Of a stretch of DNA of 64,000 bases, positions 1 to 64,000 are shown piece by piece. Both the position numbers and the translations under genes were made by a program. Source of the stretch: Cymodocea nodosa. Taxonomy: Eukaryota > Streptophyta > Magnoliopsida > Alismatales > Cymodoceaceae. The notes beneath the pieces are model-generated. The model was given only the letters and a program-made list of their open reading frames with translations, did no database searches and was not told the DNA's origin. The stretch's first letter is position 1. Each line of letters starts with the position of its first letter. The stretch lies in contig CM072340.1 of NCBI GenBank assembly GCA_036874045.1, positions 7,455,001 through 7,519,000 of the forward strand. Direction: 5' to 3'.

Positions 1-239
1 GTGCTGAATGAAAATAATCATATTTGCTCAATTACTATTGCTTGTGAAAAGAAATTAAAATCATCAATTAATACAGAAAAAGCTTACTGATATAAATACT
101 TGTCTGTATTGGATCTGAAGTTAATAACTAGTTGTTTCGTTGCATTAATTTCTCATTTAGCTAAACGTTAAGTTAACGTGTGTTTTTATTGAAAAACATG
201 ATATGTTTTAATGTTATATCTTCTATATCATGAACAATG

Positions 240-720
240 CACGTTTAGACAACTCGTTAAGTTAGAGTTTTGTTTGTATAGAGGTCACGTGAGAACTCGT
301 TAAGTTAGAGGCTTAAAGGTTAAAATAGGTCACGTGATAACTCATTAAGTTAGTGAGTAAAAGAAGAGACGAACTCGTTAAGTTAGTGTTATACACGTGG
401 TGAAATTATAAGTTACGAATGTTGTATTGTAACACGTGAGGTGCACATGTTTAACTTGTTAAGTTAACATAACTAAACGTGTTGAGTTGCTGCTATATTG
501 AACACTAAGGCAACGCGTTAGGTTAGCGTTATAAACTTAAGTTATTATTTTTGCACGTGGTAAAATTCTTTTTATAAAAACATTTGTTTATTACTGGTTC
601 ATTGAGTTATCATAACACAACGAAGATGGTTCGTTGAGATAGCATAACACCACGGACTTAGTTCGTTGAGTTAGCTACAATACTTGTCACGTGAAATGGC
701 ACATGAGGAACTCGTTAAGT
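240..720 (+). promoter_or_regulatory. U3 motif array with six CACGTG G-boxes and AACTCGTTAAGTTA repeats
   Basis: CACGTG occurs at 286, 331, 394, 433, 554 and 688. Between them the 14-mer AACTCGTTAAGTTA or close variants recur about every 50 bases, followed by CGTTGAGTTA/GAGATAGC dyads at about 598-680. CACGTG is the plant G-box bound by bZIP and bHLH factors, and CNGTTR-type sequences are MYB cores; that is established knowledge. That this array drives stress- or hormone-regulated transcription is inference. The stretch 450-559 is shared with the gypsy LTRs of elements C and D. Confidence 0.6.
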
Positions 721-734
721 TAGAAACGTTAAGT

Positions 735-744
735 TATATATATA
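735..744 (+). promoter_or_regulatory. Probable TATA box of the copia A LTR
   Basis: A ten-base TATATATATA run sits just downstream of the G-box array and upstream of the leader, as expected at a U3/R boundary. The 3' LTR has the same run at 10223-10232. Confidence 0.55.
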
Positions 745-1026
745 CTTGTGTTACTCGTTTAGTTAACATTAAAGTAATGACTTCTTATTACATTGATGAA
801 AAACTTTTGGACGAGAAAGTTTATTTTGCAGGAAATTTTTCAGAGATCCAAGACTAATGATTAAAGAAAATTCAAAATATAAACGTGGGTTAGAACGTGT
901 GTGTTTCGATGAAGGAAAAAGAAAAGACGTAGAGAAGTGGAAAACTGGTAGTGGTTAAACGTGAAGGATATGCATGAAATGAAGATACAATATAAAAGGC
1001 ATAGAATTCTCGTTGATCAATTTATC

Positions 1027-1150
1027 CTTGCACACAAAAAGAAAAATCTTTTCAAGGATCAAACCATCATTGCGTACAAAACGAAAAATCTTTTTAAGGA
1101 TCAAACCATCCCTACACACCAAAAGAAAAATCTTTTTCCAGGGATCAAAA
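1027..1150 (+). repeat. Tandem repeat, 42-bp unit x3, in the LTR leader
   Basis: Three units each contain a GAAAAATCTTTT core followed by AAGGATCAAACCATC-like sequence. The 3' LTR has three units at about 10515-10636. The solo LTR (37058-37135) and the minus-strand LTR (34320-34400) have about two, so the unit number varies. Because 42 is a multiple of three, the repeat keeps a small lysine-rich reading frame open (961-1233) with a 14-residue period around KNLFKDQTI. Whether that frame is translated is unknown. Confidence 0.75.
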
Positions 1151-1601
1151 ACACCTCTTCGGGAATAATCTCTCAAGTGGAAGAAAGTTCAGTGAAGCAT
1201 AAAAAGGTAAGAGTTTCGTCACTGAAGATTTGAAGTATCAGAAGAAAGCAAATTTGGTGAAGCATGAAAAGACAAGATATTCGTCACTGAAGAATTGCTG
1301 AAGAAGAAAAAGAAGAAGAAGAAAGATCTCAAACAGGGAGAAAAGTTTTAAATTCCGTAAATTAGTTTTCTCTATTTGTAGTTATGAAATTGTTTAGATG
1401 ATACATGATATCGAAATATAATTGCATCTACAATTTCTGAGGAGAATTGAATTGTATATTGTAATTGAAACCTTGAATAAAAATGTATTTATGAAAACAA
1501 TGTCTCGACTTGTTTTTGAGTTTTAAAGTTTCAATTATATTTCAGAAAATATTAAAAATACACAATTCACCCCCCCTTGTGTAGCCATACGATCCTACAA
1601 G

Positions 1602-1613
1602 TGGTATCAGAGC
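1602..1613 (+). other. Primer-binding site (initiator tRNA-Met type) of copia A
   Basis: TGGTATCAGAGC, three bases after the LTR end, is the standard Ty1/copia primer-binding site complementary to the initiator tRNA-Met 3' end. Confidence 0.92.
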
Positions 1614-1799
1614 TTTGTTAATAATCTTTGATATAAAATCGATACCAACTTATTTAATATCATTGCTTATTCTACCTTCCTTGTTTTTAAACGGAAATTA
1701 ATATCTGAGCATATGTTTAACTCTATTGATTTAAGGCTCAAGTTGTTTTAAAGTTTTTAGACTATTTAAAATCAAATAGGTTGAAAATTCCAAGGTAAA

Positions 1800-4058
1800 A
1801 TGGCTACTGGAAATGGTAATTTTTCTTTATATGAAGGCCAAAATCTTAATCATCCTCCTTTATTTCATGGAATACATTTTGAATATTGGAAATATAGGAT
1901 GACTGTTTTTCTTCAAAGTATAGATCATAAATTGTGGTTCATGATTTCTAAACCATATACTATGTTAACTACTCCTTTTAATACTTGGACAATTACTGAA
2001 AAAGAAAATGAAACTCTAAATGCTAAGGACTTAAATATTTTATTTTGTGCATTGAGTTATGAACAGTTCAGTAAAGTATCGGCATATAAATCTGCTTATG
2101 AGGTGTGGCATGCATTAGAAGTTTCACATGAAGGTACTTCTCAAGTTAAAGAGACAAAAATAAACATGTTGATTCATAAGTATGAACTCTTTAAGATGCA
2201 TGAAGACGAAAATATTTCTGAGATGTTTTCCAAATTTCTTGATATCATAAACTCTTTAAAATGTTTAAGAAAGAATTTTGAATAGAAGGATTTGGTGAGG
2301 AAAATTCTCAGATCCCTAAGTTCTAAATGGTCTCAGAAAGTAACATCAATTGAGGAATCACGAGATTTAAATGTTTATACTATGAATGAACTTATAGGAA
2401 ATTTAACAACTTATGAAGTTCAATTAAATGAATCACTAAGTCACAACAAACTAAAAATGATGAAAGAAATAGCCTTCGAAATTAATTCAGATTCTGATAT
2501 ATCTACTGATTCTGACGAGGATTTGATTTTGCTGACTAGGAAATTCAAGAAAGCATGGAATGCTAGGAAACAGCAAAGGAACAAAAATGATAAACCCTCA
2601 ATGTCAAAATCATTGAATGACAAGAATTCTTCATCCAGAAAGTATGTATGTTACAACTGTAAGAAACCTGGACATCTTTCTCCAGATTATCCTATGAGGA
2701 AAAATGAAAAGCAAAGTAGGACAAATCAGAAGAAGACGGCTCAGAAAACTCAGAAAAAGTTTTACAAGAAAAAGGCTTTGAAGGTCACTTGGGATGACAC
2801 ATCTGAAGAGTCTGAATCTGAGGAATTAGCATCAAAATCTTCACATTCAGAAGGAGAACAAGAGTTAGAAGACGTTGCTCATGTGTGCTTCATGGTAGAT
2901 GAGTCTGAGGTAATATCTGATCCTAAAAGTCATTTAGATTTCAACTTTGATGAATTATTATGTGCTTATCATGCATTATTACAAAAACTTAAAGTAAGTA
3001 AATTGGAAAATAAGAATATTAGAAAATCTTCATCCATTATGGAAGAAGAAAATTGTTTCCTGTCTACTACTTTAGAAAAGTTTAAATGTGATAATGAAAG
3101 TCATGCTAGAGATTTGCAAAAATTTAGATTTAATGAATGTATCTTGCATGAACAAATACAGAATATAAATGCTGAAAAATTAAAGATAGAATCTGAAAAT
3201 AAAATGTTGAGAAACAATATAAATGAACTTGAATTAGAGATAGAAAAATTAAAACTGATAGAGCAAGATTTAAATTCTACCTTTGAGAAATGGAATTTAA
3301 GTCAAACTACGTTAGACAAACTAACTAGTACCCCTACGGTGTCTTATAAATTTGGCTTAGGATTTGATTATCCTGAATATCCTGAATCTCAAGCCAATAA
3401 AGGATTTATTAGTTGCAGTTCAAGTAAATCTAAGACTAAAATTCCTTTTATTATGAAACAAGGTAATAAATATGTAGAAGTAGGTACTTCAAGGGATGAA
3501 TCATGTAGTAATAATATAAATCAATGTGATTTGTCAAATTGTACTTCTAACATGACTATAAATGTTTCTAAAAATCTTGTTTCTTGTTCTGGAAATTTAG
3601 TTTCTAATGTTTCTAAAATTTCAAACAATTGTAGTAAACTGAAAATTCAGAAACCTGAGCATGTAATTCAATACACTGGTATTAGACCAATTACTCATTC
3701 TGCATGTGATAAAACTAAAAATTCTTGTGCAGAAAAAGATTTTGTATATATGGAAAATGTTAATACAAGTACAAAATCTTGGTATGAACTTACAGAAATG
3801 TATAAGCATGACCAAAATAAATTAACATCTGATAAAAATATGTTTGGTCTTGATTATACTACATCTGAAAACAAAAAGAATGATTGCAAAAGCAATAATG
3901 CTATATGTGAGTATGAAGCTAATGATAAATCAATAGTACTTACAACTAATAAGAATATAAATGATAATGTTAAACTATTTTTAAACAAAAAGAAGAAATA
4001 TGCGTTTAATGAACTTGGTCCTCAACAACATTGGGTACCAAGAAAAAGTTTTTCTTAA
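1800..4058 (+). pseudogene. gag remnant of copia A
   Basis: The region encodes a copia-type Gag. The N-terminal part has the UBN2-like core with FEYWKYRMTVFLQS near residue 25 and the LNILFCALSYEQF section. A zinc-knuckle region (CYNCKKPGHLS) follows, then the ALKVTWDD plus Ser/Glu-rich acidic stretch seen in SIRE Gags, and a long Lys/Glu-rich coiled-coil-like tail unusually large for a copia Gag. The start codon follows a ~190-nt leader after the primer-binding site. Family function is assembly of the virus-like particle. It is broken, and the tail sequence is shared with the minus-strand fragment at 32470-33899. Confidence 0.85.
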
Positions 4059-5118
4059 TTTGTATTGCAGGAGGAAACAACATCAAAATGGATCTTGGAC
4101 AGTGGAGCGTCAAGTCACATGACCGGACAAAAAAGCCTATTACAAAATTTTACAAATACCATGAAAGGAAGTGTAACATTTGGAAACAAAAGGAAAGATT
4201 AAATCACAGGTATGGGCAATGTTCAAATAACTCCTACTTGTGTTATTTTGAATGTACTATTTGTAGAAAACCTAGGTTTTAATTTGCTGAGTGTCATAAA
4301 TGGATAAAGGTATATTTTTAAATCAGGAAAAATATGCAGATGAAATGCTTAAGAAATTTAATTTTAATGATACAAGGATTGGAGGAACTCCTATGAGTAC
4401 TACTTTAAAGTTAGATATTGATGACATAGGAAAATCTATAGATCAAAGAAAATACAGAAGTATGATTGGTTCTTTACTTTATTTGACTGCTAGTAAACCT
4501 GATATTATGTTTGCTCTGTGTGTTTGTGCTAGATTTTAATCTAATCCTAAGGAATTACACTTAATTGTAGTTAAAATAATATTTAGATATATACAAGGAA
4601 CTAAAAATTTCAGACTGTATTATTCTAAGGATAGTTCAATAGATCTTATTGGATATACTGATGCTGATTATGCAGGATCTAAATCTGATAGAAAGAGTAC
4701 CAATGGCACATGTCAATTATTGGGAAATAATTTGGTGTCATGGTTTAGTAAAAAGCAAAACTGTATAGCACTTTCTACTACAGAAGCTGAATATGTTGCT
4801 ACTACACTGTGTTGCACTCAGATTCTGTGGATAAGGCAAACTTTAGAAGATTTTGGATTATCTTTTGATACAACTGAGATTTATTGCGACAGTAGTTCTG
4901 CAATAAATCTTTCTAAAAATCTTGTATTACATTCAAGAGCAAAACATATAGAGGTTAGACATCATTTTCTATGAGATAACATAATTAAAGGAAAAATTAA
5001 ATTATAATTTGTGTCTAGTAAAAATCAATTAGCTGATACATTTACAAAACCTCTTGACGAAAATACATTCTGCAACATTAGATTAAATTTAGGTATTTGT
5101 AGGCTATGTGATGTGTAA
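4040..5118 (+). pseudogene. pol remnants of copia A (protease piece, RT end, RNase H)
   Basis: The left part holds the aspartic protease signature (WILDSGASSHMTG style). The right part holds the RT C-terminal section ([34 protein letters not shown]) and a copia RNase H ([34 protein letters not shown]). No integrase section is recognisable. The reading ends at a stop at 5116-5118 at the usual position for SIRE pol. It is broken beyond function. Confidence 0.85.
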
Positions 5119-6703
5119 AATGCTTAAACTTCACATAAAAAGATAAATATTATTGATGATGTTGTTCACCTCATAGATATTATATACTTATTATAAATAT
5201 CTAAAGTAATATCTAAACTGCTGCTTAAGATACTATGTATTTATTGTAAAATCATAGTAGTATCTTATTGATTTTAAGTAGTTTATCAATTTTAATGGTT
5301 TTTACGATTTTAAGTGGAAATGTAAATGAAAAACATTAAATACTTCTGACATTCTGAAATTTTGATTAAATGTTTTCTTTGAATCAAGGAAAATGCATAT
5401 GATCATGCATAAATTTGACTTAATTGATTAAACTTGTAGAATAAGATATATGTAACTCATCTTAAACTATTAATCAAAAGTATATGCCTATTGAAACTGA
5501 TTTATATTCTCAGTACAATCATAGAAGTAAAAATTGTATGAGATTTGTGTTTTATTGCATCTATATTAATGGAATACATATATACTGTGCTTAAAATGAA
5601 AAGTGCTTACAAAGGAAAAATCTTTGAGAGTTTATTGATCAGTTTGATCACGAGCCTTTTGTACTTGAGCAAATAGGTATGTAAGGATTGTTGTCCTAAA
5701 AAAGGATTCTTTAAATCTGGCAACCTAAGGTCCTGTTCAGATCTGGGATTGTTGATTGAAAGCTCATTACACGGGTACATTAGAAAGCTCTTGTATGATT
5801 CAAGCTTTTCAAACTAACTTTTAAAAGAAAATTATCAATATTTACTGTTTTGAAAAGAAAAAGTTGTTTCATTAATTACAGATATCTTTGAATCGCATAT
5901 AGTTTATACCAATATGACTACTGATTTATTGAATCAACATTAGTACTTTTGAAAATGTTTATTTGAGATACATTCTTTTATTCTCCTTGAATTAATCGAA
6001 TTGAGTTCAAAGTTGTGTTTTGATTCATATACAGTAGGAATTGATTCTGGAAATCATTTTTGATGATGTCAAGATAACGGAAGTCTCTGAAAAGAAAATG
6101 TAAAAGTATAGTTATACTTAACATCTATTGTCACTACAAGTATATTTTGTATTTTGATTGAATATATTTGAAGTATATTTGTAGGGGGAGGATTAACAAT
6201 GTCGAAAATAGATTAATATAATTTAGAATACAAATCTTAGTTAATCTGAATTAATGTCCTCTTAAAATCTTGATGAAATAAGTTAAAAAGACAAATAAAC
6301 TATTTTAGATTCAAAGGACAAAATGTTCAAATAGTTTACAATGTTCTCAAGATAATGTTAAGTTTAGCATGTGTGTTGTTTTTTGAACGTTTCAGTTGGA
6401 AGCATCTGAAAATTGTTGTGTACTAACTAGACGTTATGTTAGATAAGGTAACGTGTAAAACTACCTCTAGACAACGTTTTACTCGTTAGGTTGGTTAACT
6501 CAACGAGTTATACTTGAATATTTCGGGTACCTTGATTGAATAAACTTTATTCAATATTTATTTAATTTCTAAACCCGACTTCTCTTCACGTTGAGTTATA
6601 CGCCTACAAACCCTATTTAAACACTTATTACACGGGGACTTAGGTTATTTCTAAACTTTGTCAAGAAAATCCTTCCCACTTGTTGCTATTACAACCTACG
6701 ACG
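5119..6703 (+). other. Post-pol spacer of copia A with a block shared with the gypsy element C
   Basis: There is no credible gene here. Bases about 5320-6190 align colinearly with the reverse complement of 17690-18560 in Athila C; landmarks are TTGATTGAAAGCTCATT near 5755, ACTTGAGCAAATAGGTATGT near 5665 and TTCTTTATTCT-like text near 5968. A purine tract GTAGGGGGAGGA closes the block at 6181-6192. After it, 6420-6560 carries CTCGTTAGGTT / AACTCAACGAG dyads just before the extra ORF. Confidence 0.75.
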
Positions 6704-8971
6704 ATGGTCTCCAAGTTCTACAAAGGTCGTGGCAGAGGAAAAGGCAAAAGCAGAAGAGATGCAAAAGGAAAAGAAATAGAGAATGATGAAGTTCCACGTA
6801 CTTGGTTCAAGAAAATATTTCGAGTGGACAAAAGGTTAGAAGAACTTTATGAAGATTACTTCTTTTCTCAAGATATATTAGATGAAGTTAGACAAGAACT
6901 TCAACATACTGATGCAAGTATTACATACATGGGTATTTGAAGTAAATATGATAGAGAATACGGAATGAAATGTGCTGAGATTGCATTTTTGGAACAGTAT
7001 GCAAAATATTTGGAAAAAGGTATAGGTTCATCAAATAGAACTCCTCAAACTCCTATAAACGGTACAAGACTACATGCATTTGACGAAGAGCATGAATCAG
7101 CTATCCCTACTCCTTTATATTCAAAACAAGTAGAATCAGATATTGCTGTAGACAAAATAAAAGCTGACAGTCTTCGAAAGGCCGTTGCAATAGAAAGTGC
7201 CTTAGAAGAATTAAAGCAGAAAACTTTTATAGAGCAATTTGAAAAGAAAACAGCAATACTTGGAAAGGAGAAACAAAAATGTTATAGAAGAAGGAAAGTC
7301 AGAAAAATTATGTCTAAGGAAACAAAGTCTTTTGAAAAAGGAAAATCAGATGAAAATTTATTTCCAAAGGACAATGTATGTCTAGACATTGTACCTTATT
7401 GTGCATCTGATCAACTCATCAGTTCCGAACACACTGAAACTGATGAAGATAATGAGACTTTGTTTTCCCTTGCTAGAAAGCTTGAGAAGAAATCCAAGTC
7501 AAATATGAGCTCAAGTTTTTCTATCAGTACAAGTCCTGATGATGTAGAAATTGACAAATTAGAGCATCAGGCACCTGACATTGAATAAGTTATTGCAAAT
7601 ATAATTGACAATGTTGAAGAAGTAACTAGTTCGAAGGCTGAATTGTCTGGAGTAGTAGATATTGAAATTGTTAACACTCTAGAAGAGCTAAAAGTTAACC
7701 AACCTTTTACGAAATCTATAGAAGCAGAGTCTGAGAATTCATAGCATGAATCAATGGAATTATCTATTGAACAAAATGAACAATTACAGATAGATACACC
7801 GGCTATAGAATTTGTGGAAAAATTGTACTCTAAACATTCTATAGAGACTGAACAGATGAATGTTGAGCATATTGGCAATGTTCCTAACACTATTGAAGCT
7901 GAAGAATCAAGCTTACCTGAGCAGCTTCAAGATAATATTTTGGAAGAGGAACAACATGACATTCATTTTGAAGAAGAGGTTCCTGAAGATGAATTAAACT
8001 CTGAGTCACGGCTTCAGGTATCACCTTCTTTGTGTACAATATTAAAAATTCAAGGTAATGCAATTCATTTTAGATCTGAAGAAGCATTGCAGAAATACAA
8101 TAATCTGATTACATGTCAGATTCTACATGCTCGTCCAATAAAATTCAGAAATTTGATGGACATAAGAGATCTATTTGAGTTTCAAGGCCTCATTAAATTC
8201 TTGCCAGTAGGAACGAAATGGAAGCAATACACAGAGCTTATTGCAGCTTTTTATAGCAATCTGGACAAGAATGGAAATTTTTTGAAAACTCAAATAAATG
8301 AACAGGAGTTTATATTGTCTCCTGAGTTAATTTTTGAAGTTTTAGGATTAAAGAATGAAGGTGTTGTTGTTACCAACAGATTTGACATAATAAGACAACT
8401 GGAATGGAACATTCAGTCTTTATCAAAAATTTCAGATGTATATTTTGAAATGAGATTAATGGAAAATCTGAATGCAAAGGCAAAATTTATTGCAAATATA
8501 TTGCATGCAAATTTATTTCAGAGAGTTGGACACAATTTAGAAGTCAACAAAAGTTGTTTATATGCAACTTATGGCCTGCTGAATGGAATTCAAATAAATT
8601 GGTTTGATGTTTTTATGTCTCAACTACAGCATATGAGTTCAAAGTTATTTTATAGTGATCCTGTATGTAGAATTCTTGCAAGCCAATTGACTTTATCTGA
8701 TTGGCCCTCTGAAACTAAAGGCATGAGAGCATTTAGTGTCAAAGATTTGCAAAAATTCCAGGCCATGCATAAACCTCAATGACAACAACAACAACAACCT
8801 GATACAGACCATATACAACAACAACAACAAAGTTATTCAGTTCAAGCAGAATAGCAAACCCAGCTACCTCCTGACTTAGATGTAGTGCTTAACGACATCA
8901 GAAATGATATTTGGCATCTAGGAGATAAAATATGTAATGCTATAAGTGATATACTTAGGAGGGGTCGATAA
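6704..8971 (+). pseudogene. Extra (post-pol, env-position) ORF of copia A, putative-plant-transposon-protein-like domain
   Basis: The ATG at 6704 opens a Gly/Arg/Lys-rich start (KFYKGRGRGKGKSRRD). A charged Lys/Glu region follows, then from about 8050 a globular domain with FEFQGLIKFL, AAFYSNLDKNG, LSPELIFEVLGLKNEG and IQINWFDVFMSQLQ. The same blocks, in the same order, occur in the gypsy elements C and D (FYANLRE.., ELLHNIFGLKNEG, IQINW). The style resembles the Pfam 'putative plant transposon protein' family common in Athila elements; that name is from memory. A polyglutamine tract and a short helical tail end it. Its function is unknown. It is broken by a few lesions. Confidence 0.75.
8782..8833 (+). 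repeat. (CAA)n microsatellite encoding polyglutamine
   Basis: Two short CAA runs are separated by CCTGATACAGACCATATA; in the extra-ORF frame they read as two Gln tracts near the C-terminus. Confidence 0.85.
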
Positions 8972-9464
8972 CTGTTTTTGTTTGTTTCTGAATACAAAAT
9001 GTAATGTTTGTATTACTTGTTTGATTCATTGAACAATACATTTTTCTGTAAATGTGTTCAATTATTATTCTTGTTTACAGAAAGAGTTGTTATAATTCTC
9101 TTATATATATATATTCTCTGTAATTATCTTTTTGATTAATGACAAAAAGGGGGAGAAATATTATAAAAAGATGATTATGATCTTAATTGCATATATATAT
9201 TATAAAAGGAGATGCTATTTAAATGGTTAATGTAATCTGACAGATGATAATTTGAAAACTGATACTTATATAATTATTGACATTTGAAAAGTTTTAGTTT
9301 TGAGAGGTAAAATTTACACAAACAATAGAAATAAGCTTAAGTGAACTTAAGTCAACAAACAAGTTTGTTGAATTAAAAGTTAACCCAACGAAGGTGCTTT
9401 GTTGAGTTAAACATATTTCATAATTGATTTAATATGATTTTGTCATCATCAAAAAGGGGGAGAT
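8972..9464 (+). other. 3' non-coding region of copia A with duplicated polypurine tracts
   Basis: No gene is seen. Two AAAAAGGGGGAGA tracts occur, at 9144-9156 and 9451-9463; the second abuts the 3' LTR and is the functional-position polypurine tract. Multiplied polypurine tracts are a known Sirevirus feature. Confidence 0.85.
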
Positions 9465-11087
9465 TGTTGAGTATTTTTGTTTTGATGATGTGTGCTGAAT
9501 GAAAATAATCATATTTGCTCAATTACTATTGCTTGTGAAAAGAAATTAAAATCATCAATTTATACAGAAAAAGCTTACTGATATAAATACTCATTTGTAT
9601 TGGATCTGAAGTTAATAACTAGTCGTTTCGTTGCATTAATTTCTCATTTAGATAAACGTTAAGTTAACATGTGTTTTTACTGAAAAGCATGATATGTTTT
9701 AATGTTATATCTTCTGTATCAGGAACATTGCACGTTTAGACAACTCGTTAAGTTAGAATTTTGTTTGTATAGAGGTCACGTGAGAACTCGTTAAGTTAGA
9801 GGCTTAAAGGTTAAAATAGGTCACGTGATAACTCGTTAAGTTAGTGAGTAAAAGAAGAGATGAACTCGTTAAGTTAGTGTTATACACGTGGTGAAATTAT
9901 AAGTTACGAATGTTGTATTGTATCACGTGAGGTGCACATGTTTAACTCGTTAAGTTAACATAACTAAACGCATTGAGTTGCTATATTGAACACTAAGGCA
10001 ACGCATTAGGTTAGCGTTATAAACTTAAGTTGTTATTTTTGCACGTGGTAAAATTCTTTTTATAAAAACATTTGTTTATTACTAGTTCGTTGAGTTATCA
10101 TAACACAACGGAGATGGTTCGTTGAGATAGCATAACACCACGGACTTAGTTCGTTGAGTTAGCTACAGTACTTGTCACGTGAAATGGCACATGAGGAACT
10201 CGTTAAGTTAGAAACGTTAAGTTATATATATACTTGTGTTACTCATTTAGTTAACATTAAAGTAACGACTTCTTATTACATTGATGAAAAACTTTTGGAC
10301 AAGAAAGTTTATTTTGCAGGAAATTTTTCAAAGATCCAAGACTGATGATTAAAGAAAATTTGAAATATAAACGTGTGTTAGAACGTATGTGTTTCGATGA
10401 AAGAAAAAGAAAAGACGTGGAGAAGTGGAAAACTGGTAGTGGTTAAACATGAAGGATATGCATGAAATGAAGATACAGTATAAAAGGCATAGAATTCTCG
10501 TTGATCAATTTATCCTTGCACACAAAAAGAAAAATCTTTTCAAAGATCAAACCATCCTTGCACACAAAACGGAAAATCTTTTCAAGGATCAAACCATCCT
10601 TGCACACCAAAAGAAAAATCTTTTTTTAGGGATCAAAAACACCTCTTCGGGAAAAATCTCTCAAGTTGAAGAAAGTTCAGTGAAGCATAAAAAGGTAAGA
10701 TTTTCGTCACTGAAGATTTGAAGTATCAGAAGAAAGCAAATTCGGTGAAGCATGAAAAGACAAGATATTCGTCATTAAAGAATTGCTGAAGAAGAAAAAG
10801 AAGAAGAAGAAAGATCTCGAACAAGGAGAAAAGTTTTAAATTCTGCAAATTAGTTTTCTCTATTTGTAGTTATAAAATTGTTTAGATGATACATGGTATC
10901 GAAATATAATTGCATCTACAATTTCTAAGGAGAATTGAATTGTATATTGTAATTCAAACCTTGAATAAAAATGATTTTATGAAAACAATGTCTCGACTTG
11001 TTTTTGAGTTTTAAAGTTTCAGTTATATTTCAGAAAATATTAAAGATACATAATTCACCTCCTCTTGTGTAGCCATACGATCCTACA
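9465..11087 (+). repeat. 3' LTR of copia A
   Basis: It starts TGTTGAGTATTTTTG directly after the polypurine tract and ends CCTACA. It has the same array of G-boxes, AACTCGTTAAGTTA units, TATA run and 42-bp tandem repeat as 1-1599. The right flank at 11088 is Athila-type sequence; the left flank needed to test a target-site duplication is outside the window. Confidence 0.93.
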
Positions 11088-12107
11088 ACACTTAACTCAA
11101 TGAACTTACTCCGTTGAGTCTAAGATAAGTTAACGAACTTACCCCATTGAGTTAACTATAACTCAACGAAGTATTGTAGTTAAGTCCACGGACTTAATCC
11201 ATGGAGTTAATCGTAATTCCACGGATGAGAGAGCGAGAGTTTGTATGCGAAATGACCCGATTACCTGCCTAAACTTAGGGCTTATTTATACTAAACTTAG
11301 GGTTTGGGGGCATTATCTGCAGAATCATTTAGAACTTAGACTAGTAGATATCAAAGCGATTCTATTCCGTTGCGTAACTCCACAATGAGGAAGATGGCAC
11401 CTGAGTTCTAGGAAAATGCAGTTGACACGTCAGAATTTCTTAAAGATTTAGAGGAATGGCACACAAGGTAGAAAATCAGGAATACGACGAGGGAAAAAGA
11501 ACTACAAAAGGTAGAATTTGACCTTTTCTGCTAGAGGAAAGTGTTAGTAGATTTGGGTATACAAATACCTCAGATTATGGAAACGAGAATAAAAGTTGCT
11601 ACGGAAGTTGCTATAAGTAGAGAGAGAAGAATCTGGCCAAATAATGAAGTTGCCCTATAATTGATCCAACGTAAGTCCCAGCTCTGGTTCAAAAGACGCA
11701 TAGGTAGACGGGCTCAGTGGGCAATCTAGAAGTAACAAAGGAAAGAAAATGAAGAACAGGCAACTGAAGGACAAGAGGAGCCGACTGCTGAAAGACCTAT
11801 CCTTGAGGAATAGTAGCCTAGACCTTTAGTTCCACCACCAAGGCCGTTAGAAAGAGCAGCAATTTGGGGGCCTTCTATTGAGGAGGAAATAAAAGAATTT
11901 CAAGAACTGATTCAAATTGGAAAAGACCAAGGAGAACCAAAAGAGTTGGCAGTAGCTATAGCACATCTGGTGTTTAATGCACGATGTAGAAAGAGGGCTG
12001 TAGAAAAGTTGAAAGCCCAATACAAAATTAAAGTTGAACAGCATCAAGAAGCCACTGCCAGACCTACTACAAGAGGAGCTAAAGCTGGTCCTTCGAGACC
12101 AGCAATT
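11088..12107 (+). mobile_element. Athila-type gypsy fragment (pol/extra-ORF spacer and start of extra ORF)
   Basis: Colinear with 42775-43760 of Athila D and the reverse of 24480-25500 of Athila C. It begins with CCGTTGAG / CTCAACG dyads (11110-11225) and then the extra-ORF start at about 11385 (ATGAGGAAGATGGC). Recognisable text includes QIPQIMETRIKV, the Glu-rich linker and EKLKAQYKIKVEQHQEA. It is fused at about 12107 to copia pol. It is broken. Confidence 0.8.
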
Positions 12108-14050
12108 ATAGAAAATGTATTTTTGTTGGTTATTCCATTAGAAGTAAAGCATATAGAGTTTATAATAAATCAACAAAAACCATTGAGGAAACCCTACATG
12201 TGAAATTTCATGAAAATTTTCATTTGGATTTAAGACATGCTGAAAACTTTGATCCAGAAATTCTCCCAGAAATAGTACCAAATGATGTTGACAGAGAAAT
12301 TGATAGATTATCTGACGGAATAAGAAATCTAAGTTTGAATGATGAAAATTTAGAAGAAAATAATGTCATACCTATAGAAAATGTGGAACAACATAGAAAT
12401 TGGCGTTATGCTTCATCTCATCCTATTGATCAGATAATAGGTGATCTTAATCAAGGAGTTAGGACTCGATCATCAGTAGTCAACATCTGTGGTGCTTATT
12501 CATTTGTTTCTTTACTAGAACCTAAGAAAATTGAAGATGCCTTAGAAGATGAATTTTGATATTTAGCTATGCAAGATGAGCTAAATCAATTTATAAGAAA
12601 TGAGGTATGGGATCTAGTTCCACCACCTGAAAATCAGTCCATAATAGGAACAAGGTGGGTATTTAGAAACAAAGTAGATCAAGATGGACATATAGTTAAA
12701 AATAAAGCTAGATTAGTTGCTCAAGGTTACAAGCAAGAGGAAGGAATTGACTATGATGAAACATTTGCTCCTATTACTAGACTAGAATCAATACGAATTT
12801 TGTTAGCTTATGCTTGTTATATGGATTTCAAATTATATCAAATGGATTTTAAGACTGCTTTTTTAAATGGATATATAAAAGAAGAAGTGTATGTAAAACA
12901 ACTTCCAGGTTTTGAAGATTCAAAACATCCTGAGTATGTTTACAAGCTTAAGAAGGCACTATATGGCCTTAAACAAGCTCCTAGGTCTTGGTATGAAAGA
13001 TTATCTAAATTTCTTATGGAAAAAGGGTATTCTATGGGAAAGGCAGATCACACTCTTTTTATCAAGAAGATCGAAAAAGATATATTAATAGTTCAAATCT
13101 ATGTAGATGACATCATATTTGGAGCAACAAATGGTAAATTAGTTGAGTCCTTTTCGAAAGACATGACTAATCAATTTGAAATGAGTATGATGGGTGAACT
13201 ATCATTTTTCCTAGGCTTACAAATTAAGCAATTAGATCAGGGTACTTTTATTTCACAAGAAAAATATACTCAATATTTATTAAAGAGGTTTGGTTTAGAC
13301 AATACTAAAACAAAGAATACACCAATGAGTACTATCACCAAGTTGGATAAAGATGACTCTAGAAAAACTATAGATGTAAAACAATATAGAAGTATGATTG
13401 GTTCATTACTCTATTTAACAGCTAGCCGACCAGATATTATGTTTAGTGTGTGTACTTATGCTAGATATCAATCCAATCCTAAGGAATCACACCTACTTGC
13501 TATTAAACAAATTTTTAAATATCTATTAGGAACCATCAATTTCGAACTGTTTTACTTTAAACACAGTTCTTTAAACTTAGTAGATTATAGTGATGCTGAT
13601 TTCGCAGGATGTAAGTTTGAAAGAAAAAGCACCAGTGGCACTTGTCAATTGTTAGGTAATTCTTTAGTGTCATGGTTCAGTAGAAAGAAAAATTGTGTAG
13701 CATTATCTACAACTGAAGCTGAATATATAGCTGCTACACTTTGCTATGCTCAAATCCTATGGATCAGACAAACCTTAAAAGATTTTAATTTAGACTATGA
13801 ACCAACTAAGATTTTCTGTGATAGTAGTTCTGTAATAAGTTTATCTAAAAATCCTATGTTACATTCACGAGCAAAACCTATAGAAGTTCGACATCATTTT
13901 CAAAGGGATAACATTATAAAAGGAAAAATAGTATTAAATTTTGTTCTTACCACAAAACAATTAGCAAATCTATTTACAAAACCCTTAGATGAAAATACTT
14001 TCTCAAAATTACGATTAGAACTTGGTATCTGTAGGTTATCTGATATTTAA
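12108..14050 (+). pseudogene. pol fragment of copia B (end of integrase region, RT, RNase H)
   Basis: The left end reads as the post-integrase region (SKAYRVYNKSTKTIEETLHV style). RT follows, with [54 protein letters not shown] and the catalytic [10 protein letters not shown] near 13100. RNase H has [20 protein letters not shown] and [13 protein letters not shown], and the end is [18 protein letters not shown]. These are textbook SIRE signatures. This is one of the better preserved pol sections of the window, but it is truncated and lies in a dead copy. Confidence 0.9.
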
Positions 14051-15589
14051 ATGGTCTTGTTCATTGTAATTTGGTTTGTTATAAGGTAGTTTTAGAATTT
14101 AATGTCTTTATCATTAAAAAAGAAAAAACAAAACAAAACAAAATATCTATTTTCAAATTACAGTTTTCTAGTAGTTAAGAATTTATGAAATTCTGATTTT
14201 TATTGAAGTCAATTTATTTAAGAAAAATTCAGAAAAGATTACTTAAGGACAATTAAATTGATTCAATATGAGTGCCAACTATATTTTTGTTACTTATGTA
14301 TATGCTATTACAGAGATTTTAACAGGAAAATACATAGAAAGTATATACTTTTTATTAAAGGAAAGTTATTAACATTTTGTTAGAGAAATTAAGTCTTGCA
14401 GTTGCCTCTAATTTAATTTACTATCTTGTTTTATTTTTTGTTTGTTTTTGTCTGTAATTACTTGAGTAATTAAGTTCGTTGGGGGATCTTAAACCCTAGT
14501 CACTTAAACCAACTAGTTTGGGATGTGCTGATTGAAAACTCATTTTGCAAGTAATTCAGATTATATTTTAAAAAAAAAAATTATTATTACCTGTTCTCAC
14601 TTGTCATTGAGTAACTGGTTATCTTTCCCCTAAGCAAGGGATTGTGATCACGTAAAAAGATGATATTGTGAGAGGTAATACATAAAATATATATATGAAT
14701 ATAAACAAAAAAAAAGGGGCAATGTACTCAAGCTTAATTTATCTTTCAAGGTGTTATAACAATCCTGCCATAATTTCTGCATATAATCCTTTTTTTTTTT
14801 TGTTATTATCTACTCTTTACACATAATGTACGATATTTATTGTCTTAGGTTGTGTACTCATTATTGAATTCTTTTTAAGGTTCTGAAGGTATATCTTTAT
14901 GAATTATCTTTTGTAAACTAAATAAGATAAAAGCCAAAAAGTCTAACTTGTTAACTCTACTACTTATTTCTATATTTAATTCAAATTAAATTAAAAAAAA
15001 AGAAAGAGAGACTCAAATCTATTTAAGGCTTAGCATCCTCTTTAAGTAAGCTATTTGACCTTTTAAAGCCAAATCTACTTAGGGCTTGGCAACCCACATT
15101 AAGTACGCCATAGATTCTTTACACTACATTTATGTAGGGGGAGCAATTTCTCATATAATAATTCATCTCTTATGAACTATTATATGTTTTCATGAAAGAA
15201 TCTGCATAAATTTCAGGAAATACACTTTAATTAAGTACATTTCTAAACTATCGGTGACTTGCAGGTGTTTTAATTCTTAAGTATCTGAATTCTCTAATGT
15301 TTCAGCAAGTTATATTGCAAGTATCAGATAGTTGTGTTTAAAACGTTCAATAGACTTTTTATTATTTCCTGAAGTACACATGTCGAAACCATAATGCATG
15401 ACTTAAGTGGATTTTCAGTAAGTTATCTATAACTATCCGAAATGCGTCTAGGCATCGGAAAGTTAGATTTGTAACTGTCTGAAACATCTCTTTATTATAA
15501 AACTACTTAAGTACACGTGTTATGATCTGGAAGATTGACTTAAGTTATCTTTCGGAAGGTTATCTGTAACTCTCCGAAATGCACCGGAG
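14051..15589 (+). other. Post-pol spacer of copia B
   Basis: No gene is seen. It has A-runs at 14106-14150 and 14568-14580, a TTGGGGGATCTTAAACCCTAG landmark near 14479 shared with copia G (59755), and a purine tract GTAGGGGGAG at 15134-15143. After that tract, 15185-15560 resembles the Athila LTR U3 at 38470-38800 and carries CGGAAAGTTA / TAACTATCCG dyads. Confidence 0.75.
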
Positions 15590-15735
15590 CATCGGAATAC
15601 AGCCAGGTCATCTTGCTATACCCAAACTTATCAGTTGTTTTTACTCAAACTTAAAAGTGGAAGAAGGTATTCCTATTTCTAATATACAAGACAATGACAT
15701 ATATTTAACTCCAAATTTACTTTATCAAGTACTAC
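15590..15735 (+). pseudogene. Extra-ORF fragment of copia B
   Basis: The short stretch reads FYSNLKVEEGIPISNI and YLTPNLLYQVL, matching the FYSNL/ELLxxxxGL section of the extra ORFs of copia A and of Athila C and D. It stops where Athila C's LTR begins. Confidence 0.65.
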
Positions 15736-15738
15736 TCG

Positions 15739-17568
15739 TGTTTTCCCAGCACTACACTAGAAAAACTTGGATTTGTTACTTCTATTTTTACTTAGTTAAT
15801 TTATCTTTATGCCTATTCTTTCTTTTAGAAGTAAACAAACAACCTTTAATACAATTTTGATATTAATTCCAATTTGTACTTTAACTGCAAGTGCACAATG
15901 TCTATTATATCAATGTGCAAGTACAGGTCGATCCCATAGGGAATTGCTAACGAATTTAAGAAATGTTTGATTGTGAACAATTCAAATTTATATTCAATAA
16001 GCACTCCGTTGAGTTACAGTTAACTCAACGGACTAAGTTCGTTGAGTTATGGATAACTCAACGGACTATCCTCGTGGACTTAAGTTAACTCCACGAGCCT
16101 GTCTCTTCTTTATAATACTGCTATTTACAGAGGAATTCGGCCAACCATTGGGCGATTCCACAGATTGTAAATAACATCAATTAAGCTTTTTAATGCTAGT
16201 TAACATTGGATTTATCATTATGCAATACTAACATTCAGATGATTCAAACAGTAACCATTAAAATCTTTAAGTTGTTTTGTACAAACCAATTTCAGTAAAC
16301 TATAAAATTAAAACTAACATAAAACAATCATAAAACTGATACAGATAACATTAATCACGATACAACACAAACAATACAACACTCAAATACAACATACAAA
16401 CAAAGATAAATTGTTTTTGGTATTTTTGTTTTTATGTGATGGGCGAAAGGTGAAATGTAAAGTAATTTCACTTGACAGTAAATACCTCCGACACTACTTG
16501 CAACGCGATTATACCACTGAAAATTGAACCACTTACAATTCTATCTCCTCTCCCTATAGAATCGTGAGTCCAGAATTGCAAGATGATCTCTTCTTCAGCA
16601 TATAGGCATCAACCCGAAGCCAAGGCTATAAGCTTTACGATCTCCTAAAATATGAGTCGGCGCTTGGTGAAAATGTCTTCCCTTCCCGCGACGCGATCAC
16701 TCCTCACAGTGGTTGTCAGGCACTGTGTTTGGCTCGGAATCGACCCGACATCAGACAAGTATCCTCACAGACCTCCGATGATTGGTGATTATGGTGGTGA
16801 TACGATGGTTGGTGTGATACTTCAGAGAATCACCGATACTGTCTACAGAAAGCTCGGTGCTCCTCCTCTATATACCCTAGCCATCCATCGATCACCCTTT
16901 TTCTTTTTTTCTTCTTTTCTTTTATATTTCTTCAGTGGTAATTGCTTCTGCTTGAATGATCGGTTGGATTTCCTTCCTTCAGATCAACAGCGATGATTTC
17001 TTTCTCCCTGTGCGATTGAATTCCTATGTGATACGTGCGAACGTGGTTTTTCCTTCCAACTATCTGTTCCTGCAACTACTACAGTGGCATATTAGAAAAT
17101 ATATAGTCTGTGGAGTTATAGATAACTCAACGGACTTCCTTCGTTGATTTAACTATAAAACACGTGCAAAAATAACAACTTAAGTTTATAATGCTAACCT
17201 AATGCGTTGCCTTAGTGTATTTTCATGTAACTCAACACGTGCAGTTATACTAACTTAACGAGTTATAACGTAAGTAAATCTACCAGCTCTCAACACGTGT
17301 CAGCAGTAGTTTAAACATAAAATAACATTTCGGAGAGTTACAGGTATAACTATCCGATGCTCAGATGCATTTTCAGATACTTAAGAATTTCACAGCCTGC
17401 AATTTACCGATAGTTCATAAATATACTAAATTAACATTAATTCCCCAAAATTAAGCAAATTCTTCAATTAAAGCGTATAACAGTGCAATTATAACATAAT
17501 GGCTTGATTCTCATATGATAAGCTAAATATTATGCAATTAACTATCATTTAACCGTTAATAATATGCA
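15739..17568 (-). repeat. 3' LTR of Athila C
   Basis: On the plus strand it runs from TGTTTTCCC to ATATGCA, i.e. TGCATATT..GGAAAACA in element sense. It contains a possible TATA box TATATAG on the minus strand at 16868-16874, a copia-shared U3 segment at 17161-17268, and CGTTGAGTTA dyads at 16007-16100 and 17100-17160. An antisense 114-codon frame lies at 16652-16996. A 'cccatagggaattg' landmark near 15935 matches the R/U5 text of Athila and Tat LTRs. Confidence 0.9.
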
Positions 17569-17596
17569 CTTTTTCATTCTAAACATTTCCCCCATA
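17569..17596 (-). other. Polypurine tract region of Athila C
   Basis: In element sense the text GTATGGGGGAAATG is followed by AGAATGAAAAAG and then the LTR. It is preceded by CTAAGGGACTAGCAAAATTT, which resembles the conserved pre-PPT text of Athila/Tat elements. Confidence 0.75.
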
Positions 17597-19410
17597 CCTA
17601 AATTTTGCTAGTCCCTTAGCAAACTAAGATCTAATTAATTGGTCTTTCAAAAAGTGCTAGAATTAATTCTTCTTCTTTCTTTTTTCTTCTGTTCAGCATA
17701 AGAATATATATTCTGTATGTTTCAGTAATCAACTTGCAAATATACTTAGAATATATGTAAATTACATACAAAGTATATCATCTTCATATAGGTGTTAATT
17801 ATATTATCATTTGTTCTTCTTTTCATCATCTGTAATCTTGAATTTTCCAATAAGTTTTCTAGAAGAAATTTCAACAACATACGAATCAAAGTACAATCCA
17901 ATTCAATCTGATTAAGACAAGTAGAATAAAGAATTGTATTTCCATTAAACAACTTCAAAAGTCAATTCCAGATTCATATTTCAGCAATTCTAGATAACAG
18001 AAAATATATTCGATTCATAAGATATCTGTATTTCACAAAACACTTATATCTTTTCAGAACAGTATATATTTTTTTCTTTTTCTTTTTTTTTCTCTTTTTT
18101 TTTGTGTACTTTAAAAGTTAATTTGACAAGCTTGAATCATGCAAGAGCTTTCTAATGTACCCATGTAACAAGCTTTCAGTCAACAATCCCAGATCTGATC
18201 AAGATCTTAGGTTGCCAGATTTTTAGAGTCCTTTCTTAGGTCAACAATCCTTACATACCTATCTGCTCAAGTACAAAAGGCTCGTGATCAAACAAGTCAA
18301 TAAACTCTCAATATTTTTTTTTTCTTTTTTTTTCTAAAAATAAATGCACACACAAAACAAAGCATTAATCACATACTGTATATGCACGTATTTCATTAAT
18401 ACAGATGCTGTAAAACACCAATCTCATATAATCCTGCTTCTATCATTTACTAAAGATATGAATCCATAACAATAAGCTCATACTTTATCTGTAGTTTAAT
18501 AAGATCTACACATAAATCATTCTACAAGTTCAATCAGTCAAAGTAAATGTATCTTTCATCATATGTGTTTCATTTAATCTAGAATTCACATCTCAGTTCC
18601 TTCAGGACTTCAGATAATTTTCTAATTAAGCATTAAATATTCTGATTTCATTTTAAAATCGTGAAACTGTTAAACTCATGAAATTCAGAAAAATCATAAG
18701 ATACTATATCTAGATTTACATAAATAATAAATTCTATAGCATCTTCTATAGCCTTCTAAATATAACATTCAAGCAATTTATAAAAATTTTACAGTCTCAA
18801 TTATCGGATAGTTACAGCAATGTTCATAAAAATTTTCAATTTCCTCAAAACTTTGTAGTACCATTTTAATTCCTTTAATTAACAAACTTACATGGCTGTT
18901 ACTTTAATTACCTCCCCCCCATACCTACATTTTGCATTGTCCTCAATGTAAAAGATTTGACAATAAGTACAGTAATTGTAGCAGGCATGAATAAAGTTTT
19001 GTTTGATTTAAAATTCAGGATAAGTAATTGGTTGCATACCTTGTTCCATTTGTATCTCTTTCTGTATATTCCGATTTTTTATTCTGAAAAACTTTTCATT
19101 CCCAGATAAACACAGAATATAAAACAAGATAACATTATTAATAAATCAGTGTCTTGTGTGGAACCCAGGCTCCTATGCCTTTGGTGGCTCACAAGCAAGC
19201 CAGTTGGTTTCCCAAAACAAATACCAACAAACTGGATTGATATTTTGTTTTGTTTGTTTTTTGGTTTTTTTTTTATAAAATGAACATGAAAAGCTTCAAA
19301 ATTCTTTTTTTTTTCTAAAAATAAATGCAGAATACATAACATTAAACACACAAAATCACAGCTTAAGAACATGATTGAAAAGTAGAAACAAATGGAATAA
19401 ATGTATCAGT
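17597..19410 (-). other. 3' non-coding region of Athila C with a second polypurine motif and a copia-shared block
   Basis: No gene is seen. Bases 17690-18560 match copia A 5320-6190 in reverse. At 18911-18950 the element-sense text ACATTGAGGACAATGC is followed by TATGGGGGGGAGG, the classic Athila/Tat 'gagGACAATG' polypurine motif, about 1.35 kb before the LTR. T-rich tracts lie at 18068-18105 and 18306-18335. Confidence 0.75.
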
Positions 19411-20502
19411 CTAAGCAAACTTTTTAGGCATAGTTCTTCTTGCTATTAATTCTGTTTTAATGCAGTTCTTGGTCCTTTTTAATTTGTAAATATGCAATAT
19501 ATTATAAATTCCAAATACGAGTGTATTACCATTAATGATATGTAATGCAGAAAGGGATCCTTTCTGGTTCCAAGGTAATGTAGTAGTTTCTATTTCTACA
19601 TCTATTTCAATATACTCCTCTTCCCACTTCCATTCATTCATGTCTTCCATAATCCATATTTGAAATTTCATCAATTCATCCCACCATCTTATCAGACATA
19701 AAGTAGGATCATCTTCTTCATTATACCACATTCCTATTTGAATTTTATTAAATTTTTCAGATGGTGGTTTAGCTATTTCACTCTGTACAGGTAAAATTTC
19801 TATATAATCATCATAACTGTCTATGCTCACTATGTATAACTCAGATCTTTATGCTATAGATATCTCCATGACTAAATATATATAACCATCAAGTATGACA
19901 TGTGTTTGGTTAATTAATGATTTCTGTCCTAGATATATTATAATGTTTTCATTCCAAGATCTGTTTAGAAAATTATACACACTTAAGCGTAAATCTTCAC
20001 CCCAATTTCCTGTAGGTCTCCAATAATATAATTTTTCAGGAATTGCAGAATTTTTATCAGAAAATATTAAAGCTGACCCACAATTTTCAAATGGTGCTTC
20101 AAATATATTAGGTCTTCCTATATTACATTCTTCTCCTGTTATAGGATTTCTTATCAAAATCTCAGGTAATGATAAACGTGCATACCTTGGTCTCGTCTTG
20201 TATATGCTTAATCATTCATCTATCCCCATAATATGACTCATTCCTTCTAATGCATTAGTTGGAATTCCAGTAGTTTCTTCCATAGCCAGATATTCATGGG
20301 TATTTGAACTACGATTAAATGACCTCCATATGAATCCATCTCTAATCTTAGTCATTTTTGAAGTTTGTAGTCCCTGAAATTATTCTTCTTCAATACAGTC
20401 TTTAATTTCCTTTGATACACAACACATCTTGCACAGATCTTTAGCTGACAAGTTACTTAGTATTTCCCTTTGTGCATCCAACGGTAATTGCATTAATTCC
20501 AT
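19411..20502 (-). pseudogene. Captured F-box-like gene piece inside Athila C
   Basis: The region opens at an ATG (20502) with LPLDAQREILSNLSAKDL and CCVSKEIKDCI, which fits the F-box consensus (LPxD, EIL, L..KDL, V.K). Downstream text (ILIRNPITGEECNIG, LYYWRPTGNW, LRLSVYNFLNRSWN, HVILDGYIYLVME) resembles F-box-associated regions of plant F-box proteins, which recruit substrates to SCF ubiquitin ligases. Such a gene is not part of known Athila elements, so capture of a host transcript is inferred. It lies between the gag domain and the 3' polypurine motifs, in element sense, just after a candidate intron. It is broken by a few lesions. The alternative is an unrelated element-specific protein. 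Confidence 0.55.
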
Positions 20503-20511
20503 TTGTTGATT

Positions 20512-20672
20512 CTGTAAAATAAAAACAAAAATTTAGCAGAGACAAAAATTAACATAACTACTGCACACCCTCGTGGAGTTAAGGCATAACTCAACGGACT
20601 AAGTTCGTTTAGTTAAAAATTAACTCTACGATACTATTAACTTAAAATAAAAATAAAAACATATATACATAC
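20512..20672 (-). other. Candidate intron upstream of the F-box-like piece
   Basis: In element sense the donor GTATGTATATATG and the acceptor TTTTTATTTTACAG fit plant splice consensus and bracket 161 bases that contain CTCAACGG / CCGTTGAG dyads and U-rich text. The F-box-like start codon lies ten bases after the acceptor. Confidence 0.5.
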
Positions 20673-20689
20673 AGATAGTTGCTTCAGAT

Positions 20690-21969
20690 ATGCTGCTTCA
20701 TTCAGCTGCTCTCCTAGAAGAGGTATCAATTTCATTAACCGTTCTATTGACAGGATTAGGTATAACTTGTATTGGCAATCCTCCAGTAGGTCTAACTTCC
20801 ATTGGTTCCTTCTGTCTAAGTGATATATTTCTATTCTAATTTTGATTTACAGCATTTCCAAATAAAAATTCTAGACGATTGTTTACTTGTTGGATTATCT
20901 TTTCTAATTTCTCTATTCTAGCTCCTTGTTCAATTAATACTTCATAACTTATGTTCTTCTCATTTATATTTTCTCCTCCTTGGAAATTGTTGTTTCTCCA
21001 AGATAAATTCGGGTGATTTCTCCAATTAGGATCATAAGAATTTCCCAAGTTATCTCTCTGGTTTCTAGCATAAATAATATCTAAGTCATTTATGTTTGTA
21101 TTCTTTTCTGCTAGCTTTTGATTTAATGATAACTCTTCTATTTTCTTTGTTAATTCATTTAATTTCACCTCAAGCATAGTATTGGAATTTATTTCATGCA
21201 TTCCTCTTGGCAATAATCTTTTATCTGCAATAGCTTCAACCGAATTTTCCCACTATGCAGTTCTTTTTGCAAAATTTTCTAAATATGCCCATGCTTCTTC
21301 ACTACATAATTTTAAAAATCCATTTTGACAAGTAGATTCTAATAAAGATTTCGTTGAAACATCTATGCCTTCATAAATTATGCCTATTAATTGTGCTTTA
21401 CTCATTACATGATGTGGACATTGAGTCAGAAAATTTTTAAATCTTTCAAAATATTTCCAGAATGATTCACCCTGTTTTTGACTAGACATTAATATTTCTT
21501 TCTTCTTTTTAATTGTTTGATATGTTGGATAGTATTTTTCCAGAAAAACAGAGCAAAATTCAGTCCATGTAGAAATTGTATCTGGCGACAGAGTATATAA
21601 CCATCTCTTAGCTGTATCTTTTAAAGCAAAAGGGATATATCTAAGTTTAATAGCATCTATACTCATGTTCGGCATTCTCATCATTTGACAAACTTCGTTG
21701 AATTCTCTAAGGAAATAATAGGCATCCTCTCTTTCTAATCCATGAAAATGTGGCAATTGACTAATATAATTAGATTTCAGTTCAAACCTATCTCCCTCAA
21801 AGTTTGGCAATCGAATACATGAAGGTTCATCAATTAATTCAGGATACAGAATCTCTCCTAATGGTTTTTCTACTGGAGCAGCCATCTCTACGTTCTCTTT
21901 TAAAGAAAGGTTAGCTACACCCCAAAGAATTTCATTAAAGTTCAGTTCAGAAAATTTTTCAATACTCCT
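20690..21969 (-). pseudogene. Capsid-type gag domain of Athila C, located near the 3' LTR
   Basis: The text FCSVFLEKYYPTYQTIKKKK, ILMSSQKQGESFWKYFERFK and LTQCPHHVM is the Retrotrans_gag core of plant gypsy elements. It is followed by AWAYLENFAKRTA, a helical linker and DPNWRNHPNLSWRNN, typical of the Athila Gag C-terminal part. Normally this lies between the 5' LTR and pol; here it lies downstream of the extra ORF. The zinc-finger part of Gag is instead at 29440-30498, before pol. A candidate intron ends directly at its start. It is broken by a few lesions. Confidence 0.8.
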
Positions 21970-22070
21970 CTGCAATGAAAATTCTTGGATAGGTGTTCTT
22001 ACTAATCACTTAGTGCTTAGAGAACGAGTCCATGTGCTCATAAATAAATAACAGAAGATTAATTACATAC
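21970..22070 (-). other. Candidate intron directly upstream of the gag domain
   Basis: The element-sense donor GGTATGTAATTAATC and acceptor AATTTTCATTGCAG bracket 101 bases with good plant consensus. The donor-side sequence is also present in Athila D near 47670. Confidence 0.5.
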
Positions 22071-22991
22071 CAGTCTGAAGCTTTCCATTCTATAAATATT
22101 TGTTGTCGGATGAAGGTTGAATCAGCTGCTTCTCCTTCCAATTCCTCCAACGCTTTCTCCTTTCTCTTAAAAGTGCTGGTAACTCGTAAATAACATTCTG
22201 TTTCATATATATACTGCGCATCCATAAAGTGAATAAATCTCGTTGCAAGAACGTGTCTTGCAACATGCATCGTGGTTCCTGTTTTAATGGGTACATGTAC
22301 CACTACTAATTTCAAATTTTGGTAACCGCTAAACCGACGAAGTTTCGTTTGTGGTTAAAAGAATAACCGTTCTGCTTAATCCACGAACTAACCTCGTTGA
22401 GTTACAGATTACTCAACAGATCATAGTCGGTTATTATTGCTAACTCCACGGACTAACTTTGTTGAGTTACAGATAACTCAACAGAGTGACCTTATATTAT
22501 ATTACTGACCTCATGGAGTTACGATTAACTCAATGGAATTACTTTGTTGAGTTAACACTTGGCAACTTCTAAGTTTCACTCTCGTAAGTTTTCTATTCTA
22601 TTTTTTTTTTTTTTCTTTGTTTTTCATTCTGCTAACTGTAATAAAGTTAAATCTGTCATTAATGCCTCATTTTGATTAAAATACATTTAAATCTGAACAT
22701 TATATAAAGATTTAAATTGCAGGTCATTTTATGTTATGCAGAATTTACATTTTACCTTATAACATGTAGAAATTTTTAAGTAGTTATCTTGTCATTCAGC
22801 AAATTGTAAATCTGTTACATATTCATAAAGTTCCACAAATTACATAATATTCAATAAATTCCATTCATTTCACATTCAAATACGTATGAAAATTGCATCT
22901 GAAAAATTATATTCATTAATATGAATCAATTACATTACAAGTACATCATACAATTTCATACAATTTTACACAAGTAGACGAACAATACAAT
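22071..22991 (-). other. Leader-like region between extra ORF and gag domain of Athila C
   Basis: It is dyad-rich (CGTTGAGTTA / TAACTCAACAG around 22390-22560). A small frame at about 22010-22315 reads RHVLATRFIHFMDAQY and is partly recognisable in Athila D (47480-47640). A GACAUGUAU-type pyrimidine-rich stretch ending in ATGCAG, present in D at 47199-47213, could be a splice acceptor. The function is not known. Confidence 0.45.
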
Positions 22992-25219
22992 TTAATCTTT
23001 ATGCCTAAGTTCATCTACTTCCTTCTGGAGTTTTTCTAATTGCTACTCTAATTGATTTATCCTCTCTACTACTCCTGCAATTTCTCCAGAAGGTACAGCT
23101 AATTCTGCAACTACAAAATTTCTGTATTCTTCCACTGAAATGGATCTAGATCTTATCCTTTTTGATGTCCATTTAGTGAAATCAATACTATCCACCACCA
23201 GCAGTGGAATCAAATCTCCATAAAATAATTTCTTCTTCACTATTTTCAGCTTGGAGATAAAAACTACAGACCAATTTATTTGGATCTTATTTACAACTGC
23301 ATACGTGGCTCATTTGACAAATTGACTTAATTCTATGTCATGGCCCTATCGTTGATAGACATTCTTAATCAGAATGTTAGCTACCATGTGTGCTTTACCA
23401 TTTAAATGCTTCAATCTGTTTAATAATGGCACACCAGGATTGATAGCTAAACAATCCTTAATTTGCTGCTCAGTCCATTCAACTGCAGTTGTATCTTCCA
23501 AAATTTTTGTTCCTTCATTCTTTAAACCAAATATGTTGTGGAGAAGCTCTAGTGTTATCTGTACATCAGCTTCCTCCACGTTTGAAATTAATCCTCCTTC
23601 TCCTTCTCTTAAATTTGCATAGAAACAGGGCACTAAATTCTCATATACTGCATGCCCTCTATCTTGAGATATAAATTGCAGTAGACCTTGGAATTCAAAT
23701 AGATCTTTGATTTCTTGCATTCCATCCCAATTTACTGGTCTACTGTAAATAATATCGTAACCCCTTATTTCTTGGTATTTGGTATAAGCTTCCTGACTAC
23801 AAAAATGTACTTCATTCAAAATTGTTGTTTCAGTCGGGTCAGGAAGGTGACTTTGTTGCTCTAGAGGGGTTTGCTCTTGCTCTTCCTCCAGCATAGGCTG
23901 CATTTGGACATTCTCTTCAGATTCCTTAAATTTTGCTTTTGCTTCTGTTTGTGGTGGTGAGCCGATAGAACTCTCCACTCTGTCTTGAATTCTTTCCATA
24001 ATTTGCTGAAGAGTTTCTTGCTCTTCAATGGAATCTGTGAAATTATTTTTGTCCAAATGGCTTCTTTCAACCTTTTCATTTTCTACTCTTTCTTCTTCCT
24101 CCTGACTACCAATCTGTTCTGTTACTGTTCTTTCTGATTCTGTAATAGATTGGGATGGAGTCTCGGGCAATTCAGTTTTTGCCCTAATTTCTGTTTCTTC
24201 TTGTACAGGCTGTAAACTAATTTCAGCCTGATTTTTTTCTTTCTTTGCTCCTCCTGCTCCTCCTCAGATTCGGATAGTAGGTTAATAAAAATCTGCTCCA
24301 CAGGCCCTATAAAAATTGGTACTTCAGATTTAATTTCTTTATAATCAGGCACTTTTTCTTTTTCTTTCTTTTTTCTGATTAGTTGTGTCTGTTCTTCCTC
24401 TTCATCTTCTGAAATTAAATCTACAAAAATAGGCTCTGTAGGCTTTCGAACCACAGGTACTGGCTCTTCCTGTTTAATTCTTCCAATAATTGCTAGTCTC
24501 GAAGGACCAGCTTCAGCTTCTTTTGCAGCATCTCTAACAACAGTTCTGGTAGTAGCTTCTTGATGCTGTTCCACTTTAATTTTATATTGGGCTTTCAACT
24601 TTTCTACAGCCCTCTTTTTCTACAGTACATCAAACACCAGGTGTGCTTTAGCCACTACCAAATCTTCTAATTCTCCTTGGTTTTTTCCAACTTGAACCAG
24701 TTCTGCAAATTCTCTTATTTCTTCTTCAGTCGAAGGCCCCATCATTTCTGCTCATGCCAATGGCTTAAATGGTGGAACTGAAGGTCCAGACTGCTGCTCC
24801 TCAAGAACAGGTCTTTCAGTAGTTGGTTCCTCCCGTTCTTCAGTTGCCTCTTCATTTGCTTTCCTTTCTTGCTCCCAGATCACCCGTTTAGCTTGTCTAC
24901 AGATTCATCTTTTGAACTAGAGTCGGGACTTACGCTGGATTAATTCTAGGGCAACTTCATTACTTGGCCTTATTTGTCTTTCCTTGCTTACAGCTATTTC
25001 TATTGCTATTCTGATTCGTGTTTCCATTATTTGAGGTATTTGTATATCCATATCTACTAAATCTCTTCTAAACTTGAAAAGTTCTGATTCTACTTTCTGT
25101 AGCTCTTTCTCTCTTGTCGTATTTCTGATCTTCTACCGCGTGTGCCACTCTTCTGATTCCTTCAGAAATTCTGATGTATCAACAACATCTTCCTAGAATT
25201 CAAGCGTCATCTTCCTCAT
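22992..25219 (-). pseudogene. Extra (env-position) ORF of Athila C
   Basis: The ATG at 25219 opens MRKMTLEFWE and TSEFLKE text, then an Arg/Lys-rich part, a long Glu-rich linker (VEQHQEA, FVDLISEDEEEEQ) and, from about 23830, a globular domain with FCSQEAYTKYQEIRGYDI, LFEFQGLLQFISQ, PCFYANLREGEGG, ELLHNIFGLKNEG, KAHMVANIL and IQINW. It ends in a short coiled coil. Its place after integrase is where Athila elements carry an env-like ORF, but the domain here looks like the 'putative plant transposon protein' family, and no clear signal peptide or membrane segment is visible. It is homologous to the copia A extra ORF. It is broken at several places. Confidence 0.75.
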
Positions 25220-25851
25220 CGTGGATTTACACAACAACACGGAATCGCTCTGATTTCTACTATTCTAGATTATAAATGATTTGTCGGATAATGCCCCCAA
25301 AACCCTCGATTTTAGTTTAAATAAGCACTAAGTTTAGGCAGGTAATCGGGTCATTTCCCGAACCAACTATTACTATTTTATCCGCGATCTTAGCTACAGT
25401 ACTCCGTTGAATTACAGGTAACTCAATGGACTAAGCTCATTGACTAACTCAAGACTTAACGGAGTATGCTCGTTGAGTTAAGCGTAACTCAACGGACTCC
25501 CCATACAAGCTAATATAATAATAAAAATATTACAAAGAATAGTTTTTCTGTTTTTTTTACAAGTTTAATCGATACTATGCTTCGGTTAGACCTAAATATT
25601 TTTTATTTTTTTATTTTTCTTTCGGTTGAACCGATACTATGTTTCGATAAAACCAATATTTTTTCTGAAAATTAATATACAATTTTTTCCGATTTAAACG
25701 ATACTATGCTTCGGTCGAACCAAAATATTTTTTTTTAATTTTCTAGTCATACCGATGGATCTAGTCGGTTGAACCACAACTATTTTTATGTTTTATATAT
25801 ATTTTTAATGTTTATATATATATATATATAAACATAAAAACTGATTTCTTA
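25220..25851 (-). other. Spacer between pol and extra ORF of Athila C, dyad arrays
   Basis: No gene is seen. Two dyad types occur: CCGTTGAGTTA / TAACTCAACGG at 25400-25500, and TCGGTTNNACCGA at 25560-25765 (for example 25622-25634). A TA microsatellite lies at 25812-25832. Confidence 0.7.
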
Positions 25852-28800
25852 CTAAGTAAAACTCGAGTAGTCCTCTACTCTGACTTCTTCTATAATTCCA
25901 AAGGAGCTTTTTGGTGTTTTCAGAATAGGTTTAAGTCTTTGTCCATTTACTTTAAATATATTCTAATTTTTAGGATTTTCAATTTCAATAGCTCCATAAA
26001 GATAAACATTTCGAACTATGTAAAGTCCAACCCATCTAGATCTTAATTTTCCTAGATGGTTATGGAGTCTAGCCATATAAAGATATACTTCTTGTCCTAT
26101 TTCAAAGTTTTTAGGAATAATTTGTCTATCATGCCAGAATTTAATTTTCTCTTTTTCTCTTACAGTCTTTGAATAAGCTTCATTTCTAAATTCTTCTAAT
26201 TCAATTAGTTGCATTTTCCTATTTTCAGCAGCTTAATTTAAATTAGTGTTCAGAGTTTTTAATGCCCAATAAGCTTTATGTTCTATTTCAGCAAGTAAAT
26301 GACAACTTTTTCCATATACTAGCCTAAAAGGTGACATACCTAAGCTCGTTTTATAAGCAGTTCTATAAGCCCAAAGTGCATCAATCAATCTATTAGCTCA
26401 ATCTGTTCTAGTAGGATTTACTACTTTTTCCAAGATTAATTTAATTTGTTTGTTTGCACTTTCAACTTGTCCACTTGTTTGTAGATGATATGATGTTTCA
26501 ATTTTGTGGTTTATTCCATATTTCTTCATTAAGGCTTCAAAACTTCTATTACAGAAATGAGTTCCTCTATCACTGATAATAGCTTTAGGTATTCCAAATC
26601 TGGCAAATATATTTGTTCTTATAAATTGTATTACCACTTTGTTATCGTTAGTTTTTGTAGGAATAGCTTCTATCCATTTAGATACATAATCCACTCCCAA
26701 CAATATGTAATTAAATTGATTAGATATAGGAAATGGACCCATAAAATCTATTCCCCACACATCAAAGATTTCAACCTCAACAATAGGATTAAGAGGCATC
26801 ATATTCCTCTTTGATATTCTTCCTATTTGTTGATATCTTAAACAACTTAAGCAATATTTATGAGCATCTTTGAATAGTGTTGGCCAATAAAACCCACATT
26901 GTAGAATTTTTGCAGCAGTTTTCCCTGAACCAAAATGTCCTCCACAAGCTTGGTCATGACAGAAAGATAATATGCTCGAATATTCAGTTTCTGGAACACA
27001 CCTCCTTAAAACCAGATCAGGACATTTCTTAAATAAGTAAGGGTCTTCCCAATAGTAATATTTTACTCTTGAGAAAAACAATTTCTTATCCTGTCTATTC
27101 CAATCCTTAGGTGTTAAACCAGTAACTAAGTAATTAACTATGTCTGCATACCAAGGCATTGTGTTGATGGTCATTAATTGTTCATCAGGAAAATTATCCT
27201 TAATTTCAATATTTAATTTTTCTATTTGTAATCTTGATAAATGATCTGCTACTACATTCTCACAACCTTTTTATCTTTAATTTCTAGATCGAATTCTTGC
27301 AATAATAATATCCATCGGATCAATCTAGGTTTAGTTTCTTTTTTCTTTATTAGATGTTTTAGAGCTGAATGATCCGTGTATACTATTACTTTAGCTCCAA
27401 TCAAATATGATCTAAACTTTTCTAAAGCAAACACAACAGCTAATAATTCTTTTTCAGTAGTTATGTAATTAACTTGAGCATCATTTAAGGTTTTGCTTGC
27501 ATAATGAATCACTCTAGGAGATTTTTCTATTTTCTGTCCTAACACTGCTCCTACAGCTAAATCAAAAGCATCACACATTAATTCAAATGGATGGTTCCAA
27601 TTAGGTGCTTGAATTATAGGAGTTGAAATTAAGCTAGTCTTAAGTCTAAAAAATGCTTTCTTGCAATTTTTATCAAAGTTAAATGGAACATCTTTTAATA
27701 GATTAGTTAAAGGTCTAGCTATCTTGCTAAAGTCTTTAATAAATCTTCTATAAAAACCAGCATGTCCTAGAAATGATCTAATATCTTTTACTGATTTAGG
27801 TTCTGGTAGATTAGAAATTACTTCTATTTTAGCTTTATCTACTTCCAACCCTTTTTTAGAAACAACATGCCCTAAGACTATTCCTTGTTTAACCATGAAG
27901 TGACATTTTTCCCAATTTAAAACCAGATTTTTTTCCACACAGCGTTTTCATATTTGATCTAAATTGCTTAAACACACTTCATATGAGTTGCCATATACAG
28001 TAAAATCATCCATAAATATTTCTAAAAATTCATTAGTCATTCCAGTAAATATGCCCTACACACACCTTTGAAAGGTAACTAGTGCATTGCATAATCCGAA
28101 TGGCATTCTTTTAAAAGCATAAGTTCCATTAGGACAAGTGAAAGTTGTTTTCTCTTGATCCTCTAATGCTACTGGAATTTGATTATACCCTGAATACCCG
28201 TCTAGGAAACAAAAAATATTCTTGCCCTGCTAATTTTTCCAGCATTTGATCTATAAAAGGTAAGGAAAAATGATCTTTCCTAGTCACAGCATTCAGCTTT
28301 CTATAGTCTATACATACTCTCCAGCCTGATTGAATTCTAGTAGGTATCAAGTCTTGACTTTTATTCCTAATAACTATTAATCCTGATTTCTTGGGAACTA
28401 CATGGATTGGACTAACCCACGAGCTATCAAAAATCGGATATATTATATCATTATCTAACCATTTAACTATTTCCTTCCTGACTACTTCCTTAAGGTTTGG
28501 ATTTAATCTCCTCTTAGGAATTCTAACAGGTTTAGCATTCTCTTCTAAATATATGTGGTGATAGCATAAAGTTGAACTTAACCCTTTTATATCAATCATA
28601 GTCCATCCTATTGCTTCTTTATAACTTTTTATTACATCTTTTAATTTAGCTATTTGATCCTCTTTCAAATCTGAAGCAATAATGATCGAACAAGTCTGTT
28701 TATCTTCCAAAAATATATAGGTTAATTCAGGAGGTAAAGGTTTTAATTCTAAATGCTGCCCATCAGAAGCTAGAGCTCCTAATTGAACATCATCATTTTT

Positions 28801-29439
28801 TTAATTAATTTCTTCCTGATCTCCTTCTATATTTATGCTTTCACTTTCTTCTAAAGTTTCAGAATTGATTTGCCTATTTAATTCTTCTTAAATCACATCA
28901 TCTAACATATCTCCTTCATCCTCTAAAAAGTCTATGGTATGTAAGGACATTTCTAACTCCTCAAACCTTTCTGGTTTGAAAATATTTAATTGAGTATCCT
29001 CATTACCATATGCTAACTTCATTACTTCAGTTTTACAATTTATAACAACCCCTGATGTTGCTAAAAATGGACTTCCCAAAATTAAAGATGTATCACTATT
29101 TTTATGCTTAATTTGTTGGGAATCCAAAATTACAATATCAATAGGATATATAAAATTCTTGATTTTAATTAAGACATCCTCTATTTTTCCTCTAGGGTAT
29201 CTTATACTTCTATCAGCTAATTGAATAATCGTACTAGTAGGAGTTAAACCTTTTAATCCTAAGGATGCAAATATATCACTTGGCATAACATTTATACTTG
29301 CACCTAAGTCTATTAAGGTTCTTTCTAGAATGGTATTTCCTATGGTGCATGATATAACAGGGATTCCATGATCAAATAACTTCTTAGGAATTTGTGGCAG
29401 AAATAGGTAACTACTTTGGTCAGCTAAAAAGACCTTTCT
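25852..29439 (-). pseudogene. pol of Athila C (protease, RT, RNase H, integrase)
   Basis: In element order: protease with MPSDIFASLGLKGL and LADRSIRYPRG, followed by LGSPFLATSG; RT with WVSPIHVVPKKSG, SGWRVCIDYRKLNAVTRKDH and PFIDQMLEKLAGQ; RNase H with [20 protein letters not shown] and [20 protein letters not shown]; integrase with the HHCC zinc-binding part (CHDQACGGHFG, CLSCLRYQQIG), DFMGPFPISNQ, SDRGTHFCN and the C-terminal SRWVGLYIVRN. TR..SGWRVCIDYRKLN is characteristic of the Athila clade. All domains are present in normal gypsy order (integrase after RNase H). It is broken at several places. Confidence 0.9.
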
Positions 29440-30498
29440 AAGAACTTTTCACTCTCTTTTCTTAGTACACCAATCCTTTAGAAATATAACACAAGGTGGC
29501 ATATTCTGTAATAGATCTAACAAAGGAATGTTAACTTGTACTTTTTCAAAAATTTCTCTGATTTTTTCTTGTTTTTTAGGAATTGTTTGTTGTAATCTTT
29601 CAGGATAGGGTGCTAAAGATTTTGATTTAAAAGACTCTTTTTCTTTTAGTTGATTTGCTTGATCATTTTTAGCTTCAATTGCAGATTCAGATTGTTCTTT
29701 AGTGATTTCTAGATTTTCAGCTATTACATTTTCATTATCATTTTGATTTTTACTCTTGTCCACCTTCATATCATTTTCATTTTGAGTTCTTGGTGGTATA
29801 TTAGTTCCAGATCTTAATGTTACACATACATCTTCCAGATTTTCGTTACTTTCATGATGTTTTTGTATATCATTTTCGTGATTATGATCTTCAATTGTTT
29901 TTAGTTTTAAAGTGCATTCTTTAAATTCTCTTACATTTGTGTTTTCTATTTGTTGTTTATTTTGCAAGTTGTGCAGGTTTATAACTTTATAATTTTCATT
30001 GTCCTGTTGTAAAACTTGTATTTTCATTGCATTTTTGTCTAATGCTTTTAATTTTGTTTCCAGATCATCTAATTTCATTGCATTCAATTTTTGATCAATT
30101 TTCTTTATGACTTTTTCAGTTTCGTAAATTATATCCTGTTTAGGTTTTGAATATGCCTCCTTATAGTTTAATTGGTTGACTTCTTGTTGTTGACACACAA
30201 AGTATTCTAGTTTGTCCAGATTTTGCTCTATACTATGCTCTAGTCTGTCATAGTTATCCCAAACTTCAGTGTCTCTCATCATATTACACATTCTATACTA
30301 ACCATCAGTTGGGTAAACTATAAGATTCTCATACTCGACTCTATTATTTTGAGGATAATTCATTTGTTGTTCATGGGATCTATCAATCTGTAAATGTCTC
30401 ATTTTCAAACAATCAGAAATGTCGTGACCTTCAGAATTGCAGAATTCACATATGCTAATTAAAGGTTTCAGAAATCTTTGAGCATAAGCATATGCCAT
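29440..30498 (-). pseudogene. Zinc-finger and linker part of gag of Athila C
   Basis: After a ~90-nt leader following the primer-binding site, the frame starts MAYAYAQRFLKPLIS and at once shows a CCHC knuckle, CEFCNSEGHDISDC. A long Lys/Glu/Asn-rich helical linker follows and then DVCVTLRSGT, the pre-protease motif of plant gypsy elements (VTLRSG). The capsid core normally in front of the knuckle is absent here and lies at 20690-21969. Broken. Confidence 0.82.
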
Positions 30499-30587
30499 AT
30501 TCTCAATTACAGAAGAAAACACACAACTCTGACTACTAAAATGAAACAGTTCTAACAGTTGCTTATATTAATTCAATTCAATTCAAT

Positions 30588-30606
30588 TCCCTAGCAACGA
30601 CGCTAT
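30588..30606 (-). other. Primer-binding site-like sequence of Athila C (tRNA-Asp type)
   Basis: The element-sense text AGCGTCGTTGCTAGGGA resembles the Athila/Tat consensus GGCGCCGTTGCCGGGGA, complementary to tRNA-Asp, about a dozen bases after the 5' LTR. Confidence 0.65.
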
Positions 30607-30618
30607 AAAACTTGTTCG

Positions 30619-32444
30619 TGTTTTCCCAACACTACACTAGAAAAACTTGGATTTGTTACTTCTATTTTTACTTAGTTAATTTATCTTTATGCCTATTCTT
30701 TCTTTTAGAAGTAAACAAACAACCTTTAATACAATTTAGATATTAATTCCAATTTGTACTTTAACTGCAAGTGCACAATGTCTATTGTATCAGTGTGCAA
30801 GTACAGGTCGATCCCACAGGGAATTGCTGACGAATTTAAGAAATGTTTGATTGTGAACAATTCAAATTTATATTCAATAAGCACTCCGTTGAGTTACAGT
30901 TAACTCAATAGACTAAGTTTGTTGAGTTATGGATAACTCAACAGACTATCCTCATGGACTTAAGTTAACTCCACGAGCCTGTCTCTTCTTTATAATACTA
31001 CTATTTACAGAGAAATTCGGCCAACCATTGGGTGATTCCACAGATTGTAAATAACATCAATTAAGCTTTTTAATGCTAGTTAACATTGGATTTATCATTA
31101 TGCAATACTAACATTCAAATGATTCAAACAGTAACCATTCAAATCTTTAAGTTGTTTTGTACAAACCAATTTTAGTAAACTGTAAAATTAAAACTAACAT
31201 AAAACAATCATAAAACTGATACAGATAACATTAATCACGATACAACACAAACAATACAACACTCAAATACAACATACAAACAAAGATAAATTGTTTTTGG
31301 TATTTTTGTTTTTATGTGATGGGCGAAAGGTGAAATGTAAAGTAATTTCACTTGACAGTAAATACTTCCGACACTACTTGCAACGCGATTACACCACTGA
31401 AAATTGAACCACTTACAATTCTGTCTCCTCTCCCTATAGAATCGCGAGTCCAGAATTGCAAGATGATCTCCTCTTCAACATACAGGCATCAACCCGAAGT
31501 CAAGGCTAAAAGCTTTACGATCTCCTAAAATATGAGTCGGCACTTGGTGAAAATGTCATCCCTTCCCGCGACGCGATCACTCCTCACAGTGGTTGTCAGG
31601 CACTGTATTTGGCTCGAAATCGACCCGACATCAGGCAAGTATCCTCACAGACCTCCGATGATTGGTGATTATGGTGGTGATACGATGGTTGGTGTGATAC
31701 TTCGGAGAATCGCTAATACTGTCTGCAGAAAGCTCGGTGCTCCTCCTCTGTATACACTAGCCATCCATCGATCACCCTTTTTCTTTTTTTCTTCTTTTCT
31801 TTTATATTTCTTCAGTGGTAACTGCTTCTGCTTGAATGATCGGTTGGATTTCCTTCCTTCAGATCAACGGCGATGATTTCTTTCTCCCTACGTGATTGAA
31901 TTCCTATGTGATACGTGCGAATGTAGTTTTTCCTTCCAACTGTCTGTTCCTGCAGCCGCTACAATGGTATATTAGAAAATATATAGTTCGTGGAGTTACA
32001 AATAACTCAACGGACTTCTTTCGTTGATTTAACTATAAAACACGTGCAAAATTAACAACTTAAGTTTATAACGCTAACCTAATGCGTTGCCTTAGTGTAT
32101 TTTCATGTAACTCAACGTGTGCAGTTATACTAACTTAACGAGTTATAACGTAAGTAAATCTACCAGCTCTCAACACGTGTCAACAGTAGTTTAAACATAA
32201 AATAACATTTTAGAGAGTTACAGGTATAACTATCCGATGCTCAGATGCATTTTCAGATACTTAAGAATTTCACAGCCTGCAATTTACCAATAGTTCATAA
32301 ATGTACTAAATTAACATTAATTCCCCAAAATTAAGCAGATTCTTCAATTAAAGCGTATAACAGTGCAGTTATAACATAATGGCTTAATTCTCATATGATA
32401 AGCTAAATATTATGCAATTAACCATCATTTAACCGTTAATAATA
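30619..32444 (-). repeat. 5' LTR of Athila C
   Basis: It matches 15739-17568 base for base over most of its length, including the copia-shared segment (32041-32148) and the antisense 114-codon frame (31532-31876). Its outermost few bases differ from the expected ATGCA end, and the adjoining sequence is copia gag in reverse. Confidence 0.9.
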
Positions 32445-32469
32445 ACCATCACCAATAATGGCTTATTCA

Positions 32470-33899
32470 AGTTCATTTATATTGTTTCTCAACATTTCAT
32501 TTTAAGATTCTATCTTTAATTTTTCAGCATTTATATTATGTATTTGTTCATGCAAGATACATTCATTAAATCTAAATTTTTGCAAATCTCTAGCATGATT
32601 TTCATTATCACATTTAAACTTTTCTAAAATAGTAGACAGGAAACAATTTTCTTCTTCCATAATGGATGAAGATTTTCTAATATTCTTATTTTCCAGTTTA
32701 CATACTTTAAGTTTTTGTAATAATGCATGATAATCACATAATAATTCATCAAAGTTGAAATCTGAATGACTTTTAGGATCAGATATTACCTCAGACTCAT
32801 CTGCCACGAAGGACACATGAGCAACGTCTTCTAACTCTTGTTCTCCTTCTGAATGTGAAGATTTTGATGCTGATTCCTCAGATTCAGACTCTTTAGACGT
32901 GTCATCCCAAGTGACCTTCAAAGCCTTTTTCTTGTAAAATTTTTCTGAGTTTTCTGAGCCGTCTTCTTCTGATTTGTCCTACTTTCCTTTTCATTTTTCC
33001 TCATAGGACAATCTGGAGAAAGATGTCTAGGTTTCTTACAGTTGTAACATACATACTTTTTGGATGAAGAATTTCTTGTCATTCAATGATTTTGACGTTG
33101 AGGGTTTATCATTTTTGTTCCTTTGCTGTTTCCTAGCTTTCCATGCTTTCTTGAATTTCCTAGTCAGCAAAATCAAATCCTCGTCAGAATCAGTAGATAT
33201 ATCAGAATCTGAATTAATTTCGAAGGCTATTTCTTTCTTCATTTTTAGTTTGTTGTGACTCAGTGATTCATTTAATTGAACTTCATAAGCTATTAAATTT
33301 CCTATGAGTTCATTCATAGTATAAACATTTAAATCTCGTGATTCCTCAATTGATGTTACTTTCTGAGACCATTTAGAACTTAGGGATCTGAGAATTTTCC
33401 TCACCAAATCCTTCTATTCAAAATTCTTTCCTAAACATTTTAAAGAGTTTATGATATCAAGAAATCTAGAAAACATCTCAGAAATATTTTCGTCTTCATG
33501 CATCTTAAAGAGTTCATACTTATGAATCAACATGTTTATTTTTGTCTCTTTAACTTGAGAAGTACCTTCATGTGAAACTTCTAATGCATGCCACACCTCA
33601 TAAGCATATTTATATGTCGACACTTTACTGAACTGTTCATAACTCAATGCACAAAATAAAATATTTAAGCCCTTAGCATTTAGAGTTTCATTTTCTTTTT
33701 CAATAATTGTCCAAGTATTATAAGGAGTAGTTAACGGAGTATATGGTTTAGAAATCATGAACCACAACTTATGATCTATACTTTGAAGAAAAACAGTCAT
33801 CCTATATTTCCAATATTCAAAATGTATTCCATGAAATAAAGGAGGATGATTAAGATTTTGGCCTTCATATAAAGAAAAATTACCATTTCCAGTAGCCAT
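32470..33899 (-). pseudogene. gag fragment of copia E
   Basis: It has the same order as copia A gag: FEYWKYRMTVFLQS core, LNILFCALSYEQF, an acidic Ser/Glu stretch after VTWDDTS, and the start of the coiled-coil tail (NECILHEQIHNINAEKLK). Close identity with 1800-3230 shows the same family. Fragmentary. Confidence 0.85.
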
Positions 33900-34098
33900 T
33901 TTACCTTAGATTTTTCAACCTATTTGATTTTAAACAATCTAAAAATTTTAAAACAACTTGAGCCTTAAATCAATAGAGTTAAACGTATGCTCAGATATTA
34001 ATTTCCGTTTAAAAACAAGGAAGGTAGAATAAGCAATGATATTAAATAAGTTGGTATCGATTTTATATCAAAGATTATTAACAAAGCTCTGATACCAC

Positions 34099-35477
34099 TA
34101 ATTTGCGGAATTTAAAACTTTTCTCCTTGTTTGAGATCTTTCTTCTTCTTCTTTTTCTTCTTCAGCAATTCTTCAGTGACGAATATCTTGTCTTTTCATG
34201 CTTCACCGAATTTGCTTTCTTTTGATACTTCAAATCTTTTGTGACGAAAATCTTACCTTTTTATGCTTCACTGAACTTTCTTCCACTTGAGAGATTTTCC
34301 CCGAGAAGTGGTGTTTTTGATCCCTGAAAAAGATTTTTCTTTTGGTGTGTAGGGATGGTTTGATCCTTGAAAAGATTTTTCGTTTTGTGTGCAAGGATGG
34401 TTTGATCCACGAGAATTCTATGCCTTTTATATTGTATCTTCATTTCATGCATATCCTTCACGTTTAACCACCACCAGTTTTCCACTTCTCCACGTCTTTT
34501 CTTTTTCCTTCATCAAAACACACACGTTCTAACCCACATTTATATTTCAAATTTTCTTTAATCATCAGTCTTGGATCTCTGAAAAATTTCCTACAAAATA
34601 AACTTTCTCGTCCAAAAGCTTTTCATCAATGTAATAAGAAGTCGTTACTTTAATGTTAACTAAACGAGTAACACAAGTATATATATAACTTAGCATTTCT
34701 AACTTAACGAGTTCCTCATGTGTCATTTCACGTGACAAGTATTGTAGCTAACTCAATGAACTAAGTCCGTGGTGTTATGCTATCTCAACGAACCATCTCT
34801 GTTGTGTTATGATAACTCAACAAACCATTTCCGTTGTGTTATGATAACTCAACGTACCAGTAATAAACAAATGTTTTTATAATAAGAATTTTACCACGTG
34901 CAAAAATAACAACTTAAGTTTATAACGCTAACCTAACGCGTTGCCTTAGTGTTCAATATAGCAACTCAACGCGTTTAGTTATGTTAACTTAACAAGTTAA
35001 ACATGTGCATCTCACGTGATACAATACAACATTCGTAACTTATAATTTCACCACGTGTATAACACTAACTTAACGAGTTCGTCTCTTCTTTTACCCACTA
35101 ACTTAGCGAGTTATCACGTGACCTATTTTAACCTTTAAGCCTCTAACTTAACAAGTTCTCACATGACCTCTATACAAACAAAACTCTAACTTAACGAGTT
35201 GTCTAAACGTGCAGTGTTCATGATACAGAACATATAACATTAAAACATATCATGCTTTTCAATAAAAACACATGTTAAATTAACGTTTAGCTAAATGAGA
35301 AATTAATGCAACGAAACGACTAGTTATTAACTTCAGATCCAATACAGACAAGTATTTTTATCAGTAAGCTTTTTCTGTATTAATTGATGATTTTAATTTC
35401 TTTTCACAAGCAATAGTAATTGAGCAAATATGATTATTTTCATTCAGCACACATCATCAAAACAAAAATACTCAACA
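34099..35477 (-). repeat. LTR of copia E (incomplete)
   Basis: The outer end reads CTCAACA on the plus strand (TGTTGAG in element sense). It contains the AACTCGTTAAGTTA array, G-boxes, the CGTTGAGTTA dyads at 34740-34860 and about two units of the 42-bp leader repeat at 34320-34400. Confidence 0.88.
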
Positions 35478-38024
35478 GTTTAGTCACATGTTTTGCAGGT
35501 ACAAAAACTCGAAGAGATAAAGGATAAGTGTTTGAGTTTTTACAGGACTTAAAGGATAAATGTTCGACTAAATTGAAAACTTAGAAGATAATCTATAAGA
35601 CTCCAGGAAGATAAAGCTTCGATGAATCTTTGAAGTGGAGATCGTGGAAATTCAAATTGTTAGTGGAGAAAGTGGAAATTAAAATAGAAAGTAATTTGGG
35701 TTAAAGAGAAAATTAGAATGTGGATTATGGATTATGGATTGTGGATCAAGTGGATGAACATGCTGAACGTGAAAGACAACAGAGTTCGACTACTAATAGA
35801 GAGTACGAGCTACATTACAACAAAGGATCCCAATCTCAAAAACCAAGTCTGAATATTCAATCTGGATCTGTTGAGTATTTTGTTTTGATGATGTGTGCTA
35901 AATGGAAATAATCATATTTGCTAAATTACTATTGCTTGTGAAAAGAAATTAAAATCATCAATGAATATAGAAAAAGTTTACTGATATAAATACTTGTCTG
36001 TATTGGATTTGAAATTATACTGTTAAATAACTAGTCGTTTCATTGCATTAATTTCTCATGTAACTAAACGTTAAGTTAACGTGTGTTTTTTTATTGAAAG
36101 GCATGATATGTTTTAAAGTTATATCTTCTGTATCATGTATAGTGCACGTTTAGACAACCCGTTAAGTTAGAGTTTTTTTCGTATAGAGATCATGTGAGAA
36201 CTCGTTAAGTAAAAGGCTTAAAGGTTAAAATAGGTCACGTGAGAACTCGTTAAGTTAGTGAGTAAAAGAAGAGACAAACTCGTTAAGTTAGTGTTATACA
36301 CGTGGTGAAATTATAAGTTACGAATGTTATATTGTATCGTGTGAGGTGCACATGTTTAACTCATTAAGTTAACATAACTAAACGCATTGAGTTGCTATAT
36401 TGAACACTAAGGCAACGCGTTAGGTTAGCGTTATAAACTTAAGTTGTTATTTTTGCACGTGGTAAAATTCTTATTATAAAAACATTTGTTTATTGCTGAA
36501 TCGGTGAGTTAAAGATTTTCGAAGACTTACAATCATAACTATCCGAAAGGTAACTTAAGTCATGTTTTTAGGTCTTGACACATGTCTCACTAGTTTTATG
36601 AGAAAAAGAGTTTTTCGGTGACTTACAACCGTAACTATCCGAAACTTAAACTGTTTTCGGTGAGTTATCGTTTAACCTTCCGAAAGAAAGGTTAAGCTGG
36701 TTCGTTGAGTTATCTATAGTACTAGTCACATGAATTATCACATGAAGAACTCGTTAAACGTTAAGTTAATATCTACTTGTGTTACTCGTTTAGTTAACAT
36801 TAAAGTAACGACTTCTTATTATACTAATGAAAAAATTTTGGAAGAGAAAGTTTATTTTGCAGGAAATTTTTCAAGGATCCAAGACCGATGATTAAAGTAA
36901 ATTCGAAATATAAACGTGGGTCAGAACGTGTGTGTTTCGATGAAGGAAAAAGAAAAGACATGAAGAAGTGGAAAAGTGGTAGTGATTAAACGTGGAGGAT
37001 ATGCATGAAGTTAACATACAGTATAAAAGGCATAGAATTCTCATTAATCAAACTATCCTTGCACACAAAACGAAAATCTTTTCAAGGATCAAACTATCCC
37101 TGCACACCAAAAGAAAAATCTTTTCAGGGATCAAAAACACTCTTCGGGGAAAATCTCTCAAGTAGAAGAAAATTCAGTGAAGCATAAAAAGGTATTATTT
37201 ATGTCACTGAAGATTTAAAGTATCAGAAGAAAGCAAATTTGGTGAAGCAGAGAAAGACAAGATATTCGTCACTGAAGAATTACTGAAGAAGAAAAAAAAG
37301 AAGAAGAAAGATCTTAGATAGGGAGAAATGTTTTAAATTTTGCAAATTAGTTTTCTCTATTTGTAGTTATGAAATTGTATAGATGAAACATGGTATCGAA
37401 ATATAATTGCATCTACAATTTTTTAGGAGAATTGAATTGTATATTGTAATTGAAACCTTGAATAAAAAATGATTTTACGAAAACAATGTCTCGACTTGTT
37501 TTTGAGTTTTAAAGTTTTAATTATATTTCAGAAAATATTGAAAAACACAATTCACCCCCACTCTTGTGTAGCCATACGATCCTACAGGATCCCTAACTAA
37601 AAAGTTAAGTTTGAATATTTATATTTTGAAAAATTCTCCAACATTAGAAGAAGTTCAAAATTCCAAACAATTTCAGAAAAGGAGCTACAAACGTAAGAAG
37701 TCTGGAAATTTGACAATTGGAGAAGAAGAGATATAGAAGCTGAGCAAAGAGAAAGAAAGAATTGTGTGCATAAAGATCAGGTTATATACAATTCAAAATT
37801 AGTTTTGAATAAGAGCTTTATTTTCCTATTTAAATTGTATATCGAACATTACTGTATCAAAACCGTCAAGAAGGGAATTGAGCTGAAAAGATATTATAAA
37901 TTCTGTCTTGAAATAAAAGAATAGAATTTCATTTACAAGTGTTTTGTGCTCTTGTTTTATCTGCTAGTATTTAATTACTAAAGACACAATTCACCCCCCC
38001 TCTTATGATATAGACGATCCTACA
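35478..38024 (+). repeat. Diverged SIRE-type LTR remnant, split by solo LTR J
   Basis: The right end (37985-38024) reads ACAATTCACCCCCC and GACGATCCTACA, the conserved copia LTR terminus of this window. The left part (35478-35863) contains TTTTGCAGG as in the leader of the copia A LTR. It matches none of the other LTRs closely, so it is probably an older relative. No gene is seen. Confidence 0.55.
35869..37586 (+). repeat. Solo LTR J of the copia A family
   Basis: It runs TGTTGAG..CCTACA, with a perfect 5-bp duplication GGATC at 35864-35868 and 37587-37591, so it is a complete solo LTR left by LTR-LTR recombination. At 1718 bp it is about 95 bp longer than the copia A LTRs. Positions 36495-36720 carry CGGTGAGTTA / TAACTATCCG dyads where copia A has CGTTGAGTTA / GAGATAGC dyads. 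Confidence 0.93.
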
Positions 38025-38412
38025 ATCTACAAGTTAAATATTCATATAATGTTCAGATTTAAATGAGTTTTAATTAGAACACTTCATTAATGACATGTAT
38101 TTAACTTTATTTAAGTTGACAAAATGCAGGAGAGAGAAAAATAAAGAAGTTAATACGAGGAGTAAGTTTTAGAAATTTACTAAGTGTTAACTCAACAAAG
38201 TAAGTTCGTTGAGTTAACCTTAACTCCACTAGGTCAATAATATAAGATAAGGTCACTCCGTTGAGTTATCTATAACTCAACGAAGTTAGTCTGTGGAATT
38301 AGCAACAGTAACCGAAGCTAGTCTATTGAGTCAACTGTAACTCAATGAGGTTAGTTCGTGGATTAAGCTAAACGGTTATTCTTTTAGCCATTGTTTAGAA
38401 TGAAAAAGTGCA
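38025..38412 (+). mobile_element. Internal tail of an Athila-type copy directly before the LTR of D
   Basis: It matches 47100-47395 of Athila D (post-extra-ORF region) and ends TTTAGAATGAAAAAG, the text that precedes the 3' LTR in Athila C. The dyad CCGTTGAGTTATC / TATAACTCAACG at 38259-38283 is almost perfect. Confidence 0.7.
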
Positions 38413-40368
38413 TAATATTAATGGTTAAATGATGGTTAATTGCATAATATTTAGCTTATCATGCGAGAATTAAGCCATTATGTTATAATTGCACTGTTAG
38501 ATGCTTTAATAAAAGAATCTACATAATTCTAGGGAATTAATTTTAATTTAGTACATTTCTTAACTGTCGATAAATTGCACACTATGAAATTCTTAAGTAT
38601 CCGAATTTTCTGTTATTTCGGAGAGTTATGTTTAATGTACTAGACAGTTATGTTTTAAATGCTTAAAGAATATTTTATTATTTCTTAGATTACACGTGTT
38701 GAAACTACAATGCATGACTTAAGTGGATTTTCGGAAGGTTATCTATAACTATCTGAAATGCATCTGAGCATCGGATAGTAGGTTCGTAAGTGTCCGAAAT
38801 ATTTGAACTTGTTAAGATAGAATTATGTACATATTGAATTTAAATGCTTTAGTATATCACGTGAGATGCACATGTTTAACTAGTTAAGTTAGCATAATTG
38901 TACACGTTGAGTTACATGAATACACACAAAGGTAACGCGTTATGTTAGCGGCTTATTTCTTTATTGCACGTGTTTTATAGTTAAATCAACAAAGTAAGTC
39001 CGTTGAGTTATCTATAACTCCACGGACCATTTATTTTCTAATATGCCACTGTAGCGGTTACAGAAACAGGACATTCGAAGGAAAACCACGATTGCACATA
39101 TCACATAGGAAATCGCTTGTGGAAGGAAGAAGAAATCACCATCGTTGATATAAACAAAGGAAATCCCACCGATCATCGAAGCAAAAGCAGTTACTACTAA
39201 GAAATATAAAGGACAAGGAGAAAAGAATGTACGGGGGTGGCCAGTGTGTGTGTAGAGGAGGAGGACCATGCTAACTACAGGCAGCGACGAAAGTTCCTTG
39301 AAGTTCCACACTACCATCACCACCACCACCATAATCACCAACCATCGGAGGTCTATGAGGATACATTCCTGATGTCGAATCAATTCCAAGCCAAACACAG
39401 TGCCTGACAACCACTGTGAAGAGTGATCGCATCGTGGGAAGGGAAGTCATTTTCACCAAGCACCGACTCATATCTCAGGAGATCGTAAAACTTCTAGCCT
39501 TGGTTTCAAGTTGATGCCAGTATGCTGAAGAGGAGATCAACTTGCAATTCTAGACTCGCGATTCTATAGGGCGAGGAGACAGAATTGTAAGTGGTTAAAT
39601 TTTCAGTGGTGTAATCGAGTTGCATGTAGTGATGGAAGTTTTTACTATCAATAGAGATTACTTTTACATTTCACCTTTCGCCCATTTTCATGATCATATA
39701 AAAACAAAAATACCAAAAACAACTTATCTATGTTTATAGTTAGTATTGGAGTGTTGTATTATTTGTTTTGTATCCTGATTATTGTTATCATTGTCAGTGT
39801 TTGGAATGTTTCATGTTTGTTTAAAATTAAAATAAAAAAAAATAGAAAATTATTTTACAGTTTACTGAAATCGAATTGTTCCTGATACTTAAAGATTTTA
39901 ATGGTTACTATTTGAAATATCTGAATGTTAGTGTTGCCAAATGATAAATTTAATATTAACTAGCATTAAAGAGCTTAATTAATGTTATTTACAATCTGTG
40001 GAACCGCTCAATGGTTAATTGAATTCCTTTGTAAATAGCAGTATTAATCAGGATAGATAACTTTGTTGAGTTACTTCAATTTCACGAGGTTAGTTCGTTG
40101 AGTTAGCTATAACTCAACGAAGTGCTTACTGAAGATATAAATTTCATTATTAAAAATAGAACAGTACACAATTCTTCCTCAATTCTCTATGGGATCGACT
40201 TGTACTTGCACACAAATATAATATACACTATGCACTTGCAGTTAAAATATAAATTGGAATTAATATCTAATTTGTGTGAAAGATGGTTTGTTGACTTCTA
40301 ATAAGGAATTAATGATAAGCATAAAGATAAATTAACTAAGTTACAAATAGAAGTTAGCAAGGCAATCA
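38413..40368 (+). repeat. LTR of Athila D
   Basis: It starts TGCATAATATTAATGG and ends GGCAATCA before the primer-binding site, and is clearly related to the Athila C LTRs though substantially diverged. It carries CGGAAGGTTA / TAACTATC dyads (38640-38800), a copia-shared segment (38859-38972) and the R/U5 landmark ATGGGATCGACTTGTACTTG near 40190. Confidence 0.85.
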
Positions 40369-40375
40369 AGTTTTC

Positions 40376-40457
40376 TAGCGCCGTTGCTGGGGAACTAAAT
40401 AAGTTCTCTAGTGCCGCCTAAAAATCCAACCAAGTTTTCTAGCATCGTTGTCGGGGA
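40376..40457 (+). other. Doubled primer-binding site-like sequence of Athila D
   Basis: AGCGCCGTTGCTGGGGA at about 40377 and AGCATCGTTGTCGGGGA at about 40440 both resemble the tRNA-Asp-type Athila primer-binding site; the intervening text (CTAGTGCCGCC) may be a third, worn copy. The first lies at the expected distance from the LTR. Confidence 0.65.
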
Positions 40458-40539
40458 ATTGAGTAGATAAGCAACTGTGAGTGCTGTTTTGTTTTAATAG
40501 CAAGAGGGGTGTTGTGTGTTTTCTTCTATAATTGAGAAT

Positions 40540-41600
40540 ATGACATATGCTTATGCTCAAAGATTTTTGAAACCTGTAGTTAGCATATGTGAATTCTATA
40601 ATTCTGAAGGTCATGACATTTCTGATTGTTTGAAACTGAGACGTCTGCAAATGGTTAGATCACATGAACAACAAATGAATTATCTTGAATATAATAGAGT
40701 CGAGAATGAGAATCCTATGGTTTACCCAACTAATGTTCAGTATAGAATGTGTAATATGTTGAGAGACACGGAAGTTTGGGATAGGTATGACAGACTAGAG
40801 TGTAGTATAAAGCAAAACATGGACAAATTAGAACACTTTATGTGTCAGCAACAAGAAGTCAACCAATTAAACTATAAGGAAGCATATTCAGAACCTAAAA
40901 TAGATATCATTTATGAAACTGAAAAAACCATAATGAAAATTGATCAAAAATTGAATGCAATGAGATTAGATGATCTAGAAAGAAAACTAAAAGCATTGGA
41001 TGAATATATAATGAAATTACAAGTTATGCAACAAGACAATACAAATGAAAATTATAATGTTATAGATTTGCATAATTTGCAAGATTATAGACAAAAGAGA
41101 ATACCAATGCAATAGAATTTAAAGAATGTACTTTAAAACTAAAAACAATTGAAGATCATAATCACAAAAATAATATACAAGAACATCATGAGAGTAACGA
41201 AAATCTAGAAGATGTATGTATAACACTAAGATCTAGAACTGATATACCACCAAGAATTCAAAAAGAAAGTAATAGAAACATGGGTAAGAACACAAATCAA
41301 AATGATAATGAAAATATAATATCTGAAAATATAGAAATCAATGACAAAAAGTCTGAATCAAAAAATGAGACTAAGAATGATCAAGCAAATCAAATGAAAG
41401 AAAAAGAATCTTTTAAATCAGAATCATTAGCACCCTATCCTAAAAGATTACAACAAACATTTTCTAAAAAATAAGAAAAAATTAGAGAAATTTTTGAAAA
41501 AGTACAAGTTAACATTCCTTTGTTAGACTTATTGCAAACAATGCCACCTTGTGCTAAATTTCTTAAGGATTGGTGTACTAAGAAAAGAGAGCAAAAAGTT
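40540..41600 (+). pseudogene. Zinc-finger and linker part of gag of Athila D
   Basis: Begins MTYAYAQRFLKPVVS followed by a knuckle-like SEGHDISDC section, a helical Lys/Glu-rich linker, a VCITLRS pre-protease motif and LAPYPKRLQQT. It corresponds to 29440-30498 of Athila C. The capsid core is again absent before it. Broken. Confidence 0.8.
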
Positions 41601-42413
41601 TTAAGGAAAATCTTTTTAGCTGAGCAAAGTAATTCCTTATTTCTACCACAAATTCCTAAAAAGGTATCTGATCCTGGAATCCTAGTTATGCACCATAGGA
41701 AATACCATTATAGAAAGAACCTTAATAGACTTAGGTGCTGGTATAAATGTTATGCCAAGTGATATATTTGCATCCTTAGGATTAGAAGGCTTAACTCCTA
41801 CTAGTACGATTATTCAATTTGTTGATAGAAGTATAAGATACCCTAGAGGAAAAGTAGTAAATCCTACTAGAACAAATTGAGCTAATAGATTGATAGATGT
41901 ACTTTGGGCTTATAGAACTGCTTATAAGGCAAACTTAGGTATGTCACCTTTTAGGCTAGTATATGGAAAAAGTTGTCATTTACCAGCTGAAATTGAACAT
42001 AAAGCTTATTGGGCATTAAAAACTCTAAACACTAATTTAAATCAAGTTGCTGAAAATAGGAAATTACAATTGATTGAATTAGAAGAATTTAGGAATGAAG
42101 CTTATTCAAAAATTGTAAGAGAAAAAGAGAAAATGAAGTTCTGGCATGATAAGAAAATTATTCCAAAAACCTTTAAAATAGGAAAGAAGTATATCTTTAT
42201 ATGACTAGACTCCATAACCATCCAAGAAAATTATGATCTAGATGGGTAGAACCTTACATAGTTCGAAATATTTATCCCTATGGAGTTATTGAGATTGAAA
42301 ATCCTTAAAATCAGAATATATTTAAAGTAAATGGACAAAGACTTAGACTTATTTTAAAGATACCAAAAAGTTCTTTTGGAATTGTAAAAGAAGTAAGAGT
42401 AGAGGACTACTAA
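41601..42413 (+). pseudogene. pol remnants of Athila D (protease piece, integrase tail)
   Basis: The left part has INVMPSDIFASLGLEGL and SIRYPRG (protease). The right part has [39 protein letters not shown] and [20 protein letters not shown], the integrase C-terminal section. RT and RNase H are not recognisable. It ends at a stop at 42411-42413, matching Athila C. Confidence 0.83.
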
Positions 42414-43037
42414 AGCTTTACTTAGTAAGAAAGTTCTAAGTATATAACTTTAAAAAAAAAAAAAAAAAAAATTTCGTTGCAGTTTAACCAACAGGATCCA
42501 TCGGTCCGACCGGAACATAAAAGCATAAAATTTTCTATATATTATTTAGTAAACGTCGGTTTTACCGAAGTATAGTATCGGTTCAATTGATAGAAAAAAA
42601 ATGTAATTTCGGTTCAACCGAGGAATGTAATGGTTTGACCAAAAACTTTTAAAGTGTTAAAAAAAAATTAAGAATCGGTTAGACCGGAAATTTTTCGGTC
42701 TTGACCGAAGAAAGAAATTATTATCTTAAGTATTTTTATTAGATATAACTTTACAAGAAGTCCGTTGAGTTATGCTTAACTCAACAAACTTACACCGTTG
42801 AGTCTAAGATTAGTTAATGAACTTACCCCGTTGAGTTAACTATAACTCAACGGAGTACTGTAGTTAAGTCCACGGATGACAGAGTGAGAGTTTTGTATGA
42901 GAAATGACCCGATTACCTGCCTAAACTTAGGGCTTATTTATATTAAACTTGGGGTTTTGGGGGCATTATCCACAAAATCATTTACAACTTAGAACAATAA
43001 AGATCAGAGTGACTCTATTCCGTTACATAACTCCACG
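42414..43037 (+). other. Spacer between pol and extra ORF of Athila D, dyad arrays
   Basis: No gene is seen. A-run at 42453-42470. TCGGTTNNACCGA-type dyads occur at 42556-42568, 42609-42621, 42675-42687 and 42695-42708. CCGTTGAGTTA / TAACTCAACGG dyads occur at 42765-42870. Confidence 0.75.
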
Positions 43038-46000
43038 ATGAGGAAGATGACACTTGAGTTTTGGGAAAAGGCAGTAGACACTTCAGAATTTCTTAAAGAC
43101 TTGGAGGAATGGCACACGAGGTAGAAAATCAATAATACGACAAGAGAAAAAGAACTACAAAAGGTAGAATATGAACTTTTCAATTGAAGAAGAGTTTTAG
43201 TAGATTTGGGTATACAAATACCTCAAATAATGGAAACAAGAATAAAGGTTACTACGGAAATTGCTATAAGCAAAGAGAGAAAAATCAGGCCAAACAACGA
43301 AGTTGCCCTAGAATTAATCCAACGTAAGTCCCGGCGCTGGTTCAAAAGAAGAATAGGTAGACAAGCTCAAAGGGCGATCTGGGAGCAAGAAAGGAAAGAA
43401 AATGAAGAAGGGGCAATTGAAGGACAAGAGGAGCCGACTATTGAAAGACCTGTTCCTGAGGAACAGCAGCTAGGACCTTCAAATCCACTTCCTAAACCAT
43501 TAGAAAGGGTGGTAGTTATGGGGCCTTCAAACGAAGAAGAATTAAGAGAATTTGAAGAACTGGTTCAAGTTGGGAAAAACCAAGGAGAATCAGAAGATTT
43601 GGTAGTGGCTAAAGCACACCTAGTGTTCGATGTACTTTACAAAAAGAGGGCTGCAGAAAAGTTGAAAGCCCAATATAAAATCAAAGTGGAACAACATCAA
43701 GAAGCTATTGCCAGACCTGCTGCAAAAGGAGATGAAGCTGGTCCTTCAAGACCAGTAATTACTAAAAGAGTTAAACAGGAAAAGCCAGTACCTGTGGCTC
43801 AAAGGCGTGCAGAGCCTATTTTTGTGGATTTAATTTCAAACGAGGAAGAAGAAGACCAAACATAATTAATTAGAAAAAGGAAAGGAAAGGAGATAGTATC
43901 TGAATATCATGAGGAGATTAAATCTGAAAGACAAATGTCATAGGGCCTATAGAGCCAAATTTTGTAAACCTGCTATTCGATTCTAAAGAGGAGTAGGAGC
44001 AGCAGCAAAAAGAGCAAAGAGGAAGAAAAATAGGCTGAAACTAGTTTGCAGCCTGTACAAATAGAAGAAACAAAAATTATGGTAGAAATTGATTTGCCCG
44101 GAACTCCATCCTAATCTTCCATAGAATCAGAAAGAATAGTGATAATGCAGATTGGTAGTCAGGAGGAGGAAGAAAAAGAAAAAAAAAATGAACAAGAAGC
44201 TGAACAAGTATATATGGAAAGAGAGGACTCAATAGATTCCACTAAAGAGCAAGAAAATCTTCAACAATTTATGGAAAGAATTCAAGACAGAGTGGAGAGT
44301 TTTGCCAGCTCACCACCATAGACAAAAGTAGAATCTATGGAGCATTTTCAGCAAGTACAAGTTCAGCATTTGGAAGAGGAAGTTCAAGAACAAACCACTC
44401 AGGAGCAACAAATGCATATTCCTAATCCTTCAAAAGCGACAGTTTTAAATGAAGTACATTTTCAGAGTCAAGAAGCTTATGACAAATACCAAGAGATTAG
44501 GGGTTATACTATCATTTATAGTAGACCAGTAAATTGGGACAGAATGCAAGAAATCAAAGAATTATTTGAATTCCAAGGTCTACTGAAGTTTATTTCTCAA
44601 GAAAGAGGGCATGTAGTATATGAGAATCTAGGGCCCTACTTTTATGCAAACTTAAGGGAAGATGAAGGAGGATTAATTTCCATCATGGAGGAAGCTGATA
44701 TACAAATAACACCAGAGCTTCTCCACAACATTTTAGGATTGAAAAATGAAGGGAAAGAAATTTTGGAAAGCACAATTGTTGTTGAGTGGACAGAAGAGGA
44801 AATCAAGGATTGTTTAGCTATCAATCCTGGTGTGTCGTTATTAAATAGACTAAAGCAGTTAAATGGTATAGCACACATGATAGCAAACATTCTAATGAAG
44901 AATGTCTACCAACGATAAGGCCATGATATAGAACTGAGTCAATTTGTAAAATAGGCCACATATATGTTCAAGCTTTAATTTTGCCCATTTTTAATGAATT
45001 TTATAAGTAATTTTGCATGATATTATATATCTATGATGGATAAATGATATTAATTATGGGTAATATAAGTCTTGAAATATAGTGCAATATAGAAATTTAA
45101 TTAACAAGTGCATCCCCCATTGGATATAATTTTACATGAAACACATTGATTTATTTTGCATGTCCTATGTTAGCTAACATCTCTTGGAGTTCAACTTCCA
45201 TTAATTATAGGTAACATATATATGGGAGGAGCTTAATGCAAAAGACCAAAGAAGATGTAAAGAATCAAAAGTTGGTGGACTAAACTTTAAAGAAGAGGAC
45301 ATGCCAACACCTTATTGGCCCTCCAAGATCTATGGCATCTTATTGGCTTGGTGATAAAACCAAGGTGCCACATCAAAGAGAGAGAAGACAAAACAACATA
45401 AATACAAGGGGAGAGGATTTTCGGCCAACACCTTGGTGCTTCCAACGAGAGAAAGAAAGAAGAGAAGAAAGCTTGGAGGTGAGGCTTATGCTTGCAAGGA
45501 GACCATCCATTGATGCTATTCACCATTCCAAGGGCTAAGGAGAAGACGTCCAAGCTTGGAGGTGGATTTGCTGCCAAGTTCCATTGAATTCAAAGCTCTA
45601 GAGAAGAAGATAAGAAGCTCCTAAGGTAGTGACAACTCTTAGAGTTTATTATTTTCTTGTATAGAAGGAAGAATTGATGAGAAATGGTGGTGAACATCTC
45701 AATTATATGTCTTCTTAGCTAGATAGAGTTCAATGAATGTATATGAATGTTTAATTCTTCTTTTCAACTTCTAATTTGCATCCTCTATTCACATGTATTG
45801 TTGGGGCTATTGGTGAGGCTTTCACACGAGTGAATGACACTCACCAATGGTGGCTTGGCACATTTGAGAAGAAGGTGTGAATTGAAAGAAGAAGAAAATA
45901 AGTGTTGATGTTCATTTGAATGAAGAACCTATCACTTATCTCTAGTTGTTAATTTTAATTTCAGTAGTTAATTGAGTTTGTTATATCTTATATTGATCAC

Positions 46001-46810
46001 ATTTTGTCCTAATCAATCTCCAAAAAGAATTTCTAATGCAAGTAGTATAGTACAGTTTAGCTAGATTAGCAAATAGCATAGTTGCATGTTAGTATAAATT
46101 AGAATAGAGTAGTATAGTCTATTGGACCTTCTTGTTTTATTTTTCTTTCCTTAATATTGATGCATGGATATCACTTCTGAAATCACGTGGAACTTGTGTG
46201 CATGTTATAATTGAATGAGTTGATAGATTTACAAGTAAAGAAATTGATTCACATCACCATTTTCCACTACACATTGCCTTGAAATTGCATGGTTTGTGAG
46301 CTTGTGTTAACTTTGATTATTCTACATTCACATGTCATTAATTTACTGAAGTATACCTAAGAGCTTGAAGAACAAGTTGAGTAATAGTTGATTAAGTCAT
46401 AAACACAATCCTTGTGGAAGAATGACCTGTATTTGCCATGTACACCAAAAGAACTATGCACTTGCAGTAAAGCTTGAGCTAAAAATATAGCTCAACAATA
46501 TACAGTTGTAAATAAAATTCAAATAAATTAGTCTGTAGTTTTTATCTCCAAGCTGAGAACAGTGAAGGAGAAATTGTTTTATGGAGATCTGATTCCACTA
46601 CTAATGGTGGATTGTATCGATTTCACTAAATGGGCATCCAAAAGGATCAGATCAAGAACCATTTTAGTGAAAGAGTACAGAAATTATGTAGCTGCAGATA
46701 TTGCTGAACCTTCTAGAGGAATTACAAGAGCTGTAGAAAGGATTAACCAATTAAAGCAACAAGTAGAAAAACTCCAGAAGGAAGTAGATGAACTTAGGAG
46801 AAGAGACTAA
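43038..46810 (+). pseudogene. Extra ORF of Athila D, interrupted by solo LTR K
   Basis: It has the same order as Athila C: MRKMTLEFWEKAV start, QIPQIMETRIKVTTEIA, RRWFKRRIGRQAQRAIW, a Glu-rich linker, then FQSQEAYDKYQEIRGYTI, LFEFQGLLKFISQERGH, PYFYANLREDEGG and ELLHNILGLKNEG. After the inserted LTR the C-terminal piece LFYGDLIPLLMVD..KLQKEVDELRRRD (46562-46810) ends in a coiled coil. Broken. Confidence 0.75.
44965..46497 (+). repeat. Solo LTR K, probably gypsy (Athila/Tat-like)
   Basis: A 1533-bp unit, TGTTCAAGC..GCTCAACA, lies between two copies of ATATA (44960-44964 and 46498-46502). The host extra-ORF region reads through across it when compared with Athila C. The text CAATCCTTGTGGAAG and ATGCACTTGCAGT near its right end resembles the R/U5 landmark of Athila-type LTRs. 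ATAAATACAAGG near 45398 could be a TATA box. It is unrelated to the other LTRs here and has no dyad arrays. Orientation is inferred from that landmark. Confidence 0.82.
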
Positions 46811-47784
46811 ATTGTATTGTTCGTCTACTTGTATATATGTGTATGAAAAATATCTAATTAAGTTGTAATGTAAATTTTTCATATTAATGAATATATATTT
46901 TTTAGATATATTTTTCATTCATGTTTGAGAATGATGAAATGGATGAACTATATTGAATATTCTGTAAATTGTGGAACATTATGCAAGATTGTTTAAAAGA
47001 TTTACAATTTGTTGAATGATAGGATTAAATGAAAGATAATTGATTAATGCTTGAAAATATCTGCATGCTGCAAAGTAAAATATAAATTTTATATAACATG
47101 AAATGAACTGCAAGTTAAAAATTTATATAATGTTCAGATTTAAATGAGCTTTAATTAGAATGCTGCATTAATGACATGTATTTAACTTTATTTAAGTTGG
47201 AAAAATGCAGGAGAGCAGAAAAGTATTTACGAGGAGTAAACTTAGAGGAGCTAAGTGTTAACTCAACGAAGTAAGTCCGTTGAGTTAACCTTAACTCCAC
47301 GAGGTCAGTAATATAACTGAAGCTATTCCGTTGAGTTATCTATAACTCAACGAGGTTAGTTCGTGGATTAAGCTAAACGGTTATTCTTTTAGCCACGAAC
47401 GACACTTCGTGGGTTTAGCGGTTACTGAAATTTGAAATTAGAAGTGGCACACGTACCTAGAAAAATAGGAACCACACTACACAACACTAGACACGTTCTT
47501 GCAACGAGATTTATTTGCTTTATGGATGTGCATTATAAATATAGAACATAATGTTATTTATTAGTTACCAGCACTTGTGAGAGAAAACAAAATTCGTTGG
47601 GGAACTAGAAGGAGAAGCAGCTGATTCAACTTCATCCGTCAACAATTATTTACTGAATAGAATGCTTCAGACTAGTATGTAATTAATCTTCTACTATTTT
47701 ACTATATGTTAAGAGTTTATGAGCACATGAACTCATTCTCCTAGCACTAAACGATTAGTAAGAACACCTACCTAGGAGTATTCT
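46811..47784 (+). other. Post-extra-ORF leader-like region of Athila D
   Basis: No confident gene. It corresponds to 22071-22991 of Athila C. CCGTTGAGTTATC / TATAACTCAACG dyad at 47328-47352. A possible splice acceptor ends ATGCAG near 47213, and TRHVLATRFICFMDVHY text lies near 47480. It ends at AGGAGTATT, where the gag domain begins in Athila C. Confidence 0.5.
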
Positions 47785-49604
47785 GTTAGAACCCGAGTAT
47801 TTTGATAATGCAAAACCTATGTGAGAAAACATATTGTATTTCACAGTTAAGTCTGTACTGCATTAGATCAGAAGGCTGTTAGAACAATTTCCAAGCAAAT
47901 GAACAGATCAAGAAGATACAGCAAAATCGGACAGTTACAAGTCTAAGTATCCGAAGAGCAAGTTTAAAGCAGCAACAATACTATCAGATAATTAGATGAA
48001 TAACTATCCGATTTTACAAAGCCTTCGGAGAGTTATTTAATTAGACTGTTAAGGGGATTGAATGATCGGATAGTTAAGAAGTTAACTATCCGGAAGCTTA
48101 AAGGACTTTTCGAAGAGTTACATGTATAACTATCCGAGAGTTAAATCATTCAATAAACCACGTGCAGAAATACAGAACAGAAGCTTAAAGGACTTATCGG
48201 AGAGATAGATAACTATCCGAGTTTTATTTTCGGAGAGTTAGATAACTATTCGAGTTTTTTGGTAAGTTACAGGCATAACTTTTTGAAACTTAAGTCATTT
48301 TATTACACACGTGCAAAATGGAGAAGCCGACAGTTGAAAGCTTAAAAGGGAAAATCAGAGAGTTAGATAACTATTCGAAATTTCAAAGAGAGAGTTTCAG
48401 TAAGTTACAGTTTAACTATCCGAAACTTAAGTTACTGAAATTGCCACGTGCAGAATTCCAAAAAGAAGATCATTTAAGTTTTTGGAGAGTTAGAAAGATA
48501 ACTATCCGAAATTTCAAGAGAGTTTCAGTGAGTTACAATTTAACCATCCGAAACTTAAGTTAGTGAATTTCCCACGTGCAGAAATCCAGACAGATGCTCA
48601 AATGAGTTTTCGGAGAGTTAGAAAGATAACTATTCGAAATTTCAAAAGAGTTTCGGTGAGTTACAGTTTAACCATCCGAAACTTAAGTCATTCAATTTCC
48701 CACATGTAGAATTCCAGAGAGTGGCTTAAATAAGTTTTCGGAGAGTTAGAAAAATAACTATCCGAAATCCTAAAGCATTTCGATGAGTTACAAGGATAAA
48801 CTTCCGAAACTTAAGTCAGCCCTTTATGCACATGCTAAATTAAAGCAATCGAAAAGTTGATAGAGTCAAACTATCTGACAAGTATTTAACTGTTCGGTGA
48901 GTTACAGTTACTCTTCGGAGAGTTGTATAGCTAACCATCCGATAGAATAGGAAAATCGGTAAGATATCTTGAAACGATTTTTTGAACGGTCACTTACCAT
49001 ATTGGGACTTCATCCTAATTAAGTACAGTAGAATACATCCATTGGAGGAAAATATGATCGTTGTACATATCAAGTATATATTCAAAATACAGACAATGGA
49101 GATATGGCAAAGATATACAGTGAGCTACACTTCAATTCCATTGATACTCAAGTCTACAAACAGTGAAGCATATTCTAAAGCTCTACTGTAGAAAAGCTCT
49201 TACGCCAAAACTCTGATTGAAGGTTTGAAGTTGTTGGTTCATGGCTTCAACCTGAAAGCTGCATACAATGTTGGTTTGAGTTTCGACCTGAAAACTCTAG
49301 AGGTTGGTTTACTGAAGTTTTTACCTGGAAAGCTCTGTATAGTTGGTTCTTGCTTTGTCCTGAAAGCAAGTGTGTAAGTGTTGAAACACTTAGTGAAGCC
49401 CAAGTGAATCTTGGGGGTGGACTAGCCAATTTGGTGAACCACCTAAAAAATTTTGCTGTGTGTTTCTTATCTCTATTGATTTGCATTATATTAGTTTCAT
49501 CTTATTTTATTTCAGTTGAATCATTCGATTCAACATTAAAAGAATTTTAAAACTACACACTTTCACCATTCACCCCCCCTCTAGTGAGCCTATTGATCCT
49601 AACA
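47785..49604 (+). repeat. 5' LTR of copia F
   Basis: TGTTAGAACCCGAG..CTAACA. The U3 (about 47930-48960) is made almost wholly of repeated units with CGGAGAGTTA / TAACTATCCG or CGGTGAGTTA / TAACCATCCG dyads separated by CCACGTGCAGAA-like text. The end has CACCCCCCCTCTAGTGAGCC. Confidence 0.93.
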
Positions 49605-49606
49605 AT

Positions 49607-49618
49607 TGGTATCAGAGC
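49607..49618 (+). other. Primer-binding site of copia F
   Basis: TGGTATCAGAGC (initiator tRNA-Met type), two bases after the 5' LTR. Confidence 0.92.
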
Positions 49619-49655
49619 AAGGTTAATCCTTCATAAGATTTAACCATCTGGATTT

Positions 49656-50665
49656 ATGGCTCAATTTGCTAAAGGACAAAACATCCACAGACCTCCTCTA
49701 TTCGATGGTTCCAATTATAACTATTGGAAGAATAGAATGAAGTGCTTACTTAGGAGTTCAGATGTTAAACTCTGGAAGACTGTTGTTCTTGGAATTACAC
49801 TTCCAACCAGTGATATTTCGAACTAGTCTAAGGAGGATGAGAAAATCATCCAATTGGATGCTAGAGGGCTGAATGCCATTTATTGTGCACTAACTGCTGA
49901 TCAATATAATAAGGTATCTACATGTAAATCTACTCATGAGGCTTGGAAAATCCTTCAAGTTACTCGTGAAGGTACAAGCCAAGTTAAGGATACAAAAATC
50001 AGTATTCTTTTGAGAAAACTAGAACTGTTTAGAATGAATGATAATGAAAACATAACTAAAATGTTTTCTAGATTTACTGAAATCATTAACAGTCTGAAAG
50101 GCTTGGGAAAGGAGTTCTCTTCACGTAAACAGGTACAGAAGATCCTGAGGAGCTTAACTATTGAGTGGAAATAGAAGTCCACGTCTATTCAAGATTCCAA
50201 GGATCTCAACAATTACACAATTGAAGAACTGTTGGGCAATCTTCTAGCCCACGAAGCTCAAATGAAGGACTGGAAAGAGCAAGAAGGAATTGTTGAAAAG
50301 AAAGCTGAAAAGAAAAAGAAAATGGCATTTCCATCTACAGAGGAAGCTCTAAGCTCAAACGATGATGAAATCATGTTGTTGGCAAGGAACTTTAGAAAGT
50401 TTATGAAGAAAAAGAATAAGTCCAGCTCTTATAAAAGAACAGTCCCTACATGTTTCAAATGTAAAAGGCAAGGGCACATACAGACCTGTCCATTTCAGAC
50501 AGAAGAGGATCAAGAAGATAAGAAGAAGAGATTGAAGGACAAAAAGAAGATGGCTCTCAAAGCTACGTGGGATGACAGTAGCTCTTCAAGCTGTTCATCA
50601 AATTCTGAAGAAGAAGCAGCAGCCAATGTTTGTTTTGCAGCACAAGAGGGTGACAAGGAGTTTCA
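49656..50665 (+). pseudogene. gag of copia F
   Basis: It starts MAQFAKGQNIHRPPLFDGSN and has the UBN2-like core (NYWKNRMKCLLRSSD, LNAIYCALTADQYNKVS, GTSQVKDTKISILLRKLELF), a zinc-knuckle region CFKCKRQGHIQ and the ALKATWDD plus Ser-rich stretch. It is shorter than copia A gag and lacks its coiled-coil tail. Broken. Confidence 0.88.
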
Positions 50666-53600
50666 AGCACGTTCAACTAAATGGATTGTGGATAGTGGAT
50701 GCTCAAAGCACATGACAGGTAAGAAAAGCTTTCTTGACTCAGTTAAAAACTTAAATTCAGGATCTGTTAAGTTTGGAAATAATGAAAAGTGTAAAATAAC
50801 TGCAATAGGAAATATTACATCTGAAAATGGTATAATTGAGAATGTCTTGCATGTAAATGGATTAAAAAAAAATTTGTTAAGTGTAGGATAATTATGTGAT
50901 AAAGGCTATACTGTTTCTTTTAATGCTAAAAACTGCTACATTATTGATCCTACCACAAATGAAACAAAATTTACTGGTATTAGAAATTGCTCAATATATA
51001 CATTAAACTTTCCATGTGAAAATTCTACAAGCAATTCTTGTTTGGTAGCAACTAGTGAAGACGATTGGGTGTGGCATAAAAGACTTGGTCACATCAGTAT
51101 GAAGAATATCAGAAAGCTATCCATGGGTGATCTTATTAGGGGTCTGCCTAAACTCACTTTTAAGAAGGATAGAGTGTGCAGTGAGTGTATGCTAGGGAAG
51201 CAGAATAGAACTGCTCTTCACAGCAAAAGTGTTGTTTCCACCAAAAGACCATTAGAACTGCTACATCTAGATTTGTTTGGTCCTTCTCAAGTATCTAGTC
51301 TTGGGGGTCGAAAATATACCTTTGTTATTGTTGATGATTTCTCTAGATTAACTTGGGTGATATTTTTGACACATAAAAATGAAACTTGCAATGAGTTCAG
51401 AAATTTCTGCATAAGAGTTCAGAATCAGAAGGAACTAACAGTGAAGAAAATTAGAAGTGATCATGGAGGTGAATTTGAAAACTATGAATTTGAAAACCTT
51501 TGCAATTCATTTGGAATTCTACATGAATTCTCTTGTCCTAGAACTCCTGCACAAAATGGAGTTGTGGAAAGGAAAAATAGGACATTACAAGAAATGGCTA
51601 GAACTATGTTAAATGCCACGGATCTACCTAAATTTCTCTAGGTAGAAGCTGTAGGAACAACTTGTCACATTTCCAACAGAACTCACATTAGATCTATATT
51701 GAATAAGACACCCTTTGAACTTTGGTTCGATAAAACTCCAAATGTTGGCTATTTTAAAACATTTGGATGCAAATGTTTTGTCTTAAATACAAGAAATGCT
51801 AAAGACAAGTTTGATGCTAAGTCTGAACCTGCCATACTGGTTGGTTACTCCTCGAGAAGCAAAGCTTACAAAGTATATTTTGCTGAAGATAGAAGAGTGG
51901 AGGAAAGTATAAATGTTCAGTTTGATGAAGATCTATTCCAGAATTTCAAAAAGCTGAAGATTAATAATGATAGTGAAAATGAATACTTAGAAGATGATAA
52001 AAGCAAGCAAAATACCAATTCACAAGTGTTAGACCAGAATCTCAACCATAGATATCAAAATCATAACAGTTGGAAGTTTAGATCTGATCATCCCGAGGAA
52101 CAAATTATTGGAAATATATCTAAAGGGGTACAAACTAGAAGCAAAGCACAAGATATCTGCAATTTTTATGCATTTGTGTTAGAAATGGAGCCAAAATCAG
52201 TAGATGAAGCTTGTAAGGATACCTACTTGACAATGGCTATGCAGGAAGAATTAAATCAGTTTCATAAAAACAATGTGTGGGAACTAATAGAAAAACCTGT
52301 AGGAAAATCCATCATTGGAACTAAATGGATTTTCAAAAACAAATTAGATGAAGATGGTAACATTCTCAGAAATAAAGCTCGATTAGTTGCACAAGGCTAC
52401 AATCAGCAGGAAGGTATTGACTATGAAGAAACTTTTGCTCCTGTAGCCAAGATTGAAGCTATCAGAATGTTGTTTGCCTTTGCAAGTAGTATGAAGATAA
52501 GATTGTTTCAAATGGATGTGAAAAGTGCCTTCTTAAATGGAGAAATTCAAGAAGAAGTGTTTGTTAAACAACCTCCTGGATTTGAAGATGAACTCAAGCC
52601 GGATCATGTCTACAAACTGAGAAACGCTCTATATGGTTTGAAATAGGCACCTAGAGGTTGGTATAAGAAATTGAAAAAAAATTTAACTGAAAACAATTTT
52701 TCTATAAGCAAAGTGGACAACACTTTGTTTATCAAAACTTTTGATGTGCACATGTTGATTGTTCAGATATATGTTGATGATATAGTCTTTGGAGCCACTT
52801 CAGAAGATCTCTGTCATGAATTTCAGAATTTGATGAAAAATAAATTCGAAATGAGCATGATGGGAGAATTGAAGTTTTTCTTGGGATTACAGATTCATCA
52901 GATGCATAATGGTATCTTTGTCAACCAAGAAAAATACTGCAAAGAGATGTTGAAGAAATTTGGTTATGAAAACATCAAATCCGCAAATACTCCAATGAGT
53001 TCAAGCATTAAAATAGAAATGGATGATTCAAGTGTTGTAGTGGATCAAAGGCAATATAGAGGTATGATTAGATCCCTATTATACCTTTCAGCTAGTAGGC
53101 CAGATATTATGTTTAGTGTATGCTTGTGTGCTAGATTTCAAGCATCACCAAAGGAATCACATTTGAAATCAGTCAAAAGGATTTTCAGATATGTACAAGG
53201 AACAAAAGATTTCAGATTATTCTACTCAGCTGACAGTAGTTTGATTTTAACAGGCTATAGTGATGTAGATTATGCAGGGAGCAGATCTGATAGAAAAAGC
53301 ACCAGTGGTACTTGTCAATTACTTGGATGTTCTTTAATCTCATGGTTCAGTAGGAAACAAAATTGTATAGCTTTATCTACTACTGAAGCTGAGTATATTG
53401 CAGCTGGATTATGCTGTGCACAAATCCTTTGGATGCAACAAACTCTAGCAGATTACAGACTGAATATTTAGAATTCAATCATATTTTGTGATAACAGCAG
53501 TGCAATCAGTCTATCTAAGAATACAGACTTCATTCCAGAGCCAAGCATATCGAGATTAGACATCATTTTCTGAGAGATCATGTGGGAAAAGGGAACATTT

Positions 53601-53719
53601 CACTTAAGTTTGTGCCAACAGAAAATCAACTTGCAGATATTTTCACCAAACCTTTAAATGAATCAATTTTTAATCATATTAGATGAAATCTAGGAATATG
53701 TTCTTTACAAGATCTTTAA
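50666..53719 (+). pseudogene. pol of copia F (protease, integrase, RT, RNase H)
   Basis: Protease with WIVDSGCSKHMTG; pre-integrase WHKRLGHISMKNIRKLS and CSECMLGKQNR; integrase core with HLDLFGPSQV, FVIVDDFSRLTWV, IRSDHGGEFE and PAQNGVVERKNRTLQ; RT with [40 protein letters not shown] and YVDDIVFGAT near 52771; RNase H with GYSDVDYAGSRSDRKSTSGT and [20 protein letters not shown]. Ends with NHIR..LGIC text at 53719. All copia domains are in order, with integrase before RT. Broken at about half a dozen places with gag included. Confidence 0.92.
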
Positions 53720-54113
53720 ATATTTTTTTCATCAAGCTCACCATATGGGAGCTTGTTTTTCTACTAACCTACTCGTGCAAGATACAGTCAATATCAGTTT
53801 TACAGAAACTTAGTTTTACAGTCCTCACCTTTTTATATAATGACAAAAAGGGGGAGAAGAATTTGGAAATTTGGACACTTACAGTATTTCCAGCAAGCAC
53901 TGAAAGAGAATCATTAAAAGAGAAGAAAAACTCAGCACACAGATAGGGGGAGAAGTCTGCTCAAAGTCAAGGGGAGGAATCTCTCCTCGTTAGTGTATTG
54001 ATAAATTCCTATTTTATGTTTCTCTGTGTGACTAAATGTATAGAAATACACTAGAGAGTGAAATACATGTAAATAATTGTAAAGGTTGTTGTCATTATCA
54101 AAAAGGGGGAGAT
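53720..54113 (+). other. 3' non-coding region of copia F with multiplied polypurine tracts
   Basis: Purine tracts occur at 53845-53857, 53945-53956, 53968-53979 and 54100-54112, the last abutting the 3' LTR. This is the Sirevirus multiplied-PPT pattern. Confidence 0.85.
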
Positions 54114-55954
54114 TGTTAGAACTCGAGTATTTTGATAATGCAAAACCTATGTGAGGAAACATATTGTATTTCACAGTTAAGTCTGTACTGCATTAGATCA
54201 AAAGGCTGTTAGAACAATTTCCAAGCAGATGAATAGATCAAGAAGGTTCCAGATGAATAGATCAAGAAGATACAGCAAAATCGAACAGTTACAGGTCTAA
54301 GTATCCGAAGAGTAAGTTTAAAGCAGCAGCAATACTCTCGAACAGTTACAAGAATAACTATCCGATTTTACAAAGCCTTCGGAGAATTATTTAATCAGAT
54401 AGTTAAGGGGATTGAATGATCGGATAGTTAAGGAGTTAACTATCCGGAAGCTTAAAGGACTTTTCGGAGAGTTACAGGTATAACTATCTGAGAGTTAAGT
54501 CATTCAATAAATCACGTTTAGAAATACAGAACGGAAGGACTTGTCGGAGAGTTAGATAACTATCCGAGTTTTCTTTTGAGAGAATTAGATAACTATTCGA
54601 GTTTTTCGGTAAGTTACAGGCATAACTTTCCGGAACTTAAGTCATTTTATTACGCACGTGCAAAATGGAGAAGCCGGTAGTTAAAAGCTTAAAAGGGAAA
54701 ATCGGAGAGTTAGATAACTATCCGAAATTTCAAAGAGAGAGTTTCGGTAAGTTACAATTTAACTATCTGAAACTTAAGTTATTGAAATTTCCATGTGCAG
54801 AATTCCAAAAAGAAGATCATTTAAGTTTTCAGAGAGTTAGAAAGATAACTATCTGAAATTTCAAGAGAGTTTCGGTGAGTTACAGTTTAACCATCCGAAA
54901 CTTAAGTCAGTAAATTTCCCACGTGCAGAAATCCAAACAGATGCTCAAATGGGTTTTCGGAGAGTTAGAAAAATAACTATCCGAAATTTCAAAAGAGTTT
55001 CGGTGAGTTACAGTTTAACCATCCAAAACTTAAGTCATTGAATTTCCCATGTGTAGAATTCCAAAGAGTGGCTCAAATAAGTTTTCGGAGAGTTAGAAAA
55101 ATAACTATCCGAAATCCTAAAGCATTTCGGTGAGTTACAAGGATAAACTTCTAAAACTTAAGTCAGCCCTTTATACACGTGCTAAATTAAAGCAATCGGA
55201 AAGTTGATAGAGTCAAACTATCCAACAAGTATTTAACTATTCGGTGAGTTACAGTTACTCTTCGGAGAGTTGCATAGCTAACCATCTGATAGAATAGGAA
55301 CATCGGTAAGATATCTTGAAACAATTTTTTGAACGGTCACTTGTCGTATTGGGACTTGATCCAAATCAAGTACAGTAGAATACATCCGTTGGAGGAAAAT
55401 ATGATCATTGTACATATCAAGTATATATTCAAAATAAAGACAACGGATATACGGAAGAGATATATAGTGAGCTACACTTCAATTCCATTGACACTCAAGT
55501 CTGCAAACAGTGAAGCATATTCTAAAGATCTATTACAGAAAAAGCTCTTGCGCCAAAACTCTGATTGAAGGTTTAAAGTTGTTGGTTCGTGGCTTCAACC
55601 TGAAAGCTACATACAGTGTTGGTTTGAGTTTCGACCTGAAAACTCTAGAGGTTGGTTTATTGAAGTTTTTTTTTACCTGAAAACTTCTATGTAGTTGGTT
55701 CTTGCTTTGACCTGAAAGCAAGTGTGTAAGTGTTGAAACACTTAGTGAAGCCCAAGTGAATCTTGGGGGTGGACTAGCCAAATTGGTGAACCACCTAAAA
55801 AATTTTGCTGTGTTTCTTATCTCTGTTGATTTGCATTATATTAGTTTCATCTTATTACATTTCATTTGAATCATTTGATTCAACATTAAAAGAATTTTAA
55901 AACTACACACTTTCACCATTCACCCCCCCTCTAGTGAGCCTATCGATCCTAACA
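54114..55954 (+). repeat. 3' LTR of copia F
   Basis: TGTTAGAACTCGAG..CTAACA. Same dyad array as the 5' LTR (54290-55290), including a short local duplication near 54235-54262. It is followed by the last 15 bases of another copia LTR and its primer-binding site. Confidence 0.93.
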
Positions 55955-56064
55955 ACAAATGATCCTACAACTGGTATCAGAGCATCTTATCTTAATTCAG
56001 AGCTTTTATTTCTCTATTTAGGAATCAGTTTTTCCTATCTTTTTCTCAGGATCATTTGTTTAAA

Positions 56065-57845
56065 ATGGATAATACTAAAATCTTAGTTATGACTGAGGGA
56101 CAGACCACTAATCGTCCTCCTATGTTCGAAGGTAGCAATTATGGCTACTAGAAATATAGGATGAAAGTATTCTTTCAGTTAATCGATTTCAAACTAAGGC
56201 ATATAATTAGCAATCCTATAGTGTTAGTTACAACTCCATATGATACTTGGACTTTTGATGAAAAGGAGCGAATGACACTGAATGCTAAAGGTTTAAACAT
56301 CTTGTTTTGTGCTTTATCTCATGATCAATTCAATAAAGTTTCTGCATATCAAACTGCATATGAGATATGGCATGCATTAGAGGTTGCCAACGAAGGTACT
56401 AACCAGGTCAAGGAATCTAAGATTAATATGTTAGTACATAAATATGAGCTTTTTAAGATGCACAAAAATTAATGTATCTTTGACATGTTTTCCCATTTTC
56501 TTGAGATTGTAAATTCATTAAAATCTTTAGGCAAGAAATTCGAGGAAAAAGACTTGGTAAAAAAGATCCTTAGATCTTTAACTAAAATTTGGGCTCAAAA
56601 GACAACATCTATTGAAGAGTCCAAAGATTTTAATACATATACTCTCGATGATCTCATAAGTAATTTGATAGCCTATGAAGTACAACATTTAGATCCAAAA
56701 GGGAAAAATCCTAGAAGGGATTTGGCTTTTGAGGCTTTTTGAGGCTGATAAAGTCTCAGAAGTCACTAGTGATTCTAATGATGATTTACTATTGTTGACT
56801 AGAAAATTTAGAAATCTGTTGAAGAAACGCAGGAAGACAAAATCATATGGAGAAGGAGCAAAGTGACATGGGATGACTCTTCAGGTCAACAAAGACATCT
56901 GGAGATATGGAGAAGAAGTCATTCATGAAAGACAAAATCATATGCTACAAGTGCAACAGACTAGGTCACTTTCAAACTAATTGTCCGCTCAACAAAGATA
57001 AGAAGAATTCTAGGAGGAATTTTAGGAGTAAGAAATTCAGAAAGAGAAGGGCACTTAAAGTGACATGCGATGACTCTTCAGCTTCACAAAGTGAAGAAAT
57101 AAAGGATTCAACATCAGACAATGAATCCTCATTAACATCAGATTCAGAAGAAAATCTGGCAAACGTATGCTTTATGGCAAAATCCAGTGAGGTATCCTCT
57201 AATCAAAATGCTAACTTTGATAGTTTTGATGGATTACTTATTGAATACAATAGACTAGCTAGAAAATATAAGAAAGTAAAAATAGAAGGAAAGAACACTA
57301 GGAAAATGCTAAATGAATCTGAAAATAAGGTTGATTTTCTAATCCCTATGTTGAATAAATTTAAAGGAGAAAATCAAAGGCATGCACAAGAAATTTTAAA
57401 GTTTACTGCAATAGAAAGAAAATTGCATGTTAATTTTGAAAATTTAATTGCTGATAAGAAGAAAATGATCTGTGAAATTGAAAAATTGGAATTAACTATT
57501 ACTAATTTAAATTCAGAAATTGATATGTTAAAGATTAAGGTCTGCGATCAAAAGGCTATATTAAGTAAATGGAATAATAGTAAAACTATAACAAATGAAC
57601 TTAGTAGTAAAATATCAAATGTAGAAAAACATGGTATTGGTTTACACGATGCATCTTCTGAAAATTATATATTACATGATGGTATTGCTAAAAATAATGT
57701 CTTTATTTCCAATACTAAGAATAGTAAGAGAAAAACTATTCCATGTGTAATTAAAAAGGGAGAAAAATATGTGCAAATTGATAAAATGCAGCATATAAAT
57801 GATAGCACACGATGCAAGAATGTCAAAAGAAATTTTCAGAAAAAT
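56065..57845 (+). pseudogene. gag of copia G
   Basis: MDNTKILVMTEGQTTNRPPM start, a UBN2-like core (LNAKGLNILFCALSHDQF, NQVKESKINMLVHKYELF), zinc-knuckle CYKCNRLGHFQTNC, RRALKVTCDD with an acidic stretch, and a long coiled-coil-like tail as in copia A. Broken. Confidence 0.87.
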
Positions 57846-59337
57846 CAATTTAGCTATGCAAGATGAGCTAAATCAATTTATAAGAAATGAGGTATGGGAT
57901 CTAGTTCCACCACCTGAAAATCAGTCCATAATAGGAACAAGGTGGGTATTTAGAAACAAAGTAGATCAAGATGGACATATAGTTAAAAATAAAGCTAGAT
58001 TAGTTGCTCAAGGTTACAAGCAAGAGGAAGGAATTGACTATGATGAAACATTTGCTCCCGTTGCTAGACTAGAATCAATAAGAATTTTGTTAGCATATGC
58101 TTGTTATATGAATTTCAAATTATATCAAATGGATGTTAAGACTGCCTTTTTAAATGGATATATAAAAGAAGAAGTGTATGTAAAACAACCTCTAGGTTTT
58201 GAAGATTCAAAACATCCTGAGTATGTTTATAAGCTTAAGAAGGCATTATATGGCCTTAAACAAGCCTCTAGATCTTGGTATGAGAGATTATCTAAATTCA
58301 TTATGGAAAAAGGGTATTCTATGGGAAAGGCAGATCACACTCTTTTTATCAAGAAGATCGAAAAAGATATATTGGTAGTTCAAATCTATGTAGATGACAT
58401 CATATTTGGAGCAACAAATGATAAATTAGTTGAGTTCTTTTTGAAAGACATGACTAATCAATTTGAAATGAGTATGATGGGTGAACTATCATTTTTTCTA
58501 GGCTTACAAATTAAGCAATTAGATTAGGGTACTTTTATTTCACAAGAAAAATATACTCAAGATTTATTAAAGAGGTTTGGTTTAGACAACACTAAAACAA
58601 AGAATACACCAATGAGTACTATCACCAAGTTGGATAAAGATGACTCTGTAAAAACTGTAGATGTAAAACAATATAGAAGTATGATTGGTTCATTACTTTA
58701 TTTAACACCTAACCGACCAGATATTATGTTTAGTGTGTGTACTTGTGCTAGATATCAATCTAATCATAAGGAATCACACCTACTTGCTGTTAAACGAATT
58801 TTTAAATATCTATTAGGAACCATCAATTTTGGACTGTTTTACTTTAAATACAGTTCTTTAAACTTAGTAGGTTATAGTGATGCTGATTTCGCAGGATGTA
58901 AGTCTGAAAGAAAAAGCACCAGTGGCACTTGTCAATTATTAGGAAATTCTTTAGTGTCATGGTTTAGCAGAAAGCAAAATTGTGTAGCATTATCTACAAC
59001 TGAAGCTGAATATATAGCTGCCGCACTTTGCTGTGCTCAAATCCTGTGAATCAGACAAACTTTAAAAGATTTTAATTTAGACTATGAACCAACTAAGATT
59101 TTCTGTGATAGTAGTTCTATAATAAGTTTATCTAAAAATCCTGTCTTACATTCACGAGCAAAACATATAAAAGTTCGACATCATTTTCTAAGGGATAATG
59201 TTATAAAAGGAAAAATAGTATTAAATTTTGTTCTTACCACAGAACAATTAGCAGATCTATTTACAAAACCTTTAGATGAAAATACTTTTTCAAAATTACG
59301 ATTAGAACTTGGTATCTATAGGTTATATGATGTTTAA
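57846..59337 (+). pseudogene. pol remnant of copia G (RT, RNase H)
   Basis: It starts [18 protein letters not shown], then [24 protein letters not shown] near 58390, [33 protein letters not shown] and [20 protein letters not shown], ending at a stop at 59337. It is almost the same text as copia B 12569-14050. Broken. Confidence 0.9.
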
Positions 59338-60290
59338 ATTTTCCTGTTCATTGCATTTTGGTTTGTTATAAAGGTAGTTTTAGAATTTAATATCTTTATT
59401 ATTTAAAAAAAAAAAAAAAAAAACAAAATATCTATTTTCGAATTACCATTTTCTGGTAGTTAAGAATTTATGAATTTCTGATTTTTATTGAAGTCAATTT
59501 ATTTAAGAAAAATTCAGAAAAGATTACTTAAGGAAAGTTAATTTAATTCAATGTGAGTGCCAACTGTATTTTTGTTACTTATGTATATGCTATTACAAAG
59601 ATTTTAACAGGAAAATACATAGAAAGTATGTACTATTTATTAAAGGAAAGTTATTAACATTCTGTTAGAAAAATTAAGTCTTGCGGTTACCTCTAATTTA
59701 ATTTACTGTCTTGTTTCATTTTTTTTTCTACAATTACTTGAGTAATTAAGTCCGTTGGGGGATCTTAAACCCTAGTCACTTAAACCAACTAGTTTGAGAT
59801 GTGCTGACTGAAAACTCATTTTGCAAGTAATTCAAATTACAATTTAAAAAAAAAGGGGGGGCAATGTACTCAAGCTTAATTTATTTTCAAGGTGTTATAA
59901 CAATCCTGCCATAATCTGTGCAAATAATCTTTGTTATTTTTCCTTGTTATTATCTACTCTTTACACATAATGTACGATATTTATTGTCTTAAGTTTGTGT
60001 ACTCATTATTGAATTCTTTTAAGTTCTTGAAGGTATATCTCTATGAATTATCTTTTGTAAACTGAATTAAATAAAAGCTAGAAAGTCTAAATTGTTAAAT
60101 CTACTACTTATTTCTGTATTTAATTCATATTTTAAAAAAATAAATAAATATTAGAGAGACTCAAATCAATTAAGGGCTTAGAAACCCAATTTAAGTAAGC
60201 CAAAAATTCTTTACACGACATTTATGTAGGGGGAGCAATTTCTCATATAATAATTCAACTCTTATGAACTATTATATGTTTTCATGAAAG
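59338..60290 (+). other. Post-pol spacer of copia G, first part
   Basis: No gene is seen. A-run at 59404-59423; GTTGGGGGATCTTAAACCC landmark near 59755 shared with copia B; purine tract GTAGGGGGAG at 60226-60235. Confidence 0.75.
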
Positions 60291-61777
60291 TATTAGGACC
60301 CTAGTATTTTGATAATGCCAAAACCTATGTGAGGAAACCAAATTGTATTTCACAGATATGACAGCTCAGCAAAAGATTAGAAGGCAGACTAACAGATACA
60401 GAAAGTTCTAGAAGATACTGCTATAGAGCTACAGGAAAATCAGATAGTTAGAAGAATAACTATCTGAAATCATAAAGCCTTTGGAGAGTTATGAAAGGCA
60501 ATTGGTTGAATGATCGGAGAGTTAAGAAGTTAACTATCCGAAAGCAAAAGGAAAATCGGAAAGTTAGAAAGGCTAACTATCCAAAACTTAAGTTATTGAA
60601 TTTCCCACATGCAGAAATATAGATAGAAGCTTAAATGAGTTTTTGGAGAGTTAGAAAGCTAACTATCCGAAAAATAGGAAGTTTCGGTGAGTTACAGTTT
60701 TAACTATCCAAAACTTAAGTTATTCTATTATGCATGTGCAGAAATGAGAAAACAGTTATCGGAAGCTTAGAAGAAGAAAGTCGGAGAGTTACTATAGCTA
60801 ACTATCCGATAGTTAGGAAAATTTCGGTGAGTTACAACTACAAGTATCCGAACTTTAAGTACTTCACGTGTATAACTTAAATCTCACATGACAAATAAAC
60901 TTAAGTGGATTTTCGGTGAGTTACGATCATCCTTCGGAGAGTTACACTACTAACTATCCGAAAGTTTGAGAAGATCGGAAGGTTATCTTGAGATACCTTT
61001 CTAAACGGTAACTTACCATATTTGGATCTGCAAACTCAACAAGTACAATAGAATAAATCCGTTGAGGAGAAAATATGATCGTTGGTAGTTCAAGCATAAA
61101 TACAGATAAATCATTCAATATTCAGTAAGAGCTGAAATGTGAGATTACAGATACAAATACATATAGAGATATAGTATACATTGCAGATCAATTACTGATA
61201 TAGAAGAAAGCTCAAATTCAATTTAGCAAGGAATCGATTGAAAGCTAGATATACAAAGAAGATTTTCAAAGCTCTCCATGTGCTAAAAGTCTGATCCAAT
61301 AAGGATCATTTGGTTCATGGCTTCAACCTTAAAGCTTCATTCAGTTGTTGGTTTTCTAGAGTTTCGACCTGAAAACTCAAGAGGTTGGTTTTCTGGAGTT
61401 TATACCTGAAAACTTCTGAGTGTTAGTTTTCTAGAGTTTATACCTGAAAACTTCAAAGTGTTGGTTAGAGCTTCGACCAAGAAGCTCAAGTGAATGATTG
61501 GTTCTTGCTTCGACCTGAAAGCAAGTGTATGCAAGTGTATGTAAGTGTTGAGACACTTAGTGAAGCCCAAGTGATCCTTGGGGGTGGACTAGCCGAGTTG
61601 GTGAACCACCTAAAATTCCCTTGTGTTTCTTACTTTATTTCCATTGTGCATGATATTTATATCTATTTATTACTTGTGCAAACTGATTAATCAAATTAGT
61701 TAGTAAAGTCAAAAAAAGTCTTAAATTCACACTGTTCACCATTCACCCCCCTCTGGTGAAGCCATACGTTCCCAACA
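60291..61777 (+). repeat. Solo LTR H, related to the copia F LTR
   Basis: A 1487-bp unit beginning TATTAGGACCCTAG and ending TTCCCAACA, between GAAAG duplications (60286-60290 and 61778-61782). Copia B is uninterrupted at this site (near 15195), which confirms the insertion. It has the CGGAGAGTTA / TAACTATCCG dyad array (60430-60960) and repeated CTTCGACC..CTGAAAAC text at 61320-61520. Confidence 0.92.
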
Positions 61778-62622
61778 GAAAGAATCTACATAATTTCAGA
61801 AAATTAACATTAATTCAATACATTTCTGAACTATCGATAAAGTACAAGCTTTTTAATTCTTAAGTATCCGAATTTTCTATGATTTCGAAATACTATATTG
61901 TATATCGCACAATTATGTTTTAAACGATCACTAGAATATTTTATTATTTCCTAAAGTACACGTGTTGAAGCCTAAATGCATATCTTAAGTGAATGTTCAG
62001 TAAGTTATTTGGTAACACTTCGAAATGCATCTAAGCATCGGATAGTTAGGTTTATAAGTATTTGAAAATCTCTTAACACCTTAAGTTAGAATTATGTACG
62101 TGTTGAATTTCATTGCTTTATTATGTCTCAATTGAAACTCGAACAGTTATGTTTAACTCTTAGACTTTCACACCTATCCATTCAAGAAACTCGAACAGTT
62201 AACTTAATATTATTATATTTTTCTGAAAGACTTAATCTCTAACAATAACTATTCTCGTTTATTGTATGGTTATGTGCTTTACTGCTCACAAAACTTGAAT
62301 AGTTATCATAAGTATTCGAGTTTTCTCACTTTTTCACTTAGCCTGAAATTATATATTTTTTTTTTCTCACGAACAATTATGCTAAGTATTCTACTTTTGT
62401 CGATTGTAAAACTCGTACAGTTCTTGTAAGCACTCGAGTTATTTATTAGTAACAGATCTTATATTTATGATTTCAATGATTGAATCTGTTTATCTATTTA
62501 TAAACTCAAAGAGTTATAAATGTTTTACTAACAACCTTTCGTGTTTCTACCTTGGTAAAACCCTAGTTTCACAATCTTTACTTCCACTAGGTTCTATAGT
62601 GCACAACGAAGCTTAATCGACA
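61778..62622 (+). other. Post-pol spacer of copia G, second part
   Basis: No gene is seen. 61778-62110 resembles the Athila D LTR U3 (38490-38830). 62120-62520 carries a different dyad series, AAACTCGAACAGTTA and AAGTATTCGAGTTT, for example the near-perfect one at 62291-62323. The extra ORF starts at 62623. Confidence 0.7.
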
Positions 62623-64000
62623 ATGTCAGGACGTGGTAGAATGACAAAAGTGCAAAAAAGAGAGCTGGAACTTCAGAAAATGCAAAGTGAAATCAACAAC
62701 GTCTACTCAAGGTACACTTTTACAAATGAAATACTACATGAAATTAGAAAAGCTATTCAAGACGAGAAAAATTTCTATTGGAAGTTTATTCGCAATTATG
62801 TTGAAACACAGTTTAGACTAAAATAGACTGAACTTTCCGCATTACAACTATGGAAACGAACTTTACAACCTAACCCTGTGGTTGTTATAAGTTCTAGACA
62901 TATACCTAAAAAATCGGTACAGTCTATCACTTACTATGGAAAGAAATGGGGACCAATTATAGAAAATGCAAACAGGAAATTAGAATCCTTGTATTCCCAA
63001 CATTATTTTCCCCCAATTGTTTTCGATGACATTCAATAGTATATAGATGAACAGAAAACTACCATTAGGAAAATGGGTCTTCGAAGTGAAGGACAAAAAG
63101 TTTATCAACTAAAAATGAAAGAGGTTGAGAGCTTAAAACTCTATATTCCATTATTACCACCTAGGCATCATGGTGAAGGACCATCACGACCACAGGTGCC
63201 TTTAACAAGAGAAATTAAGAAAATTTTAGAACCTCCTGAACAACCAGAAACACTGCAGACATATAGTCGGAAAAAGAAAAAGACATTAGAATATTTTGGA
63301 CTAACTGCAAGTGTAAAAGGAATAATGCAGCAAAAAGAAGAATCATTGAAAAATGGAAAACTATGTTCCATTGTAGAAGTTGGATGGACATTTGTGTCAA
63401 GAATCCCAGTAGATGTGACAAATATTGGATTACACGCATACACTCTAAGGTATTGTGTCACATTAGTGCATAATGTATCTTTTAATACAATGGACAGTTT
63501 TTCACATCATGCTGCAAGCACACATTCTTTTCTTACAGAAAGAGAACATGTAGGAAATTTTGATGATACATATATAGATGATATCAATTTTGATGATATT
63601 TTTGATGATATAGACACTGAGTCTATGAATGTTGAAGATATTTCATCTGAAGAGGAATGTACAGATATTCTTCCTCTAACTATATCTCGAATAGAAACTT
63701 TAGATTTTTGGTATAGTTGCTTACACTACAGTTTATACGTATGGTTATGTCTGTTACAGTATATAATATACTTGTTGATAAATGTATATAATCAACAACA
63801 TACACAGTTACAGATTGAATATCACACTACCAATGTCTCAAGTATAGAAATTTCAGAAATACAGAATGAATCTATTATAGAACATTCTTTCCTACAGAGA
63901 TAGTTGTTGTATAGATCAATCATAGATATAAATGTTGCTGATAAACAGATTGATATAGAGATTGTTGCTACTCATATGTCTCAAGAAGAACAAATAGAAG
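62623..64000 (+). pseudogene. Extra ORF of copia G, runs off the window
   Basis: It starts MSGRGRMTKVQKRELELQ, a basic Gly/Arg start like copia A's extra ORF, then RRHHGEGPSRP-like linker text (GEGPSRPQVPLTREIKK) and an acidic stretch (DDIDTESMNVEDISSEEE). At 63690-63800 a hydrophobic run (FWYSCLHYSLYVWLC, LLQYIIYLLINVY) could be a membrane segment. The FYSNL domain, if present, would lie beyond the window. Its function is unknown. Broken. Confidence 0.6.

What the first reader, a model, noticed from the sequence alone, without database searches (positions are those of the whole stretch)
9941..10046. About 110 bp of U3 promoter nearly the same in copia A-family LTRs and Athila LTRs
The text ACACTAAGGCAACGC, TTAGGTTAGC, AAACTTAAGTTGTTAT and GCACGTG occurs in the same order in copia A (450-559, 9941-10046), copia E and solo J (36357-36461), in both Athila C LTRs (17161-17268 and 32041-32148, reverse) and, more worn, in Athila D (38859-38972), which also keeps CACGTGAGATGCACATG. 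LTRs of different superfamilies are not expected to share sequence. This points to exchange of a promoter module, perhaps by template switching between co-packaged RNAs.
Basis: seen in the sequence. Interest (0 to 1): 0.88.

Follow-up and report, generated by a model that had tools for sequence, protein, structure and literature searches.

The report
Copia LTR segment inside Athila LTRs
In one plant genome, a short stretch of the control region of one kind of jumping gene (copia) has been copied into an unrelated kind (Athila, gypsy type), and the resulting hybrids appear to have multiplied, so control sequence can cross between two superfamilies that are not expected to share any.

Summary
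About 105 bp of U3 is shared, ungapped at 85.7%, between copia A-family and Athila C LTRs, and more weakly with Athila D. It is not one uniform module. Between 75 copia and 8 Athila C rows, all 13 differing columns lie in the first 49 and none in the last 53. So an old shared segment carries a more recent transfer of about 55-70 bp ending at TTGCACGTG. Exact-marker counts genome-wide (middle/right flank): copia/copia 3137, Athila/Athila 449, copia/Athila 132, Athila/copia 0. Of 100 listed hybrids (of 132), 28 form 14 same-strand pairs at LTR-LTR spacing, with 0 opposite-strand pairs, so hybrid elements most likely transposed. Some Athila copies keep an older form, pointing to copia as donor. 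It is not a MITE: no inverted ends, no duplications, no third context in 82 rows. Template switching is possible but not shown; one element with differing LTRs suggests that DNA-level conversion also acts there. Also shared: a 0.8-kb non-coding block (89% in its 200-bp core) and an env-like ORF.

The parts
9466..11087 (+). copia A 3' LTR (5' LTR 1-1600, cut by the window edge)
   Evidence: 1-1600 vs 9492-11088 95.5%; TGTTGAG..CCTACA ends, PPT-like AAAAAGGGGGAGAT before, PBS-like TGGTATCAGAGC after the 5' LTR (tRNA-iMet match recalled)
9941..10047 (+). shared U3 segment in copia A 3' LTR
9990..10047 (+). recently transferred right half (no difference between commonest letters of copia and Athila C rows)
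450..559 (+). shared U3 segment in copia A 5' LTR
34895..35001 (-). shared U3 segment in copia E LTR (34097-35478 minus)
36355..36461 (+). shared U3 segment in copia J LTR (35868-37586)
15736..17585 (-). Athila C 3' LTR
30613..32444 (-). Athila C 5' LTR, start truncated
17161..17265 (-). shared segment in Athila C 3' LTR; right half about 17161-17218
32041..32145 (-). shared segment in Athila C 5' LTR
38805..38972 (+). older, worn form in Athila D LTR (38392-about 40400); lacks the copia-type right half
9742..10209 (+). array of boxes AACTYGTTAAGTT (6) and CACGTG (6) around the segment
   Evidence: LTR positions 277-732 are box starts
5396..6181 (+). non-coding block X in copia A internal region; core 5616-5815 is 89% to Athila C
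   Evidence: pol end, linker and first 105 bp of X recur at 98-100% in 40 of 40 scored places
17737..18565 (-). block X just upstream of Athila C 3' LTR
   Evidence: also in L013, L014, L022, L079
7745..8782 (+). env-like ORF of copia A (PF20167, 23 bits, below the 45-bit cut-off)
23346..24263 (-). env-like ORF of Athila C, 33% aa identity to that of copia A; no Pfam family at E 0.01
1785..2285 (+). copia-type gag (PF14223), superfamily marker of A
26398..27947 (-). Ty3/gypsy-type RNase H and integrase of Athila C (PF17917, PF17919, PF17921, PF00665), two ORFs

Best explanation
A short piece of copia U3 was copied, without reciprocal exchange, into the U3 of an Athila (Ty3/gypsy) LTR at a place where the two already shared an older, diverged segment. 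Seen directly: a copia-type piece inside Athila flanks (read in full in L019, and by markers on both sides in 46 of 64 listed hybrids); ends at strings common to both parents (ACGCGTTGAGTT on the left in the L019 class, TTGCACGTG on the right); hybrid copies paired at LTR spacing; Athila copies with an older version. Inferred: hybrid elements replicated as such; recombination among Athila copies then made the shorter variants (Athila C itself, and the copy in L049); at least one separate longer transfer made L013. Molecular route, inferred: patch-like ectopic conversion between genomic copies slightly more likely (about 0.5) than double template switching during reverse transcription (about 0.4). 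Function, inferred: the piece lies in an array of repeat boxes upstream of the likely TATA box and probably carries host-factor sites, so it was kept because it tolerates or helps expression.
For: Four-class exact counts 3137/132/449/0, all backwards controls 0. 14 same-strand hybrid pairs at 9-17.5 kb vs 0 opposite among 100 listed of 132. 46 of 64 listed hybrids also carry the exact Athila upstream marker; that marker with the copia middle occurs 215 times. 13 of 49 vs 0 of 53 differing columns, 0 of 500 column shuffles as extreme. L019, a 5' LTR 94% Athila C overall around a segment 95% copia-type; L013, an Athila 3' LTR with a copia tract of about 320-350 bp. Athila haplotype series. A diverged copia LTR (L032, flanks 74% and 85%) already has the copia form.
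Against: The piece is short and each class could go back to one founder, so 132 and 449 are copies, not events. Only exact markers were counted; mutated copies fall out of every class, and L013 itself falls in the copia/copia class. 18 of 64 listed hybrids lack the exact Athila upstream marker, and 54 of 100 listed Athila-upstream/copia-middle places lack the exact Athila right flank; these 100 (of 215) give 12 same-strand and 2 opposite-strand pairs. The pairs were not read as sequence. No phylogeny longer than about 105 bp supports direction. The mate LTR of L013 was not found. In L019 the two LTRs differ in type, so not every hybrid LTR arose before integration. Expression was not examined.
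Confidence: 0.82

Rival explanations
1. Template switching between co-packaged copia and Athila RNAs during reverse transcription.
For: Hybrid copies occur as pairs at LTR spacing, as expected if the change was made before integration; junctions at 9-12 bp shared strings (by inspection); recombination during transposition bursts is documented within one family (PMC5668417, passages seen).
Against: Needs co-packaging of RNAs of different superfamilies and two switches within about 70 bp; conversion of one LTR followed by transposition also gives matched pairs; L019 has discordant LTRs.
Confidence: 0.4
2. Ectopic gene conversion (short-patch, synthesis-dependent) between integrated copies, followed by retrotransposition of converted Athila copies.
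For: Patch-like non-reciprocal tract; donor class more numerous than recipient by exact markers (3137 vs 449); one element with a copia-type 5' LTR and an older-type 3' LTR in one target sequence; dense nesting in the window.
Against: Conversion between sequences with only 9-12 bp of identity at the ends is unusual, although the older shared segment supplies more homology; the L019 discordance could be conversion among Athila copies only; no mixed hybrid/Athila-middle pair was found among 27 x 98 listed places on C1-C4.
Confidence: 0.5
3. An independent repeat (MITE or other mobile piece) inserted separately into each LTR family.
For: None found.
Against: No inverted ends (11 of 25 matches; 570 of 2000 shuffles reach that) and no flanking duplication of 3-12 bp in A3 or C3; the 82 rows examined all touch copia or Athila LTRs (71 of 2823 places plus 8 chosen loci); Athila classes have different left ends.
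Confidence: 0.03
4. Common ancestry or selection on binding sites alone, without exchange.
For: An older, diverged version exists in Athila D, L011, L079 and L080, so part of the similarity is old; CACGTG and the AACTYGTTAAGTT boxes are above shuffle expectation in these LTRs.
Against: 0 of 53 differing columns beside 13 of 49 and a copia-type segment inside an otherwise Athila LTR need recent transfer; the rest of the A and C LTRs align only in short repeat boxes (longest 79 bp at 77%).
Confidence: 0.05

Closest known systems
Inter-element recombination in centromeric retrotransposons of grasses (PMC4079200; passages seen)
   Same: Recombinant elements arise and then proliferate as new subgroups; template switching and illegitimate recombination are both discussed there.
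   Different: Partners there are variants or subfamilies of one retrotransposon family; here they are Ty1/copia and Ty3/gypsy, and only a short U3 segment moved.
ONSEN recombination during transposition bursts (PMC5668417; passages seen)
   Same: Hybrid LTRs made in replication cycles.
   Different: Intra-family, and observed experimentally; here inter-superfamily and inferred from old copies.
Modular U3 evolution in the Tnt1 group (PMC1838419; passages seen)
   Same: U3 evolves as a separable module.
   Different: Within one copia group; the passages seen name no foreign superfamily as source.
Sharing of non-coding regulatory sequences between endogenous pararetrovirus species (PMC5491270; abstract seen)
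   Same: Region-specific recombination homogenises non-coding control sequence between different elements of one host.
   Different: Pararetroviruses, with a proposed partnership between autonomous and non-autonomous species.
Sirevirus repeated motifs (PMC2829016; abstract and two sections seen)
   Same: Palindromic repeat boxes in the upper half of U3, upstream of TATA, often in env-containing copia elements.
   Different: Boxes here lack the CGG-CCG core reported for 12 of the 13 elements listed there; that paper compares Ty1/copia elements and calls the motif Sirevirus-specific, while here a segment holding such boxes sits in a gypsy element.

Membership tests
Ty1/copia (element A) | copia-type gag | tested here: met
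   PF14223 E 3.9e-16
Ty1/copia (element A) | RVT_2-type reverse transcriptase | tested here: inconclusive
   The window copy of A lacks most of pol; its remnant 4387-5119 is 77% to the part of the copia B pol ORF that follows its RVT_2 domain (PF07727 E 3e-76).
Sirevirus (element A) | palindromic repeat boxes in U3 with CGG-CCG core | tested here: inconclusive
   Six AACTYGTTAAGTT boxes starting at LTR 277-732 vs 0.00 expected; palindromic by inspection; no CGG-CCG core in them.
Sirevirus (element A) | env-like gene downstream of pol (present in many, not all) | tested here: met
   ORF 7745-8782
Sirevirus (element A) | multiple polypurine tracts before the 3' LTR | not tested
   One PPT-like stretch seen; copies not counted.
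Ty3/gypsy (element C) | RNase H then integrase with H2C2 and rve, aspartic protease | tested here: met
   PF17917, PF17919, PF17921, PF00665, PF13650; the ORF 28183-28800 in the RT place matched no Pfam family at E 0.01.
Athila lineage (elements C, D) | env-like ORF after pol and Athila position in an RT tree | tested here: inconclusive
MITE | terminal inverted repeats and target duplications, independent insertion sites | tested here: not met
Template-switch recombinant | hybrid made in cDNA before integration | not testable with these tools
   Paired hybrid copies are compatible, discordant L019 is not.

The most novel reading that the evidence does not exclude
In this genome env-bearing copia and Athila elements draw on one common pool of non-coding cassettes: the U3 box segment, internal block X, and possibly the 0.3-kb block behind copia B pol and in Athila D. 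They trade these repeatedly across superfamilies, so control regions evolve as a reticulate pool while the polymerase genes stay separate.
Probability: 0.4. Interest if true: 0.87.

Novelty: new variant of a known kind. Interest (0 to 1): 0.68.

Why it matters
LTRs of different superfamilies are treated as unrelated, and LTR families are classified on that footing. A short control segment that crossed from copia to gypsy and then multiplied would show that regulatory sequence can spread horizontally between element lineages inside one genome. It gives a concrete system, with markers and copy classes, for asking whether such crossing happens in particles or in chromosomes, and whether it brings two lineages under the same host control. 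It also warns that short LTR hits can misassign family.

Tried and rejected
A protein search with the copia A env-like ORF had 1373 candidates and scored none at E<=1e-5. Rfam listed nothing in the window at the gathering thresholds. No LTR with a copia tract was found as 5' mate of L013 in the 9.9 kb fetched upstream (L080; best match to the L013 LTR 74.7% over 1216 bp; the stretch nearest to L013 was not wholly read). Counts not obtained because the genome search stayed busy: copia upstream + Athila downstream, copies of the copia env region, and DNA searches with the Athila C and D segments. Considered and rejected: MITE; one uniform 110-bp module; copia A receiving the right half from Athila (reciprocal class 0; older Athila form). 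Eight paper searches in the open PMC library listed no title or abstract start that reports LTR exchange between copia and gypsy; subscription journals are mostly missing there. Beyond listings I saw only passages, abstracts or sections of PMC2829016, PMC1950507, PMC4079200, PMC5491270, PMC1838419 and PMC5668417.

Rows dropped or counted twice: the 82 rows are 80 distinct places (L016 and L017 hold the same two), and L003 is the window's own copy. Searches left out L003, L017 and occurrences too near locus ends, and added six window copies; one search also left out L013 and L019, the two recombinants. L012 is cut off inside the segment. One search printed no segment for L012 and L024 (no anchor), and for L013 a second stretch without it.

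Full report
What is there. The window is G000:C12:7455001-7519000 of a 374.6-Mb, 28-contig genome. It is a nest of LTR retrotransposons. Element A has a copia-type gag (PF14223) and LTRs of about 1.6 kb. Most of its pol is gone; the remnant is 77% to the part of the copia B pol ORF that follows the RVT_2 domain. Element C has an aspartic protease and Ty3/gypsy-type RNase H and integrase, though its RT-place ORF matched no Pfam family at E 0.01, and LTRs of about 1.85 kb. D is a relative of C in which the pol region does not align.

The shared segment. A 9943-10047 aligns without gaps to both C LTRs at 85.7%. Elsewhere A and C LTRs share only short repeat boxes, the longest 79 bp at 77%. The best A-C local score is 123 bits, against at most 31 in 100 shuffles. 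The core 25-mer occurs 2823 times, and 0 times read backwards.

Context. I examined 82 rows from 78 loci: 8 loci chosen as best matches to A (one is the window's own copy), and 70 loci covering the first 71 of 2823 places, all on contig C1. The 82 rows are 80 distinct places. Counts (upstream/downstream/segment) were copia/copia/copia-type 70, Athila/Athila/Athila-type 6, Athila/Athila/copia-type 2, no upstream call/Athila/Athila-type 1, no upstream call/copia/copia-type 2, and copia/no downstream call/copia-type 1. No third family appeared.

Two ages in one segment. Between the commonest letters of 75 copia and 8 Athila C rows, 13 of the first 49 columns differ and 0 of the last 53 (best-cut Fisher p 2.8e-5; 0 of 500 column shuffles as extreme). 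The right half therefore moved recently and the left half is old. Athila copies show a series. Window D, L011 and one LTR in L079 have an older right half (GCGGCTTATTTCTTTATTGCA), a second LTR in L079 a variant of it (GCAGCTTATTTTTTTATTGCA), and L080 a fuller old form. L049 is Athila-type up to AAGGTAACGC and copia-type after it. Athila C is copia-type from about AAGGC on. L019 is copia-type from GCTATATT on. L013 carries about 320-350 bp of copia U3 with an internal gap relative to A. Except in L013, where copia sequence runs further right, the copia-type tract ends at TTGCACGTG (one letter changed in L016), a string present in copia and in Athila D. The left border of the L019 class lies at ACGCGTTGAGTT, present in the commoner copia form and in L079. 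These borders were read by eye.

Genome-wide classes. Middle marker (copia GCTATATTGAACAC or Athila ACATGAAAATACAC) against right flank (copia GCACGTGGTAAAATT or Athila GCACGTGTTTTATAG): copia/copia 3137, copia/Athila 132, Athila/Athila 449, Athila/copia 0; every backwards control was 0. L013 itself counts as copia/copia by these markers. Of the 64 hybrids listed on C1 to C11:2087488, 46 also have the exact Athila upstream marker and 18 do not. That marker with the copia middle occurs 215 times; of the 100 listed, 46 have the exact Athila right flank and 54 do not. I could not tell mutated copies from other recombinants there.

Hybrids probably transposed. Of the 132 hybrids 100 places were listed. 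They contain 14 same-strand pairs 9-17.5 kb apart and no opposite-strand pair. The 100 listed of 449 Athila-middle copies give 21 and 3; mixed hybrid/Athila-middle pairs were 0 on C1-C4 (27 x 98 places). The 100 listed of 215 Athila-upstream/copia-middle places give 12 and 2. Pairs at this spacing are what two LTRs of one element give.

A counter-example to a purely pre-integration origin. L019 is a 5' LTR whose 3' mate is in L079: both lie in one target pol sequence; against the window's C pol 12 target bases are missing, and I saw no duplication. The LTRs are identical at 1674 of 1777 aligned bases (90% with gaps counted), but the 5' one has the copia-type segment and the 3' one the older type. 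LTRs are normally identical when made (also stated in a passage of PMC1950507), so one of the two was probably changed after integration. The donor of that change may have been another Athila copy.

Direction. Some Athila copies keep an older form, a diverged copia LTR (L032) already has the copia form, and the reciprocal class is 0. Copia is therefore the likely donor of the recent tract. The direction of the older sharing is unknown.

Where it lies. In A the segment is at LTR 478-582, among six AACTYGTTAAGTT boxes (0.00 expected) and six CACGTG (0.26 expected) that start at 277-732. Of five TATA-like matches I take the one at 1014 as the likely TATA box. This layout resembles the palindromic repeated motifs that Bousios et al. 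describe in Sirevirus U3 (PMC2829016, abstract and two sections), though without their CGG-CCG core. A control function is inferred, not tested.

More is shared than U3. Block X (A 5396-6181, C 18565-17737) is 71% identical overall and 178/200 over four adjoining windows at 5616-5815; the longest stop-free piece listed in it is 71 aa. It belongs to both families: the pol end, linker and first 105 bp of X recur nearly full-length at 98-100% in 40 of 40 scored places of 2206 candidates, the window's own among them, and X stands before the 3' LTR in L013, L014, L022 and L079 on the Athila side. The order differs: before the env-like ORF in copia, after it in Athila. The env-like ORFs are 33% identical over 186 aa, which may be much older; their Pfam support is weak (PF20167 at 23 bits, below its cut-off, in A; none in C or D).

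Conclusion. Cross-superfamily transfer of a short U3 piece, followed by amplification, is well supported (0.82). The route is open: conversion about 0.5, template switching about 0.4.

Noticed in passing
window 5396-6181 and 17737-18565: Non-coding block X shared by copia A and Athila C, 89% in a 200-bp core that contains AGGTATGTAAGG, which looks like a splice donor; possibly part of env mRNA splicing (inference).
   Followed up: partly
window 36511-36700: Copia J LTRs carry a block absent from A, with CCGAAA/GTGAGTTA boxes like those in the 128-bp tandem repeats of copia F and G LTRs (48365-48816, 54714-55166); L013 switches back to Athila at a similar border.
   Followed up: partly
window 15173-15487, 61778-62127 and 38490-38858: About 0.3 kb behind copia B pol (two copies) is 77% identical to part of the Athila D LTR near its start: a second possible copia-Athila exchange.
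   Followed up: partly
window 60293-61777: LTR of the F/G kind without internal region, flanked by GAAAG on both sides, inserted in the older block behind a copia pol.
   Followed up: no
G000:C6:9885975-9891563: Five hybrid segments within 6 kb, three on minus and two on plus strand: a local array or inverted duplication.
   Followed up: no
window 21253-22005 minus: A gag ORF (PF03732) lies downstream of the env-like ORF in C, an odd order that may be a nested or rearranged piece.
   Followed up: no
L019 and L079: Athila element with no visible target duplication and 12 target bases missing against the window's C pol.
   Followed up: partly
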